Origin: Posidoniimonas corsicana
GTDB lineage: Bacteria > Planctomycetota > Planctomycetia > Pirellulales > Lacipirellulaceae
Reading direction: 5' to 3'
DNA: 64,000 nt
Assembly (NCBI RefSeq): GCF_007859765.1
Contig: NZ_SIHJ01000001.1
Span: forward strand, 682,767-746,766
Positions within the stretch are counted from its first letter, which is position 1. Each line of letters opens with the position of its first letter. A model generated the notes under the pieces. It made no database searches. It saw nothing but the letters and a program-made list of their open reading frames with translations, and was not told the DNA's origin. Positions 1 through 64,000 of the stretch are shown here, piece after piece. Both the position numbers and the translations under genes were made by a program.

Positions 1-141
1 AGAAACCCGTGGTCCGATTGAGGCAGTGAGGTGGGGGGAGGGGTATATCCGCGCGGTGATGAGAAGGCCGATTACAGGGGCGACGCACCGCCCTATCGGC
101 AGAGAGCGTGTTGTGATTTTGGTGGGGCGCCAACCTCACGG

Positions 142-168
142 CCTCATCGGTTCGGCGAGGTGATGAGG
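142..168 (-). other. Short inverted repeat after the giant-gene operon
   Basis: CCTCATC and GATGAGG form a 7-bp stem about 10 bases beyond the last stop codon of the minus-strand operon. There is no T-run, so it is at best a weak or Rho-assisted end of transcript. Confidence 0.25.
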
Positions 169-176
169 TGGTGGCG

Positions 177-524
177 TCAATCTCGCTTGCTGGCGAGCAC
201 GTATATCTCTTTCGGCGGCGTCTCGAAGTAGTTGAGCAGAGCCGGGCAGAGCCAGCCTTCCTGGCCTGTTGATTGTTCGATGTACCAGTTGCCTTCGCAC
301 TCTTCCCTGAGCCACTCGAACTTGGCTTGATAGCCGGGGAAGGGCTTCTCGGCGAACAGAAGCTTGAAGCCGTTCTCGGCACCTTCGATGTCGGTGACGA
401 GCCAATCGAGCACCACGTCAGCACCGAACACGAACGGTTCTTTGACCAGATCGTACTGGTCGTCGTCGAAGACCCAGCAGCCTTCCCACTTGTAGGGTGA
501 TACGAACCGTAAGAAGTTGCTCAC
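177..524 (-). CDS. DUF6717-like small protein, candidate immunity protein
   Basis: A 115-residue cytosolic protein with no signal peptide or membrane segment. The N-terminus (SPYKWEGCWVFDD), the central KPFPGYQAKFEWLREE stretch and GWLCPALLNYF match my recollection of the DUF6717 family, whose function is unknown. The start is a GTG about 9 bases after the stop of the preceding small gene, so the two are probably co-transcribed with the giant exoprotein gene upstream. Small cytosolic genes placed just after a toxin-tailed exoprotein are often immunity genes; that role is inferred from position only. It could instead be an unrelated orphan gene. The coding call is strong, the function weak. 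Confidence 0.75.
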   Translation of the reverse strand: MSNFLRFVSPYKWEGCWVFDDDQYDLVKEPFVFGADVVLDWLVTDIEGAENGFKLLFAEKPFPGYQAKFEWLREECEGNWYIEQSTGQEGWLCPALLNYFETPPKEIYVLASKRD

Positions 525-533
525 GACATCACC

Positions 534-815
534 CTAATCCGCTTCATCGGCCCCCTCAAACAAGGCATCATGAAGTTGCTGAGAATCAGCCAGAGTGTCT
601 TTCCAGACATCGCTTGAGTGAGTGATCTCTTTCGCTTCGCCAAGAGAAACATCACAGAATTCTCGAACTGCCTTCACCGACTCTATTTTCGAGAAGCCTT
701 TACTACGCAGGTGGCGTAAGACAGCATCATAACTACCCGTCTGCCGCCAGACTGTTTCGGTATGGCTGTAATCACTTGGCGTTCCCACCGGCTTCACCTT
801 ACTTCGTGAGGTCAA
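534..815 (-). CDS. Small L7/L12-C-terminal-domain-like protein, candidate immunity protein
   Basis: A 93-residue protein if started at the TTG that lies inside the end of the giant gene. An in-frame GTG at 797, one base after the giant gene's stop codon, would give 87 residues and is equally plausible. The central part, KIESVKAVREFCDVSLGEAK, follows the pattern of the ribosomal L7/L12 C-terminal domain (KIxVIKxVRxxTGLGLKEAK). It is acidic at the C-terminus and has no export signal. Overlap or near contact with the toxin-like 3' end of the giant gene suggests translational coupling and a role as cognate immunity protein. The fold suggestion is from motif; the immunity role is inference from position. 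Confidence 0.72.
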   Translation of the reverse strand: MTSRSKVKPVGTPSDYSHTETVWRQTGSYDAVLRHLRSKGFSKIESVKAVREFCDVSLGEAKEITHSSDVWKDTLADSQQLHDALFEGADEAD

Positions 816-3800
816 TAGTCAAGTCAACCAACTTCCCTTTATTGGCTCCCGTCAATCGCTTGCCAGAGATTATCAGCTTCTCGAAACCAGCAGCTCTTGC
901 TTGTTCAATTAGCTGTTGCCTCGCAGCAAGCACCTCTTTTGGCCCGATATTCAACTTGCCAGTTTTCAGCGGCTCAATAACGACATCTTTCAGGCGGAGC
1001 GTTTTACCATCAACGACCGTCTCCGCCAGCAAACCTACTTTCCCTTTGCTGGTGTCAAAGGCAGCTTCAAAGAGTTCGCCGTTCTTGAATAGCGTTCTTG
1101 GGGCCTGTGCCCTAACTGGTTGAGGAAAGTTCGGCTTGGATCTGGTGAGTGCCCCAGAGAGCCCAGTAGCTGGTGGGCGTACCATTGTCGGAACTGACAT
1201 GCCCGTTGCGATCAGATCGGCAGTGGGGATCGCTATTCTAGCATAAATCTCAAGTGCAGGGTTATTCCTCACCATGACCGCCAACCTGGCCCGATTTCGG
1301 TTGACTTCATAGCCTTTGTCTTCGAGGTACATGTCTCCGAGGATATCCCGCAACTGTTCATCCGTGAAGTCGAGGCTCGCAGCTTCTGGGCCAGTGACTT
1401 TGCCGTCTGCAAGGGCGTCAAGCAAAGCAACATGGGGACTGTCGAATCCATAATTTGCCAAGTAGTCAGTCCAAGTCTCCCCTGGATACTTTGGCAACAT
1501 ATGGTTGAGTTCGAGAAGCTCTTCGAGGGTTAACTGTGTTGCGTCTTTAATCGTCGACCACTGCCCCCCCGACGCAGCATCACTTGGCTTTACAACCGTT
1601 TCGCCCTCCGTTTCGGTTGCAACGGTCTGCGGCGTCCGCTCGCGATCCACAACGGTGCTGGCGATCCAGAAGCCCGTGTCCTCCAGACGCGAGCCCGAGG
1701 TCTCTACCTGTCGGCCGCTTTGACTCTCGTTCTCGCTGACCGTGCTGGTCGTCTCTTCGCGGGCGCCGGGGACGGCGTTGGACTCCTCGCTGCCTGAAGC
1801 TGCGGTGGTAGCCCTGGCGGCGCCGCCGTCTTGGCCGTCCGATTGCTTGCCGTAGTAGGTGTCGGTCGTGAGCGTGACGGTCGTCAGGTCGAAATCGATC
1901 GACTCCCAGCGGTTGATCTCGTCCTCTGAATCACTGTTCTGCACGGAGCCGTTTGCTATGTGGTAGAACAGGTAGTCTTTCTTGCCGGCTTCCGACCAAA
2001 CCTCCCCCGTCGTAGCGTAGTTGACCGTGCGGGCATAACCGTCAAACGCTTGGCGTACCCCTGACTCATCGTCCGAGTAGCCTGCGGTTTCGTTGACGCG
2101 GACGCCGGACTGGTAGACCTTGTCTTTGGTTTTTCGCCCGACGTCGGTCAGCGATTCGAAAATGCCGTCGTCGCCCGGATCCAAAACGGGCGGCGAGTAG
2201 TTCCACTTATGCTCGTCACGTTCGATCCGTGTCTTGATGTCCTGGCTGTGCGCAACCAGAGTGCCATTCCGCGCGCCGCCGTCTGGCCCGAGCGTGTGAC
2301 TGCTGTGCGAATCGCCGGCCTGGAAGCGGGTTTCTATCAGTGAGTCCGTGTACTCCTTGGTGAGGTACTCTTCGAGACCAGCGTCCGCCGGTGGTATGCC
2401 AAAGTTGGCCCACATTATGTAGTTGCCGTAAGGCGCCACCGGCTCAGAGGTGACCTTACGCCAATTCATATGATGGGTGCGTTCGAGCGTTTGTCGATCA
2501 CCCGATTCGCCACCCGCGGAAGTGAAGTCCTCGGTGAGCTTGCCCACGTCGGTGGTGGTGATGGTCTGCTCGGTTGAGTACACGTACTCCTCGTGCCACG
2601 AGTCCCAGTCCTGGGTGGTCTCGTAGGACCAGCCGCCGTCGTCCTTCAACTTGGTTTTCTTCGACCAGTTGTCCTCGCGTTCGTAGTCGATCTCGCTGTT
2701 ACTGCTGTCGCTGAAGCCCTCGACCCACTCCTCCTCGGTCTCGGTTGACCCATCGGCGTCGCCATCGACGGTCCAGAAGGAGGCCGACAGGTGGTAGACC
2801 TCCGCGGCGCCGTCCAGGTGGTAGTAGACCCAGAAGCTGCCCCCCTCGAAGTGGTAGCCGCCGGTCTGGGACTGCGAGGACGACGTTACCTCGACGTCGA
2901 CCTTCTCGCGCTGCTCGCGGAGCTGGCCCTGGGCCTCGGCCGAGAGCGACTGGTTGATCCGAGCCGAGCTGTCTGCGTAGCGGGTCTTGTCGAACGAGTC
3001 GGTGTAGCCCCGCTTCGACTTGCTGGTGAGGTCGACCGACGCGGTGGAGGACTCCTTCCAGTCGAACTCGGCGTGGCGGTCGCCATCGATGTCCGTCTTG
3101 ACGTAGCCGTCCGACTCGGAGTCAAAGGAACTCTTGTCGATGCGGGTCCCCTGGGACGATTCGAGGGTCGGGCCTGAGCCGGAACGTTCGTTCCACTCGA
3201 CCTTGTCCTGCGACTTGGCGGTGGCGTCGTTGTCGACAAAGAACAGCGAGCTCGTCCCCCGCGGGCTGGCGGTGACCGTCCCCTCGGACGAGCCGCTCTG
3301 GCGAGCGCGGCTGCGGCCGCTAGACTGCACCAGCGACTTGCTCTCTTCCTGTGCGTCAGCAGTGCGTGACACCGAATCGTAGCTCTCGCGGGCGGTGGCC
3401 CCCTGCCGCGCGTCGACGGTTGTGCGGCTGGTTTCAGAGTCGTCAACCGCAGTGGCAGTGATCTCACCGTAGGCGGTGCTGGTCGCGTTCTGCGACACGT
3501 TCTGACGCACACGGAAGTAGTCGGACGCGTTGGGGCTGGAGCTGCTCGTGGTGATCACGTGCGAGCTGACCAGGGAACTGACGCCAAACGTGCCGGTCGA
3601 GGCCGACTCGACCGCTTCGACTCCGTTGGTCTCCTCGATGCTCACGATGCCCTGGGTCTTGAACGTGGACTCGGACGACGTGCGGTCGCCGCTGATCACG
3701 CCGTAGTGGATAGTGTCCTCGGAGGTGCTCCCCTCAGAATAGGAGTCGCCGAACAGGCTTCGTGATCTGGCGTGGGACTCGAGCGTCTCGTCGGAGCTGG

Positions 3801-6800
3801 CGTGAACCCGCCGGTGTCCCAGGCCGTTGTCCGTGAACGAACCGGCAAGCGAACTCGTGGACTGCACGCCCGTGTCCTCGCGTTGGGCGTAGATAAAGTC
3901 CGCTCCGGAACCCGGCAGCACACGGACTTGCGATGTGCCCTCCACGGAAAGCGTCGATTCATCCGAGAACGTGCCCTGCTGGCTCTCGACACCAGCGGAG
4001 CGTTGGAAGATGTAGGCCTCCTGCGACTGGCTGGTGGCCTGAGCCTTTTCCAGAGAGAAGCTTGTGGCGGGGCCGGTGCTGTCGATGGTGGCGTCGGCGA
4101 CCTTGAGCTGGAGGCTGGGCGCTACGAGCTCACCGCCCAGCTGCACGTAGCTGCTTGAGCGGGCGTCCACGTTCTCTGAACGCTTGACCGAGCCGTTCAC
4201 AACGCCATCCTCGCCAAACGAAGCCTGCACATCCGCGGCCAGGGAGTAGCTGGAAGACTGCTTGTCCTGGAACGCTGTTTCGAGGCTAGGTGGGTAGCTC
4301 GGCTCCTGCACCACACTCATGCCGCCTGCCTGCGAAGCCGATATCGCTGACCCGGTGGCCGAAGTCGAGAAGGCGCCGGAGGAGACGCCGCCTGACGGGT
4401 CGCGGCGGAACGCTGTCTCGGCTCGCGTTGATACGGTAGCTTGAGAACTCGTACGGCTGGAGTAGTCGATTGTTGCGGTGGTCGCGGCTGTGGCGCCGGC
4501 TTCTTGGGTAACTTCTACCCTCAGCCCGGTTACGTCGGTGAGGTCGCTCGACGTGCTGGTGACGTTGAGGGTCTGGGCGCCGGAGAGGGTAAAGTACTCG
4601 TCCACGGCGTAGGCCACCGCGTCCAGCTTGCCGACGGCGTTGCTGTCGAACTGGTAACTGGAGCGCACTTCGCCCGAGTCGGTCATGCTGACGAGGTCGC
4701 CCGAGGCGTCGGCGCCCTCGTCGTAGTAGCGGTGCACGCCGCCGTGGCCGTTTGCTGTCGCGGTCGTCGTAAGCGCAAGCGCCGCGTCGAGCGACTCGAC
4801 CGTGGCGCCTCCGGGGCCGGCGTGGCTGCCGGCGGTCCCGCTCTCGGTGGTGCGGGTGGTGGCCTCAGTAGTCTGGTGGAAGTCCCAATCGCTGTTGGAG
4901 TAGTCCGAAGCAGCCTCCCCGGACTGGAGCACGCCCAGTCCGCTCTGTGTGGACCGCTCGATTGAAGTCTCTTCGAGCTGGTAGGCGGTGTCGACGTGCC
5001 GCTCGGCGTGCGTGAGCTGGTAATCGGTCTCGGCGTAGAGGTTGGCCTGGTAGAACGAGTAGTCGAGCGTGGCGACCTCCGCGCGGTCGAGGTCGTCGTT
5101 GTCGAGCGCCCGCTGGAAACTGGCGTCGCCGTCGAGGGTGGACTCGTACATCGCCTCGGAGGTGACGGTACGCTGGCCGGAGATGTCCTGCGTGAGGGAT
5201 GCGCCGGCGCCGTTGAACGTTGTGACTATTGAGCCGGAGTTGGTCACCTCGCTGGTCTGTTTGGCGTAGGCGCTCAGCTCGTAGTCGTAGGACTCGGTCC
5301 CCGTGGACGTGGACAAAGAGTCGCTGTCGGCGCTGGTGACCCAGGTTTCGGTGGTGCGATCCTCGGTTATGTTGTAGCGTCGGTCGGTCAGGGTAGGCGT
5401 GATGTCGGAGTCGTCGTCAAATGCGTCGCCCTCACGGTAGTAGAGGCCGTAGTTTCCGGCGGTGACGACGGTCTCGGTAGCGAATTCGTCTGTGGGGGCG
5501 TCGGACTCGCGCTGCCAGAACTCGTATTGGGCGTCTTCTGTGATGTTGTAGGACAGCACATCGGCCTGGCCGCCGGACGGGTAGCTTAACTCTGCGCCTA
5601 TGGTGATGACGTAGGACCCTGCAATCTCCAGGTTGTGGTTCAGACCTTCCCCATCGGTGGACTCCCAGTCCAGCGAGAGCTGAATGGCGTAAATCGCCCA
5701 GAGATCGAGGGATGTCCCGTTGTCTTCCAGTACGTACTGGGCGTACGCGTAGTCGATGTCGTAGTTGCCGTCCGCGCCAGTTAGCGTGACCGGCATGGTC
5801 ACTTCCCCACTCCACGACTTGTCGCCGGTGTAGGCGAACGTGTCAGTAAACTCGAAGAGGCTTGGCGCCAGGCCGTCGGCGCCCACCTCGTCGGCGGCGC
5901 CGCGGTGCATGATCTCGACCCGAGCAAAGTCGAGGTTGATCATCCCCGACCCGGCCAGATAGGCGCCGCCACCGTCGTTTTCGTCAAGCGCCAGCGTGTC
6001 GAACGCGTTCGATCCACTCGAGGACGAGAACGCGTTCTTAAGACCGTCGCTGAGCGAGTGCTTTACCGCATCGACAAACGCGCCGTCCGCCCGCTGGGCG
6101 GCCGAGTCATTTACCTCCGAGTCAAGCTGCGGACCGCTTGCCGAGGGCGGCTGGTAGGTAAACGAGAACTGCTGAGCGGAGATGCCGCTGTCGCCCGGGC
6201 GCAGGTAGCGCTCGTCCGAGTCGCTCCACTCGACCACCCAAGCATGGACGGTAACGTCTGTCGCGGGCAGCCCGACGGGAGTGAATTCGATATTGTGCGA
6301 TGCGCCGGGCGTGCTGATCGCGTAGCCATCTGGTTCGCCCGTGGCGTTCTGACCAGTGGGAACCACCTCGTAGGCGACACGGTAGCCCGCCGCGTTGGCG
6401 GCGCCTACTTGCAGCTGCGCCCGGAACGAAGCGTCCGATGTGGCCCCATCTACGGGGGTGCCATCGGCGAGCCACAGGCCCGTCAGAGACGGTGACGTGG
6501 AGACAATCTCGAATTCGAATTCTGCGGCGGCGCTGGCGACCTCCTCCTGCAGAGCGGGGTCGTACCACAGCGAAACGACGTGCGCGACGTGATCACCGGG
6601 ATCGAGGTCAGGGATAGCGATTTCAAAGCGCCCCTCACCATCAGCGTTGGTGCGAACCGTGACGTCCGCGGGGTCGGTGTTTGGGTCGTTTTCCGCTTTC
6701 CAGACTTCTATCCGCACCACGTCGAAGGCGCCTTGGCGTCCGCTGCCTACCTGGCCCACCAGCGTGGGCTCGTACGTCTGAGGCGCTGCTTCGCTGCCGA

Positions 6801-9800
6801 TGTTAGCGGCTAGGCCGAGGTTGGTAATCGGCAGGATGGGGCTGGCGTCCTCTCCGACAACCACTGAGAAGATTCGCCAAGGTCCGTCGACGCCTTCGTC
6901 GTTGGTCGCGCGGAGCACGACCGTCAGCGGTCCGCTAGGGGGATCGCCGAGTGTGACGGTGAACGCGTCATTGGCGACCGGCGTGCTGTTGGCACCGGAC
7001 GCGGGCGGGGTCCAGTCGTCGAGGTCGGTGGGCGGCGCGTCGCCGATGCCGTCGTCGAATAGGTAGTACTCGACCGCTACCGGCGTGGCGCCCGAGTCGT
7101 CGAACACCTCTCCGGCCAGCGTGGCGTCCGCAGGGCCGGCGGCGTCGTAGGGCGTGTATTCGAGGTTCCGTACGATCGGGGCGCGGGTGAGGATGAAGTC
7201 GAACCGCGTGGGGGCCGAACGGGTAGTATGCTCTACCTGGTAGTGCTGCTGCTCGACCCAAGCGGTGAGGGTCTGGGTCAGGGCCTCCGGGCCTGGCTCA
7301 ATCGAGTCGGCTCGGTACAGGAACGTCCCGTCCTGGCGGGTCGTGGTCCACCCATCGATGACGCCATCGTCGTTGTGGTCGAACAGCACCTTGAGGCCCG
7401 CGATAGCGCCGTCGCTGCTGACCTGCCCCTTGAAGACCGGCGTGCTGGACTGGGGAGTCTCGTTCTCGCCCGCCTGGTTCTGAGACAACACGATTGAGGT
7501 GACCAACGGCGCCGGGAGCTGTGAAAGGTCAAGCGTGAACTGCTCGGCGCCGGTCCACGCGCTGTACTGCTCGCCGGCGGAGACTTGGTTCTGGGGATCG
7601 CCAGGATTCCACAGCGAGAGGCGGCTCCATACGTTGTACTCGACGCCAGGCGTCAGTCCGGTCGGAGTATAAGAGTAGGTCCCATCCGCCATGACCGGCG
7701 TGCGATACAAGCCGGCGTCGGTGTGGCTGCTGACAAAGCTGAACTCGACATAGAGTTGGGGCACAGCGCCGCTTACCGTTCCAGCGAGCGTCGGATCCGC
7801 GGTGAGTGAATCGCTAGGGCCGGTGTCGTGGGCAAGGCCGAAAGCCGTGAGCGCAGCCTGCGAGATGTCGACCGACGTGGGGGTATACTCGAAGGTTTCG
7901 CTGGCCGTCTCGCCCGGCACGTCCGTGACGCTGTTCGGGTCGTCCAAGTAGGGGGTCGCCTCGATCGTGTACTTTTGCCCCGCGGCGAGCGCTGGAAGCT
8001 CGGTGAGCTCCATACGGAAGTAGCCATCACCGGACGTCTCGACGGTATTGGGAGAATTAGTCGCCGCGACGCCGCCGGGATAGCGCACGACGACTTCCAC
8101 CCGCACCGACTGGCCGAACCCGCCGCTGGTAGCGCGGCCTTCGATGATCGCTCGGCTGGCGTCGACGACCGTGAGCTGGCTGATCACCGGCGCGTCAAAG
8201 ACATCATGGAAAAACGAGAAGCTGTGCCAGCCGATTGCAGGGATTGCCTGATCGCCGACCCGGGCGACCGGCCGCATCTGGAAGTTGTTGATCTCCCCCC
8301 ACCGCAGGTTCTCCGGCACATAAGTAAACCTGCCTAGCGCGTCGGTGGTTGTCGTGCCGTCGATGACTCCGTCACCCTCGTGGTCGAACTGCACCGTCAC
8401 GGAATAGGCGCCGGCGGGAACCGTCACCTCGCCAACAACCACCGGGTTGTTGGTGACAGCTTCGGACGAGAGTTCGGCATTGGTGTGGGACGTCTGGAGG
8501 CCTACGCTAAGGACCTCCGGCGGCGTCGGCGGCAGGTAGGTGAACACCACCGGCTGCCACTGCCCGGCCAGCTCCGATGTGTGCGAATACGTGTCTACTG
8601 CGCGCACATTGACCGTGACCTCGCCAAACTTGGCGTCCCTGAGCGTGTACTCGAACGTCTCACTCGGCAATACGACGGCAGTTCCATCGGCGATACCATC
8701 GAGGTTCTCATCAATCTCGACCGTCATTCCGACCGTGCTGACCCCGTTGAGCGGCGAGGTCACCTCGCCGGTGATGGTCGGGTCCTTGGTGGCGCCGCTG
8801 TTAGAGGGTTCGGGAGAATGGACACCGGGCGCATTAATCGATGGGGCCGGGCTTTCGAAGTCGATGCTGATGGGGTCTTCCCCCCAGCTCGCTTCTACCC
8901 GTTCGTTAACCTCCTCGCCCTCCGAGGTCCGGTACGTCACATAGGCAACTGGGCGCGCCCACAACTCGATCTCGCCGGCCTCGAAGCCTTCTAGCACGTG
9001 AGACCACCCGATCGAACCACTGCCCAACGGATCGGCATCGTCGAGGCGCACGGTTTCATCGGCGAGACCATCGCCGTCGAAGTCGAGCTCGACCTCGTAC
9101 TGAGCATCGACCAGGGTGCCCCCTGTAGCGCCGATGCGGTCGACTGCGCCCGAGAGCTCCGGAGCGACGACGCCCGTTCCAGTGGACTCCACGTCATCGC
9201 TAAACGCCAGTGCGCCGGCGCCCTGCGACGTGTCGATGTCTAGGCTTGACCATCCGCCAAAAGTAAATCCGCCTACCATTGGATCGACACCGAACGCGTC
9301 CTCCTTCCAAGCGACTACCCTGGCACTAACCTCAGCGACCTCGCTGGCGCCGCTGGCGGTGAGGTCAAGCGGGTAGCTGAAGGCGTACACCGTCTTGACG
9401 GTGACAACCTCGTTGTCGAGCACTTCTTTGAACTGCGTCTCCAGGCTGACAATCTCGGTTGACAGCACTTGGGAGTTGGAATCGAGCAACTGCAGCTCGA
9501 CGTACTGGGGACTGGTTGCGTCGTCTTCTACGTCAAACTCACCACTGACCAACAGCGTCGACAGGTTAGCCAGTGCGGCCGCCACCGTGGGAGTGCCGGC
9601 AGTGGAAGTGGATGCGAAAGTACTAGCGTAGGTGTAGGTGTCACCCGATGACGCGGGAGGCGCCTCCTCAAAGTAGGGACTCTGCTGAGGCACAGCTATC
9701 ACGCCAAGATTGGCCGCGTCGGCCGAGAACGGGAGCCCAACCGGCATGAACTCAAAATCCCCGTTCTCGTCGGAGACAACGCTGCCGAGCGCCTCGTGGA

Positions 9801-12800
9801 TTGTCTCTGCAATCGCGTCGTAGCGGAAGAAATCTACAGTGGCGAACGGGGCGGCGCCGCCCTGGCTATCTTTGACCGTTCCAGACAGACGCGGGTCGAC
9901 TGTCGCCCCGCCTTGCACAATGCCGAGGTTGTCCACCAGCACGCCCAGCGGGGCCACGAAGGTGAATCCCGACGCGCCGGAGCTGATGTTGGGATCGCCG
10001 GTGGCAGTGACACAAGCCCAGTCCTCCCCGCCGCCGCCGTACTCGGCCGCCCGGTCGTCGCCGGTTACGCCGTCGCGTTCAACGACGCGGGCGCGGATAT
10101 CCCAGTGTCCGTAATCGATCCCTTTTGGCGTGTAGCGGAAGTTTCCATTGGCATCGGTCGTGGTCCACCCGTCGACCTGCCCATTACCGTTGTGGTCGAA
10201 CTCGACGTTGACGAACGCCTGATGGGTGCCGTCCTCATCCACCACGCGCCCAACCAGGGTTGGATCGCTGGTGACGCGGTCGAGCACTTGGTGGCCCGCG
10301 TTGTAATAGCCGGTGTCATTGGCCAGCTCAAACTGCGTGATTGACGGCGCTTGGTTGCCGACTACCTCCCAGGTCAGCGACAGCGGCGCTCCATAGACCT
10401 TGTAGCTCTGCCCGGTGGCCTCATCGGTGCGTGTCTCAGCCATGCGGGCGGCAACCGTGACATGGTTGCTGCTGACATGACCAGCTAGGCTCTCCGGGGT
10501 GAACTCGAACGCCCCAGAGGCGTCGGTCAGTGTCGATGCCTCAAAAGTCCCCGCGCCATAGTCAAACTCGACCGTCCGCAAACCGCGATCTTGGATCGCG
10601 GCGCCAAGAGCCCCGATGAGCGTCGGCAGGACTGCTTGGAGCGTCTGGCCATCGTCGAGGGTGGGCGACTTCAGGCTCAAATCATCCAACGCTAGCGTCT
10701 GATCGGCGGTGACGGCAAAGTTGCCGTCATAGACCACCATCGAGGTCGTTGGGCCGCCTGTTGATGATGCCTCTTGCTGCACAAGCCGAACGACAAGCTC
10801 GTTGACGCCGACGGAGTGCCCGGCCAAGTGGTAGACGAACGACCCGTCTGTGTCGGTGACGGCGGAGCCGTCCAGGACCTCAACCGCCTGTCCATCCCGC
10901 AAGTAGAACTCGACCGTCAGACCGCCGAGCCCCGTATTGCTGTTGGTAGAGTCCAACCCAGAGAGCGTGCCGCTTACGAGCGGCAACGAGGTATCAGCCC
11001 GTGTGTCGAGCGTGAGGTCCACGGATGACGCCCACAAGTTCGCGTCATACGTGAATGCTGTCGGCGCCTCCCATGCGGCCTCGGCCTGCTCCCAGTCACG
11101 AGCGAACGCGCCGTTGTGCCAATCGCCGCTCAGCCCGGCGCCGTCCGCTCCAAGCGTCTCCACCAGCCAGGTGGCCGAGGAATCGGTTAGACCCCCGTCA
11201 AGGCCAGAAACGAATCCATCCGTATCAGTCTGCACGCCGTCATCGCTAAACTCTGGCGCGGCGGCCACCTCGTCAAGCGGGCGGACGCGCAGCTGAACCG
11301 AGTGCGTGGGGGCGTTCGGGTCGTAGCCTGGAGCGGCGGACTCAATTCCTTCGACTACGAACCGGAACGTTCCGTCTTCGTTCAGCTCGGCCGTGTAGAC
11401 CTTGCCGCTTAACTCGTCGATGCGGTACTCCAGCAGCAGGTCCGCCATGTCGCCAGCGTAGTCCACCACGCCCTCGACAATTGGGAGCGCCGTGCGATCG
11501 TCTCCATCGACATACGCCAAGTGGCTCTGGAAGGTAGGGTCCTCAACCTCAGCGATGGCCGCGGAGACCTCGGGCCCGACCGCTGTGGCGCCGGTGTCGC
11601 CGATCGCTACAGCGCGGGCGTACAAAGTCTGGACGTCAGGGGCGAGACCTAGCCCGCGTACAGTGAAGGCAAACGAGCGCTCTTCCCCCGCTGGTGTGGC
11701 GTAGCCGACGATGTTGGCCTCGAATTCATCCTCGTTGGACGTGCTGGTGGTATCGGATGCTGTCGAGAATTCGATGACGATCGGTGTGCTATTCGGGTCG
11801 TAGCCGGCAACCTCGCCGACGTAATTGTTCGCGACGCCTCCGCCGAGTCCGAAGAACTCAATCGTGGGCGCGGAGAGATCCGCCGGGTCGTGGGTAATGG
11901 AGAGCGTGTTGTTGGGAGTTCCGGTCAGAACCTGCCCTGTGTAGGTGTCCCGCTCGATCGCCCGGACCGAGATTGGCGTCAGCGTTCCCACCTGCAGGTG
12001 AGACAATGGAAGCTCAAATTTGCCGTCAGAGTCCGTCACCGCAAACTCGGTCACCGTTTCCGTGCCGGTGTAGCTAACCTCAACGACGATGCCCTCGACG
12101 ACGCCATCGGTCTCGCCGGCCTCAACCTGCCCCCCGACCCGGGTGTCGCTGGTCTTGTTGTCGGCAGGCGTGCCGGTATCGTTGATCAGGTAGACGCTGG
12201 TCACCGTGGGCGCCGTGTTCTGACGAAATTCAACATACACCGCCGAGTCTAGTTGGCTTGATGGGTCAGGCGTTGATTCCGCGGGAGAATCCTCGAACAA
12301 CTCCTCCCTTACCACGGCCCACCAAAGGCTCTTGTCGCTGTCGCTGAGATTTGCTGGCGTATAAGTGAAGCTACCCTCATCGTCAGTCTCGACGGTCGCT
12401 ACTATTTGCGCGCTCCCGGGAACTTCTGGGTCGTGCGGGACGTACGTTGTTGACGGGCTGTCAGCAGACTTCCGGTAGATATCAACCTTCAACCCCGCAA
12501 TCCCACCGTCAGGATGTGATACCTTTCCAACGAGGGTTGGGTCGCTGGTGATTCCGTTCAAGTCAATGCCCGTGTCGGTGGCCAGCCCAAAGCTGCCGGA
12601 GACAATCGACGGAACTATATTCTCACTCGGATCAAGATTAAACGTGGCAGTGTGAACCGGGCCAATCGCGTTGTTCGGAGACGTTGCCTCATTCAGCTGC
12701 ACACCGATAGTGTTGTACTGGCCAGCCGTGAGAAGACTTCGGTCGGGTATGATCAGAAAGGTCGCTTCGCGCGGGTTGTCTGGGGAAACGGAGAGCTGAA

Positions 12801-15800
12801 CGATGTTTTCGTTGTCGTTGCCAATCGCGATGTTGCCCGTCCCGGGGTAGCCGAGCTGAAAGACGACCCTGACATTTTCCAGCGGAGTGTTGGAAACCAC
12901 CTTTCCTTGCAGCCACGTGTTGGCCGATATCCCGTCGGTTCCAGACGCACCGGTATCGCTGATTAGCTCAAACGAGTCGATTGCCAGCTCGCTCTCCACT
13001 TCGATCGTGACGCTCTTCGACACGCGGACAGGCGGGTAGCCCGGCTCGGTAACGCGAAGGTCAAACGTGTGGCTCCCGAGCTGATCACTGCTGGGCGTCC
13101 AGCTAAAGGCGCCGTTGGCGTCGATCGACGCTCCCCGGGGCGCGCCAGGCCCCAAGCTGTAGTGGTAGGTAACGTCTTGCGTCTCGGCGTGTTTGAGGAA
13201 AAGCGATGCGGTCCCTTCTGTGCTTGACCCGGCTTGCACAGTCACAGAGCCGGTCACAGGGACGCCGCTGCCATCCTCCACCACAACGCTAGCGACAGGG
13301 GTGGGCGCGCCAGCGATCTCGAAGACCACCGTCTCGGGCGTGTACAAGACGAATTCATCACCTGGCTTAGTCGCCCAAATGGTGATCGCGTGCATCCCCG
13401 GGGCAAGCGCCCCCGGGCTGCTGAGGGTGATCGTTATCGAGGCGCCGGAGCCACCGATGGTGAAGGCACCGGACCCGAGGGATTCGCTCTCGTACTGAAT
13501 AACGACGCCTGCTGCTGAGCCATCGATAGTCGCCGACGCCGTTAACGTCGGTGAAGCTCCGCTGATGTCCCATCCCCCGTCATTAAGAGCTGAATAAGTG
13601 ACGGTGAGGTCCGCCTCCGCATCGGTTGGAACGGCTCTGTTTTCGAGGTCGGCTAGCCCCGCGCTCTCCAGCTTCAGATCGCCGAACTGCTGCAGCCCCT
13701 CGGTGAGGCTGTCGTCGATCACCGGCGCGGCGGCGCCGGCCCAGCCGAGCGTTTCCAGGTCGAGGGTGTCGTCGCCCGTGGGGTCACTGATCGTGACGGT
13801 CGCGTCGACATTCGAAACGTAGTAGAAGTCACTCCCTGCGCCCCCCTGCAGCAAGTGTTGATCGCTAACCTCGGGGTCTTCGCCTTGCGCGTCGGCAACG
13901 ACTTGGACGAAGAGGTGGTCGTTCCCTTGCCCGCCAGCAAGCGTGTCGACGCCGCCTACTTCAGTGGACGCAACACCACCGCTGAAGAGGTGATCATCGC
14001 CGCCGCCGCCCTCAATACGATTGGCGAACGAGTTGCCAATTAGGACATCCGCGTAAGGCGTGCCGATGATGTTCTCCACCCCGGACACGGTGAAACCAAC
14101 GCTAGCTATGGCAAACACACCAGAGCCGCCTTCCAGCGAGACCGTCGCGCCGCTTGCCGCGGCCGAAAGGTCAATCGTGTCGACGCCGCCGGTGTCGCTG
14201 ATCGTTACCGTATCCGCGCTCGCGTCGGTCACCACGAACACGTCGTCGCCATCACCGCCTACTAGCAAATCGTCGCCGCCGCTGCCGCCGTCGAGCCGGT
14301 CATCACCGGCGCTCCCATAGAGGTCGTCGTCGCCCTCCTCGCCGAACAGCAGGTCGTTGTCCTCCTCGCCCTCTTGAAGAGTTGGCGTAGTGGTCTCATC
14401 GAGCCCGTAAAGGGTGTCGTTGCCCTCGCCGCCCCTGAGCGTGTCGTTTCCGACGCCGCCGTAGAGTTCATCGGCGCCAAGACCGGCGAGCAGCACATCG
14501 TCGCCTTCGCCTCCGTAGAGCAGGTCGTTCGCGTCGCCACCGAGAATCCGGTCGTCACCGGCGCCGCCACGGAGCGTCTGAGGGTAAGCCGAGCCAATGA
14601 TGACGTCGTTGCCGCTGCCGCCGTCCACGACGATCATTTCCGCGTCGGTGGTATTGAGGTTGGCAAACGGCTGATTTTGGCCCGCGACCACCCCGCTGAG
14701 GTCAACACGGGTGTCGTTCGCGCCGCCGACGATACTGATCGCCGTCACCGCCGAAGCCAGGATATTGGTTTTCTTGCTATTGAGGGTGACCCACCACTGG
14801 CCGTCGGACATCGCCGCAGAGAGCACGATCGTCTGGTTCTGCGCAATGGTTTCGTCAATCGTCAGCAGGCCGCCGTCACTGAGCGTCACTCGCTGGGGAA
14901 GCCTGAATCGCTGGCCCCAGATCTCACTGTCATTTCCTCTCGCTGTGAGCAGGAAGTTCCCGGCTGCATCAGAGGTCAGGGATGAGTAAGTGCTGCTCAC
15001 GCCGGGGAGTGGTTTCGCAGTAACGTCGAGCAGGCGTATCCCGGCGGAGTTGAACCAAGTCATCTCATGACCAGAACTACCGCTGTTTGTGTGGTGGTTT
15101 CCGGGCGAGTAGACGATGTTCCCTGATGAGTTCAGATCAAAGTTAGACCCATAGAAGAGCACGCTGTCAGAGCGACTCCACGCCAGCCCAAATCTTCCCT
15201 CTGCATCAACCGCTAACGTTGGTCGATTAATCGTATACGCTTCAGAGAGGTAGTAGTTAGCGGTGAATGGCGACGTGTAGTCGACTTGAGTCGTCTCTAT
15301 GGTCGAGGCATCGATCGTGATCCGACCGCCAATTACACCGCTGGCCGAGACCGGGCTTACGTACAAGAGTGCGTCTGTTGTCGAGGCATTTGTTGTATTC
15401 CCGCCCTGAGATTCGTTGTCCGTGACGTGTAGCTGCTTCGCCCATGCGACTAGCACGCCTCCGTTTCCGTCTGGGGCGATATCGTAAGGGGCAAGCGAGG
15501 TGACTTCAGACTGGGCGCCCGATTCCGGGTCCGGCAGCGGAGCCGCATCATCGACTTTGCTGCCTACAACGACCGCATCACTTGCCGGGGCTCCGCTCGC
15601 CTCAAACTGCTTGATCAGAATGGTCTCGTTGTCGTCCTCCCACAGCACGTAGAAGCCGCCGTCTTCAGTCACTACTGCGCTGCGGCCGGACGTCGCTACG
15701 TAGAGGTCAGCTGAACTTGCAACAGCAACACGCGACGAATTGTCCAGGCTCAATCCGCTGGTCGTGAATCGTCGGAATCGCAACGTGTCCGCGCCTGACT

Positions 15801-18219
15801 TCCAGAGGATAACCACCTGGCCAGCCTCGTTGGTCTCAACCGTCGGAGTGTAAAACGTGTCGACGCCATCATTCACCTGCTCGGGGAACTCATCGATCGC
15901 TCCGCCCGCCGCATCAAACCGACGCATCCAGATGCCGGCGTTGTCGCCACTGTCGACCCGCCAGACGACCACGTGCCGGCCTTGCCCGTCGATGGCGACG
16001 CGGGGCGAGGACACGTCCGTCGCGTCCATGCCGATGTCCACTAGCCTCGGCAGACTCGACACGCTTAGATTTGGGTTGATGTGCTGAATGTAGATCCCGT
16101 CGCCCTCGGCGCCGCTCCCTTCCCAGACCACGACCGAAGCGCCCGCAGCATTCGAAGCCACCCAGTTCTCGCCGTCGGCGACGTATCCGTCTTGCCTGGT
16201 GACCTCGAAAGGTTCTTCGGAAGCGACGGGCTGCGCTCCGTACTCGAAGGGGCCGATGTCCCCCATGCCGTTTACGGCGCGTGCCGAATAGCCGCTCCCT
16301 GCACGCTGATCAGCAAAACTAGCGGCGCGCAGCGAAGCCCGGGATCGGATGGCGGCAGCGCTAAGCGCAGTGTCGTAGAGGGCGACCTCATCGACCTTGC
16401 CTGCACCGAAAATGCCGTTTGTGCTCCAGTCGTCCTTGCCGATCAGCACGGTGGCATCAGTAACCTCGGTACGAGTAATCGATGAGAGGTCCTTAATGGC
16501 GACGGCATTGCCGTCAAAGTACATGACCGCCTGCCCTGTAGACGCATCGAAGGTAATCGCGTAGTGGTTCCAAGATTGAATGTCGCCGCCTGGCGGTGTG
16601 TGGATGCCGATCTCGTAGGCGGTGCCGGAGCTGTCGTAGATGTATCCTTTCCACTTGGTGGAACCCGCCATTGGATGAATAATGAACCCGTTGGCCCCGC
16701 GTGCGCTGGCAATCCAGGCGGACTTGTTCCACTTGACCTCCGAGGAAGACACCCACGCTTCGGCGGTAAAGCTAGCGCCAATCGTGGCGTTGGTGATCTG
16801 GGCATAGTCATCAACACCGTCCAACTCGAGCGATTTCCCACCGCCAACGGCGCCGGCCCCAATTGACGGCGCCCCATAGACGACTGCGTTGTTAGTGCCG
16901 GCCGAGTCGTTAGCAGTCGATCCACTTGGCTCGTCAAAGCGGTAGTACGCTACCGGCGCACCGGTCAACACCGCGTCTGAGTAGAGGATGCCGGCGTCGA
17001 TGGCGGGGCTACCGGCCAGGATCGCATGTGTTGCGGTGGGGCCACCGTAATCGCCCAGCGGGGCGAGGCCTGGGTTAACTCCTACTCCGATTGACGTATT
17101 GCCAGACCCCGGGGTCGTGTCTAGACCCGCGTTGCCAACCGAACCGAACAGATTGTGGCTGCCCTTCCACGTGGGGCTGCTCCACGACACGGCGTCCGAG
17201 TAGCCGTTGCCAGACGTGTTGGCGGCCACAATCGAGTTGTCAATTACTACCGTTGCGCCACTGACGCTAAAACCTCCGCCTTGGTTGTCAGAGTGGTTGA
17301 AAGCGATCGTTGAGTTGACGACCGTCAACTCAACACCGTAGGCCGCTCGAATTGCCCCACCGCCGTACGTTGTTGTGTTGTCTGAAAAGGTGCTGTTGGC
17401 AACGAGCACGTCGCCTACCGCGTGCTGCACGTGCAACGCGCCGCCAGCCGTGTAGCTGCTCGGACTGCTGCTGAGATCCAGGGCATGATTTGAGACGAAC
17501 GTAACGCCGTAGATTTCAGCCTCGGGCGTGCCCGAGTCGCCCATCAGCAGCCTTGCACCGCCGCCATAGCGAGCCGTGTTCTCCTCAAAGGTACTGTCCC
17601 GAATGATCAGCTTCCCGGTGCGGTGAAATAGCCCGCCCCCTTGGCCCGCACCTCCGCTGCTGTTTCTAACCGCCACATTGTTGCGGAATGTCACTTCGCG
17701 AAGCGTGAGGTTTCCCCGGTTCCAGATGCCGCCGCCATCGCTGATTACGTACCCGTCGGCAATGGTGACGCCGGTAAGGGTGACGTCCGCCCCAGTGTTG
17801 AACTGGAAAACGCGTCGCTGATCGGCGGCGCTAGCGTTTGCCGAGATGGTGAGCAAGTCGGCGCCTGGCCCATCAAGAATGAAGTCCGTGCTTGTAATTA
17901 TCGAGCCCAGCGATCCTAGCGTAATCGTTGCGGGCCCCGCGGCGTAAAGTGATGGGTCGAACGTGATGGTGTCTTGATCAGACTGCCCGTCGCTCGCCGC
18001 CGCGCTAATGGCCTCTCGCAAGCTCAACACGTCATCCGCCGCAACGATGTCTTCCAGCGTCGTTACGACGTAGTCCGCGGCTAGCATTTCTCGCCGCTCA
18101 AGCTGTTCAATGCGAGCGAATCGTCGGCGCCAATACTGGTCCTTCTTGCTGGCGGAAAGCTTTCGCTTGAGACCTAGTGACGCAAGGGTCCCGTCCCAGG
18201 AGATGGGGAATCGACGCAT
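799..18219 (-). CDS. Giant secreted multidomain protein with toxin-like C-terminus
   Basis: A 5806-residue protein. I chose the ATG at 18219, preceded by AAGGA at good spacing, over an upstream TTG. Residues 40-49 (LERREMLAAD) are the planctomycete extracellular-protein motif. Then come a CSLREA-type segment (about 49-90), a right-handed beta-helix region (95-420), a LamG/concanavalin-like domain (413-630), a propeller-like stretch (660-1105), RTX calcium repeats of GGxGxD type (about 1190-1475), and a long array of Ig-like modules (about 1700-3900). Several modules carry D-x-[DN]-x-D-G loops ahead of GxFxYxP. Residues about 4040-5540 are rich in Ser, Thr, Asp and Glu and are not recognised. 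The last 130 residues, ending in KGKLVDLTIDLTK, resemble C-terminal domains of polymorphic toxins, activity unknown. No dedicated transporter gene is adjacent. Two small genes follow directly. Role in contact-dependent antagonism or adhesion is inference. Confidence 0.9.
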   Translation of the reverse strand: MRRFPISWDGTLASLGLKRKLSASKKDQYWRRRFARIEQLERREMLAADYVVTTLEDIVAADDVLSLREAISAAASDGQSDQDTITFDPSLYAAGPATITLGSLGSIITSTDFILDGPGADLLTISANASAADQRRVFQFNTGADVTLTGVTIADGYVISDGGGIWNRGNLTLREVTFRNNVAVRNSSGGAGQGGGLFHRTGKLIIRDSTFEENTARYGGGARLLMGDSGTPEAEIYGVTFVSNHALDLSSSPSSYTAGGALHVQHAVGDVLVANSTFSDNTTTYGGGAIRAAYGVELTVVNSTIAFNHSDNQGGGFSVSGATVVIDNSIVAANTSGNGYSDAVSWSSPTWKGSHNLFGSVGNAGLDTTPGSGNTSIGVGVNPGLAPLGDYGGPTATHAILAGSPAIDAGILYSDAVLTGAPVAYYRFDEPSGSTANDSAGTNNAVVYGAPSIGAGAVGGGKSLELDGVDDYAQITNATIGASFTAEAWVSSSEVKWNKSAWIASARGANGFIIHPMAGSTKWKGYIYDSSGTAYEIGIHTPPGGDIQSWNHYAITFDASTGQAVMYFDGNAVAIKDLSSITRTEVTDATVLIGKDDWSTNGIFGAGKVDEVALYDTALSAAAIRSRASLRAASFADQRAGSGYSARAVNGMGDIGPFEYGAQPVASEEPFEVTRQDGYVADGENWVASNAAGASVVVWEGSGAEGDGIYIQHINPNLSVSSLPRLVDIGMDATDVSSPRVAIDGQGRHVVVWRVDSGDNAGIWMRRFDAAGGAIDEFPEQVNDGVDTFYTPTVETNEAGQVVILWKSGADTLRFRRFTTSGLSLDNSSRVAVASSADLYVATSGRSAVVTEDGGFYVLWEDDNETILIKQFEASGAPASDAVVVGSKVDDAAPLPDPESGAQSEVTSLAPYDIAPDGNGGVLVAWAKQLHVTDNESQGGNTTNASTTDALLYVSPVSASGVIGGRITIDASTIETTQVDYTSPFTANYYLSEAYTINRPTLAVDAEGRFGLAWSRSDSVLFYGSNFDLNSSGNIVYSPGNHHTNSGSSGHEMTWFNSAGIRLLDVTAKPLPGVSSTYSSLTSDAAGNFLLTARGNDSEIWGQRFRLPQRVTLSDGGLLTIDETIAQNQTIVLSAAMSDGQWWVTLNSKKTNILASAVTAISIVGGANDTRVDLSGVVAGQNQPFANLNTTDAEMIVVDGGSGNDVIIGSAYPQTLRGGAGDDRILGGDANDLLYGGEGDDVLLAGLGADELYGGVGNDTLRGGEGNDTLYGLDETTTPTLQEGEEDNDLLFGEEGDDDLYGSAGDDRLDGGSGGDDLLVGGDGDDVFVVTDASADTVTISDTGGVDTIDLSAAASGATVSLEGGSGVFAIASVGFTVSGVENIIGTPYADVLIGNSFANRIEGGGGDDHLFSGGVASTEVGGVDTLAGGQGNDHLFVQVVADAQGEDPEVSDQHLLQGGAGSDFYYVSNVDATVTISDPTGDDTLDLETLGWAGAAAPVIDDSLTEGLQQFGDLKLESAGLADLENRAVPTDAEADLTVTYSALNDGGWDISGASPTLTASATIDGSAAGVVIQYESESLGSGAFTIGGSGASITITLSSPGALAPGMHAITIWATKPGDEFVLYTPETVVFEIAGAPTPVASVVVEDGSGVPVTGSVTVQAGSSTEGTASLFLKHAETQDVTYHYSLGPGAPRGASIDANGAFSWTPSSDQLGSHTFDLRVTEPGYPPVRVSKSVTIEVESELAIDSFELISDTGASGTDGISANTWLQGKVVSNTPLENVRVVFQLGYPGTGNIAIGNDNENIVQLSVSPDNPREATFLIIPDRSLLTAGQYNTIGVQLNEATSPNNAIGPVHTATFNLDPSENIVPSIVSGSFGLATDTGIDLNGITSDPTLVGKVSHPDGGIAGLKVDIYRKSADSPSTTYVPHDPEVPGSAQIVATVETDDEGSFTYTPANLSDSDKSLWWAVVREELFEDSPAESTPDPSSQLDSAVYVEFRQNTAPTVTSVYLINDTGTPADNKTSDTRVGGQVEAGETDGVVEGIVVEVSYTGTETVTEFAVTDSDGKFELPLSHLQVGTLTPISVRAIERDTYTGQVLTGTPNNTLSITHDPADLSAPTIEFFGLGGGVANNYVGEVAGYDPNSTPIVIEFSTASDTTSTSNEDEFEANIVGYATPAGEERSFAFTVRGLGLAPDVQTLYARAVAIGDTGATAVGPEVSAAIAEVEDPTFQSHLAYVDGDDRTALPIVEGVVDYAGDMADLLLEYRIDELSGKVYTAELNEDGTFRFVVEGIESAAPGYDPNAPTHSVQLRVRPLDEVAAAPEFSDDGVQTDTDGFVSGLDGGLTDSSATWLVETLGADGAGLSGDWHNGAFARDWEQAEAAWEAPTAFTYDANLWASSVDLTLDTRADTSLPLVSGTLSGLDSTNSNTGLGGLTVEFYLRDGQAVEVLDGSAVTDTDGSFVYHLAGHSVGVNELVVRLVQQEASSTGGPTTSMVVYDGNFAVTADQTLALDDLSLKSPTLDDGQTLQAVLPTLIGALGAAIQDRGLRTVEFDYGAGTFEASTLTDASGAFEFTPESLAGHVSSNHVTVAARMAETRTDEATGQSYKVYGAPLSLTWEVVGNQAPSITQFELANDTGYYNAGHQVLDRVTSDPTLVGRVVDEDGTHQAFVNVEFDHNGNGQVDGWTTTDANGNFRYTPKGIDYGHWDIRARVVERDGVTGDDRAAEYGGGGEDWACVTATGDPNISSGASGFTFVAPLGVLVDNLGIVQGGATVDPRLSGTVKDSQGGAAPFATVDFFRYDAIAETIHEALGSVVSDENGDFEFMPVGLPFSADAANLGVIAVPQQSPYFEEAPPASSGDTYTYASTFASTSTAGTPTVAAALANLSTLLVSGEFDVEDDATSPQYVELQLLDSNSQVLSTEIVSLETQFKEVLDNEVVTVKTVYAFSYPLDLTASGASEVAEVSARVVAWKEDAFGVDPMVGGFTFGGWSSLDIDTSQGAGALAFSDDVESTGTGVVAPELSGAVDRIGATGGTLVDAQYEVELDFDGDGLADETVRLDDADPLGSGSIGWSHVLEGFEAGEIELWARPVAYVTYRTSEGEEVNERVEASWGEDPISIDFESPAPSINAPGVHSPEPSNSGATKDPTITGEVTSPLNGVSTVGMTVEIDENLDGIADGTAVVLPSETFEYTLRDAKFGEVTVNVRAVDTYSHTSELAGQWQPVVFTYLPPTPPEVLSVGLQTSHTNAELSSEAVTNNPVVVGEVTVPAGAYSVTVQFDHEGDGVIDGTTTTDALGRFTYVPENLRWGEINNFQMRPVARVGDQAIPAIGWHSFSFFHDVFDAPVISQLTVVDASRAIIEGRATSGGFGQSVRVEVVVRYPGGVAATNSPNTVETSGDGYFRMELTELPALAAGQKYTIEATPYLDDPNSVTDVPGETASETFEYTPTSVDISQAALTAFGLAHDTGPSDSLTADPTLAGTVSGAVPQLYVEFSFVSSHTDAGLYRTPVMADGTYSYTPTGLTPGVEYNVWSRLSLWNPGDPQNQVSAGEQYSAWTGAEQFTLDLSQLPAPLVTSIVLSQNQAGENETPQSSTPVFKGQVSSDGAIAGLKVLFDHNDDGVIDGWTTTRQDGTFLYRADSIEPGPEALTQTLTAWVEQQHYQVEHTTRSAPTRFDFILTRAPIVRNLEYTPYDAAGPADATLAGEVFDDSGATPVAVEYYLFDDGIGDAPPTDLDDWTPPASGANSTPVANDAFTVTLGDPPSGPLTVVLRATNDEGVDGPWRIFSVVVGEDASPILPITNLGLAANIGSEAAPQTYEPTLVGQVGSGRQGAFDVVRIEVWKAENDPNTDPADVTVRTNADGEGRFEIAIPDLDPGDHVAHVVSLWYDPALQEEVASAAAEFEFEIVSTSPSLTGLWLADGTPVDGATSDASFRAQLQVGAANAAGYRVAYEVVPTGQNATGEPDGYAISTPGASHNIEFTPVGLPATDVTVHAWVVEWSDSDERYLRPGDSGISAQQFSFTYQPPSASGPQLDSEVNDSAAQRADGAFVDAVKHSLSDGLKNAFSSSSGSNAFDTLALDENDGGGAYLAGSGMINLDFARVEIMHRGAADEVGADGLAPSLFEFTDTFAYTGDKSWSGEVTMPVTLTGADGNYDIDYAYAQYVLEDNGTSLDLWAIYAIQLSLDWESTDGEGLNHNLEIAGSYVITIGAELSYPSGGQADVLSYNITEDAQYEFWQRESDAPTDEFATETVVTAGNYGLYYREGDAFDDDSDITPTLTDRRYNITEDRTTETWVTSADSDSLSTSTGTESYDYELSAYAKQTSEVTNSGSIVTTFNGAGASLTQDISGQRTVTSEAMYESTLDGDASFQRALDNDDLDRAEVATLDYSFYQANLYAETDYQLTHAERHVDTAYQLEETSIERSTQSGLGVLQSGEAASDYSNSDWDFHQTTEATTRTTESGTAGSHAGPGGATVESLDAALALTTTATANGHGGVHRYYDEGADASGDLVSMTDSGEVRSSYQFDSNAVGKLDAVAYAVDEYFTLSGAQTLNVTSTSSDLTDVTGLRVEVTQEAGATAATTATIDYSSRTSSQATVSTRAETAFRRDPSGGVSSGAFSTSATGSAISASQAGGMSVVQEPSYPPSLETAFQDKQSSSYSLAADVQASFGEDGVVNGSVKRSENVDARSSSYVQLGGELVAPSLQLKVADATIDSTGPATSFSLEKAQATSQSQEAYIFQRSAGVESQQGTFSDESTLSVEGTSQVRVLPGSGADFIYAQREDTGVQSTSSLAGSFTDNGLGHRRVHASSDETLESHARSRSLFGDSYSEGSTSEDTIHYGVISGDRTSSESTFKTQGIVSIEETNGVEAVESASTGTFGVSSLVSSHVITTSSSSPNASDYFRVRQNVSQNATSTAYGEITATAVDDSETSRTTVDARQGATARESYDSVSRTADAQEESKSLVQSSGRSRARQSGSSEGTVTASPRGTSSLFFVDNDATAKSQDKVEWNERSGSGPTLESSQGTRIDKSSFDSESDGYVKTDIDGDRHAEFDWKESSTASVDLTSKSKRGYTDSFDKTRYADSSARINQSLSAEAQGQLREQREKVDVEVTSSSQSQTGGYHFEGGSFWVYYHLDGAAEVYHLSASFWTVDGDADGSTETEEEWVEGFSDSSNSEIDYEREDNWSKKTKLKDDGGWSYETTQDWDSWHEEYVYSTEQTITTTDVGKLTEDFTSAGGESGDRQTLERTHHMNWRKVTSEPVAPYGNYIMWANFGIPPADAGLEEYLTKEYTDSLIETRFQAGDSHSSHTLGPDGGARNGTLVAHSQDIKTRIERDEHKWNYSPPVLDPGDDGIFESLTDVGRKTKDKVYQSGVRVNETAGYSDDESGVRQAFDGYARTVNYATTGEVWSEAGKKDYLFYHIANGSVQNSDSEDEINRWESIDFDLTTVTLTTDTYYGKQSDGQDGGAARATTAASGSEESNAVPGAREETTSTVSENESQSGRQVETSGSRLEDTGFWIASTVVDRERTPQTVATETEGETVVKPSDAASGGQWSTIKDATQLTLEELLELNHMLPKYPGETWTDYLANYGFDSPHVALLDALADGKVTGPEAASLDFTDEQLRDILGDMYLEDKGYEVNRNRARLAVMVRNNPALEIYARIAIPTADLIATGMSVPTMVRPPATGLSGALTRSKPNFPQPVRAQAPRTLFKNGELFEAAFDTSKGKVGLLAETVVDGKTLRLKDVVIEPLKTGKLNIGPKEVLAARQQLIEQARAAGFEKLIISGKRLTGANKGKLVDLTIDLTK

Positions 18220-19029
18220 GGGTCGTCCTTGAGGCTGCAGAGTCAGTGCACGCGTCGGCAAGTGAAAAGTGTGCTTCCGTGCTCACGCGAATTTGACAGA
18301 CACTGATGCGGCGTGCAACTGTTTTCTCGTTTACTCAAGGTCAAGTCGCGGCCAAGAACAGATGTGGCTACATCAGTTCTACATACAGCGCTAATCTAAG
18401 CTTCTGCATAACCTCCAAGACAAGAGTTGAGCCAGATCGATCCAAGGCGATTCCTGAGGAACCATTAGGCGTAGCAACACGTGATTGCAATCGGAAGCCA
18501 ATCGCAAGCATTGAAGCCATTCGGACATCACGTTGTTCTGAAAAGCCGTTTGGCATCCGCGACATCCGGCCATGCCAGCCCGACCGACAGCCACCCAGCC
18601 CTAACGCCCTCTTCCGCCGGGGGCACGGTCGCCGTAACTCCAGGAAGAACCTATGGTTGTGGTTATTGAGAAGTGTCGGCTAGCCGCATTTCCGACAAGT
18701 GGTCAGACGTTCATATCTTGGCCAGCCGGTTGGGCACCCCTCTGAACGCCCGATCTGATGGATTTTCTGCTGTTTTTCTGGGCAAGCGGGCCACGTGGGC
18801 CATCGCAAGAACGCCCGCCATCAGAGTAGGTGGACAGCTGGGTCTTGGGAATGCCGCCGAGAAGTCGCCTGAGCGCGCGTACAGCGCGCCGCAGCGCCGG
18901 TTGGGCAGATGGCCCACGGCCGCGCCCGGAGCGCGCGAGACGGCCTCTGAGGGCCCCTGAGCGCGCCCTGGCGGTTCCTGGGCGCCGTGTGAGCAAACTT
19001 GGCGCGAGAGAAGCCCGCGCCGCCAACAG
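18220..19029. other. Gene-free stretch between giant gene and mobile-element genes
   Basis: About 800 bases with no open frame that looks protein-like on either strand. The part near 18220-18350 must hold the promoter of the giant gene, but I could not pick out clear -10 and -35 boxes. The part near 18830-19000 is very GC-rich and contains three copies of GAGCGCGC (18871, 18929, 18959) and several short self-complementary segments such as GCGCGC-GTACA-GCGCGC. This might be structured DNA or RNA, or an origin-like region, but that is speculation. Confidence 0.5.
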
Positions 19030-19057
19030 AAAACGCCCGCTAGAGGCCTAGCGGGCG
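19030..19057 (-). terminator. Rho-independent terminator of the GP88 operon
   Basis: A perfect 10-bp stem, CGCCCGCTAG with CTAGCGGGCG, separated by a 4-base loop. Read on the minus strand it is followed directly by TTTT. It lies 33 bases after the stop codon of the 50-residue gene and is the best-formed terminator on the minus strand in this window. Confidence 0.85.
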
Positions 19058-19090
19058 TGAAGGGGAATCCAGGTTGTGCGCCGGCCGCGG

Positions 19091-19243
19091 CTACTCGGCT
19101 GCTTCGCGCCGCAGCCGTGCGATCGCTTCGGCGACGTCGGGCTCGAGGTCCCGCGCCGCCTCGACGATGTCGGGCGGCAGTTCGTCCTGGCGATCCAGGA
19201 TCGCCAGCAGCAGCGCCGCCACGCGTTGTTGCAGTTCTAGCAT
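19091..19243 (-). CDS. 50-residue acidic helical protein downstream of GP88 gene
   Basis: A short gene starting MLELQQRVAA whose ATG overlaps the TAG stop of the GP88-family gene (the bases ATGCTAG contain both). The frame stays open upstream in the GP88 gene, but the overlapping ATG is the natural start. The product is predicted helical and charged (LPPDIVEAARDLEPDVAEAIARL), with no membrane segment. It is the last gene before a strong terminator. Function not recognised; it may be a small accessory or regulatory protein of the element. Coupled translation and codon use support it being real. Confidence 0.6.
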   Translation of the reverse strand: MLELQQRVAALLLAILDRQDELPPDIVEAARDLEPDVAEAIARLRREAAE

Positions 19244-19974
19244 CGCACCGCGAAACCGGTTGCGCGTCCGCGGGCCTTGGCGGCGTTGGTCCCTTTGAGC
19301 CGCAGCCCGCAGACCACGCCCCGCCCGTCGACGCTGGGCAGTCGGACGTCGTGCTTGTCGGCGTCGATCACGGGCCACTCCGCGCCCCAGTACCTAACGG
19401 AACGCGGCAGCGCGCCGATCCGGCCGCAAGCCGGGTAGTAGTCTACCGCAAACACGGCCGCCACGTTGCCCCCGCGGCGGAGGAAGCTGGCCAGCGTGGC
19501 CGGGTGCGACGACTCCGAGGCCGAGAAGGTCAGCGTGTAGTTCTCCGGCAGCCGCCCATCGAGGTACGCGCGGAACCGGCTTCGGACCTTGGTGTAGTCG
19601 TAGAACCGGATGCCGGGCCAGCGGGCGATGGTTTCGGACCAGTCGAGGTCGGACGCCACGTTGAGCCGGACCAAGGGCCGCAGCCCTAGCCGCTCGGCGC
19701 GGCGGGCATGGGCGGCCAGGTCGCGGTCCAGCTGCGCCAGGAAGCCCGTGCGGTCCTCGTAGAGCCATTGGGTGTCCAGGCGGGCCCGGTTCCGCGCGGC
19801 GGGCAGCACCCGCTGGCCGGAGAACCAGAGGTTGCACGCCGCGCGGCACCCCACGGTCGAGGCCGGGCAGACTTCATGCCCGGACAGCCGGTGCGGCGCG
19901 AGGGTGAGGCCCGCCAGCAGGTAGCGGTCCGGGCCGGCCTTCGCCAGCTTGGCGTTGGTGCGGAGCAGTCTCAT
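19237..19974 (-). CDS. GP88 family phage/plasmid protein
   Basis: A 245-residue protein starting MRLLRTNAKLAK. The ATG at 19974 is preceded by GGAAGGAGG and overlaps the stop of the upstream small gene as ATGA; longer readings of the frame are not supported. The cysteine segment CPASTVGCRAAC (residues 36-47), then LYEDRTGFLAQLDRDL, RLNVASDLDW and FYDYTK, match what I recall of the Gene product 88 family, found on phages and plasmids; some members carry similar Cys motifs. Biochemical role is unknown. It sits in a three-gene unit with a small membrane protein and a 50-residue protein, downstream of the primase and excisionase-like genes on the same strand. Confidence 0.8.
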   Translation of the reverse strand: MRLLRTNAKLAKAGPDRYLLAGLTLAPHRLSGHEVCPASTVGCRAACNLWFSGQRVLPAARNRARLDTQWLYEDRTGFLAQLDRDLAAHARRAERLGLRPLVRLNVASDLDWSETIARWPGIRFYDYTKVRSRFRAYLDGRLPENYTLTFSASESSHPATLASFLRRGGNVAAVFAVDYYPACGRIGALPRSVRYWGAEWPVIDADKHDVRLPSVDGRGVVCGLRLKGTNAAKARGRATGFAVRC

Positions 19975-20090
19975 CGGCCCCTCCTTCCGTGCAGCAGGGC
20001 GACCACGACCAGCGCGACGCACGCCGCGCCCAGCCCGGCGGCGCCCGCCAGCGTGGCGAGCGCGTGGATCAAATCGATAAAGCAGGCCAT
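19971..20090 (-). CDS. 39-residue single-span membrane protein
   Basis: The frame reads MACFIDLIHALATLAGAAGL and continues through a hydrophobic VALVVVALL stretch to a basic HGRRGR tail. Nearly the whole protein is one membrane helix with the positive end at the C-terminus. The ATG at 20090 has a strong ribosome binding site (GAGGAGG), and its TGA overlaps the ATG of the GP88 gene, so the two are translationally coupled. The size and context resemble small phage or plasmid membrane proteins; holin-like or lysis-linked function cannot be judged from the sequence. Confidence 0.6.
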   Translation of the reverse strand: MACFIDLIHALATLAGAAGLGAACVALVVVALLHGRRGR

Positions 20091-20352
20091 CGCAATAAGC
20101 CTCCTCGGGTGACGAACCACCGAACACGCGTCCGGATCCGCCGCCATCCTTCGCGGGCGGGTCGGGGTCGGCGCCCCCTGGGCGGAGAGATTGGTGCGCC
20201 CGGTTGCTGGGCAGTTGCGCCTAGGGTTTGGGCGCTGGGGGAGTGGCCAGCTGGGCTCGGCGCGGGGCGCCGCAGGGCGCTCAGAAGAGAGGCGACGGCC
20301 TGAGCCGCTGGAGGGCAGTTAGCCAGGGGAATGGACTGTGGGAAACGAGAAC

Positions 20353-20396
20353 AGGAGAGGCCCCATGCGTGTATGTGGGGCCTCTCCTGATTTTTT
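20353..20396 (+). terminator. Rho-independent terminator reading on the plus strand
   Basis: A perfect 12-bp stem (AGGAGAGGCCCC with GGGGCCTCTCCT) with a 12-base loop, followed by GATTTTTTC. The T-run is on the plus strand only. No plus-strand gene lies upstream in the preceding 2 kb, so it must end either a small untranslated RNA or antisense transcription. Confidence 0.75.
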
Positions 20397-20448
20397 CTCT
20401 CGAGGCGCCGCCGGGAGAACGTCCGCCACAACCGATCCAATACACCTC

Positions 20449-20546
20449 ATACATCAAATACACTAACTGGAGTAAGGAGTTCCAATAGAGAACTATTACA
20501 GTTGTCTATCTGAAGAATCCCTTACCAGTTGGTGTATCTAATGTAT
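20449..20546. repeat. Imperfect inverted repeat, AT-rich, beside the primase gene
   Basis: The left arm (20449-20477) and the right arm (20520-20546) match as reverse complements over about 27 bases with three substitutions and a two-base gap; the shared core is ATACA-AACTGG-TAAGG. The arms are separated by 42 AT-rich bases. The left side also contains a shorter partial copy (AATACACCTCATACA). The arms could be operator or attachment sequences, or iterons for the replication protein encoded next to them. It is not terminator-like because there is no adjacent T-run. Confidence 0.65.
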
Positions 20547-20581
20547 TGAACGTATCTCGAGGGAACCTCCGGGCCCCCTCA

Positions 20582-22954
20582 TCAGACGCCCAAGGCGTAC
20601 GTATCGTCCTGGAACGCGAGGTTCTTGTACCCCCGCTTCCCATTCCGGTTGGTGGAGAGTCCGGGGTAGTGCTCCCTCAGCCGCTTCTCGATCGGCCCGG
20701 CCGCCCACACATCATTCTCCTGGCTCCATGCTTCCCAGTTGGCCTTGATGTCCTGAGTGGCGAGGAACCCGCCATCGGCGGGCTTGATGGCCTCGCTCAG
20801 GAACTGGCGCACCGGGTCGGAGTGCTGCTGGTACTTCTCGGTATGGAGCTGCACCTGCGGCGGCTCCTGGAGCCCCGACGCGAGGTACTCGCTGCAGCCC
20901 TCCACCAGCCAGGCCAGGATGTGGTCCTGCTCGTCGAGCAGCTGGTTCTTCAGGTGCGGGTTCCGCTGCTCCTCCGGCACGATGTTGTCGAAGCTGACCA
21001 CCTTGATCCGGCGCCAGATTCCCGTGTCGGTGCCACGGATCTCGGGCTTGTGGTTGGTCATCAGGAACAGCGAGTGGGAAGGGTTGAAGGTGAAGAAGTC
21101 CTTCTGGACGAAGCGCGCCGTCAGGGCGCTCCCGCCGGTCAGGCGCTTAACCTTGGCCTCGTCGAGCTCGGCGCCCTGGGCGGTCTCCTCGGCGAAGCAG
21201 AACCGCTTGCCGTGCAGGCTGGCGATATCCGTGGGGTGCCTGTCCCACCGCGACGCGGTGAGCAGCCCGTCGGGGAGGGGCGCCGCGTAGTCCCCCAGCA
21301 CGTGCGAGACGGTGTCGAACAGCACCGACTTGCCGTTGGCGCCCGACCCGTAGCAGACGGGCAGGACGTGCTCGAGCTGCTTGCCAATGAGCGACAAGCC
21401 GAGCAGCCGCTGCATGTAGGCGATCATCGTCGTGTCGGACTGGAAGGTCTCGTTGAGGAACTCGAGGAACTTGGTGGCCTTCGCCGCGTCCCCGAACAGC
21501 GCCTTCGTCGCCTTGGTCAGCAAGGCCTTCCGGTTCGCCGTCAGCAGCCGGCCGGCGTTGAGGTCCAGCACGCCGTTCGGGGTGCCCAGCAGGTACGGGT
21601 CGCTGTCGAAAGCGGCGAGGCCCAGCCGCATGGCGGGGTCGTCGGCCGCGAGCTTGACGGCGTCACGGATCCGGGCGTGGTTGGCCGAACTCTTCGCGAA
21701 GTTCTCGTACTGCTTCACCATTTCTTCATCGACGTCCATACCCAGGCTGTAGGCCAGTTGCAGCTCGGCCCGCACCATAGCCGCGAGATTCTTCCGAGCC
21801 ATGTACCGCAGATCGTTGGGCTCGGAGGAGAAGCGCCACAGCCCACTCTTGGGCAGGTAGGTCGCCCACTGCTTGCACTCCGGCACGTACTTGATGTCGC
21901 CGTCCACCAGGCTGACCAGCCGCTCGGTATTGCCGTCGTCGCTGAGGCCGCGGAGCGCGATCGGGGCGAACGTCGCGAAGTCGAGCTCCACCAGGGCCCC
22001 TCCCGTCGTCACGTCGGGGCTGCGCTCGGCCTGGCGGAGCCGGTCCAGACGCTCGCTATCGGTGAAGCTGCTGAGAAACGGGGTCGTCTGCTCCTCGTAC
22101 TCCTGGAGCGTCGCCAGCGCGCAGTCGTTCGAGAGGTAGTGCTCGGCCGCCCTGCGCATGCAGACCGCTAGACGCTTCGAGCCGTCGCTAACGTCCTCCA
22201 TGTTCTTCGTCGTCTCGATCATGGCGGCCAGGCAGCCACGGTGCACGCCCGTGTCCGGGTCGCCCTCCTTGCGGTCGATGCCCTCCAGCTTGGCTTCGTG
22301 TTGCTTCTTTGCCTCGGCGTCGTTCTCGGCCAACTCCTTCAGCTTCTTAGCCACGTCGTCCGGGAGGGTGGGGAGCTCGGGAATTGCATCCGGGGAGTGG
22401 CCGACCTTCCATTCGTAGCGGTTCCCGGTAGCCGTCCATCCGCCCTTGCCATCGGATACATAGTGCCGACTCGGCGGGAGCACCGAGAAGGCCCCCTTGC
22501 CGCCGGTGCCGATCTGCACCATCACCTTGGCCCCGTTTGAGCCCCGGAAGTGCACGTTGCCGCGGTCGGCCGGCAGGTCGGACGCCGCGGCCCGGAACGA
22601 GAGCCGGTGGCCGCGCCCCGTATTTGCCCACCAGCACGGAGGGATCTCTCCGTCGAACAACTCCTTGGCCGCCTCCATCTCCTCGTCCGAGTCGATGTCG
22701 ACCATCACGACAATCTGGCCCTCGGCGCCGTCCGGCGGACTGTAGGGGCCGGCCAGAATCCCGATCGTGGGCGTTGCACTACGGTCGATAAAGGCGTTAA
22801 GGGCGGCCTCGGTGGGTTCCGCGGTCTGCCAGTTGGCGCCCATGGCGCCGGGGTTCTTCCCCTCGGCGGCCCGGACACGCAGCCCCTTGCCGCGAAGCTT
22901 ACTCGCCCACGTCTTCAGCTCGTTGCGGTAATCGGTAAGGGATTCTGTCGTCAT
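20582..22954 (-). CDS. Phage/plasmid primase-helicase (prim-pol plus D5/SF3 helicase)
   Basis: A 790-residue replication protein. The ATG at 22954 is preceded by AGGAG. The N-terminal third is a bifunctional prim-pol domain: the acidic pair in VVMVDIDSDE (about residue 85), NTGRGHRLSF, and the VLPPSRHYVSDGKGGW segment. The middle is helical and matches D5_N-like linkers. The C-terminal part is a superfamily 3 helicase with Walker A GSGANGKS (about 535-542), a Walker B-like FCFAEE and the sensor segment LFLMTNHKPEIRG. Such proteins prime and unwind DNA for P4-like satellites, plasmids and phages. It is apparently intact. It lies downstream of the excisionase-like gene on the same strand and is probably transcribed with it. 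Confidence 0.93.
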   Translation of the reverse strand: MTTESLTDYRNELKTWASKLRGKGLRVRAAEGKNPGAMGANWQTAEPTEAALNAFIDRSATPTIGILAGPYSPPDGAEGQIVVMVDIDSDEEMEAAKELFDGEIPPCWWANTGRGHRLSFRAAASDLPADRGNVHFRGSNGAKVMVQIGTGGKGAFSVLPPSRHYVSDGKGGWTATGNRYEWKVGHSPDAIPELPTLPDDVAKKLKELAENDAEAKKQHEAKLEGIDRKEGDPDTGVHRGCLAAMIETTKNMEDVSDGSKRLAVCMRRAAEHYLSNDCALATLQEYEEQTTPFLSSFTDSERLDRLRQAERSPDVTTGGALVELDFATFAPIALRGLSDDGNTERLVSLVDGDIKYVPECKQWATYLPKSGLWRFSSEPNDLRYMARKNLAAMVRAELQLAYSLGMDVDEEMVKQYENFAKSSANHARIRDAVKLAADDPAMRLGLAAFDSDPYLLGTPNGVLDLNAGRLLTANRKALLTKATKALFGDAAKATKFLEFLNETFQSDTTMIAYMQRLLGLSLIGKQLEHVLPVCYGSGANGKSVLFDTVSHVLGDYAAPLPDGLLTASRWDRHPTDIASLHGKRFCFAEETAQGAELDEAKVKRLTGGSALTARFVQKDFFTFNPSHSLFLMTNHKPEIRGTDTGIWRRIKVVSFDNIVPEEQRNPHLKNQLLDEQDHILAWLVEGCSEYLASGLQEPPQVQLHTEKYQQHSDPVRQFLSEAIKPADGGFLATQDIKANWEAWSQENDVWAAGPIEKRLREHYPGLSTNRNGKRGYKNLAFQDDTYALGV

Positions 22955-23115
22955 TAGTCTCTGCTCCTGAATAGAAAAGTAATCGCCAAACCAGTCTGGC
23001 GAAAAGCGGGTTAGAGGTTCGGCGACACACCGAACCGTTGCACCTGCTTGCAGCACGCCGTGCACGACTGCCCGACCAAGCCGAAACTGTGTCGATCAAA
23101 GACAGCAGTCTGCGC

Positions 23116-23382
23116 TTAGGCGCGCGGAAAGAAGTCCTTGCAGCCCTGGTCGACGCACCGACGACGCCTCTTGAGCGCCGGCGGCCTGCCTTGAGGCTGG
23201 TACGCGGACCGGTCTAGGTACGCGTCCAGGGCCACCGGGTCAACACGGTAGGTCGGACGACGGGCGCCGGGGACCGCGATGTCCTTGGCGGGCAACACGC
23301 CTGTCGAAATCAGACGCGAGACGTGAGAGCGACTCACGCCGAGGCGTTCGGCGACGCCTTGGGAAGAGAGAAGTGGGGGCAT
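23116..23382 (-). CDS. Excisionase-like HTH DNA-binding protein
   Basis: An 88-residue protein starting MPPLLSSQGVAERLG. Residues 7-27 (SQGVAERLGVSRSHVSRLIS) form a MerR/excisionase-type helix-turn-helix, followed by GVLPAKDI and a wing-like PGARRPTYRVDP, as in AlpA/HTH_17 proteins. The C-terminus carries a CxxxxC pair (CVDQGC) and basic residues. Longer readings of the frame add an Arg/Pro-rich leader that does not look like protein, so I use the inner ATG although its ribosome binding site is weak. It precedes the primase on the same strand with a 160-base gap. It probably regulates the element or acts in excision; no integrase is present nearby. Confidence 0.8.
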   Translation of the reverse strand: MPPLLSSQGVAERLGVSRSHVSRLISTGVLPAKDIAVPGARRPTYRVDPVALDAYLDRSAYQPQGRPPALKRRRRCVDQGCKDFFPRA

Positions 23383-24983
23383 ATGTCCATGCCGCTCGGG
23401 TGGAGGACGCCGTCGACGTCGCTCCCGATTGAGCTTCGTGCTCGTGCTGCGGGACGCAACAGGATAGGGAGGGGCCAGCTGGATCCGCGACGCGCGGACC
23501 CACGACAGCCACACACGTGGCTGAGTTCATGGGTTCCTAACTAATCACTGCCCCAGAACTTTTCCAGTCTGGAAAGCCCCGCTGGCCAGGAAAACTTTGC
23601 GATCCCGGTCGGTGGCGCGGGTTGTACCGGTCGTGCGGCCTCAAGTCCGTCGGTGTTGACTGCAGAGCGGCCTAGTCGAGCGTGACAACCGCGAGTGTGA
23701 CCACCGACCACACGCTCCACCACGGAAGTGTTCTGAATAACGATCCGTCTTCTCTGCCCCCGAACAGACACGTTGCTTTGGCGCCGCCGCGGGTCGCACC
23801 GCATCAACGATGCGGACACTCATCGGAATTGGAATCGACGCGCTCCTATGCCCCTCCGCCGAAGGTTGCCAGTCAAGATGGACGTGGTAACCTGACACAC
23901 CGTGGACGCGAGCGAGCGGTTGTGGCCACAACCGCTACCAGCACAATTAGGCCGATTCCGTCATATTTCGCAACTACGAGAGAATGCGTTTGCGCCTACT
24001 ATTTCAGGCTATAACGCGTATTCGGCATGATTGAGCAGAGTGCTCAGAATCCCTTTTCAGGGCCGTGCTCTACCAACTGAGCTATCTGACCGTATTCACA
24101 GAGTGGCGCGAAACGCAACTTACTGTCGGAAGGACATTTTGCCTCCTGCGACGGTTCGCAACGCCGACGTGCGACACAACAAGCCGGAGGCCCAATCGTC
24201 TTAGCTCTCCACTCGGAGAGCTCCTAAGTATGCCCCCCAGTCGGGCCTCCATCAAGCCCTCCTAACCCTATTCTCGATTCCCACTTACGACCCACCGACT
24301 TTGCTAGGTTAGGCCGCACCGCCAGCGCCCCGCCTGAGTGATGAAGCGGTTGTACGGGACTTTCCGACTAACGCAATTAGGGGCGTGCCTCCGTGACCGA
24401 AAACCTCACGCTCGCCGTACGACTCGCACTGCGTCTGCTCCCGCATTCGGACTCGCTCAGCCAGGTCGCCTGCCGGACCAACCGACGCACGCCTGCTCGA
24501 ACTGAGCCGCCAAATCGCCCCAACTTGTGGAAGCTTGGTGGATGCAGTTCCAACAGGACCTGCCACCCCGTACGAGGCCCGCGGACGCCCTTTCCGGTCC
24601 AGACTCCCTAAGTACTATCAGAACGCAAGGCTCTACCTACCCAAGCTGCGATGAGCGGTGGGCTCTTTGCGAATCGCGTTCATGATCGGGCATAGGCGCT
24701 ATTGAGCCCGGTTTCTACCGGCCCACCTTGGTTGCATGGCGACCACGCTGAAGCGTTTAGGCATAAGTGTACCGCTAGCTCTCCTTAGCTAGTGAAGGTT
24801 CGCCGTCGCTACCGACTCGGCATAGCGTTTGCCTCGCTGTACCAACAGTTCACGTTCTAATTCCTTCGTCGCCCATGGCGGAGCGGCGGTGCGTCTTGGC
24901 ACGTTGCTGCCCCGTCCCAATTCTCAAACTGACAGCAGCGCCCAAAAAGCGTACGCCGCCATCAAGGAACCACCGAGCCTCTC
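23383..24983. other. Gene-poor stretch upstream of sucA
   Basis: About 1.6 kb without a convincing gene. It holds the 5' half of a tRNA-Phe gene (24052-24091) and two clean hairpins: AGCTCTCC-ACTC-GGAGAGCT at 24203-24222 and CGCTAGCT-CTCCTT-AGCTAGTG at 24773-24794. Both contain the string TAGCTCTCC. Short open frames here have unusual composition and no recognisable motifs. The segment next to 24984 must contain the sucA promoter, but I see no clear boxes. Confidence 0.55.
24052..24091 (-). pseudogene. 5' half of a tRNA-Phe(GAA) gene
   Basis: Read on the minus strand, the segment begins GGTCAGATAGCTCAGTTGG and continues through a normal D-arm (GCTC/GAGC) to the anticodon stem CGGCC and loop CTGAAAA, where the anticodon would be GAA. 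After two further bases of the 3' anticodon stem the sequence departs from any tRNA: no variable loop, no GGTTCGAATCC T-arm and no 3' acceptor strand matching GGTCAGA follow. It is therefore a truncated tRNA copy, about 40 bases long. The break inside the anticodon arm is a place where integrases often recombine, so it may mark one end of an integration event. Confidence 0.7.
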
Positions 24984-27671
24984 ATGCCGGAGCCTGGAGC
25001 TGAATCAAACACGCTTGTGCAAAGGAACCGGACGGCCGTTTCTAACCATCCGCCGTTCCCACCGACCAGCATCTTTAACCCCCCCGTTCTCGCAGCACGC
25101 GATCACGGCAGCGCTCGGCTGCAGCATGGCGTCGACCGGCTGGTCGCAGACTACCGTGACCGGGGGCACCTCGCGGCCAAGCTCGACCCGCTCGGGCTGT
25201 CGGAGCGCGGCGGCGACCTATTCCAGCTAGGTGAGTACGGGCTGAGCACCGACGACGACAGCGAGAGCGTTCTGCTCTCCACCGCTGGCCGCCAGGCGCC
25301 CACGAGCGTCCAGCTGGGAGAGCTGCGGCAGCGGCTCACCGATACCTACTGCCAATGGGTAGGCTACGAGTACTCCCACCTGCGCGACGCCGATGCGCGG
25401 GCGTGGCTGCAGAATCGGATCGAGAACCAGCAGGGAGCCGACGCCCCGGCGGAGCTTCAGCGGCGGGTCCTCACGCAACTGAGCCGCGCCGTTACTTTCG
25501 AGCGATTTGTCCGCAAGAAGTACCTGGGGTCCAAGACTTTCTCCCTCGAAGGCGCCGAGACGCTGATCACGCTGCTCGACCTGGCGCTCGACAACGCGGC
25601 GGGCCACGGCGTCGCGGAGGTGGTGATCGGCATGGCCCACCGCGGCCGCCTGAATGTGCTCGCGAACATCGTGGGCAAGCCCCCCGAGGAGATCTTCCGA
25701 GAGTTCGAGGACCAGCACCCCGATTGGTGGCGGGGACGTGGCGACGTCAAGTACCACCTCGGCGCGAGCGGCGAGTGGACCGGCTCGAACGGCGCCGACG
25801 TGCACATCTCGCTTTGCTTCAACCCGAGCCACCTGGAGTTCATTAACCCGATCGCCTTGGGCCGGATCCGCGCGAAGCAGGATCGCGTAGGCGACGCCGA
25901 TAGGACACGCGGCGTGACGGTCCTAATCCATGGCGACGCCGGCTTTGCCGGCGAGGGCATCGTGCAGGAGACCCTCAACCTGACCGGGCTCGACGACTAC
26001 CGCACCGGCGGAACGCTGCACGTGGTTGTCAACAACCAGCTGGGGTTCACCACCGGGCCGTCGGAGGGTCGGTCCACCGAGTACGCCACCGACATCGCCA
26101 GGGCGTACGATATCCCGGTCTTCCACGTCAATGGAGACCAACCCCTCGCCGTGGCCAGCGTCGTGCGGCTGGCGATGGAGTTCCGCGCCCGCTTCCAGCG
26201 CGACGTTGTCGTCGACCTGTACTGCTACCGCCGCTGGGGGCACAACGAGGCAGACGAGCCAACCTTCACCCAGCCGGTCATGTACGACGCGGTCGAGAGC
26301 CGCGACTCGATCTACGACGCGTACCGTGATCGGCTCGTCGAAACCGGCGTTGTGACGCGCGCCGAGGCCGATCAGCACGCCGAGCAGACGCGTGCTGAGC
26401 TCGAGGAGCACTACCAGGCTGCTCAGCAGAAGACCGCCCAACCGCACGAGCCTCCCCTCGGCGGCGTTTGGCAGGACTACCGCGGCGGCGCCGCGGATGA
26501 CGACGAATGCGAAACCGCCGTTGACGCCGGGCAACTGAAGGAGCTGATAGAGAAGATCACGACGTTCCCGGACGGGTTCCACCTGCACCCCAAGCTCCAA
26601 CGCAGCGTCCAGCAAAGGAAACTCATCGCCGAGCAGGAGGCGCCCGTCGATTGGGCGACCGCAGAATCGCTCGCTATCGCGTCCCTCGCGACCGAAGGGG
26701 CGCCGGTGCGGCTGTCGGGGCAAGACTCGGGGCGAGGAACGTTCAGCCATCGCCACGCGCTGCTCCACGACGCGGAGGACGGACGCCGGATCAACATCTT
26801 CTCGAACCTCGCCGACCAACAGGGCGAGGTGCAGATCATCAACAGCCCGCTCTGCGAGGGCGCCTCGCTGGGATTCGAGTACGGCTACTCCCTCGACTAC
26901 CCCGGCGCCCTGGTGGTGTGGGAGGCTCAGTTCGGCGACTTCGCCAATGCCGGACAGGTGATCATTGATCAGTTCATCTCCAGCGCGGAAGACAAGTGGC
27001 GGCGGCTAAGCGGCCTGGTGCTGCTGCTGCCGCACGGCTTTGAAGGGCAGGGGCCTGAGCACTCAAGCGCGAGACTCGAACGGTTCCTCACTCTAGCCGC
27101 CGAAGACAACATCCAGGTCGCCTGCCCGACCACGCCGGCCCAATACTTCCACCTGCTCCGCCGTCAAGTGGAGCGTCCGTGGCGGAAACCCCTGGTGGTG
27201 CTGACCCACAAGAGCCTGCTGCGTCACCCACGCATGGCGTCGAGCCTGGACGAGCTGAGCGGCGGCGGGTTCCGCCCCATCCTGGCCGACGACCGGCCCG
27301 CCGCGTCGGAGACGTCCCGGATCCTGATGTCCAGCGGGAAGATGGCCTACGACCTGTTGGAGGCGCGGGAAGAACGCGGGCGTTCCGACGTCGCGATCGT
27401 GCGGGTCGAGCAGTTCTACCCGCTCAGCGACGCCCAGCTCGCCGACACGCTCCGCCCATATGAGGACGGCGCCCGCGTGGTTTGGGTTCAGGAGGAGCCC
27501 GAGAACATGGGGGCCTGGCCGTACTGGAGGCAGCGGTGCTGTGATCGCATTGCTGACCGATTTCCGTTCTCGTGCGTCTCCCGCGAGAGCTCCGCGAGCC
27601 CCGCGACCGGCTCCTCGGCCGCGCACAAAGACGAACAGCAAGAACTAATCGAACAGGCCTTTAACACCTAG
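24984..27671 (+). CDS. sucA: 2-oxoglutarate dehydrogenase E1 component
   Basis: The thiamine-dependent decarboxylase of the 2-oxoglutarate dehydrogenase complex (TCA cycle, cytosol). Family marks: [21 protein letters not shown] near the start, [60 protein letters not shown] and, in the C-terminal half, [17 protein letters not shown] and [16 protein letters not shown]. At 895 residues it is of near-normal length, but the usual N-terminal helix of E1o (LYxxYLxDPxSV...W) is absent: the first 22 or so residues look unlike protein in relatives and the family pattern begins around [12 protein letters not shown]. The start is therefore uncertain. sucB follows after 7 bases. Confidence 0.95.
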
Positions 27672-27678
27672 ATCTGCG

Positions 27679-28968
27679 ATGAGCATTGAACTCAGAATCC
27701 CCGAAGTGGGCGAATCGATCCGCGAGGTCCAGATTGGGGCGTGGCTTCACAAGGAAGGCGACTCCGTGCAGGCGGACGAGGGGCTGGTCGAGCTTGAATC
27801 CGAGAAGGCATCGCTCGAACTCCCTGCGCCGCGGGCCGGAGTGCTCACTAAGATCCTCAAGCAGGAGGGCGAGTCGGTCGGCGTCGGCGAGGTCGTAGGC
27901 TATTTGGAAGAGGGGAGGGAGGACGGAGATAGCGAGCAAGGTCCCAGCGCGACTGAGGGGGAGGAGCGTGACGACCGGGAGGCGGCGCCCGCCAATCATG
28001 AAACGGAGAAAGGCGAAGGCCCCAGCGCTGAAGCACCGGCGCCGCCATCCAAGGAGGGGGCGACGGCCAAGGCGTTCGCCACGCCATCGGCGCGTCGCGA
28101 GCTGCGTCGGCACGGCCTCGAACTAGAAGACATCGAGGCTTCGGGGCCGCGCATCCGGGGAGAAGATGTTCGGCAGTGGGTGAAGGAGCACGAGAACCAC
28201 CGGCCGGCTGGAGACGACCGCCCGCGCAACCCGCCCGGCCCAGAGGACCACCGTCCGCTGCAACAGGCCGCCCGAGAGGAGCTCGTGCGGATGAGTCCCA
28301 TCCGGCGGAGAATTGCCGACCGGCTGGTGCAGGCCCAGCATCAGGCCGCACTGCTGACCACCTTCAACGAGATCGACATGTCCGCGGTGAAGGACCTCCG
28401 CAAGGCCCACGGCGAGCGGTTCCAGCACAAGCACGGGGTCAAGCTGGGTTACATGTCCTTCTTCGTCAAAGCGCTTGTGGATGCACTGAAGCTAATCCCC
28501 GAACTCAACGCCGAGATCCGCGGCGACGAGATTGCCTACCGCAACTACCACCACATCGGTGTTGCAATCGGGGGCGAGAAGGGGCTCGTCGTCCCAGTGA
28601 TTCGGCACGCCGAACGGCTCAGCTTCGCCCAGATTGAGCACGCCATCGGCGACTTCGCCAATCGGGCGAATTCGGGGGATCTCTCGCCCGACGAACTCAC
28701 CGGCGGCACCTTCACCATCTCCAACGGCGGGGTGTACGGCTCGCTGCTGTCGACCCCGATTGTGAACCCGCCCCAGAGCGGGGTGCTCGGCATGCACGCC
28801 ATCGAGGACCGGCCGATCGCCCGCAACGGCGAGGTGATCATCCGGCCGATGATGTACGTCGCCTTGACCTATGATCACCGCATCGTCGACGGCCGCGAAT
28901 CGGTCACCTTCCTCCGCCGGATCAAAGAGGCAATCGAGGATCCCGCAAGGATGCTGATCGAAGTGTAG
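27679..28968 (+). CDS. sucB: 2-oxoglutarate dehydrogenase E2, dihydrolipoamide succinyltransferase
   Basis: A 429-residue E2 subunit that carries the succinyl group on lipoate and forms the complex core. Residues 1-77 are a lipoyl domain; the lipoylated lysine is expected in [16 protein letters not shown] Glu/Ala-rich linker follows, then the peripheral-subunit-binding domain ([19 protein letters not shown]) and the catalytic domain with its [18 protein letters not shown] stretch and the active-site motif in [12 protein letters not shown]. It starts 7 bases after the sucA stop, so the two form one operon. No E3 (lpd) gene follows in this window. Confidence 0.96.
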
Positions 28969-29271
28969 GTCGTTGAGTTCGGATCGATTGCTCCGCCTGC
29001 GGCCGTCCTGCGCGTGCCGCCCGTGCCGGTCGGGTATCCATCACAGACGCCTCATTCAAGACTCCCTCTTACGAGGGGCATCTGGCCGCCCACCGGCGCC
29101 AACTTGGCGTCGCCCGGGCTCCTGGCCACTCGGCTCATGAAATCGCAACGGGAGTCCGCGCTGGCTAGGGGACTCGCCTTGTGAGCTCCGGGCGTTATCG
29201 TACAGCTAGCGCGAGACACCTTCGGTCTGCCAGCTGGTGTGTAGGGTTTTGCCTCTCCGAGCGGCGTATAA
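28969..29271. other. Intergenic region after sucB
   Basis: About 300 bases with no protein-like frame and no clear terminator hairpin with a T-run. It runs into the remains of a broken exported-protein gene, so part of it may be the decayed 5' end and promoter of that gene. Confidence 0.4.
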
Positions 29272-30851
29272 CACTCCCGCCCCCATCGCATAGTCGAAGT
29301 CGGCACTTTCGACTCGGACGGCTCTACCGGGAGCTCAACCACGTCGGTACTCGATGGCTCCGACGTTGTCCTTTATCTAGCAGGCGACTCGACTTCCGCG
29401 CCGGCATCGCCTACGTCGACGCCGGCATGGACCTGCAGGGTCTAGTCAACGTTAGCGGGGTCGCCAACCTGCTGGGGACCACCACCTTCCGGTCGACGTC
29501 AACAACGGACGTCACCGCGGGGTCTACGCTCGTCGTCTGGGGAGAGACCTACTACGACGGCGGCTTGATTGACGCCTCTGGAATTGTGGAGCAGGCTGGC
29601 GACGCCTTTGTCACCGCCGACCAGACGATCTCCACTACCAGCGTGTTCGACTGGGATGGCCCTTTGAACGACTCGTCCTTCACTGTTGAGAACGGCCGCG
29701 AGTTCCACCTCACTGCTGGCAGCCTCAACCCGTCGCACAACGTCTACAACGGGTACCTGTCGATCCACGGTGGGCTGCTGAATGTCGACGTGGCCGACGA
29801 TCAGTGGTTCCTGGCGGACATGCTACGGTTGATCTCCGGCGTCAAGGGCGAGGGAGCCGCCATCAGGGGCGTCGACCTTGACGTAACCGGAGGCGTCGTC
29901 GCTCCCGGGCCGTCGACGCACACGATCTTTGCCAAGACGAGGTTCGTAGGGGCCGGGTTGTCCTTCTCGGTGGGCTCGGGCACGACCGTCCGATTCGACG
30001 CGTCGGTGGAGTTCAACGACGGCGTCCACAGCGGACTGGACGTTGTCACTATTGCTCAGACGGCTCTGGTCGATGGAGGGGACGTTGCTTCACCCGTGTT
30101 CAACATCGAGGCGCCCGCCAAGGCCGAGCTGCGAAGCGGCCGGCTTCGCGCGGGCGAGCTGTCCGCCGATGGCGACTTTACCATGGTCGGCGGCGTCCTG
30201 TCTGCCGACGTGTTCCGCGGTGATCTCGTCAACAAATGCGGCGCCATGGGACCCGGGCCAAATCCGCTCGCCACCGGCGATATGGTTGTCGAAGGCGACT
30301 ATGAACAGAATGACCTAAGCACGCTTGATATCCAGCTCGCCAGTGAAACGGTGTTCGGTACGATAACGGTCGTCGGCGAGGCGGTGCTCGACGGCCGGCT
30401 AAATGTCGAGCTGCTGGGAACGTACGCCCCCGTTCTAGGAGACACCTTCAAGATCCTCACTGCGGCGGCGATCAACGGCGAATTCCCCCACTTGTCCCTC
30501 CTGTCGCTGGGAGGCCAGCTCGGATGGAACCTGAACTATTCGGCCAACATGCTGTCGCTGGAAGTCGCCGATGTGGTCTTCGAAGGGGACTACAACGACG
30601 ACGGCGTCGTGGACGCGGCGGACTACACGGTTTGGCGTGACCAGTTCGGCGCCGATCGTCCGCGTCTGCCGAACGAACAGGCGACCCCTGGCGAGGTGAC
30701 CATGGAAGACTACGATGTCTAAAGAGCGAATTTCGGCGCCGTTGAGGCGAGCCTCGTTGCGGAACTGACCGAGGCGCCCGCGCCGTCGGTTGCTGCATTG
30801 ATCGTGGTCGCCGCGTTGCTTGCGGCCGCGCATCGCCGATCTGGCCCTTGA
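29272..30851 (+). pseudogene. Broken dockerin/PEP-CTERM exported protein gene
   Basis: A secreted beta-solenoid-like protein whose gene is interrupted at least twice. Downstream of about 29410 one frame is clearly protein-like: autotransporter-type repeats (GGLIDASGIVEQAGDAF, VVAPGPSTHTIF) and then a dockerin-like loop DYNDDGVVDAADYTVWRD at about 30592. This frame meets TAA at 30720 where relatives have TGG in DYDVWR; the same frame continues as RANFGA and a PEP-CTERM-like tail (EAPAPSVAALIVVAALLAAA...HRR) to 30851. Upstream of about 29400 the protein-like frame is a different one (TFDSDGSTGSSTTSVLDGSD), implying a frameshift, and no signal peptide or start is visible. The open part (to 30722) could still be translated, but function is doubtful. 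Confidence 0.7.
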
Positions 30852-31087
30852 GCAACGCCCCGCCGCTTTGTTCGCAATGACCGGGTTCACGAGCTTTTGC
30901 GTCGATCGGACACCCGTAGTTGGTTTCGACTCATCCGATCGGTAGTCCCCAACGCCGCGGCCGTCCTCTATGCTCTTCTCTTGCCTTGGAGTCGACTCCC
31001 GCGCTAACCGACGAGCCGACCGCCGCTACCCAATGCGGCTCCTTCGCAACCCGTGATTCTACAAACACCGAACGGACGGAGGCGGCA

Positions 31088-31942
31088 ATGCCTGGGGGAA
31101 ACCTCGGTTTCGTCGATGACTGCCTGGATAACTTCCATTCTAATACCTATCTGGCCGCCATCCGCGGAGAACTGGCGGGCCGGGGCTGGAGCGTGGCAGG
31201 CGCTACCGCACTACAGATGCCCGAAGGCGTCCAATGGGCCGAGCGCAACAGCTTGGTGTACTACGACAGCGTTGACCAACTCGCATCCAATGTCGACGCG
31301 ATTGCAATCCTGGCGCCCTCTACACCCGCCACCCACTGGCGTCTGTGCAAGATGGTGTTGCCGCACGGAAAGCCAACGTTCGTCGACAAGACTTTCGCCA
31401 TCAACTGCTCCGAGGCCCAGCAGATCTTCGACCTCGCCGACCAACACGGCGCCGCGATTCAGTCGACGTCGGCACTGCGTTCGACCAATGTTCAGGCGTA
31501 CTGCAGAGAATCCGGCGAGCGAATACGATCGATCACGGTGTGGGCCGGCGGCGACACCTTCGCCGAGTACGGAGTGCACCCAATTGAGCTGGCGGTGAGC
31601 AGCCTCGACGAGACGCCCAGCCGGATGGCAGTCATCAGCGGCAGCCCGTGGACGACGATCCTGCTCGAGTTCTCTCGGGGCCGCACCGCGACCATTCACT
31701 TCAACGCCAGCGAGCACCTGCCTTTCGAGGTGCTCGTTGAGTCCTTAGCAGAGAAGCGGTTACTCAGGGTCGACGACTCGGTGCTGTTCGTCAACGCGGC
31801 AAGGTGCATCCTCGACTTTTTCGACGCCGGCCGCGCGCTCGTGCCACGAGAACAGACGATGGCCATCATGCGGGTCCTCGACGCGACGCGGGCGCCCGAG
31901 GCCGCCTCCACGTGGCTGGATCTTGAGCCGCACTCGGGCTAG
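31088..31942 (+). CDS. Gfo/Idh/MocA-like oxidoreductase, short and atypical
   Basis: A 284-residue protein. The ATG at 31088 follows GGAGG; upstream in-frame sequence is not protein-like. It follows the layout of the Gfo/Idh/MocA dehydrogenases that oxidise or reduce sugars with NAD(P): an N-terminal nucleotide-binding half (VDAIAILAPSTPATHWRL, then GKPTFVDKTFA, equivalent to the EKP motif) and a C-terminal sheet domain. The usual GxGxxG at the N-terminus is replaced by GFVDDCLDNFHSN, so cofactor binding may differ. The neighbour at 32084 is a standard family member; both probably act on sugars imported by the adjacent symporter. The substrate is unknown. Confidence 0.75.
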   Translation: MPGGNLGFVDDCLDNFHSNTYLAAIRGELAGRGWSVAGATALQMPEGVQWAERNSLVYYDSVDQLASNVDAIAILAPSTPATHWRLCKMVLPHGKPTFVDKTFAINCSEAQQIFDLADQHGAAIQSTSALRSTNVQAYCRESGERIRSITVWAGGDTFAEYGVHPIELAVSSLDETPSRMAVISGSPWTTILLEFSRGRTATIHFNASEHLPFEVLVESLAEKRLLRVDDSVLFVNAARCILDFFDAGRALVPREQTMAIMRVLDATRAPEAASTWLDLEPHSG

Positions 31943-32083
31943 CTCTCGACAGCCGCGCTATTGTTGAGGCCTGCGCGAGCAGTCATACTCCAGTTCGATC
32001 ACGGCCGACAGGCCCGCAGCGTGTCCGCGACGAAACGGTGAGGACCGCAAAGCCCAACCGACCGAACCGAGTAGAGTGAAGCA

Positions 32084-33145
32084 ATGTTGCGTTTAGGGAT
32101 CATTGGCGCCGGCGCGATCGGCGAGAAGCACGCCGAAGCGGCGGCCGCCGCCGGACTACAAGTAGCGGGGGTGGTCGACCAGAATCTCGACCAGGCCGAG
32201 CGGCTGGCCGTGCAACACAACGCGTACGCCGCCTCCGATTGTGAGTCGCTGTGGGGTGACTCATCGATCCAAGCGGTCGTAATCGCCGTCCCCAACAGCC
32301 TGCACCGCCCCTTAGCCGTGGACGCGATGCGCGCTGGAAAAGACGTCTTGCTCGAGAAGCCGATGGGGCTGACGGCCACCGATTGCGACGAACTCGTGGA
32401 GCTGGCCGAGGACTCCGGCCGCATCCTGCAGGTAGGCTACGCCCACCGATTCACCTCTGTGGGGAGGGCCGCTAAGCAGTGTGTTCTAGCGGGCGACTTG
32501 GGACAGATCTACCACGCCAAGGCCCACCTACACCTACGCCGCGGAATCCCCGGTCTGGGCAAATGGTTCACCACAAAGTCCCTGTCTGGCGGCGGGGTGC
32601 TGATTGATGCGGGAGTGCACCTCATCGACCTTGCGCAGCACCTGATGGGCTACCCGAGAACCGCCACCGTCAGTGGCAAAGCGTACTCGGTCTTCGGCGT
32701 GAAGATGAGAGAGTACGTCTACGAGTCGATGTGGGCCGGGCCTCCCGACTACCAAGGGACGTTCGATGTCGACGACCACGCCACCGCCCTAGTCACCTTC
32801 GAGGACGGCGCCACGCTCGACCTTCAGGTGGCCTGGGCGTGCAACCTGCCGCAGGCAAGTGCGCCGGACTCGATGTTCGCCCTGCTCGGAGATCGGGGCG
32901 GGGTTTCGTTCGAGCTGTTCGGCGACCACCTAAATTTGCGGACCGAGTCGGAGGGCCGGAACACCGAGCGCCGTGTCGAGCTACCTGAAGCCGATCGGCT
33001 CGTCCTCCAGATCGAAGACTTTGCCGGGGCGGTCGCGACGCGTCGGTACGGCACGGGCGCCACGCCAACGCAGGCAAGAGACGTGCAATCGATCGTCGAC
33101 CTGATCTACCACTCAAGCGACGCCAATCAAGTGGTCTACGCCTAG
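32084..33145 (+). CDS. Gfo/Idh/MocA family oxidoreductase
   Basis: A 353-residue NAD(P)-dependent sugar dehydrogenase. The Rossmann motif GIIGAGAIGEKHAEA is at residues 5-19, followed by the AVVIAVPNSLHRP strand and the catalytic EKP in DVLLEKPMGLT. The second half carries the YAHRF and GGGVLIDAGVHLIDLAQHL segments typical of the family. No signal peptide, so cytosolic. It lies between the short MocA-like gene and the sodium:solute symporter on the same strand, which suggests conversion of an imported sugar; the substrate cannot be read from the sequence. Confidence 0.9.
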   Translation: MLRLGIIGAGAIGEKHAEAAAAAGLQVAGVVDQNLDQAERLAVQHNAYAASDCESLWGDSSIQAVVIAVPNSLHRPLAVDAMRAGKDVLLEKPMGLTATDCDELVELAEDSGRILQVGYAHRFTSVGRAAKQCVLAGDLGQIYHAKAHLHLRRGIPGLGKWFTTKSLSGGGVLIDAGVHLIDLAQHLMGYPRTATVSGKAYSVFGVKMREYVYESMWAGPPDYQGTFDVDDHATALVTFEDGATLDLQVAWACNLPQASAPDSMFALLGDRGGVSFELFGDHLNLRTESEGRNTERRVELPEADRLVLQIEDFAGAVATRRYGTGATPTQARDVQSIVDLIYHSSDANQVVYA

Positions 33146-33152
33146 GGCTAAC

Positions 33153-33183
33153 ACGGGGCCCAATAACTGCAACTCGGCCCCGT
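33153..33183 (+). other. Intergenic hairpin between oxidoreductase and symporter genes
   Basis: ACGGGGCC and GGCCCCGT form a perfect 8-bp stem with a 15-base loop, just after the oxidoreductase stop codon. No T-run follows. It may lower transcription into the symporter gene or protect the upstream mRNA end. Confidence 0.4.
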
Positions 33184-33199
33184 TGCCTCCCTGCCACAC

Positions 33200-35146
33200 G
33201 TGTCCATCCAGATGCACGCCTGCCAGGTCCTCGGATACGCGACCGCCATCGACCAGCTGCTGGTCGTGCTGTACCTTTTCGCAACGCTAGTCATCGGTTT
33301 GCTTGCGAGTCGCAGATTCCGCAGCACGGCGTGCGCGGAGCAGGACGCTGCAGCCGGCGGCGCCAACAGCGAGGACGCGTACTTCCTCGCCGGGCGGCGG
33401 GTGCCGGGCTGGATGAACGGCGTGTCGTTCGCCGCGACCGCGTTGAACGCCGATGTCGGCCCCACGTACTGCGGCTTTGCGGTCGTAGTCGGACTGCCGA
33501 TCGCGTTCTTCTACCTGCCCAGGTTCGCGCTCGGCTGGATGATCGCGGCGCTGCTGTTTGCAGTGCGCTGGAGGCAGCTCCAGATCCGCACCGGTCCCGA
33601 GTTCTACTCTCTCCGGTTCTCTGGGCGCCGGACGCGTTTCATCCGAGTCTATTCCGCGCTGTTCGCGGTGGCGGTAAACATGGCGCCTTGGATCGGGGCG
33701 GGGCTGCTAGGCGTTCACAAAGTCTTTGGCCCAGCGTTCGGCATCGAGGATAAGGCAACCACACTATCGATCATTCTCCCCATCTTGATCGTGTATGTGT
33801 GGATCGGTGGGTTCGCCGGCGTCGTGCTGACCGACGTCATGCAGTCGCTTGTGATGCTGATCGCTAGCGCGATGCTCGTTGTCGCCGTCTTGTGGGAGCA
33901 CGGCGGTCCCTCTGGCCTTGCCCTGGCCATCGAAGCGGCCCGGCCCGCGGACGCCGCAGATATCCTCTCAACATGGCCGGTCTGGGGGCATCGCGTGCTC
34001 GGGCCGGCAGTAGTGCTCGCGTGGCTAATCGTGCCCACCGTCGGACGCGGAGGGGCCGTCGACCTCGAAGGGCAACGTCTCTTTTCCTGCCGGAGTGACC
34101 GTGACGCGGCCAGAATGAACATCTGGGGAACTCTTGGACTGTTCACAATGCTGCTGCTGCTGACGCTGCCCACGCTGGGGCTGCTCGCCAAACAGCCGTG
34201 GCTCTACGACGCGCGTCCAGGCCGCCGCGAGGAGGCATACTCGATGCTTCTCGGCGAGTACCTCCCGTCAGGATTCTTCGGCATAGCGCTGGCGGCTCTG
34301 CTGGCGAGTGTAATGTCAACGATTTCGAGTCACCTGAGCTACGGCGCTCAAACACTAGTTAACGATGTCGCCCGACAACTGATCCCTGACTCGCGACTGC
34401 TGTCGCCCGGCTCACGCGGCGCCGTTTGGGTTGGAAGGGTGCTGATGCTCGCGGTCCTTGGGGCGGGAGTCACCGTGGCCTACTACTCCGAATCGCTGAT
34501 AGGCATCGCTATCGTTCTAGCTGGCATGTACGGCGCCACCGCGAGCGTGTATTGGGGCCAGTGGTGGTGGTGGCGGGTGAACTTCTGGAGCTGGTTGACG
34601 GCAATGGTTGGGGGGCCTTGTATCTACGTTCTCTTGGGCGGTATCTCTGTGTTTGGACACCGGATGCCCGGCCTATTAAGTAGCCTGACCTCCTGGGAAG
34701 AGACGCGCGCCACGAGCGAGTCGGCCGCGCAGGGAATGGACATGCTCCAGGCTGCGCTGAGCATGGCGCTGACGTGCACTGCGTGGGTGGTGGCGACGCT
34801 CATAACGCGACCCGAACCCATGCCCAAGCTGGTCGCCTTCTACCAACAGGCCAAACCGATGGGGTTCTGGAACCCCGTGAGAGAACGCTGCTTGCGAGAG
34901 AACCCACAATTTCGGGCGCCCCCTCGGGGCATTCTGCTGCGGGGCATGCTGGCGGCCGCCGTGGGCGCGTTGACGCTGATCGCGGGCGTGCTGACCGCCT
35001 CTGTATGGTTCGTGGGCCGCTGGGCCGAAGGATTCTTATACATGGCGACCGCCGTGGCGATGGCGGTTTGGTTTTCAAAGCTATTCGATCGCCAGATGCA
35101 GCTCCTCGAGGCCGACCAACAGACCCTCGAGTCGCGCCGGACCTAA
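33200..35146 (+). CDS. Sodium:solute symporter family protein
   Basis: A 648-residue membrane transporter of the SSS family, with about 13 or more hydrophobic segments. Family marks include the N-terminal FLAGRRVPGWMNGVSFAA stretch, the WIGGFAGVVLTDVMQSLVML segment and ALLASVMSTISSHLSYGAQ, near the position of the sodium-site residues in relatives. The start is a GTG at 33200; an ATG four codons later is an alternative. It probably imports the sugar or related solute handled by the oxidoreductases upstream. The C-terminal 60 residues end in a short cytosolic coiled tail. The substrate is not known. Confidence 0.92.
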   Translation: MSIQMHACQVLGYATAIDQLLVVLYLFATLVIGLLASRRFRSTACAEQDAAAGGANSEDAYFLAGRRVPGWMNGVSFAATALNADVGPTYCGFAVVVGLPIAFFYLPRFALGWMIAALLFAVRWRQLQIRTGPEFYSLRFSGRRTRFIRVYSALFAVAVNMAPWIGAGLLGVHKVFGPAFGIEDKATTLSIILPILIVYVWIGGFAGVVLTDVMQSLVMLIASAMLVVAVLWEHGGPSGLALAIEAARPADAADILSTWPVWGHRVLGPAVVLAWLIVPTVGRGGAVDLEGQRLFSCRSDRDAARMNIWGTLGLFTMLLLLTLPTLGLLAKQPWLYDARPGRREEAYSMLLGEYLPSGFFGIALAALLASVMSTISSHLSYGAQTLVNDVARQLIPDSRLLSPGSRGAVWVGRVLMLAVLGAGVTVAYYSESLIGIAIVLAGMYGATASVYWGQWWWWRVNFWSWLTAMVGGPCIYVLLGGISVFGHRMPGLLSSLTSWEETRATSESAAQGMDMLQAALSMALTCTAWVVATLITRPEPMPKLVAFYQQAKPMGFWNPVRERCLRENPQFRAPPRGILLRGMLAAAVGALTLIAGVLTASVWFVGRWAEGFLYMATAVAMAVWFSKLFDRQMQLLEADQQTLESRRT

Positions 35147-35199
35147 CCACGGGCGCCGTTCGTGAGCTAACGCGATACCGCCTGGCTCGCTATACCCGG

Positions 35200-36291
35200 C
35201 TAAGACCATGGCCCACGGGCCGTTGAAACTCCGGCACAGCTCGCCTCGCGGCAGCCAGTGGTCTCCGGCGTCGTTACGGGTAGGCCGCGCTGATAGCGGA
35301 TGGCTAGCCAGGCAAAGCACTCCGCCTCGAGCGTGTCAGGGTTTAGGCCCCGTCGGTCGACGTTGCGCAGTTCGGCAATGGACGCGCCGAGGCGTTCCAA
35401 CAGCAAGGGATGGCGGCTGCCGCGGCCCGTCACCCAGGCTATCTCGGGTGCTTGCGGGAGTTGCCGGACCGCTAGCGAGATGGCGTCGGCGATAATCGCA
35501 CAGATGGTAGCCGCGCCGTCCTCCGGCTCCAATCCGGAGACATCGATGTGTTCGAAGTCGGACCGGGTCGGCGTGCGGGGCAGCGGACGGGAAAAGAAGC
35601 GACCCTCCAGCGCGTAGTCAACCACTTGCTGGTGCACCTCACCCCGCAGCGAGACCTGGCCTCCATCGTCGTTGGCGGCTTCGGCGACCTCCTGAACCCA
35701 CTCGTCCAGCAGCTCCAACCCTGGACCCACATCGCCCGCGATGATTTCATTCGCCGGACTCAGCCAAGTGAGGCTGCTCACGGCGCCCAAATTGATCATC
35801 AGAGCGGGCCGCGGCTCCTCGGCCATTAGGGCCCAGTGGTACATCGACTCTAGCGGCGCCCCTTGGCCGCCGATCGCGATATCGTGGCGACGGAAGTCGG
35901 CTACAACCGGCAGTCCCGTGAGTTCGGCTAGCAGCCAGGGATTGCCGATCTGCAGCCAAACCCCTTCCTCTGGCATCCGGCGCACGGTGTGCCCGTCTAG
36001 CCCTACCGCGGCGGCGGCGTTAACCTCCGCGGGGTGAGCCCGACGCAGCTCTTCCACCGCTCGACCGAAGTGGTGCGTGAGCTCCTGCTCTAGCCGGCCT
36101 AGCTCGGTAATCGGAAGGTCGTTCTGAGTGGCCTCGAGCAGCCCCCAATGCAAAGCCTGAGGGCACGGCAGATGTACGCCACCGATTGGTCGGATGTCGT
36201 CCCTACCGTCACTGTGAATGAGCGCCGCTTCCACCGCGTCGCCGGTGACAGTGGTCAACAGCCCGATGGCGAAGCGATGTGGCGATTCCAT
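35200..36291 (-). CDS. Anhydro-N-acetylmuramic acid kinase (AnmK) homologue, divergent
   Basis: A 363-residue ASKHA-fold protein. Resemblance to AnmK, which phosphorylates and opens 1,6-anhydroMurNAc during cell-wall recycling, is seen in GLDGHTVRR, LQIGNPWLLAELTGLPVVAD, FRRHDIAIGGQGAPL, the GDVGPGLELLDEW segment and EAECFAWLAIRYQRGLP. However, the N-terminal phosphate loop, normally GTSxDGxD, reads TTVTGDAVEA, and the late VCGGG motif reads VTGRG. Activity may therefore be altered or lost. I chose the inner ATG at 36291. It is divergent from the XylR-type regulator gene, with about 180 bases between, so the regulator may control it. It converges on the symporter gene. Confidence 0.8.
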   Translation of the reverse strand: MESPHRFAIGLLTTVTGDAVEAALIHSDGRDDIRPIGGVHLPCPQALHWGLLEATQNDLPITELGRLEQELTHHFGRAVEELRRAHPAEVNAAAAVGLDGHTVRRMPEEGVWLQIGNPWLLAELTGLPVVADFRRHDIAIGGQGAPLESMYHWALMAEEPRPALMINLGAVSSLTWLSPANEIIAGDVGPGLELLDEWVQEVAEAANDDGGQVSLRGEVHQQVVDYALEGRFFSRPLPRTPTRSDFEHIDVSGLEPEDGAATICAIIADAISLAVRQLPQAPEIAWVTGRGSRHPLLLERLGASIAELRNVDRRGLNPDTLEAECFAWLAIRYQRGLPVTTPETTGCREASCAGVSTARGPWS

Positions 36292-36469
36292 TGACTGGCC
36301 GTATGGGCGAATGGGCTGGCAGCGACGCACTTCCTCGCTCGTCGCCGCCCGCCTATTCTAGACCAGACTACCACTCCAAGGGCATGATCGCTGGCCGATT
36401 TACCGCCCGTGTGCCGACAGGCGCGAGAGAGCCATCCGAACACCCGGTGCTGCGAGCAGAGGAACGTAG

Positions 36470-37678
36470 ATGGCGATCCCGGAGGTTGGCGTACTCATCG
36501 AATCCGACACGGCATGGGGCAGAGACCTGCTTCGTGGCGTTGCAAGCTACGCCGACAAGTTTGGCCCGTGGAACCTGCTCATCGAGCCTCACCACAGCCC
36601 GGCGACCCGCACTATCCCTCCCGCTTGGCGTGCCGACGGGTTGATCGCGAGGATCTCAACCCCGCTCCAGTTCCAGCGGCTGGTCTCCCAGGGCGCGCCG
36701 GTTGTTGACGTTGGCGACTTCTACACCGAAGCGGACGAGACCGACTCGGTCATCACCGACTTTCGTGCCTGGGCGGAGTCGGCGGTTGATCACTTCCGCA
36801 GCAAAGGCTTTGAAAGCTTTGCCTACTTCGCACCGCCGAGTCGCGACTACTCGCGCCGCCGCGGCAAAGCCTTCGCCGCAGTGCTTGAGCAGCAAGGGCT
36901 TGGCTGCGCGCAGTACCGGCCGGGGTACCGTGTAGGTCGGCAGATCAGCCCGGAAGAGTATCGCCGCAGGGTCACGCGTTGGTTGACGCAGCTCGAGACG
37001 CCTGTCGCGGTGTTGACTTCCGATGCGGTGCAGGGGAAGTCGCTGATCGAGGTCGGCATTCAGGCCGGCCTGTCGATTCCCGACGACGTCGCTGTCCTAG
37101 CCGGTGACTCGGATGATCTGCTCTGCGAGATCTGCACCCCACCCCTTTCCAGTATCGAAGTGGCCAGCCATCGGATCGGCTTCGAGGCCGCCAAGCGCCT
37201 TGCCGCAATGCTGCGGGGAGCCCCCGCCAGCGCCGAACCAGCATTGATCGAGCCGCTCCGCATTTACAGCCGCCAATCGACGGACGTGCTGGCAATCGAC
37301 GACCCGATGATCGTGAGAGCCCTGCGTTTCATGCAGCAGAACGCCTGCCGCGGGATCGGGGTGGCGGAAGTTCTCGAGGCCGTGCCGGTCACGCGTCGCC
37401 AGCTCGAAAGGCTGTTCAAGACCAAACTTGGGCGTCTGCCTGCCGAAGAGCTCCGGCGGCTGAGACTGGAACGAGGCCGGCAGCTGCTGGTCGAAACCGA
37501 ACTCTCTATCGACCAAGTGGCGGAGGCGGCTGGTTACGCCGGAGCAACGCAATTCGGAACCGCATTTCGCAACCGGTACGGCGCCACTCCGCTGCAATTT
37601 CGGCGAGGCGCACAGCCTGACGGGCAGGGCGGTGTCGCAAACGGTGGAAATAATATCGCAGATAATTTTGACCGCTGA
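36470..37678 (+). CDS. XylR-type AraC-family transcriptional regulator
   Basis: A 402-residue DNA-binding regulator. Residues 1-270 form a LacI/periplasmic-binding-like sensor domain (GVLIESDTAWGRDLLRGVA; VLTSDAVQGKSLIEVGIQAG; DDVAVLAGDSDDLLCE), as in XylR, which senses a sugar. Residues about 290-385 are an AraC-type double helix-turn-helix (GIGVAEVLEAVPVTRRQLERLF ... SIDQVAEAAGYAGATQFGTAF). The ATG is preceded by GAGGA. Divergent from the AnmK homologue and directly upstream of the PEP-CTERM/DUF1559 gene run, it is the obvious candidate controller of either flank. Inducer unknown. Confidence 0.92.
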   Translation: MAIPEVGVLIESDTAWGRDLLRGVASYADKFGPWNLLIEPHHSPATRTIPPAWRADGLIARISTPLQFQRLVSQGAPVVDVGDFYTEADETDSVITDFRAWAESAVDHFRSKGFESFAYFAPPSRDYSRRRGKAFAAVLEQQGLGCAQYRPGYRVGRQISPEEYRRRVTRWLTQLETPVAVLTSDAVQGKSLIEVGIQAGLSIPDDVAVLAGDSDDLLCEICTPPLSSIEVASHRIGFEAAKRLAAMLRGAPASAEPALIEPLRIYSRQSTDVLAIDDPMIVRALRFMQQNACRGIGVAEVLEAVPVTRRQLERLFKTKLGRLPAEELRRLRLERGRQLLVETELSIDQVAEAAGYAGATQFGTAFRNRYGATPLQFRRGAQPDGQGGVANGGNNIADNFDR

Positions 37679-37797
37679 TCCATGTCCCGGTAGCCTAAGC
37701 CACAGTCGCCATGCGCGCCTGAGGAATAGAGATTAGGCCTTCGTGATGGACTTGCTTGGATACCTCACCACATTCGCACCCTCTGGCTGGACGTCTC

Positions 37798-38922
37798 ATG
37801 AACTGCAAACTGTCGGCGGCGATCACGCTCCTCGCTTGCCTCTTCCTCACTCCCAACGCCGCGCTGTCCGCAACCTTTGTTGAGATTGCCAGGTTTGATG
37901 TCTCGGCCTCTGCGGACGCCAACTCCACGTCGTACATCGGCAACAACCCCTCAGCTGTTGCGTGGGATGGACGACAGCTGTTCATCGCCGGGTTCAACTC
38001 GTCGGGCGCTCAGGCGGACACGGCGATCACTGAAATCACCAACGCCGGCGCGGCCGGCCTGAATGTGGCGACGCTCAGTGACTCGTTCGGTGTGCTCTCG
38101 ACTCCCAATCTCCGCGGCTACTCGGGCCTCGACCTGAAGGACTCCACCCTCGCGGCCGCGTACGACGACGGCGGCGCCGACGCCAACGGCATCCAGGCCC
38201 TCGACGCATCGACTCGCACTCAAACTTGGGCCAAGAACGCCCGCGGCGGCAGCGGAGTAGCATTCGACCCAGGCTTCGGCGGCGCCGACCAGGGCGTCGC
38301 CTGGACGACCTTCGGCAGCGGCCGTCGCGCCCTGCAGGACGCCGCTACCGGCGCCGACATCTACGGCACATCCGATGGGATGATCATCAACACTGGCTCG
38401 GGGTCGTTCTGGCGTGACATGGACTTTGACCCTGCCAGCGGCGATCTCTACGCCCGTCGCTCGAACGGCGTGATCATGAGCACTCGCACCGGGGGGAACT
38501 CGGTGACGGCGATCACCGAACTTGTGCCCATCGACACGGGCGCTGATTTCGTTGCCGGGCACATGATCAGCTTCCTTTCAGGGACGCCCGACGGAGACCT
38601 GCTGATCTATAACGATCGCCCTGCGACGCAGTCTAACCAGCCGTTTGCATCGGTGGTGAAGGTGATCGACACAGCCGGCGCCGCCCAGTCTGCAGTATTC
38701 AACCTCATCGGCGGCGGAGTACCCGCCGACGGCAACGGCTACTACGACTTCGACTACGACCCCACCACCAGGACGCTGGCGATCGCCGACTTCGCCAATC
38801 GCAACGTGCACATCTTCGGAGTTGTGCCCGAACCGACTGCGGCCGTGCTGTTGGTTGCTGCGTTCGCCACCGGAGCCACTCAGCGCACGCGACGCGTGGG
38901 TCTGCCGGTGCGGTCGGCGTGA
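37798..38922 (+). CDS. PEP-CTERM exported protein
   Basis: A 374-residue exported protein. The signal peptide is visible in residues 1-25 (KLSAAITLLACLFLTP, then ALSA). The body has repeated beta-propeller-like strands (VAWDGRQLFIAGFN, GVAFDPGFGG, DMDFDPASGDLYARR, DFDYDPTTRTLAIADF). The C-terminus is a sorting tag: VPEP, a hydrophobic helix and a basic QRTRR end, expected to be cut by an exosortase. It is a close relative of the next gene (shared RFDVS, YIGxNPxAVAW, RGYxGL, AAAYDDG), so the pair arose by duplication. The function of the body is unknown; it lacks the dockerin-like insert of its neighbour. Confidence 0.88.
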   Translation: MNCKLSAAITLLACLFLTPNAALSATFVEIARFDVSASADANSTSYIGNNPSAVAWDGRQLFIAGFNSSGAQADTAITEITNAGAAGLNVATLSDSFGVLSTPNLRGYSGLDLKDSTLAAAYDDGGADANGIQALDASTRTQTWAKNARGGSGVAFDPGFGGADQGVAWTTFGSGRRALQDAATGADIYGTSDGMIINTGSGSFWRDMDFDPASGDLYARRSNGVIMSTRTGGNSVTAITELVPIDTGADFVAGHMISFLSGTPDGDLLIYNDRPATQSNQPFASVVKVIDTAGAAQSAVFNLIGGGVPADGNGYYDFDYDPTTRTLAIADFANRNVHIFGVVPEPTAAVLLVAAFATGATQRTRRVGLPVRSA

Positions 38923-38973
38923 CCAGAGTTGGCTACGGCAACAGACTTCACACAATTTGGCCTTAGGTAGACT

Positions 38974-40416
38974 ATGCGACTCCTCCCTTACACACTCGGC
39001 GTCTTGGCCGCGGCCGTCGCGGCCGGCTTCGCCGGTAACGCTAGTGCGATTGAGTTCAACGAGATCGCCAGGTTCGACGTCAGCTATGCCTTCAGCTCCG
39101 ACCTCGACCCGGAAGACACCTCGTTCGACGACAACCCGAAGTACATCGGGACCAACCCCCTGGCGGTGGCCTGGAACGGCAGCAAGCTCTACCTTGCCGG
39201 GCACGACAACTTCGGCACATCGCTGCTTCCGATTGGACTGATCGAAGTGCTGAATCCGACCCGCACCGGGGTCAACGTGCTCGGCGACGCGGACTTCGGC
39301 GCCAAGTTCGGCGACATTTTCCAGCCACAGGGGCGTGGCTACACGGGGCTCGAACTGTCGGGCAGCGGCCTTGCGGCGGCATACGACGATGGCGCCGCGT
39401 CCGCCAACGCGATCCAGCTGTTCGACACCAGCAGTAACTCACTGCAGTGGGACCTCAGCAATGCGGGCATCACTGGGCGGGGCGGTTCGGGCGTCGGATT
39501 TGATCCTGGATTCAACGGATCGGACGCCACCCCCGGCGTCGCGTGGACGCAGTTCGCTAGTGGCCGCCGTGCGTTGCAAGACGCAGACACGGGCGCCAGC
39601 GAGTACCTGCTGGGGTCCGATCCGCTCGGGTTCCAGTGGCTTCCCGACAGCCCGCCGGGGTCTAACTTCGCCCGCGACTTCGCCTTCGACCCCGACACCG
39701 GCGATATGTATGTTCGCCGGAACAACGACATCGACGCCGCCGACCGCTCGGGCGAGAACGACACCACCAACCGTCGCACCATCGTCGACGACCCGACCGA
39801 TGCGGGCGCCTTCAAGCTGGGTCAGAAGATCGAGTTCATCGGGGGCACCGAGGAAGGCGACCTGCTCATCTACAACGACAGCGTCGTCTCGTCTACCGAA
39901 CAGGCCTTTGTCGACGTAGTCAAGGTTGTTGACACGGACGGCGTCGCCAAGACCGCGACGTTCAATCTCCTGGGCGGCCTGACCGGCGCGGACATCGGCG
40001 ACGGCGCCGGGATCTACGACTTCGACTACGACCCGGCCTCCAACACGCTAGCAATAGTCGACTTCGTTAACCGCAACGTCTTCATCTTCGAGGTTGGCGC
40101 CGGCGTCGACGTGCTTGTCGGCGACTACAACGACGACGGGGCCGTCGACGCGGCCGACTACACCATCTGGCGAGACAACGAGGGCGCGAGCGTGTCGCTG
40201 CCAGGCGAGAGCCCCGACGCGGCCACCCCCGGGTTGGTCGACGCCGAGGACTATGCGTTCTGGCGAGGCAACTACGGGGCGGCGGCTGGGGGCAGCCTGC
40301 AGAGCGGCGCCGCCCCGGAGCCCGCCTCCGCTGTCCTCGCCCTGCTCTTGGCGTCATGCACAGCGTGCGGGCGTCTCGGTGACCGCGGGATCCGCAATCA
40401 AAGGACGGGTGCATGA
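38974..40416 (+). CDS. PEP-CTERM exported protein with dockerin-like calcium loops
   Basis: A 480-residue paralogue of the previous gene product. Signal peptide at residues 1-24 (LGVLAAAVAAGFAG). The body has the same strand motifs as its neighbour. Near residue 385 comes a dockerin-like pair, DYNDDGAVDAADYTIWRD and TPGLVDAEDYAFWRGNYGA, then a PEP-CTERM tag (APEPASAVLALLLAS) and a basic tail. The loops probably bind calcium. Its stop overlaps the start of the DUF1559 gene (ATGA), so the two are translationally coupled. Substrate or partner is unknown. Confidence 0.9.
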   Translation: MRLLPYTLGVLAAAVAAGFAGNASAIEFNEIARFDVSYAFSSDLDPEDTSFDDNPKYIGTNPLAVAWNGSKLYLAGHDNFGTSLLPIGLIEVLNPTRTGVNVLGDADFGAKFGDIFQPQGRGYTGLELSGSGLAAAYDDGAASANAIQLFDTSSNSLQWDLSNAGITGRGGSGVGFDPGFNGSDATPGVAWTQFASGRRALQDADTGASEYLLGSDPLGFQWLPDSPPGSNFARDFAFDPDTGDMYVRRNNDIDAADRSGENDTTNRRTIVDDPTDAGAFKLGQKIEFIGGTEEGDLLIYNDSVVSSTEQAFVDVVKVVDTDGVAKTATFNLLGGLTGADIGDGAGIYDFDYDPASNTLAIVDFVNRNVFIFEVGAGVDVLVGDYNDDGAVDAADYTIWRDNEGASVSLPGESPDAATPGLVDAEDYAFWRGNYGAAAGGSLQSGAAPEPASAVLALLLASCTACGRLGDRGIRNQRTGA

Positions 40417-41483
40417 GACTGGAAAGCAAGTCGACTCCGGGCGTCCCGCAGCGCCAATCCGGGTTCACACTGGTCGAGCTGCTGGTGGTCATCGCCATCA
40501 TCGGGGTGCTGATCGCCCTGCTGCTGCCAGCGGTTCAATCCGCCCGGGAAGCAGCGCGACGGAGTTCGTGCAGCAACAACCTTCGTCAGCTGGGCATCGG
40601 TTGCCTCAATTACGCGTCAACGTACAAGGACGCGTTGCCCCCAGGGTTTGCCGGTTGGGAGTTAGACGAGCAGCGCCGCCAGCCGAAGTGGAACTTCACG
40701 AAGAAGAGCATCTTCTCGCGGATCCTTCCGTTTATCGAGGAGCAGGCCGCCTACGACCAGATCGACTTTGAGTACGAGCGGAGCGCAAACCCGTACGATG
40801 ACCCCTCCCAGTCAATCGTCGTTTCGACGTACCTGTGCCCTAGTTGGGACGCGCCGCCGGTGCGCGTGACATCGGAGGACGGCGCCGGAATCGGGTCGTC
40901 GAGCGCCTACGCCTACCAGCACGGCGCCCTGGTCACCTACTCGGGCTGCTCGGGGGCAGACGCCGCCACAATCGCGAGCCTTAGCGGCGGGGGAGGGTAC
41001 TCGCAGGAGGAGATCGACGAGCTGCGCGTTCAGACGCCCTTCGGGCCTGTTTACCGCAACGGCGCGTTTACGTTCGACGTGATAGAACCGCTGCCCAACC
41101 GCTTCTTCGGCAAGGAAGAGCCCCGCAAGCTGCGGCAGATCACCGACGGGACGTCCAACTCGTTCATGATCGGAGAGTTTGTCGACACCCCGTGTGAGAA
41201 CTTCTCGACGTGTCTTGACCGGCCGTGGTTCAACCGGCCGTGGTACCTCGGAGGCTTCCAAAACGCCCCCTACCACCTCAAGGTCCTGCTGAACCAACCC
41301 AACTCCAAGCTCGACAAGTTCTCAGCGCCGTTTGTGCAGCGGCCCTTCAGCAGCCTACACACGGGCGTGGTTCAGTTCGTGTACTGCGATGGCAGCGTAC
41401 GACCGGTTGCCGAGAACATCGACTTCCTGACCTACCTGGGGCTTGGCACTGTCAACGGCGGCGAGATCATCAATGGGCTGTAA
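40413..41483 (+). CDS. DUF1559 type II pseudopilin-like protein
   Basis: A 356-residue planctomycete protein. The N-terminal QSGFTLVELLVVIAIIGVL is a type IV prepilin leader, cut after the Gly by a prepilin peptidase, followed by the hydrophobic helix and LLLPAVQSAREAARRSSCSNN, diagnostic for DUF1559. The C-terminal part has the SLHTGVVQFVYCDGSVR block of the family. The start overlaps the stop of the preceding gene by four bases. These proteins are numerous in planctomycetes and are thought to act in the type II-like secretion or surface machinery; the specific role is unknown. Confidence 0.95.
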   Translation: MRLESKSTPGVPQRQSGFTLVELLVVIAIIGVLIALLLPAVQSAREAARRSSCSNNLRQLGIGCLNYASTYKDALPPGFAGWELDEQRRQPKWNFTKKSIFSRILPFIEEQAAYDQIDFEYERSANPYDDPSQSIVVSTYLCPSWDAPPVRVTSEDGAGIGSSSAYAYQHGALVTYSGCSGADAATIASLSGGGGYSQEEIDELRVQTPFGPVYRNGAFTFDVIEPLPNRFFGKEEPRKLRQITDGTSNSFMIGEFVDTPCENFSTCLDRPWFNRPWYLGGFQNAPYHLKVLLNQPNSKLDKFSAPFVQRPFSSLHTGVVQFVYCDGSVRPVAENIDFLTYLGLGTVNGGEIINGL

Positions 41484-42042
41484 CTCACAACGTCACTCCC
41501 CACGAGGGGCGCTGGCCGCCGTGGCGTTGACCGCCGCATCTATCGTTGGCTGCGGTGGGTCGGACGGCCGGCCCGAGCTGGCCCCGGTTAGTGGCACGGT
41601 AATGCTCAACGAGAGCCCGCTGGCGGTCGGGCAGATCGTCTTCCAGCCGATCAGCGGCGGGCAGCCCGCGGTCGGGCGGCTGTCGGAAGATGGGTCGTTT
41701 ACCCTGGGCACCTACGGCGATGACGACGGCGCAGCCGTAGGACGACACCGAGTGCGTGTTACAAGCTACTCAACCCAGGCTGGGGAATCCGATGCCGAAG
41801 CCAGCGGCGACTCCCTTGGTGAGCTGCTGGTTCCGGAGCGCTACGCCAATTTTTCGACCAGCGGGATTGAGGTCTCAGTGCTCGCCACAGGGAATGCTCC
41901 ATTTGTCATCAAGCTGGAAGACCTTCCCCAAGACGATGAAGACGACGGGCTCGCCGGAGACGACAGCGGTGACGGGCCAAACGGCAGCCTCCCGGCCGGG
42001 CCCGCGCCGGAGGATGCGAATGAACCATCAGCGCAGGAGTAG
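41473..42042 (+). CDS. Exported lipoprotein with regulatory-type beta domain
   Basis: A 189-residue protein starting MGCNSQRHSPRGAL. The signal ends in the lipobox ASIVGC, with the lipid-modified Cys about residue 29. The following domain (APVSGTVMLNESPLAVGQIV, then GQPAVGRLSEDGSFTLGTY and GRHRVRVTSY) is the small beta sandwich common in planctomycete lipoproteins, similar to carboxypeptidase regulatory or transthyretin-like folds. The C-terminus is an acidic Asp/Glu/Pro-rich tail. It overlaps the DUF1559 gene by 11 bases, which supports coupled expression. It resembles the next gene product. Confidence 0.85.
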   Translation: MGCNSQRHSPRGALAAVALTAASIVGCGGSDGRPELAPVSGTVMLNESPLAVGQIVFQPISGGQPAVGRLSEDGSFTLGTYGDDDGAAVGRHRVRVTSYSTQAGESDAEASGDSLGELLVPERYANFSTSGIEVSVLATGNAPFVIKLEDLPQDDEDDGLAGDDSGDGPNGSLPAGPAPEDANEPSAQE

Positions 42043-42511
42043 CACGGACTTGTCGATACCCCGTCAGTTGTACGCAGCAGCCACGACCCTAACGCTTGCT
42101 GCGTTGTTTAGTCCCCTTGGCTGCTCCTCCCACCCCGCCGTGGCGCCGGTGAGCGGCAAGGTCACCCTGGACGGCGAGCCTCTCCGCTTCGGCAGCGTCA
42201 TGTTCCAAGCCGTCAGCGGCGGTCAGCCTGCGACCGGCACGATTCAACAAGACGGTACGTTCTCTTTGTCGACATTCTCCTCGGATGACGGGGCGATCGT
42301 TGGGCAGCACCGCGTGCGGGTGGTCTGCTACAACTCGCAGGACCCAAGCCGACCGGAAGCGTCCGGGCCCGCCGGCGACTCGCTGGGCCAGCTCTTGATT
42401 CCCGAGAAGTACACCTCGCTGGGTGCTAGCGGGCTAACCGCCGATGTTCCAGCGGACGGGCTGAGTGGCCATCAGATCGCACTCGAGTCGGGGAAGGCGG
42501 GGCGTCGATGA
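42020..42511 (+). CDS. Exported lipoprotein, paralogue of the preceding one
   Basis: A 163-residue protein. The ATG at 42020 has GGAGG six bases upstream; another ATG two codons earlier is too close to that site. The signal ends in the lipobox SPLGC. The body (APVSGKVTLDGEPLRFGSVM, then GTIQQDGTFSLSTFSSDDGA and GQHRVRVVCY) is the same small beta domain as in the preceding gene, so the two arose by duplication. It overlaps the preceding gene by 23 bases in another frame, and its stop overlaps the start of the FAD oxidoreductase (ATGA). Confidence 0.85.
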   Translation: MNHQRRSSTDLSIPRQLYAAATTLTLAALFSPLGCSSHPAVAPVSGKVTLDGEPLRFGSVMFQAVSGGQPATGTIQQDGTFSLSTFSSDDGAIVGQHRVRVVCYNSQDPSRPEASGPAGDSLGQLLIPEKYTSLGASGLTADVPADGLSGHQIALESGKAGRR

Positions 42512-44232
42512 GAGTTGCCTTCCACGCAGTCATCTCAGCATCCGTTGCGTCGGCTTGCTGGGCGTCGGCGATCGTCTTGGCTTTCTGCGGCTCGGCTCCG
42601 GGCGAGACAAACTCGCTCGACCAGTTCGACGTAGTCGTCTGCGGCGGCTCAGCGGCGGCGCTCGCTGCTGCCTTCACCGCCGCGGAAGAGGGCGCCCGCG
42701 TAGCACTTCTCGAACCGACGGACTGGATCGGAGGGCAGTTCACCTCCTCCGGTGTTCCCGCGGTTGACGAGGCGTGGCACCGGGTCGTCGATCCCCACAC
42801 AAAGAAGGTTGTTGTTGATGTCGCGGGGATTGCGCGTGACCCGCGGAACATGACGCCGTTCCTGCGGGACACGCTCGCCGAGATCGGGAACCCGGGGAAA
42901 GGCTGGGTGAGCCGATTCTGCTTCCTCCCACGCGTGATACTCGATGAAGCGTTCCTCCCGCGTGAGCGAAGGTTGCATGATCGGCTTACGGTCTTCCGGG
43001 ACACGGTCGTCAAGTCGGTCACCACCGACAAGGCGAACCGTCGGATCACCGGCGTCACAGCCATCCAGCGGTTGCCACGCCCCGGCGTCGCAGCGAACGG
43101 GTACGACCGCCTTCTGTCCGAAGAACTCGCTGACTGGTACTCGGTTGCGCCGTCCGAACGGTTTGATAAACACGTTTACGTCTTCAGCGCAGGCGCCGAC
43201 CGCCAAACCGTCTTCATTGACGCGACCGAGTGGGGAGAGGTCCTGGCCCTTTCCGGGGCAAGCTACCTGATTGGCGCCGAGGATCCCGAGAAGCCTTTGG
43301 CAGGCAGCAGTGCGTGCGGCCAAGCCATCACATTCGGCTTCGTGATGCGGTACCACAGCTCCGCCCAAGAGAAGCACCCAGTCTACCCAACGGCGCCCAA
43401 CCTTGGTTTCGGGAGTTACCGGGACCGTGCCGACGCCTGGGACAAGGTGTGGACGTACCGCCGATTGCTGGCCGATTCGGCCGCCCCCTCGCCGGGCGAC
43501 CTCTCGCTGCAGAACTGGGGGTACCACCCCTCTACCGACGAGTCCGGCAACGACTACCCGTACGGCTATCTGTTCCTTAACAAGCAACAGACCGCCCGCC
43601 AAACCAACGACTGGCGGGGTGGCGTCGACGTGGAAGTACTTGCCGCCGCAGAGCGTCAGGCGTTTGCCTGGCACGACTGGTTCCGCCGCGCGGCGCCTCA
43701 AGACATCGACCCCGACTGCTTCACCATCGACGACAAGGCGTTGGGGACCACCCACGGCTTGTCTAAGGTCCCCTACATCCGGGACACCCGGAGGTCCGTC
43801 GGGCTGGAGGACTTCCTCCTGACGTTCAGCGACATCAGCGGCGCCCAGCCCGCGCAAACCGGGCGTCGATTCGACGATCGCGTTGCCCTTGGCGCGTACG
43901 CCGCGGATATCCACCCGCTAGCCGGCTGTGAGTACAGCGAGCTAGCCCACTCGTCGACCCGATCACTGCTGCCTTACTACATTCCGTACCGCAGCCTCAC
44001 CAATCGGGACTTCGAGAACCTGCTTGTGGCGGGCAAAACCATGGCGCAGACGTTCTTGGCAAACTCGGCCGTACGCCTGCACCCTTCCGAATGGTCCTCG
44101 GGTTGTGCGGCAGGCGCAGCCGCCGCCTACCTTTCAGAGCGGGGGCTCACCAGTGCGGAAGGCCTCCGCGAGATCAACGCAATCCGAGAGATTGTGTCCC
44201 GCCACACCCCCATCGACTGGACGATCGACTGA
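42508..44232 (+). CDS. FAD-dependent oxidoreductase, exported
   Basis: A 574-residue protein with an N-terminal signal-like stretch (residues 1-33) and a FAD-binding Rossmann motif (FDVVVCGGSAAALAAAFTAA, then GARVALLEPTDWIGGQF). It matches the FAD_oxidored family found in planctomycetes and sometimes attached to sugar or polyketide processing. Later blocks (DATEWGEVLALSGASYLIGA; NLLVAGKTMAQTFLANSAVR; HPSEWSSGCAAGAAAAYL) fit that family. Its start overlaps the stop of the lipoprotein gene. It probably acts in the periplasm on the same substrate as the Tat-exported MocA protein that follows. The substrate is unknown. Confidence 0.85.
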   Translation: MRVAFHAVISASVASACWASAIVLAFCGSAPGETNSLDQFDVVVCGGSAAALAAAFTAAEEGARVALLEPTDWIGGQFTSSGVPAVDEAWHRVVDPHTKKVVVDVAGIARDPRNMTPFLRDTLAEIGNPGKGWVSRFCFLPRVILDEAFLPRERRLHDRLTVFRDTVVKSVTTDKANRRITGVTAIQRLPRPGVAANGYDRLLSEELADWYSVAPSERFDKHVYVFSAGADRQTVFIDATEWGEVLALSGASYLIGAEDPEKPLAGSSACGQAITFGFVMRYHSSAQEKHPVYPTAPNLGFGSYRDRADAWDKVWTYRRLLADSAAPSPGDLSLQNWGYHPSTDESGNDYPYGYLFLNKQQTARQTNDWRGGVDVEVLAAAERQAFAWHDWFRRAAPQDIDPDCFTIDDKALGTTHGLSKVPYIRDTRRSVGLEDFLLTFSDISGAQPAQTGRRFDDRVALGAYAADIHPLAGCEYSELAHSSTRSLLPYYIPYRSLTNRDFENLLVAGKTMAQTFLANSAVRLHPSEWSSGCAAGAAAAYLSERGLTSAEGLREINAIREIVSRHTPIDWTID

Positions 44233-44385
44233 GCAGGGTCTCCGTATGCCCGGCCTTGCTCGTTCGAGATCGGGCCTGACCCGCGTCGCCGGCGCGTGCT
44301 TAGCGGCAGATACACGAGTACGACGAATCGCAGGTTCGTCCCGAACAGCATTGAAACTTGCTACCACTCCAGGAGCAGCGTTGCT

Positions 44386-45813
44386 ATGAACGGCCCCACC
44401 CGACGAGATGTGCTGAAATACGGGTCGGCATGCGCCATCGCAGCCATCGGTCCGCGGTTTGCGAGATCGAACGAACGAGCGGACGCGCTCGATCGGCCGG
44501 TACTTGGAATGATCGGTACGGGCATCCGGTTCCAGACGCTGGCGGGCGCGTTCTTCCCAAATGCGGACATCGCCGCAATCTGCGACGTCGACCCCAGCCA
44601 GCTAGCGCTCGGTGTCCAGCGGCTCCAGTCGCTCTCCGGCAGCGGACAGAATGCTGCGCCCACCACCTGCGACGACTACCGGCGAATAATTGATCGAGAC
44701 GACATCGACGCGATCGCGATCGCGACACCGGACCACTGGCATGTGAAGATCGCGATCGAAGCGATGCACGCCGGGAAGGACGTCTACTGCGAGAAGCCGC
44801 TCACCCTGACGATCGACGAAGGGCGCCTGATCGCCGACGCTGTCAAGGAGACCGGACGAGTTGTCCAGGTGGGCGCCCACCAACGCTCGGCGCGTCAGTT
44901 CCAACTCGCCGCCGCGCTGCTGCGCGATGGGCGGGTGGGCCGTCCCCGTCGAGTCACCTGCGCGATCGGCGGCAGTCCGGTTTGCGACCCGCTGCCCAAG
45001 CAATCGGCTCCCGCCGGCATGAACTGGGACCGCTGGCTCGGACCAACACCGGCCGTGGATTACCGGGCGAGTCTAACGCTTCCCGAGTCCGGTTACGGCT
45101 CTCAGTATCCGTACAGCCGGGGGCACGTGCACTTCCGCTGGTGGTACGAGTACGGCGGGGGGAAGATCACCGACTGGGGCGCCCATCACGTTGATATCGC
45201 GTTGTGGGCGTTGGGTGACTCGATCGCATCGGAGATGTCGTACGAGGTAGAACCGCTGCGCGTGGTGCACCCGATCCCGCTTGAGGACGGGCGCCCCACT
45301 GAGGACGACCGCTTTAATGTCGCGACAGAGTTCCACGCGCGGGTGCGATTCGCAAATGGGGTCGAACTGGACGTCGTCGACTCGTCCGACGCGGTGGGCG
45401 TCGACAACGCGATCCTGTTCGAGGGGGACCAGGGCCGCTACCTCGTGAACCGCGGTAAGCTGGTTGGCAAGCCGGTGGAACAGCTCGCCGAAACCGGCTT
45501 GCCGCTGGAAGAGCTGGATGGGATGTATTCCGGCCTCGAGAACGGCGGGGCTCAACTGACCGACCAGGGTCACGAGTTCGTTGTTGAGAAGCACGTGAAG
45601 AACTTCCTGGCATGCCTCAAATCCCGCGCGACGCCGATCTCTGGCGTCGACACGAACCGTCACAACCTCAACGTGTGCCACGCAATCAACGTGGCGCTAC
45701 GACTCGGCAAGCGTGTGACCTTCGATCCCGTAAAGCAGAGCTTCGTCGACGACCCGCTTGCCAACAGCTTCATCGCCCGGCCCTCACGAGCGGGCTACGA
45801 GATTGACGCCTGA
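44386..45813 (+). CDS. Tat-exported Gfo/Idh/MocA family oxidoreductase
   Basis: A 475-residue protein starting MNGPTRRDVLKYGSACAI. The twin-arginine motif (TRRDVLK) indicates Tat export with cofactor bound; the ATG at 44386 has AGGAG upstream. The dehydrogenase part has GMIGTGIRFQ in place of the classic Rossmann glycine pattern, the IAIATPDHWHVKIAIEAM strand and CEKPLTL, the catalytic EKP. Middle segments WDRWLGPTP and ITDWGAHHVDIALWALG are usual in planctomycete exported members. It follows the FAD oxidoreductase with a gap of about 150 bases. A hairpin follows the stop codon. Substrate unknown; a sugar is expected. Confidence 0.92.
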   Translation: MNGPTRRDVLKYGSACAIAAIGPRFARSNERADALDRPVLGMIGTGIRFQTLAGAFFPNADIAAICDVDPSQLALGVQRLQSLSGSGQNAAPTTCDDYRRIIDRDDIDAIAIATPDHWHVKIAIEAMHAGKDVYCEKPLTLTIDEGRLIADAVKETGRVVQVGAHQRSARQFQLAAALLRDGRVGRPRRVTCAIGGSPVCDPLPKQSAPAGMNWDRWLGPTPAVDYRASLTLPESGYGSQYPYSRGHVHFRWWYEYGGGKITDWGAHHVDIALWALGDSIASEMSYEVEPLRVVHPIPLEDGRPTEDDRFNVATEFHARVRFANGVELDVVDSSDAVGVDNAILFEGDQGRYLVNRGKLVGKPVEQLAETGLPLEELDGMYSGLENGGAQLTDQGHEFVVEKHVKNFLACLKSRATPISGVDTNRHNLNVCHAINVALRLGKRVTFDPVKQSFVDDPLANSFIARPSRAGYEIDA

Positions 45814-45818
45814 CGCGC

Positions 45819-45846
45819 GTTAGCGGCGTCTATTGCGCCAGCTAAC
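45819..45846 (+). terminator. Hairpin after the PEP-CTERM/DUF1559/oxidoreductase gene run
   Basis: GTTAGCGGCG pairs with CGCC-A-GCTAAC (one bulged A) around a 7-base loop, starting 6 bases after the stop codon. No T-run follows, so it would be a weak intrinsic or Rho-assisted terminator. Confidence 0.45.
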
Positions 45847-46482
45847 CAGAGGTCCCCACGCGTCGGTCGGCTTCGAGGCAGGTCTTGCGTCGACTTTCGT
45901 GCTCAATCGAGGATTACTGGTCCGACGGGTCTCTCTGCGTCAGCCAACCGCCTCTTGAGCCCGGCCTGCCAAGAGCGATGTGCGATAGATAGGGGTGCCT
46001 TCAATTGTGGGATTTCTCCTACGCTCTCGCCATGCGCGAAACAGTGCCGTGGAGCTCTCGATGCGCACCGCCCATCGACCGCCACCCTGCTGAGAGACCT
46101 GCGCCGAAGCCGTGGAGGCGGTGGCAGGCGCCGATGCGTGAACTGACGTTCAAGGTTGCGCCGCCCCCGGACGGATACATCGATCATGCGTAGTCGCAGC
46201 CGAACGCGGGGCCTTAAGTCGGTGGCTTCCGGCACGGACCGGCCGGCCCCAGTACGGGAGCTTCATTGTAAGGGCAGCCAACTGGCTTTAGGTCCCACCG
46301 CCCTGTTTTCGGCCCCGCTAGTTGACTTTCGCCGTAAGAGCCAACTACCATGAGGGTTCGGTCCTTGGGCGTGCGGCTTGGAACACCGCTCGCTCGTAGT
46401 CCGGGGCAGCACCGTTAGATCGCTCTCCGCGGACTCTCCCACCTAATGGGACCGTCCCCGCCTTAGAATATTGCTACGCGCG
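45847..46482. other. Intergenic stretch with no gene
   Basis: About 640 bases. Short open frames on both strands have no recognisable motif and I see no RNA gene. The promoter of the following gene set should be at the right end; TAGAATAT near 46465 is a possible -10 box but no matching -35 is clear. Confidence 0.45.
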
Positions 46483-48084
46483 ATGAAGGACACACGCCCC
46501 CGAACCGTATTGTTAGCAGCATTGACGCTGCTTGCGGTGGTTCTGTCGGCCGCGCCCGCCCGGGCTTACACGCCCGAGAGCCCTGAAGTAAAGGCCCTGA
46601 TCAGTAAGGGCCTGGAGTATCTGGATAAGAACAGCGACTCGCGGCTCGGCGGCAAGTGCGTCATCGCCTTGGCCTACGTCAAGTCGGACCAGCCCGATCA
46701 CCCGCGGGTGAAGGAAGCCGTTCAGGCGTGCCGCCAGTCGATGCAGGCGGGCGACCAGGGCAACAGCATCACGATCTACAGCTGCGGCATGGCTATTATC
46801 TTCCTGTGCGAGTACGACGCACGGGGCCAGGCGGACATGATCCGCCACTACCTCAACGCCCTGGCCGCCCGCCAGAAGGCCCACGGCGCCTGGGGCTACA
46901 CCAACGAGCAGATCGGCGACACCTCGCAAACCCAATACGGCGCGCTCGCCCTGTGGGAAGCGCACCGCAACGGCTACCGGCCCGACGAGGACACTGCCCG
47001 CCGGATGGCCGACTGGCTGATCCGCACGCAGGACCCAGAGGGCGGCTGGGCCTACAAGGGCGAGCTGGCGCCGCTCGGCGAGCGCGAGCCGCAGGACAAG
47101 TCGGAGATGACCATCTCGATCGGCGCGGCCGCCATGGGCAGCGTGCTGATCGCGGCCGACCTATTCGGCCTGCTAGAGCCGGGGGCCGAGACCAACACGG
47201 CCGAAGATGTGCCCGACGCGCTCCGCGAAGCCGGCGAACGCGAACGCCGCAAAGCGCCGCCACTGAGCGTGGGTGACCTGCCGCGGAATGAGTTGTTCGA
47301 GACCATCCGCGACGGCGACGCCTACATGACCAAGAACTACGAGGTGGCGATCCGCCGCTACCAGCTCTACTACATGTACTCGCTTGAGCGGTACAAGAGC
47401 TTCTTCGGACAGCTGACCGGCGACGCTCCCGACGAGCCGGAGTGGTACAACAAGGGCTACGAGTGGCTCAAGCAGAACCAGGCGCCGGAGGGCTCCTGGA
47501 AGGGGCAGTGCGGCGACAGCGTCGACACGGCGTTCGCCATCCTGTTCCTGCAGCGTTCGACCCTCAAGAGCATCCGCCGGGGCCTGGGCGTCGGCACGCT
47601 GGTCAGCGGGCGAGGGCTTCCGGCCCGGCTGGACTCAATCAAGCTCAGCCGCGGGCAGATTGTCGCCCAGCAGGCGGCCACCCAGGTGGACGACCTGATC
47701 AACATGCTGAGCGACGAGGAGGGCGCCGCGTTGGACGCCATGGTCAACGACCCCACGGCGCTGGTCGGCGAGATCAATGATCAGAACGGCCGCCGGTTCG
47801 AGCAGATCGCCCGCGGCGGCGCGCCCGCCGCCCGCGTGCTGGCGGTCAGGGCCCTGGGCCGCAGCGGCGACCTGGACTACGCCCCCACGCTGATCTTCGC
47901 CCTGACCGACCCGGACAAGCGGGTGGTCCGCGAGGCCCGCGACGGCCTGCGGTTCGTCAGCCGCCGCTTCGAGGGCTACGGGCTGCCCGACAATTACAAT
48001 GACCAGCAGCTGCGCGACGTGATCGAGCGGTGGAAGAGCTGGTACCTGTCGGTCCGCCCCGACGCCGCGATCAACTTGAACTAA
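46483..48084 (+). CDS. Exported alpha/alpha-toroid (prenyltransferase/squalene-cyclase repeat) protein
   Basis: A 533-residue exported protein. Signal peptide at residues 1-28 (VLLAALTLLAVVLSA, then ARA). The body has the alpha/alpha toroid repeats seen in prenyltransferases and squalene cyclases: a QW-like RTQDPEGGWAYKGE (about 185-200) and NQAPEGSWKGQCGDSVDTAF (about 335-355). The catalytic DxDD motif of squalene cyclases is not seen, so an enzyme role is doubtful. The C-terminal part has HEAT-like repeats (VLAVRALGRSGDLDYAPTLI). It is first in a gene run with ExbB/ExbD-type proteins and is likely a periplasmic scaffold or binding protein. Confidence 0.85.
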   Translation: MKDTRPRTVLLAALTLLAVVLSAAPARAYTPESPEVKALISKGLEYLDKNSDSRLGGKCVIALAYVKSDQPDHPRVKEAVQACRQSMQAGDQGNSITIYSCGMAIIFLCEYDARGQADMIRHYLNALAARQKAHGAWGYTNEQIGDTSQTQYGALALWEAHRNGYRPDEDTARRMADWLIRTQDPEGGWAYKGELAPLGEREPQDKSEMTISIGAAAMGSVLIAADLFGLLEPGAETNTAEDVPDALREAGERERRKAPPLSVGDLPRNELFETIRDGDAYMTKNYEVAIRRYQLYYMYSLERYKSFFGQLTGDAPDEPEWYNKGYEWLKQNQAPEGSWKGQCGDSVDTAFAILFLQRSTLKSIRRGLGVGTLVSGRGLPARLDSIKLSRGQIVAQQAATQVDDLINMLSDEEGAALDAMVNDPTALVGEINDQNGRRFEQIARGGAPAARVLAVRALGRSGDLDYAPTLIFALTDPDKRVVREARDGLRFVSRRFEGYGLPDNYNDQQLRDVIERWKSWYLSVRPDAAINLN

Positions 48085-48097
48085 CCCCCGGGCGTCG

Positions 48098-48976
48098 ATG
48101 CCTGCCGCCGACCACAACCCGAACGACCAGGGCTATCGCCTGAGCGTCAACTCGTACGACCGCGGGTCGAGCCTGTTGATCGCCCTGTTGGTGATGGTCG
48201 GGGTGGGGGTGGGGGCGCTGGTGATCATCTGGTACGCCAACCACCTGAACCGCCGCAACGTGCCGCCGTTCCTGCTGCCGGTGAACCCCGCCAGCCGGCC
48301 GGCCGACGCGGCGATGGGTCTGAAAGAAGACATCGAGCCGCCCGGCATCGAGGACGCCCCTGAGCTGACCGAGCCGCAGCTGCAGGACACGCTGACTGCG
48401 CTATCGGACCTGTCGACCAAGTCGGCCCTGCTGGCGGACGACGCGGTCGATTCCGATTCCGAGGTCGGCAAGGGAAGCGGGTTCGGCGACTCTCGGCAGG
48501 CGGGCGTGGGAGGAGACGGGCCCCCGGTCAATGAGCCGCAGCGGGAGATCCGGTTCGAACCCGCCGACCGCAACGAGTACGCCCGCTTCCTCGACTTTTG
48601 GAAGGTAGAACTCGCCGTGCTCGACCAGCGCAACAACACGGTGTACTACGCGTCCAATTTCACCGCCGGCAGCCCGACGACGCGCAGCGCCGACCCCGCC
48701 AAGAACCCAGAGAACCGTGTGAGCTTCCTCTCCAACGGCACCGCGTTCGAGGGGCTCGACCGGGCGCTCGTGCAGCGGGCGGGGATTGCGAACCGGGGGA
48801 ACATCATCATTCAGTTCTGGCCGAACGAGTCCGCGGGGTACCTGCTGGGGCTGGAGAACCAGGCGATGCAGAAGGCCGGCAAGACGTCGCTCGACCAGGT
48901 TCAGCGGAGCGTGTTCCGCGTGGTGCGGGACGGCAACGAGTTTACCTGGGAGCTGGAAGAGCAGCTCTACTACTAA
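48098..48976 (+). CDS. Membrane-anchored protein of unknown function in ExbB/ExbD cluster
   Basis: A 292-residue protein with a short cytosolic N-terminus, one membrane helix (residues about 25-46, LLIALLVMVGVGVGALVIIW), a Pro- and acid-rich linker and a C-terminal globular domain (ARFLDFWKVELAVLDQRNNT; IIIQFWPNESAGYLLGLENQ). The layout recalls TonB or TolA, which link ExbB/ExbD-type motors to the outer membrane, but no TonB C-terminal motif is visible. It starts 13 bases after the toroid gene and precedes ExbB, so the role is likely to be as a partner of the motor (inference). Confidence 0.75.
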   Translation: MPAADHNPNDQGYRLSVNSYDRGSSLLIALLVMVGVGVGALVIIWYANHLNRRNVPPFLLPVNPASRPADAAMGLKEDIEPPGIEDAPELTEPQLQDTLTALSDLSTKSALLADDAVDSDSEVGKGSGFGDSRQAGVGGDGPPVNEPQREIRFEPADRNEYARFLDFWKVELAVLDQRNNTVYYASNFTAGSPTTRSADPAKNPENRVSFLSNGTAFEGLDRALVQRAGIANRGNIIIQFWPNESAGYLLGLENQAMQKAGKTSLDQVQRSVFRVVRDGNEFTWELEEQLYY

Positions 48977-49031
48977 CACATGACGGTCCGCCTGGCGGGC
49001 AAGACACCTACCGGAAACCGAGAAACCAGCA

Positions 49032-49664
49032 ATGGCGATCCTGTTCACCCTGATTGGCTACGTGGTCTACACCGCGATGGCGCTTTTGGCGTTGTGGGGG
49101 GCGTTCTGCCTGATCCTTACTTGGCGGCGTGTCAGCCAGACCCGCTTCCGCAACGAGTCGGAACAGAACGAGTTCTTCGAGGAGCTCGAGCCGCCGCTCA
49201 ACGGGGGCAAGTTCGATGTCGCGGCCGAGCTGTGCGACGACGACCGCCGCGCCATGCCCCAGCTGGCGCTGTACGCCATCGAGAACCGCAAGGTGGGCAT
49301 GAACCGCCTGCAGCGGCGGCTGGTCGAGCGGTTCCAGCAGGACGTGCTGGCGGACATCGAGCACCGGCTGAGCTGGGTCAGCACGGTCAGCAAGAGCGCG
49401 CCGATGATCGGGCTGTTCGGCACGGTTATCGGCATGATGGGCGCGTTCAGCAACCTCAGCTCCGGCGCCCAGGTCGACACCGGCAAGATGGCCGAGGACA
49501 TCATGTTCGCGCTGATCACGACCGCCATGGGACTCGCGATCGCGGTGCCGCTGGTGCTGGGCAGCGCGAGCATCAACATCCAGATCCGCAAGATGGAGGA
49601 CCTGGTTTCCGTTGGCCTCGCCCGCCTGATCGACGACATGCGGTCCGTGGTCGGACGCGGCTAG
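49032..49664 (+). CDS. MotA/TolQ/ExbB proton channel family protein
   Basis: A 210-residue inner-membrane protein with three hydrophobic segments (about residues 2-24, 112-140 and 155-178). The family motif is in STVSKSAPMIGLFGTVIGMM and in the following GKMAEDIMFALITTAMGLAIA. Such proteins form the stator pentamer that uses the proton gradient to drive envelope machines. It is directly followed by two ExbD-type genes, as in exbBD and tolQR units. Start ATG with GAGAAACC upstream. Confidence 0.93.
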   Translation: MAILFTLIGYVVYTAMALLALWGAFCLILTWRRVSQTRFRNESEQNEFFEELEPPLNGGKFDVAAELCDDDRRAMPQLALYAIENRKVGMNRLQRRLVERFQQDVLADIEHRLSWVSTVSKSAPMIGLFGTVIGMMGAFSNLSSGAQVDTGKMAEDIMFALITTAMGLAIAVPLVLGSASINIQIRKMEDLVSVGLARLIDDMRSVVGRG

Positions 49665-49705
49665 CGCGACCCAAACTTTCAATCCACCACCGCCCCCGGG
49701 GCCCG

Positions 49706-50206
49706 ATGAGCACTGCCACCCCGACAGAACCGCAGGAAGAGCTGGACGACGTCGCCGCCGGGGCGTCGCTGCGCCGCAAGCGTAAAGACGTCGACGACGA
49801 GATGGACATCACGCCGATGATCGACATCACGTTCCTGCTGCTGATCTTTTTCCTGGTCGCGTCGACGCCTGACAAGCAGACATCGATCGAGCTGCCCGAG
49901 GCCAAGAGCGGCAGCCCCGTCAGCCAGCTCACCTCCACGGTGTTCACCATCGGCGACGGCGGACTGGACACCGCCCCGGTCTACCAGGCCGATGGAAAGA
50001 TTGAATCCGCGCGGCTCCCCGACGACCCGGCCCAGCGGCGGGACGAGGTCAAGGACGCCGTTGAGGCGGGCTTCGCCGAGACCAAGACCGACGTCGTGAT
50101 CAAGGGCGACAAGAGCATCCGTTATCGTGACGTGGACGGCCTGATCAAGGCGATCTCGCAGGTCGAGGGCGTGAAGATCCACCTGGCGATCCTGGAAGTG
50201 CAGTAA
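49706..50206 (+). CDS. ExbD/TolR family protein (first copy)
   Basis: A 166-residue protein starting MSTATPTEPQEELDDV. After a charged N-terminus the motif DITPMIDITFLLLIFFLVAS gives the membrane helix with its conserved proton-binding Asp; a periplasmic domain follows, ending LIKAISQVEGVKIHLAILEV. Longer readings of the frame run back through the ExbB gene and are rejected. It starts 41 bases after ExbB and is followed by a second, related gene. Confidence 0.93.
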   Translation: MSTATPTEPQEELDDVAAGASLRRKRKDVDDEMDITPMIDITFLLLIFFLVASTPDKQTSIELPEAKSGSPVSQLTSTVFTIGDGGLDTAPVYQADGKIESARLPDDPAQRRDEVKDAVEAGFAETKTDVVIKGDKSIRYRDVDGLIKAISQVEGVKIHLAILEVQ

Positions 50207-50245
50207 CGCCCCATCGCGTTGACAAACTAGTAGCGAGCCGACGGC

Positions 50246-50749
50246 ATGAGTGACATCGAAGACGACCTGGAACACATGGTCGAAGAAGGGGAGGAGAAGG
50301 CGAAGCGCATCGACGACGAGCTGGACATGACCCCGATGGTCGACGTCACGTTCCTGCTCTTGATTTTCTTCATGATTACCGCGGCATTCGCCCTGCAGAA
50401 GGCGCTGGAGGTGCCTCCGGTGAACGAAGAGCAGGCGGCCGCCACGCAGACCATCGATGACCTGGAGAAGGACTCGATCGTGATCCGCATCGATGAGGAC
50501 AACGTCTACTGGGTCGGCAGCCCGCTGTGGACCGACGAACAGAAGGCGCCCAGCGTGCAGGAGATGCGGAGCAAGGTCCGCGAGGCCCGCAACGGCGAGG
50601 GAGGCCGGATGGGCAAGGGGCCGACCAAGATGCTGGTGCAGGCGCACTCGGAGTCGCTGTACGAGTTTGCGATCGCCGCCCTGGACGCCGGCGCCGACGT
50701 GCAGATGCCCGAGGTCCGCATCATGATGTACGAAGAGGGCGACCTCTGA
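50246..50749 (+). CDS. ExbD/TolR family protein (second copy)
   Basis: A 167-residue ExbD-type protein. The N-terminus is acidic, then LDMTPMVDVTFLLLIFFMIT gives the membrane helix with the conserved Asp. The periplasmic part includes KMLVQAHSESLYEFAIAALD and ends in EVRIMMYEEGDL. Two different ExbD copies beside one ExbB are common in planctomycetes and other phyla; they may form a heterodimer in the channel. Confidence 0.93.
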   Translation: MSDIEDDLEHMVEEGEEKAKRIDDELDMTPMVDVTFLLLIFFMITAAFALQKALEVPPVNEEQAAATQTIDDLEKDSIVIRIDEDNVYWVGSPLWTDEQKAPSVQEMRSKVREARNGEGGRMGKGPTKMLVQAHSESLYEFAIAALDAGADVQMPEVRIMMYEEGDL

Positions 50750-50793
50750 CCCGCACCCAACGCCTCGCGTAACGCAAGAAGCGATAACCGGAT

Positions 50794-53700
50794 ATGGACA
50801 CAGAAAGACTACTCAAAGAGCTGGCCAAGCGTGACGTCGTCTCGCGGTCGGTGCTCAAGAAGCTCGAGCAGAAGCTCGCGGACAAGAGCGACGTGCCGTC
50901 GCCCCGCGCGGTGGCCAAGTTCCTGGTGGACAAGGGCCACCTCACCGCCGCCCAGGCCAAACGCGCCCTCAAGGCGATCCTCACGCCCGAGGAGAGCGCC
51001 ATCCTCGAGAGCCAGCGGCTCGACGACGACGATGACAGCGCGGCGGCCGCTTCGGGCGGGCTGCCGGACCTCCCCAGCCTGAGCGGCGTCGGCATGTCCG
51101 CCTACGGCGATGACGGCGGCGGCCTGACGGGCGGGGGCCTGACCGAGACGATCACCGACGGGGACAGCGGCGACAAGAAGTCCAAGAGCAAGAAAAAGAA
51201 GGGGAAGAAGAAGGCCAAGGGCCAGAACGAGTGGGACTCGCCGCTGATCCTGATCGGGACCGGCGGCCTGGTGCTGATGCTGTTGATCGGCGGCGCCATC
51301 CTCTACCTGCTCGGCTACGAGTCTGCCGAAGAACGCTTCAAGAACGCCCAAGAGGCCTACGACCAGGGGTCCTACCCCCAGGCGATCGCCGACTTCGAGG
51401 AGTACCTCGAAAAACACCCCAACGGCGAGGACGCGCCGCTGGCGCGTGTGCGGCTGGGAACCGCGCGGATCCGCCTGGTGACCGACGTCAAACGCGACTT
51501 TGAGGACGCGCTGCAGGTCGCCAAGGAAGAGACCGACATCATCGAGGACCAGGAGGCCTACAAGGAGGCCCAGGCGGAACTGGCTGCGCTGCTGCCGGAG
51601 ATCGCCGAGCAGCTCTCGCAGGAGGCCGATCAAGCGACCACCATCGACCAGATGCAGAAGTACGTCGGGCTGACCGAGCAGGCGCTGGTGCTCTGCCAGA
51701 ACGCGAAGCTCATCCCGGGCAACCTGCGCGACAAGGGACAGCTCAACGCGGTGCGGGAGGTGCTCGATCGGATCAGGCTGCGGCAGACGGCCCTTGAGAG
51801 CCTCGAGTCCACGCTCGGGGCGATGAGCCAGGCCACCGCCGACGGCGACCCCAAGCAGGCGTACGCCGCCCACACCGCGTTCATCAAGCAGTACCCGCAG
51901 CTCGCACAGGACGAACGCGTCGTAGAAGCGGTGGCCGCCGCCGCCGAAGCCGAAGAGTCTTTGGTGAAGCTCGTCCAAGAGCCGCAGGCCGGCCTCGACG
52001 CCGAGGCCGAGTCGCCGGTGATCGCCGAGCTGGCGGTCGCCACGCCCCGCGTTGAGGCCGCCGCGCCCGCCACAGGGGTGGCGGTGCTGCGTCTAGCAGG
52101 CGGGTTGTACGGCGTTTCGGCAGCCGACGGCGCGCTCCTGTGGCGCAGGTACGTCGGCGCCGCGCCAAACCTTGGCGCGCCGCTGCGGATCGGCGACGAC
52201 GTGGTGGCGGTCGACTCCCGCCGGCAGGAGCTGGTGCGATTGCGGGCGGCGGACGGCGAGCTCGTGTGGCGCACGCCGCTAGGCGATGATCTCTCCCAGC
52301 CGGCGTTGGTCGAAGGCCGCCTGCTCACGCCCGGCGCGTCCGGAAAGCTCTTCGTGGTGGATGCCGAGTCGGGCGACTCGGCCGGATACGTCCAGTTCGC
52401 ACAGCCGCTCCGCACTCCCCCCGCGTACGACGCCGAGAACCAGGCCATCTACCTGGCGGGCGATCACTCCAGCCTATACAGCCTGTCTGCCAAGGACCTG
52501 TCCTGCCTGGGCGTGTTCTACCTGGGGCACGCCAAGGGCAGCATCGCCACGGCGCCAATCGCCCTGCAGGGCCGTGTTCTCGTGCTCGAGAACGACGGCG
52601 CCGAGACCTCCACCCTTCACGTGCTGGGGGTCGACGAGCGGCGATCGATCGACCGGCGGCTGCAGACGCAGCGGATCAGCGGCCTCGTCACCGAGCCGCC
52701 GATCACCTTCGCCCGCCGCGTGGCGGTCGCGACCGACACCGGGCACGTCGATGTGTTCGAAGTCTCGGCCGAGGACGACGCACAGCCAATCGTGCTGCTC
52801 GCCTCTCGTCAACCGACGCGAATGCGCCGCGGGCCACGCTACGCGGGCGTGCACGACGGGGAGCTCTGGCTCGCCGAGGTGGGCCTGTTCCGCTACTCCA
52901 TCTCGCCCAGCGGCAACCGACTGCCGGTGCGGGACGTCGCGGACCCGTTCCGCCGTGACACATTCGTCTCCCCGCTCATCATCCAGGACGGCGCGCTGAT
53001 TCACGCCCGCAAACGCCCCGGGCGTCCTGGCGTGTCGATCGGCGCCACGGACCTGCGGAGCGGCAAGTCTTACTGGGAGACCGATCTCGCGGCGCCGCCG
53101 GCGGGAGCTCCGGTCTCGCGGGCCGGATCCAACGGGCTGCTGCACGCGACCGCGGCCGGAAGCGTGTTCCGCATCGATTCAGCGCCCGCCCGCTTCGCCG
53201 TCGCCACGCCGGCGAAATCCGACGCGACCGACGCCGCACCAGTCTTCGAGTTGGCTAGCGGTCAATCCGACGGGTCGGCCGTCTACTGGGACGCCACCGA
53301 TGGCCGCGCAGCTCACGCCGGCCGCAACGGCAGCCCTAGCTACGCGCTCCCCGGCCAGGTGGCGTGCGAGCCCGCCGCGATCGGCGCCGGCTGGGTGGTG
53401 CCGCTCGCCATGGGGCAGGTCCATTGCCTCAGCGGCGAAACCGGCCAGCCACTGGCCGCCCCGTATCAACCGATCCTCAAGCCGGGAGAGCGGGTCCACT
53501 GGCAGACGCCGGGCGTCGACGGCCGGCGGATCGTGATCGCCGACGACCGTTCGATCACCGCGCTCGAGCTGGTCGATGACGGCGCCGCCCGGCTAGAAGA
53601 AATCCACCGCGTTGAGGCCGCCGGGCCCGACGCCGCGCAGGGCCGCATCGCGGTCGCCGGCGGGCTGGCGTTTGTTCCGCGGGCCAACGGCCGGGTCACC

Positions 53701-54087
53701 GCCCTTGCAACCGACTCGCTCGAGGAGGCCGGCGTGGTCGACCCCGGGGCGGCCGTGTTGTGGGGCCCGTACGCGGTAGACGATCAGAGCGTGCTGGTCG
53801 CGACCGCGGGTGATGAACTCCTCTGCATCCGCGCCACGGACCCCAGCCAGCCGGCCTGGCGGACCACGGTCACGGCGTCCGACCTGGTCGGTGCGCCCGC
53901 TGCTAGCGACGGCGCCGCAATCCTGGCGACGCGTTCCGGGTCGTTGACGCGGCTCAGTCTTGCCGACGGCGCCTCAACCGGAGGCCTCGACGTCGGCCAG
54001 CGGCTCGCCGCCGGTCCGGCGCTATTCGGCGGCGACGTCGCGCTCGCCACGCCGGATGGCGCCCTGGTTATTGTCCCACAGCCGTGA
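50794..54087 (+). CDS. Membrane-anchored PQQ-type beta-propeller protein with TPR segment
   Basis: A 1097-residue protein. Residues 1-70 are helical and charged (LAKRDVVSRSVLKKLEQKLA), similar to the N-terminal part of planctomycete kinases. A Lys-rich stretch (KKSKSKKKKGKKKAKG) precedes one membrane helix (about 149-178). A TPR-like segment (FKNAQEAYDQGSYPQAIADF) follows, and from about residue 400 a beta-propeller with PQQ-type repeats (ADGALLWRRYVG; ADGELVWRTPLG; DDRSITALELVDDGAARL). The propeller faces the periplasm and probably binds proteins. It starts 44 bases after ExbD and ends just before the solute-binding fusion gene. Confidence 0.88.
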   Translation: MDTERLLKELAKRDVVSRSVLKKLEQKLADKSDVPSPRAVAKFLVDKGHLTAAQAKRALKAILTPEESAILESQRLDDDDDSAAAASGGLPDLPSLSGVGMSAYGDDGGGLTGGGLTETITDGDSGDKKSKSKKKKGKKKAKGQNEWDSPLILIGTGGLVLMLLIGGAILYLLGYESAEERFKNAQEAYDQGSYPQAIADFEEYLEKHPNGEDAPLARVRLGTARIRLVTDVKRDFEDALQVAKEETDIIEDQEAYKEAQAELAALLPEIAEQLSQEADQATTIDQMQKYVGLTEQALVLCQNAKLIPGNLRDKGQLNAVREVLDRIRLRQTALESLESTLGAMSQATADGDPKQAYAAHTAFIKQYPQLAQDERVVEAVAAAAEAEESLVKLVQEPQAGLDAEAESPVIAELAVATPRVEAAAPATGVAVLRLAGGLYGVSAADGALLWRRYVGAAPNLGAPLRIGDDVVAVDSRRQELVRLRAADGELVWRTPLGDDLSQPALVEGRLLTPGASGKLFVVDAESGDSAGYVQFAQPLRTPPAYDAENQAIYLAGDHSSLYSLSAKDLSCLGVFYLGHAKGSIATAPIALQGRVLVLENDGAETSTLHVLGVDERRSIDRRLQTQRISGLVTEPPITFARRVAVATDTGHVDVFEVSAEDDAQPIVLLASRQPTRMRRGPRYAGVHDGELWLAEVGLFRYSISPSGNRLPVRDVADPFRRDTFVSPLIIQDGALIHARKRPGRPGVSIGATDLRSGKSYWETDLAAPPAGAPVSRAGSNGLLHATAAGSVFRIDSAPARFAVATPAKSDATDAAPVFELASGQSDGSAVYWDATDGRAAHAGRNGSPSYALPGQVACEPAAIGAGWVVPLAMGQVHCLSGETGQPLAAPYQPILKPGERVHWQTPGVDGRRIVIADDRSITALELVDDGAARLEEIHRVEAAGPDAAQGRIAVAGGLAFVPRANGRVTALATDSLEEAGVVDPGAAVLWGPYAVDDQSVLVATAGDELLCIRATDPSQPAWRTTVTASDLVGAPAASDGAAILATRSGSLTRLSLADGASTGGLDVGQRLAAGPALFGGDVALATPDGALVIVPQP

Positions 54088-54094
54088 GTCCGCT

Positions 54095-56353
54095 TTGCAC
54101 CTCCGCACCGCCAACCTGACGCTTATCGCCTGCATTCTGTTGCTCGCCGCCGCCCCCGCGGCGGTCGCACAGGACGATGCGCAGCGGGTGGTCGACCGCC
54201 GCCCGTTCGACCAGGTCGTCCTCAAGCAATCAGCAGGCGGCAAAACACTGGAGGTCGCTCCACTGGAACTCCCAGGCCGGCGAGTCCCCCGCCCCTTCCC
54301 GGGAGGGCGGCTGGTGGTCCGGCTGCTCGACCAACCGACCAAGGACTACGAGATCTCCTGGTCCGATATCCAGGACGTGCGGCTCTACGAGCAGATGCTG
54401 ATCTCCGAGGCCAGCCAGCTGACCAAGCAGAAGAAGTTCAATGACGCGTTCGACTACTTCGCGTTCCTGAACAAGAACTACAAGAACCTGCCAGGGCTAG
54501 AGCAGGCGACCGCCCAGTACCTGCAGGCGAACGCGCTCGACGCGTTCCAGAAGAAGGAGTACGACCAGGCCCTCGCCATCCTGCTGAGCCTGTATGACCG
54601 CAACCCTCAGGCCGGCGGCATCGGCCGCGCGGTCGACACGGTCGCCAACAGGATCATCCAGGACTACGTGGGCGCAAACAACCTGCGTGCAGCGCGCGAC
54701 GTGCTCGACGTGGTGGAGAAGCAGTTCCGCGACGCCGACCTGCAGGTCGTCTCGAGCTGGCGTGCAAGGTTCAAGCAGAACGCCACCGATCGGGTCCGCG
54801 AGGGCGCCGGGTCGCTCCGTGATGGCGACTACCGGCAGGCCCGTGACGCCGCCTTCGACGCGCTCGCGATCCTGCCCGATCACCCGCTCGCCAACGAGCT
54901 GCTGCGCAGGGTGACCGAGAAGTACCCCACGATGTCGGTCGGCGTCCGCACCATGGCGCCGCGAGACCTAGAACCGCGGATCGACTCAACCGCATCGCTG
55001 CGGGCGGGCCGGGTCGCGCGGCGGACGATAACAGAGCTGAGCGGCTACAGCCCTGAGGGCGGGGTCTACACCTGCCCGGTGGGCCGGGTCTCGCTGGACG
55101 ACAGCGGCGCCGCGCTGCACTTCGGGTTCACGGAGGAGCGGGCCAAGCAGACACCGTACGAGCTGGCCCGCTGGCTGCTGCGGGCGTCTACGCCCGGTGG
55201 AAGCCAGGCCGTGGCGCCTCTGCCTTCGTTGGTCTCGTCGGTGGCGGTAGATCAGCTCACGGGCTCGCTCACGCTGGAACTCCAGCGCCCGCACGTGAGG
55301 CCGGACGCGATGCTGAGGCTGTCGTCGCTGCGAGAGGCCGGGATCGCGCCGCCACGCGTCTCATTCACCGTTGGCGAATCCACCGACGGCTTGAGCCAGT
55401 TTATCTGCAGCGACCCCGACGCACCGATCGCCGAACTCGAAGAGCGGTACTTGGCCGACGACGGCGAAGCGCTAACCGCGTTGTCGCGAGGCGACGTCAA
55501 GCTGATCGACCGGCTGATGCCGTGGCAGCTGGCGGCGGTCCGCCGAGATCGGTCGCTGGCCGTTGGCAAGTACGAGCTGCCCACGGTCCACGTCCTGATC
55601 CCCACTCACCGCAACCCGCTGCTCGACGCCCGCCCGCTGCGGCGGGCGATGCTGTACGCAATCAATCGCGAGAAGATCCTCAACGAGCTGATCCTGGGAG
55701 GCCGCTCGGAGCTCGGGTTCCAGGTGGTCAGCGGCCCGTTCCCCGCCGGCGTGTCGCTCAGCGACCCAATCCGCTACGGCTACAACGACGGCGTCGAGCC
55801 CCGCCCCTACGACCCCCGCCTGGGAGCGCTGCTCTCCGCGCTGTCGTGGTCGCAGGCGCAGCGGGCCGAGCACGGCAAGGAAGACCCGGCCGACCGCCCG
55901 TTCCCCACGCTCCGCCTAGCGCACAACAGCGACCCGGTGGCGCGCACCGCCTGCCAGTCGATCCAGATGCAGCTCAAGGCGGCCGGTGTGCCCATCGAGG
56001 TGGTGGAACTCAGCGAGGTAGAGCTGCTGTCGGACGAGCCAGACTTTGACCTACGCTACGCAGAGCTGGCGGTGTGGGAGCCGCTGGTCGACGCGGTGAC
56101 TCTGCTGGGTCCCGAGGGCGTCGCCGGACGCTGCAGCGATCCCATGGTGGCGGCGCTTAAACGCCTCGACGACGCCCGCAACTGGGTGGAGGTCGGCGAG
56201 GCGTTGCGGGGCGTGCACGCCCTGGCGGCCGGCGACCTGCCGGTGCTGCCGCTGTGGCAGACGGTCAATTTCTACGCCTACCGCCGCGACCTGAAGGGCC
56301 CAACCGAGAGCTGTGTGTCGCTCTACCAAACCTTGGAGGGCTGGCAGCTATGA
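54095..56353 (+). CDS. TPR protein fused to a family 5 solute-binding-like domain, exported
   Basis: A 752-residue protein if started at the TTG at 54095, which is followed by a signal peptide (LTLIACILLLAAAPAAVAQ). Upstream readings run into the preceding gene. Residues about 100-280 form TPR-like helices (FDYFAFLNKNYKNLPGLEQA; EKKEYDQALAILL-type repeats). Residues about 282-752 resemble family 5 peptide/nickel-binding proteins (LDARPLRRAMLYAINREKIL; ACQSIQMQLKAAGVPIEVVE; LRYAELAVWEPLVDAVTLLG). No ABC permease or ATPase is present, so import is unlikely to be its function. Start codon uncertain. Confidence 0.8.
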   Translation: MHLRTANLTLIACILLLAAAPAAVAQDDAQRVVDRRPFDQVVLKQSAGGKTLEVAPLELPGRRVPRPFPGGRLVVRLLDQPTKDYEISWSDIQDVRLYEQMLISEASQLTKQKKFNDAFDYFAFLNKNYKNLPGLEQATAQYLQANALDAFQKKEYDQALAILLSLYDRNPQAGGIGRAVDTVANRIIQDYVGANNLRAARDVLDVVEKQFRDADLQVVSSWRARFKQNATDRVREGAGSLRDGDYRQARDAAFDALAILPDHPLANELLRRVTEKYPTMSVGVRTMAPRDLEPRIDSTASLRAGRVARRTITELSGYSPEGGVYTCPVGRVSLDDSGAALHFGFTEERAKQTPYELARWLLRASTPGGSQAVAPLPSLVSSVAVDQLTGSLTLELQRPHVRPDAMLRLSSLREAGIAPPRVSFTVGESTDGLSQFICSDPDAPIAELEERYLADDGEALTALSRGDVKLIDRLMPWQLAAVRRDRSLAVGKYELPTVHVLIPTHRNPLLDARPLRRAMLYAINREKILNELILGGRSELGFQVVSGPFPAGVSLSDPIRYGYNDGVEPRPYDPRLGALLSALSWSQAQRAEHGKEDPADRPFPTLRLAHNSDPVARTACQSIQMQLKAAGVPIEVVELSEVELLSDEPDFDLRYAELAVWEPLVDAVTLLGPEGVAGRCSDPMVAALKRLDDARNWVEVGEALRGVHALAAGDLPVLPLWQTVNFYAYRRDLKGPTESCVSLYQTLEGWQL

Positions 56354-57789
56354 CACGGACTCAACGCGTAATCCAGCAAGCACTCCACCTGGCGTCGGTT
56401 GCGGCGTTCGTCGCGACGCTTCTCGCCAGTAGCCACGCCACGGCTCAGAGCAGCACGTGGCGTCTCTCCCCCTACGAGATTCAAATGCTTGTAGCGGTGG
56501 AGTCGGTGACCGCCGGCGACCAAGAGGTTGCCGCCGACGTCGACACCCACGTCAACGAGCGCGCCGACGCGTCGATCGGCGCCCTCTGGGACATGCACAT
56601 CGCGGCGGCCTCGCCAGCGGAGACCCGGCTGGTCGCGGACGCGATCGACGGACAGGCCGCCGCCCGCGAGGCGCTGGTTGAAGGCATCGAGGGCGCCGAC
56701 AAGCTGCTAGTCGCCCAGATCCGCGAGACGCCCCGCGGCGTCTGGGCCCGTGTCGCCGAGTACGACGCCATCCTCATGCGTTGGGGACGACCGGTCGAGG
56801 CCGAGGTCGCGACCCTCTCCCAGGCGCCGGAGGCCGTATTCCGCCTAGCGTGCCAAGCGTTCTCGCCACTGGCCGAGTTTAGCATCTCCCAAGGCGACCC
56901 CAACCTGATCGAGCTAGCGTTCCGCGGCGACCAGCTGCCGCAGCGCCGCGGGGCGCCCGACTGGATCCGCCCCGACGACATCCTGCAGCCGGTGCTCCGG
57001 CAGCTCGACCGGGACGGCGCCGCCACGGCCGAGGGGATCCGTGACGTCCCGTGGACCTACCTGCTGGTGGGCGAGGCCGGCGACAACCCGACCGCCAAGT
57101 TTGTCAGCCACACGCGACGCCCGCTTCCCTCACGCCGACGGGGTCGGGTCGAACGGCTCGCCGTCCGGCTGCCCCGCAGGTCGGCGCCGATCACGCTGCG
57201 TGCGCACGCGAAGGCGGACCCTGCACGAGCCCTGGTCGGCTACCAAGTGTTCATCCAGGACGGTGAGGATGCGGAGCGAGAGCCCGCCGGCGCCACCGGG
57301 CCCGATGGTCGGCTGGTGATCGAGCCGGGCGAGGCGCCCATCCTCATGGCTTACATCAAGAGCGGGTCGCAGCTGGTCGCCAAGGTGCCGGTGGCGCCCG
57401 GCTCAGTAGACGAGATGGACGTTCCGCTCCTCGACGAGACCACGCGGCTCAACGCCGAGGCAAAGCTGGGCATCCTCCGCGAGGACCTGATCGACCTGGT
57501 CGCGCAGCGCAAAATCCTGATTGCGCGCATCGACGCGGCGATCGAGGCCAAGAACTACGACCAGGCCGTCCGCCTAATCACCGACCTCGAGCGGCTGCCC
57601 GCCCGGGCGATCTTCGACCGCCAGCTGCGCAACCTCGAGCAGTCCAGCACGTCGGACGTGCCCATGATCCAGAAGCGGATCGACCGGATCTTCGCCGACA
57701 CCAGAAGCGTGCTCGCGGCGTTCCTGAATCCGAGCGAGATCCAGGGCGTAAAAAGCCGCCTGGCCAACGCGCGGAAGAACGAGGGCTGA
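56350..57789 (+). CDS. Exported protein of unknown function
   Basis: A 479-residue protein. The ATG at 56350 overlaps the stop of the preceding gene (ATGA). Signal peptide in residues 1-33 (LASVAAFVATLLASSHATAQ). The body has no motif I recognise; a middle segment looks like a beta sandwich (VFIQDGEDAEREPAGATGPD, GEAPILMAYIKSG) and the C-terminal 100 residues are helical (LIARIDAAIEAKNYDQAVRL). It is the last gene in this run and meets the oppositely directed kinase gene 22 bases later. Role unknown; coupled translation suggests it belongs to the same complex. Confidence 0.8.
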   Translation: MTRTQRVIQQALHLASVAAFVATLLASSHATAQSSTWRLSPYEIQMLVAVESVTAGDQEVAADVDTHVNERADASIGALWDMHIAAASPAETRLVADAIDGQAAAREALVEGIEGADKLLVAQIRETPRGVWARVAEYDAILMRWGRPVEAEVATLSQAPEAVFRLACQAFSPLAEFSISQGDPNLIELAFRGDQLPQRRGAPDWIRPDDILQPVLRQLDRDGAATAEGIRDVPWTYLLVGEAGDNPTAKFVSHTRRPLPSRRRGRVERLAVRLPRRSAPITLRAHAKADPARALVGYQVFIQDGEDAEREPAGATGPDGRLVIEPGEAPILMAYIKSGSQLVAKVPVAPGSVDEMDVPLLDETTRLNAEAKLGILREDLIDLVAQRKILIARIDAAIEAKNYDQAVRLITDLERLPARAIFDRQLRNLEQSSTSDVPMIQKRIDRIFADTRSVLAAFLNPSEIQGVKSRLANARKNEG

Positions 57790-57810
57790 TCCTACGCCCG
57801 GCGTCGGCCG

Positions 57811-59265
57811 CTAGCCGAGGATCTTCAGCAGCCCCGCGGCGGCGATGCCCAGTGTGCCAAGCAGCGCGAGCCCCGCCACGGCCCACACCGCCACGTCCAG
57901 CGGCTGGGCGGGTGGCGGCGGCGCCAACGGCGGATGGATCGGCGTGGGGGTCTCGCTCGCGATCGGAACCTCGCCCGTGGTGCTGAGGGCGCCGCTGGTC
58001 TGTTGGGCGTCGGGCGTCATGTCGCTCGCCGGGTCGCCGGGCTCTGAGTACGGGTGCGAGTCGGAATCGGTAAGGGTCTCGCTGATGAGGTTCGTCGCCG
58101 CGTGCGCGCCGGACCGGTCGGTGCGGCCCCGCTCGCTCATCACCCGGTCGTAAGCCCGGATGCTCTCGCACACCCGCTCGCGCGACCCCTCCTGCAGCAG
58201 CGGCCGGAGCAGTTCGATGGCGACCGAAGCGGACGGCACCCGGGTCTCGGGGTTCTTGTCCATCAGCAGCGCGATCACCTCGACCACCGTGTCGGGCAGG
58301 TCATGCTGGATGCTCTGCGGGGGGAGCGGCGGCTCGCGCAGGCACCGCCGCATCTTTTCCACCGCATTGCCGCCGGGGTAGGGCACCTTGCCGGTCACCG
58401 CGTAGTAGAGCGTGCAGCCCAGCGAGTAGAGGTCGCTCACCGGGATGATCCGCGTGGGGTCGGAGATCGACTCCGGCGCAAGGTAGTCACACGTGCCCAC
58501 CACCTTCTTCCGTCCGCCGGGGTCGGTCGGCACCTCGTGGTTCAGGTACCACGCCAACCCGAGGTCGGCGAGCTTGACGTCCCCATCCGGGGTGACCAGC
58601 AGGTTGCCGGGCTTCACATCCCGGTGGACGATGCCACGGCGGTGGGCGAACTCCAACCCCTGCGCCGCCTGCAGCACCACCCACGCCGCGGCGTCGGGCG
58701 GCAGCGGCCCGGTGCGGCGGACAAGCCGCCGGAGGTCGACGCCCGGCACGAACTCGGTAACCAGAAAGTAGGTGTCCCCATCGCGGTCGGCGTACGACAC
58801 CCTCACCAGGTTCGGGTGGTTGAGCTGGGCCTGGGCGCGAATCTCTTGCCTGAAGCTGGCGATCGCGTCGGGGCGGCTCTTGCTCCGCGGCAGCACCTTA
58901 ATCGCCTCGACGCGCCCGAGCAGCTGATGCTCGCCCTTGAACACGTGGCCCATGCCGCCCTTGGCGACCGTATCGATGATCGCGTACTGGCCTAGCGTGA
59001 ATTTGGTGCGTCCCTCGCGCAGCTGGTCGACCTGCCACTCGTTGAGGAGTTCGAGCTCAACCAGCTTGGCCGCCAACGCCTGGTCGCCTACCGAGCCGTT
59101 CAGCTCCGCGCGGGCCTCGGCAATCTGCGCAGGGGGAACCAGCCCGCTGGCCAGCAGGGCTTGCTCAAACGGTGTCTGGCCTAGCGGCTTCGACAAGAAC
59201 GCCTCAGTGGTTAACCTAGTGCGGGGCCAGCCCTGTGCGAGGCTCCCCCGGCAGAAACAACGCAC
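57811..59265 (-). CDS. Membrane-anchored serine/threonine protein kinase
   Basis: A 484-residue kinase. N-terminal helical segment (ALLASGLVPPAQIAEARAEL) as in many planctomycete kinases, then the kinase domain: glycine loop AKGGMG (101-106), ATP lysine in EAIKVLP (K123), catalytic HRDVKPGN (Asp 216), DLG (234-236) in place of DFG, and GTCDYLAPES. A Pro/Ser/Thr-rich linker follows, then a C-terminal membrane helix (about 462-482), with the kinase in the cytosol. The GTG start at 59265 is uncertain; a TTG at 59196, preceded by GAGG, would remove 23 odd residues. An AT-rich stretch near 59291-59300 may hold the promoter. Confidence 0.92.
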   Translation of the reverse strand: MRCFCRGSLAQGWPRTRLTTEAFLSKPLGQTPFEQALLASGLVPPAQIAEARAELNGSVGDQALAAKLVELELLNEWQVDQLREGRTKFTLGQYAIIDTVAKGGMGHVFKGEHQLLGRVEAIKVLPRSKSRPDAIASFRQEIRAQAQLNHPNLVRVSYADRDGDTYFLVTEFVPGVDLRRLVRRTGPLPPDAAAWVVLQAAQGLEFAHRRGIVHRDVKPGNLLVTPDGDVKLADLGLAWYLNHEVPTDPGGRKKVVGTCDYLAPESISDPTRIIPVSDLYSLGCTLYYAVTGKVPYPGGNAVEKMRRCLREPPLPPQSIQHDLPDTVVEVIALLMDKNPETRVPSASVAIELLRPLLQEGSRERVCESIRAYDRVMSERGRTDRSGAHAATNLISETLTDSDSHPYSEPGDPASDMTPDAQQTSGALSTTGEVPIASETPTPIHPPLAPPPPAQPLDVAVWAVAGLALLGTLGIAAAGLLKILG

Positions 59266-59344
59266 CGGGATACGATACGCCAGTAGGCTTCTTTATTATT
59301 GCACGATTCTCGAAGGGATCTGCGCGTCGCCCCCACAGTCGCTG

Positions 59345-60028
59345 CTACTCACCCGCCTTGTCGGCCGCGTGCTGGGCCCATTCGGGCCATGTGCGGGGCA
59401 GGGGACACCTGAGCGTCAGCGGCTCGCGTCGCACCGGGTGCTCTACCGCGAGCCGCCAGGCGTGCAGCCGGATGCCCTGCTTCAGCGGGGTCGGGCTGCC
59501 GTACTTGCGGTCGCCGACGATCGGGCAGCCGATCTTGGCCAGCTGAACGCGGATCTGGTGCTTCCGCCCGGTCACCGGCTTGACCAGGAGGAGCGAGTGC
59601 TCGCCGCGGCAGACGAGCGTTTCGTAGCTCAGCTCGGCGCGGGTGGCGTCCTCGGCCCCGCTGTTCGTGACGTGGACCTTCCGGTGGCGTTCGTCCTTGC
59701 GGAGGAAGTGCTCGAGCCGCGCTTGCTCGGGGTCGGGTCGTCCCTCCACCAGCGCCAGGTACTGCTTGCCCACTTCCCGGTCCCGGAACGCGGCGCTCAG
59801 GCGGGACGCGGCTTTGGAGGTGCGGGCCATCAGCACCACGCCGGTCACCGGCGCGTCCAGGCGGCTCACGACGCCCAGGTACACATTGCCTGTCTTCTGG
59901 TACTTCCGCGCCAGGTACTGCTTGGCCTGGTCGAGAAGCGTCTCGACGCCCTGGGGCGTTCCCATCGTCGCGACGCCCGGCGGTTTTACGACCGCGAGCA
60001 GGTGATTATCCTCGTACAGTACCTGCAT
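59345..60028 (-). CDS. RluA family pseudouridine synthase
   Basis: A 227-residue enzyme that converts uridine to pseudouridine in ribosomal or transfer RNA. VVKPPGVATMG at the N-terminus, the catalytic VSRLDAPVTGVVLMA (Asp 58) and the PVTGRKHQIRVQLA and GCPIVGDRKYG blocks are those of the RluA group. Shorter than RluD (no S4 domain), like RluA/RluC C-terminal part alone. The target site cannot be told from sequence. It lies upstream of the kinase gene on the same strand with about 79 bases between them. Confidence 0.93.
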   Translation of the reverse strand: MQVLYEDNHLLAVVKPPGVATMGTPQGVETLLDQAKQYLARKYQKTGNVYLGVVSRLDAPVTGVVLMARTSKAASRLSAAFRDREVGKQYLALVEGRPDPEQARLEHFLRKDERHRKVHVTNSGAEDATRAELSYETLVCRGEHSLLLVKPVTGRKHQIRVQLAKIGCPIVGDRKYGSPTPLKQGIRLHAWRLAVEHPVRREPLTLRCPLPRTWPEWAQHAADKAGE

Positions 60029-60069
60029 TTCGCGGCGTGACTTACCTTAGCGTCTAGTGAGTTGAGAGC

Positions 60070-60681
60070 ATGAAGCGATTAGTCTTGGCGAGCGGATCGC
60101 CCCGCCGACGCGAGTTGCTGGCCGACGCCGGCATCGAGTTTAACCTCTTCCCGCCGTGCGACTCGGCCGAGGCCGACGCGCCGCGGCTGCCGGACCCTAC
60201 CAGCTTGGTGTGCGACCTGGCCCGACGCAAGGCCGAGGATGTCGTCAGGCGGATCGCCGACCAAGGGGACCCGCCGGCGTGGGTGTTGGCGGCGGACACG
60301 ATCGCAGAGTGCAACGGTCAGGTGCTTGGCAAGCCGGCCGACCGCGACGACGCCCGCCGCATCCTGCTCACGCTCAGCGGAACCGAGCACCGCGTGCTGA
60401 CCGGCGTCTGCTTGTGGGGGACTGACGCCCCCGAACCGGCCGAGTGTTGGCACAGCGAGTCGGTGCTAATGATGGACAGCCTCACCGATGACTGGCTGGA
60501 AGACTACCTGGACAGCGACGCCTGGCGCGGCAAAGCGGGCGCCTTCGGCTACCAGGACGGGCTCGGGTTTGTGCGGATTATCGCTGGCAGCGAATCAAAC
60601 GTCGTCGGGCTGCCGATGGACGAGGTTCGCGAGATGCTGCGGCGACATGCAGGTTGGAACGAGTCTCCAGAGCAGCCATAA
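60070..60681 (+). CDS. maf: Maf family nucleotide pyrophosphatase
   Basis: A 203-residue enzyme that hydrolyses non-canonical or excess nucleoside triphosphates. The signature LASGSPRRRELL is at residues 6-17, then VLAADTIAECNGQVLGKP with the catalytic Asp, and GKAGAFGYQDG and SNVVGLP near the end, all typical of Maf. The start has GAGAG upstream. It is divergent from the RluA gene, with a gap of 41 bases, so the two may share a promoter region. Confidence 0.93.
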   Translation: MKRLVLASGSPRRRELLADAGIEFNLFPPCDSAEADAPRLPDPTSLVCDLARRKAEDVVRRIADQGDPPAWVLAADTIAECNGQVLGKPADRDDARRILLTLSGTEHRVLTGVCLWGTDAPEPAECWHSESVLMMDSLTDDWLEDYLDSDAWRGKAGAFGYQDGLGFVRIIAGSESNVVGLPMDEVREMLRRHAGWNESPEQP

Positions 60682-60718
60682 TGGTGGGTCCTCCCCCAGA
60701 ATCCCCTCAAGGCCGTCT

Positions 60719-61969
60719 ATGTCTCCGAAGCCGCTCCGCGTGTGCCCGCTGGTTCTACTCACTCTCGCCGCCGGCTTGAGCCACGGAGAATCCACGAGCA
60801 AAGTTGGGATCTCCGCCGAGAAGCCCGCCAGCGGTCCCTTCGTCGAGACCGACCACGGCTTCATGGTTCCCTACGAGCAATCCATCCCGGGCGCCGGGGT
60901 AAAGTTCAAGATGACGCCCATCCCGGGCGGCGTCGTGACGCTAGGACCGCGGGGCGACGCGTCAGAAGCAGAGCCCAACAGCCAGTCGCCTCCCGTTCAG
61001 GTGAAGATTCCGCCCTACTGGATGGCGACCACCGAGGTCACCTGGGCGCAGTACAAGCCGTTCATGGCGCTCAACAGCACGTTCGGCGAACTCGCCTATC
61101 TCCGCGGCCTGCTCTACGACGGAAGCCCCAAGCTTGAGAAGGCGCTGGCCAGCCGCACCGCCCTCAAGGCGGCCATCGATGCGACGCCCACAACCGTCGA
61201 CGGCATCACGGCGCCCACGGCGCTTTACGATCCGTCCACCACGTACTACTCAGGCGAGGACCCTAATCTGCCGGCCGTGACCATGACCGCCTACGCGGCC
61301 CGGCAGTACACTAAGTGGCTGAGCGTGCTCACCGGCGAGCCGTACCGGCTGCCGAGCGAGGCCGAGTGGGAGCACGCCGCCCGCGCTGGCGCCGACGGCG
61401 ACGCCCCGGCCGGCGATCTCGACGCCGCCGCGTGGTACGAGGCGAACAGCGACTACGTCGCACACCCGGTCGGCGAGAAGACGGCCAACGCGTTCGGCCT
61501 GCACGACATGATTGGCAACGCCGCCGAGTGGGTGCTCGACGTGCCCCACAAGTCGGCGGCGTCCAACGGGCCGCTCACGTGGCGGCAGGCGATCGGCAAG
61601 CCGGAGCAGCAGTTCCCGCGGATCGCGAAGGGGGGCTTCTACGAGTCCGAGCCGGCCGACGCCACGTTCGCAGCGCGGCTGCTCTCGGTCGACGAGGACT
61701 GGAAGGCGTCCGACCCGAACATCCCGCTCAGCCCCTGGTGGTTCACCGATGACCCGTCGATGGGGATCGGTTTCCGACTGGTCCGCCCGTTGGATTCGAT
61801 GTCTGAAGAGGTTAAGGCGGTGGCGTGGGAGTTTGATTCCCCCGACCTGCAGCGTGACGTAGAGCAGCGTGTCCGCGAGGGCCGCGGCAAGCTGCAGTCC
61901 ATCGACGCGACGCTGCCCGAGGTCGTCAAGCAGCTTGCCGACCCCGATGTCCGCAAGCTGATGGAGTAG
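60719..61969 (+). CDS. Exported SUMF1/FGE-domain protein
   Basis: A 416-residue exported protein starting MSPKPLRVCPLVLLTL, with a signal peptide in residues 1-24. The rest is a formylglycine-generating-enzyme (SUMF1) fold: FKMTPIPGGVVTLGP, PPYWMATTEVTWAQYKPFM, AARQYTKWLSVLTGEPYRLP, SEAEWEHAARAG, NAFGLHDMIGNAAEWVLD and GIGFRLVRPL. The catalytic Cys pair of true FGE enzymes is not seen after GNAAEW (the place reads VLDVPHKSA), so it is probably a non-catalytic, binding version. It follows maf with a 37-base gap. Confidence 0.88.
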   Translation: MSPKPLRVCPLVLLTLAAGLSHGESTSKVGISAEKPASGPFVETDHGFMVPYEQSIPGAGVKFKMTPIPGGVVTLGPRGDASEAEPNSQSPPVQVKIPPYWMATTEVTWAQYKPFMALNSTFGELAYLRGLLYDGSPKLEKALASRTALKAAIDATPTTVDGITAPTALYDPSTTYYSGEDPNLPAVTMTAYAARQYTKWLSVLTGEPYRLPSEAEWEHAARAGADGDAPAGDLDAAAWYEANSDYVAHPVGEKTANAFGLHDMIGNAAEWVLDVPHKSAASNGPLTWRQAIGKPEQQFPRIAKGGFYESEPADATFAARLLSVDEDWKASDPNIPLSPWWFTDDPSMGIGFRLVRPLDSMSEEVKAVAWEFDSPDLQRDVEQRVREGRGKLQSIDATLPEVVKQLADPDVRKLME

Positions 61970-61997
61970 CGCGGAGGGCGAGCCGCCGCCCGCCGGC

Positions 61998-62025
61998 GGG
62001 GGCTTAGCCCCAATTCAGGTTGGGG
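61998..62025 (+). promoter_or_regulatory. Two mutually exclusive hairpins ahead of the oxidoreductase gene
   Basis: GGGGC-TTA-GCCCC (61999-62011) and CCCCAA-TTCAGG-TTGGGG (62008-62025) share the CCCC segment, so only one can form at a time. No T-run follows. This could be chance in GC-rich DNA. Confidence 0.25.
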
Positions 62026-62103
62026 AATCGGCCCGCCATTCGCTATATTCGGGGCGGTCGGCAGGAAGCCGTGCACAGCACGCCAGGCAGCGGACGGTAA
62101 CAC

Positions 62104-63114
62104 TTGAAGTTCAGACTCGGCCTCATTGGACTCGGCCCCTCCTGGGCCACGCGGCACAAACCCGCGCTGCACGCGTTGTCCACTCGGTTCCAGGTCCGGG
62201 CGGTCTGCGACCCGGTCGCCCACCGCGCCGAGCAGGTCGCCAACGAGCTTGGCGCCCGCCCGATGGAGGGTTTCCGGGCGCTGGCCGCCTGCGAGGACGT
62301 CGACGCGGTAATGCTGCTTTCGGCCCGCTGGTTCGGCGCGCTGCCGATCCTGGCCGCCTGTGACTTTGGCAAGGCCGTTTACTGCGGCGCTTCGGTCAAC
62401 CTCGAGGCCCAGCAGGCCGCGACCCTGCGGGACCGGGTGGCCAACGCGGGCATCGCCTTCATGGCGGAATTCCCTAAGCGTCTCGCGCCGGCCACGACGC
62501 GTCTGCAGGAGCTCATGGCGACCCGGCTCGGCCGGCCGCGCCTAATCTTCTGCAACCAGCGTTACGCCTCCCGCGGCGACGACGGCGACGGCCCCGCCAA
62601 CATGCGGCGGCTGGTCGAGATGGTCGACTGGTGCTGCTACGTTGCCGGTCGTGAAGTGCAGAGCGTCACGGGCGCCGCCCACGAGACCGGCCCGCACACG
62701 CCGTCGGTCTCCGAGGCGTGCGGCGACTACTCGCTGATGACGCTCGGCTTCCGACCCGGCCCGGGCGAGGGTTGCGGCGTGATGGCGCAGATCGCGTGCG
62801 GCAGCTATGTCTCGAGCGCGTGGTCCGACGCGGCGTCGTTCCGCAGGCCGGCGGAGCTGCAGGTGGTGTGCGAGCGGGGCATCGCGTTCTTGGACCTCCC
62901 CAATCGCCTCGTCTGGTTCGACGACGCCGGTCAGCACACCGAGTCGCTCGACTCCGAGCGGCCGGTCGGCGAGCAGCTGCTGATGCAGTTCCACCGCGCC
63001 GTGTCGAGCCTGGTGCTCAAGAGCTCCGGCCTAGAGGACGCCTACCGGGCGGCCACGCTGGTGATCGCCGGGCAGACCAGCCACCGCGAGGGACGCCGGA
63101 TCGAGCTCTCCTAG
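62104..63114 (+). CDS. Gfo/Idh/MocA-like protein without the EKP motif
   Basis: A 336-residue protein starting at a TTG (KFRLGLIGLGPSWATRH). The N-terminal GLIGLGPSW is a variant Rossmann glycine loop and DAVMLLSARWFGALPILAA matches the second half of the nucleotide domain. Where family members have the catalytic EKP the sequence reads KAVYCGASVNLEAQQ, so the active Lys is missing. The C-terminal domain is of the usual size. It may be a non-catalytic or changed-function member. No signal peptide. It lies between the SUMF1 protein and transketolase genes, without an obvious partner. Confidence 0.82.
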   Translation: MKFRLGLIGLGPSWATRHKPALHALSTRFQVRAVCDPVAHRAEQVANELGARPMEGFRALAACEDVDAVMLLSARWFGALPILAACDFGKAVYCGASVNLEAQQAATLRDRVANAGIAFMAEFPKRLAPATTRLQELMATRLGRPRLIFCNQRYASRGDDGDGPANMRRLVEMVDWCCYVAGREVQSVTGAAHETGPHTPSVSEACGDYSLMTLGFRPGPGEGCGVMAQIACGSYVSSAWSDAASFRRPAELQVVCERGIAFLDLPNRLVWFDDAGQHTESLDSERPVGEQLLMQFHRAVSSLVLKSSGLEDAYRAATLVIAGQTSHREGRRIELS

Positions 63115-63220
63115 GGTCCGAGTTGCAAGCCCGGACGGCGTGGATTCGGTAATTTGACCTTGCCGCTACCGTCGGTCGGGTGGGCACGGCGGATCCACCG
63201 GCGGTAAACCCGGGGCATCG

Positions 63221-63250
63221 TTGACAGTCTGAGCAGGCGACACCTAGACT
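63221..63250 (+). promoter_or_regulatory. Sigma-70-like promoter of the transketolase gene
   Basis: TTGACA at 63221-63226, an 18-base spacer and TAGACT at 63245-63250. The start of transcription would fall near 63257, about 43 bases before the ATG of the transketolase gene. It is the clearest promoter in the window. Confidence 0.7.
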
Positions 63251-63299
63251 GACGCCATTCGTTGCAGGCTTCCGTACCCGTTAGTGAGACTCCCCCTCC

Positions 63300-64000
63300 A
63301 TGTCCACGTCCGCCCTGGATACCGTCACTACCGCCATCAACACGATCCGCACCCTCTCCATGGACGGGGTGCAGGCGGCCAACAGCGGGCACCCCGGCAC
63401 CCCCATGGCTCTGGCGCCGGTGGCGTACCAGATCTGGGCCCAGGAGATGGACTACGACCCGGCCGTCCCGCTGTGGCCGAACCGGGACCGGTACATCCTG
63501 TCGTGCGGCCACGCGTCGATGCTGCTGTACTCGATGATCCACGTCTCGGGCATCAAGAAGACCAAGGCCTGCGGCAAGGTGCTAGACGAGCCATCACTCA
63601 CGGTCGACGACCTGAAGAACTTCCGCCAGTTCGGCAGCCTCACCCCGGGTCACCCCGAGTTCGGGCACACCACCGGCGTCGAGACCACCACCGGACCGCT
63701 CGGTCAGGGGTGCGCCAACAGCGTCGGCATGGCGATCGGCCAGAGCTGGCTTGCCGCCCGCTACAACAAGCCGGGTCAGCAGCTGTTCGACTTTGACGTC
63801 TACGTGCAGTGCAGCGACGGCGACCTGATGGAGGGCGTCGCGTGCGAGGCCGCTTCGCTGGCCGGCCACCTGAAGCTGTCGAACCTGTGCTGGGTCTACG
63901 ACGACAACAGCATCACCATCGAGGGCGGCACCGACCTGGCGTTCAGCGAGGATGTCGCGACCCGATTCGAGGGACTCGGCTGGACCGTCTACCGCGTCGA
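63300..64000 (+). CDS. tkt: Transketolase, 5' part (runs off the window)
   Basis: The first 233 codons of a transketolase, which moves two-carbon units between sugar phosphates in the pentose phosphate pathway using thiamine diphosphate. Seen: TLSMDGVQAANSGHPGTPMA, DRYILSCGHASMLLYSMIH, TPGHPEFGHTTGVETTTGPL, GQGCANSVGMAIGQ and the cofactor-binding SDGDLMEGVACEAASLAGHL, then LCWVYDDNSITIEG. All active-site histidines expected in this part are present. The frame is open to the end of the window, so the stop lies outside. The ATG is at 63300. Confidence 0.96.
   Translation, partial: MSTSALDTVTTAINTIRTLSMDGVQAANSGHPGTPMALAPVAYQIWAQEMDYDPAVPLWPNRDRYILSCGHASMLLYSMIHVSGIKKTKACGKVLDEPSLTVDDLKNFRQFGSLTPGHPEFGHTTGVETTTGPLGQGCANSVGMAIGQSWLAARYNKPGQQLFDFDVYVQCSDGDLMEGVACEAASLAGHLKLSNLCWVYDDNSITIEGGTDLAFSEDVATRFEGLGWTVYRV

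Follow-up and report, generated by a model that had tools for sequence, protein, structure and literature searches.

Eight co-directional genes of Posidoniimonas corsicana (g1 to g8; Table 1) were found to form a real and ancient set, complete and in identical order at 40 loci fetched from class Planctomycetia (a few loci are possibly one genome fetched twice, and contig ends cut some of the loci that were fetched). Because the same eight genes stand in the same order at these 40 loci, the arrangement is far beyond chance. The cluster may well be, at a little under an even chance, a Planctomycetia-wide, Tol-like machine that transmits force across the envelope, a function that we infer.

The genes lie in a window of 64,000 nucleotides, the whole stretch of DNA that was analysed, which sits within the ~6.8 Mb genome. 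The initial annotation of the window had delimited eight co-directional genes here and named domains in most of them; the gene count, direction and coordinates held, and the assignments for g1, g3, g4, g5, g6 and g7 were supported by Pfam. Gaps between the frames are short or the frames overlap, the g7 reading frame overlapping the 3' end of g6. The g7 start is probably the ATG at 54056 and the g8 start probably the ATG at 56350. As the same annotation had supposed, no account of the set as one unit was found in the literature searched on ExbB, TolQ, TonB and planctomycetes; exb and tol went unmentioned in the main text of the P. limnophila essential-gene paper (PMC10632474). Elsewhere in the window lies a giant ORF (5820 aa), whose product has RTX calcium-binding repeats as well as a carboxypeptidase-regulatory-like domain.

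Table 1. Coordinates of the cluster genes and other features (window positions, or locus and position within it).
Feature	Position	Strand	Description	Pfam match
g1	46483..48084	+	Exported alpha/alpha-toroid (squalene-cyclase-C-like fold), HEAT-like repeat at C-terminus; signal peptide ends ...APARA	
g2	48098..48976	+	Inner-membrane, one TM (19-50), ~100-residue disordered linker, 145-residue alpha/beta C-terminal domain	
g3	49032..49664	+	ExbB/TolQ-type motor subunit	MotA_ExbB 8.4e-24
g4	49706..50206	+	ExbD/TolR-type subunit 1	ExbD 2.6e-17
g5	50246..50749	+	ExbD/TolR-type subunit 2	ExbD 1.2e-19
g6	50794..54087	+	Inner-membrane-anchored TPR + BamB-like beta-propeller	
g7	54056..56353	+	Exported; TPR-like N-terminal half + family 5 solute-binding domain	
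g8	56350..57789	+	Exported, 479 residues; TolB-N/FlgT-like, beta, Ig-like and helical-bundle parts	
Cluster, g1-g8	46483-57789	+	Eight co-directional ORFs	
Giant ORF	799-18261	-	RTX repeats, carboxypeptidase-regulatory-like domain	
Protein kinase	57811-59265	-	Ser/Thr kinase, C-terminal TM, convergent with cluster end	
Toroid-ended protein, home genome	L121:4514-6454	-	TonB-like, adjoins ExbB/ExbD genes	
Toroid-ended protein, home genome	L125:3244-5910	-	TonB-like, adjoins ExbB/ExbD genes	
TM-linker-toroid protein, Verrucomicrobiota/Kiritimatiellota	L221:11506-13122			
TM-linker-toroid protein, Verrucomicrobiota/Kiritimatiellota	L229:11440-13146			
TM-linker-toroid protein, Verrucomicrobiota/Kiritimatiellota	L237:11548-13158			
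TM-linker-toroid protein, Verrucomicrobiota/Kiritimatiellota	L240:11224-12792			
Tandem g2 copies	L042:14018-15028 and 13049-13936			

Distribution of the gene set

Collections were scanned for carriers with ExbB as query. ExbB orthologues of the cluster scored at least 262 bits, save one cut by a contig end, and unrelated ExbBs of Verrucomicrobiota and Chryseobacterium scored at most 133 bits; g2, g6, g7 and g8 were not found beside the latter. Among the carriers identified by name were Stieleria tagensis, Rhodopirellula europaea, Rubripirellula, Mariniblastus and Thermoguttaceae, and the class was taken to be Planctomycetia because these belong there. Beyond the complete loci, g2-g8 stood in order at 15 further fetched loci.

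In genomes of the same family g2 was present in 38 of 43. Among 20 family loci the exact eight-gene order was kept in 16, the motor lay between g1 and g2 in one, motor genes were locally absent in two, and one carried a second g2 copy. Tandem second copies of g2 were seen in a few genomes (Table 1; also L200, L215 and L098). Differing neighbours of ExbB/ExbD in close relatives, the outcome that would have spoken against the initial annotation, were looked for and not seen, and a random neighbourhood was rejected on this conservation. Across the phylum 391 genomes were drawn, 61 of them of the same class; g2 was found in 60/61 class genomes and in none outside the class, and g8 in 61/61 with three weak matches outside; in the class draw g8 was found in 76/79 genomes. 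The class-wide distribution is mostly single-copy.

Motor, transducer candidates and a TolB-like fold

The motor genes (g3-g5) were assigned from conserved residues as well as domains. Thr131 and Thr164 of g3 were invariant (40/40 orthologues), as were the pore aspartates Asp40 of g4 (40/40) and Asp33 of g5 (40/40). With MotA_ExbB and ExbD domains, channel Thr and pore Asp, the three belong to the ExbB/ExbD (TolQ/TolR) 5:2 motors. Eight MotA/ExbB homologues are present in the home genome, the cluster motor being one among several. In R. baltica an exbB/exbD pair, possibly of another locus, was induced under salt (PMC2754498).

TonB, Pal and TolB genes are absent from g1-g8, as first reported for this stretch, and Pfam gave no OmpA match in the cluster (three OmpA-domain proteins lie elsewhere in the home genome, one adjoining flagellar genes). 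TonB_C was matched nowhere in the home genome and in 14/79 class genomes, always away from the cluster; the one Plug domain of the home genome lies outside the cluster, at C1:3.64 Mb. TonB was previously found in only four planctomycete genomes among those examined (PMC3422733). A classic Ton or Tol operon was ruled out, TonB_C, Plug and TolB_N being absent from the cluster. A Zorya-like anti-phage motor was rejected for want of such a PADLOC match, and a phage origin for want of PHROG matches for g1, g2, g6 and g8.

No Pfam match, vWA included, and no NCBIfam match was obtained for g2, and no credible match to the PDB by sequence profile. In its model a TM helix leads into a disordered linker, which contains a short helix at 95-103, and residues 147-292 form a confidently modelled alpha/beta domain (pLDDT ~90 or more over most of it); this domain, searched within the full-length model only, had no clear fold match in the PDB by Foldseek or VIA. 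TolA and TonB couple to the motor via the SHLS His (PMC12204202). Histidine was found at g2 TM positions 19-47 in 0/50 sequences. The label "TonB-like" given to g2 in the initial annotation holds for its TonB/TolA-like topology only; the motor-binding His is missing and the C-terminal domain has no clear PDB match.

The toroid g1 matched Pfam SQHop_cyclase_C at 8.3e-7, above cut-off, and HEAT_2 at 2.9e-4, below cut-off; N-terminal signal sequences are conserved among its orthologues. An HMM of toroid domains, taken from the C-termini of proteins that adjoin other ExbB/ExbD genes, recovered g1 orthologues with E-values from 1e-3 to 1e-12. Two such proteins in the home genome (L121, L125) have a TM with S-x3-H, a proline-rich linker and the toroid as C-terminus. 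At four loci of Verrucomicrobiota/Kiritimatiellota a TM-linker-toroid protein without S-x3-H follows ExbB-ExbD-ExbD. Judged by sequence, g1 appears to be an end domain of this type, encoded as a stand-alone exported protein beside g2, and it may do the same work as the fused toroid ends. In the available part of the paper on new transducers, vWA ends are described and toroids are not (PMC12204202).

The initial annotation had left g8 as an exported unknown. By sequence it remains an orphan (no Pfam/NCBIfam match above cut-off and no credible PDB match by sequence profile), but its N-terminal domain has a TolB-like predicted fold. The AlphaFold2 model was confident throughout (mean pLDDT 94.2) and divides into an alpha/beta domain (41-174), a beta domain (~187-275), an Ig-like domain (278-362) and a helical bundle (362-479). 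The top Foldseek match of residues 41-174 was TolB 7mx5 (E 3.6e-7, probability 1.00), and VIA aligned g8 with TolB 1c5k over 114 residues at 3.0 A (Z 8.2). Residues 37-275 aligned loosely, at 9.0 A, with flagellar ring chain 8z5n, which we take to be FlgT. LpoB, GNA1162 and CT253 also matched the TolB-N-like domain; several unrelated envelope proteins share this fold, which is therefore not specific to Tol, and the likeness of g8 may be generic. TolB_N (PF04052) was found in 0/79 class genomes, with E. coli, Caulobacter and Bacteroides positive as controls, and in the home genome it was not found even at E 10. According to earlier work (PMC8871954), Tol-Pal is largely reduced in Planctomycetes.

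Remaining partners and competing functions

The g7 product has a conserved signal peptide and no conserved lipobox. SBP_bac_5 was matched at 3.8e-15 over residues 490-697, a partial match, and the N-terminal half gave weak TPR/YbgF matches. It may bind peptides, possibly wall peptides. A serious rival, unlikely yet with an appreciable chance, is an uptake machine, as the initial annotation had suggested, in which the motor energises the entry of macromolecules or oligopeptides across the outer membrane, with g7 as periplasmic binding protein and g1, g6 and g8 as a trans-periplasmic conduit. The family 5 peptide-binding domain of g7 speaks for it, as does the home genome's single Plug-domain receptor with no TonB_C. 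In Gemmata, dextran accumulated in the periplasm and its uptake, by a mechanism that the authors called unclear, was abolished by CCCP (PMC5394234). However, the conserved eight-gene set includes neither an outer-membrane barrel nor a receptor or ABC permease, the g7 match is partial, almost every class genome sampled has g8 and g2, and family f8, which we infer to be Gemmataceae, the dextran-uptake group, keeps only diverged, dispersed relatives of the cluster genes.

One ExbB with two ExbDs resembles the AglRQS arrangement, and TPR proteins accompany Agl-Glt as they do the cluster. A surface, adhesion or gliding machine like Myxococcus AglRQS-Glt, moving or retracting a holdfast or pili, is nevertheless improbable: no adhesin, barrel or regulator is part of the conserved set, and gliding is rare in class Planctomycetia, while the cluster is class-wide.

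A PQQ-type propeller had been assigned to g6; a propeller was confirmed (PQQ_2, 3.5e-22), with the correction that BamB-like propellers are closest (TIGR03300 BamB, 9.5e-21). TPRs were also matched, with BamD and YbgF TPR models at ~1e-6, and PDB sequence matches were to BamB and a kinase propeller. The protein is laid out as a small cytoplasmic N-terminal domain, a Lys-rich segment, a TM near 151-169 (by hydropathy), periplasmic TPRs and the propeller. By eye, the N-terminal ~70 residues of the kinase downstream of the cluster resemble the small N-terminal domain of g6. In g6 a BamD/YbgF-like TPR is fused to a BamB-like propeller, which would suit a motor that powers a BamB/BamD-like periplasmic scaffold in support of outer-membrane protein or lipoprotein assembly, or of protein export; with both modules generic in exported proteins and neither BamA nor a secretin among the eight, we consider this quite improbable.

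Where the cluster was broken, the motor genes relocated as a block and the other parts persisted. Seven loci had the order g1-g2-g6-g7-g8 with the motor missing locally, and in the four genomes checked (G028, G029, G330 and G393) ExbB-ExbD-ExbD was kept together at another site. In G228 and G326 g1-g2 lay apart from g3-g8, and in G264 g2 alone lay apart from the remaining genes. Joint function is argued for because the parts persist although unlinked. In G310 (L095) and G378 (L097) g1, g2 and g6-g8 were present with only a distant ExbB/ExbD/ExbD elsewhere; g6 is short (453 aa) in the latter. That these are unrelated envelope genes without shared function is very improbable: g1, the motor or g6-g8 are apart in some genomes, but order is kept in the 40 loci, the motor trio stays together and other parts persist when split.

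A proposed Tol-like force machine

The Tol-like reading was favoured because the parts persist when split, the ion-path residues are invariant and the toroid is linked to other ExbB/ExbD genes. Such a role would account for the spread of the set through the class, for the lack of TolB, for the fold of g8 and for the TPR and propeller parts. Against it count the lack of Pal/OmpA or any known wall-binding domain in the cluster, a TolB-N-like fold in g8 that may be generic, a g2 without the SHLS His, a solute-binding domain that is not a Tol part, and the two genomes (G310, G378) with only a distant motor.

In the proposed mechanism, five TolQ/ExbB subunits would surround two ExbD subunits, perhaps a g4-g5 heterodimer, and be driven by inward ion flow, as the conserved residues suggest. 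From their sequences, g2 (linker and globular domain) and g6 (TPR-propeller) are predicted to be single-TM proteins reaching into the periplasm, where the exported g1, g7 and g8 would join them. Movement of the motor might pass to g2, perhaps with g1, and on to g8, in which the TolB-N-like domain would take TolB's position; g6 and g7 could serve as scaffold and ligand sensor. The most likely job would be to keep the inner membrane, wall and outer membrane connected, or to remodel their connection, as Tol-Pal does elsewhere, possibly during budding. The class that carries the set is also the phylum's budding class; the correlation is weak because it concerns a single clade. It is possible, if doubtful, that Tol-Pal was replaced in Planctomycetia by a new eight-protein machine, with the transducer split into a g2 membrane rod and a g1 toroid, TolB reduced to its N-terminal fold in g8, and the outer membrane shaped during FtsZ-less budding.

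Exported proteins of kinds foreign to Tol had been claimed for the cluster, a claim that was not upheld: g6 with its TPR and propeller, and g8 with its TolB-N-like and Ig-like parts, contain modules as in TolB, CpoB and PorE. With Tol-Pal (TolQ-TolR-TolA-TolB-Pal-CpoB) the cluster shares a TolQ/TolR-type motor, a TM-linker-globular protein, TPR and propeller modules and the TolB-N-like fold of g8. It differs in having two ExbD/TolR genes, no Pal, and extra toroid and solute-binding proteins, in a TolB-N-like fold that is unfused to a propeller and invisible by sequence, and in the missing SHLS His of g2. Ton (ExbB-ExbD-TonB) likewise has an ExbB/ExbD motor beside a TM-linker-globular protein, whereas the cluster lacks a TonB_C domain or receptor and TonB of the class, where present, lies elsewhere.

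The PVC vWA force transducers (PMC12204202) resemble the cluster in one tolQ with two tolR, a TPR neighbour, a TM-linker-globular protein and a PVC host; g2, by contrast, gave no vWA family match by Pfam and lacks the SHLS His, and the five-protein exported or anchored set is unreported there. PorE of Bacteroidetes type IX secretion, described there as a fusion of CpoB, TolB, carboxypeptidase-like and Pal parts, similarly re-assorts Tol periplasmic folds (TPR, propeller, Ig/carboxypeptidase-regulatory-like). It is a single outer-membrane lipoprotein that includes a wall-binding domain (PMC12204202), whereas the cluster spreads such folds over g6 and g8 without one. In FlgT of the Vibrio flagellar T ring a beta domain comes after a TolB-N-like domain, as in g8, but the alignment is loose and the cluster has no flagellar genes.

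In PVC bacteria, alpha/alpha toroids are candidate end domains for transducers linked to ExbB/ExbD. Planctomycetia bud without FtsZ, have no recognisable TolB and take up macromolecules in an energy-dependent manner by an unexplained route. For these bacteria, a near-universal ion-driven machine would provide a short, concrete gene list for how the outer membrane is energised.
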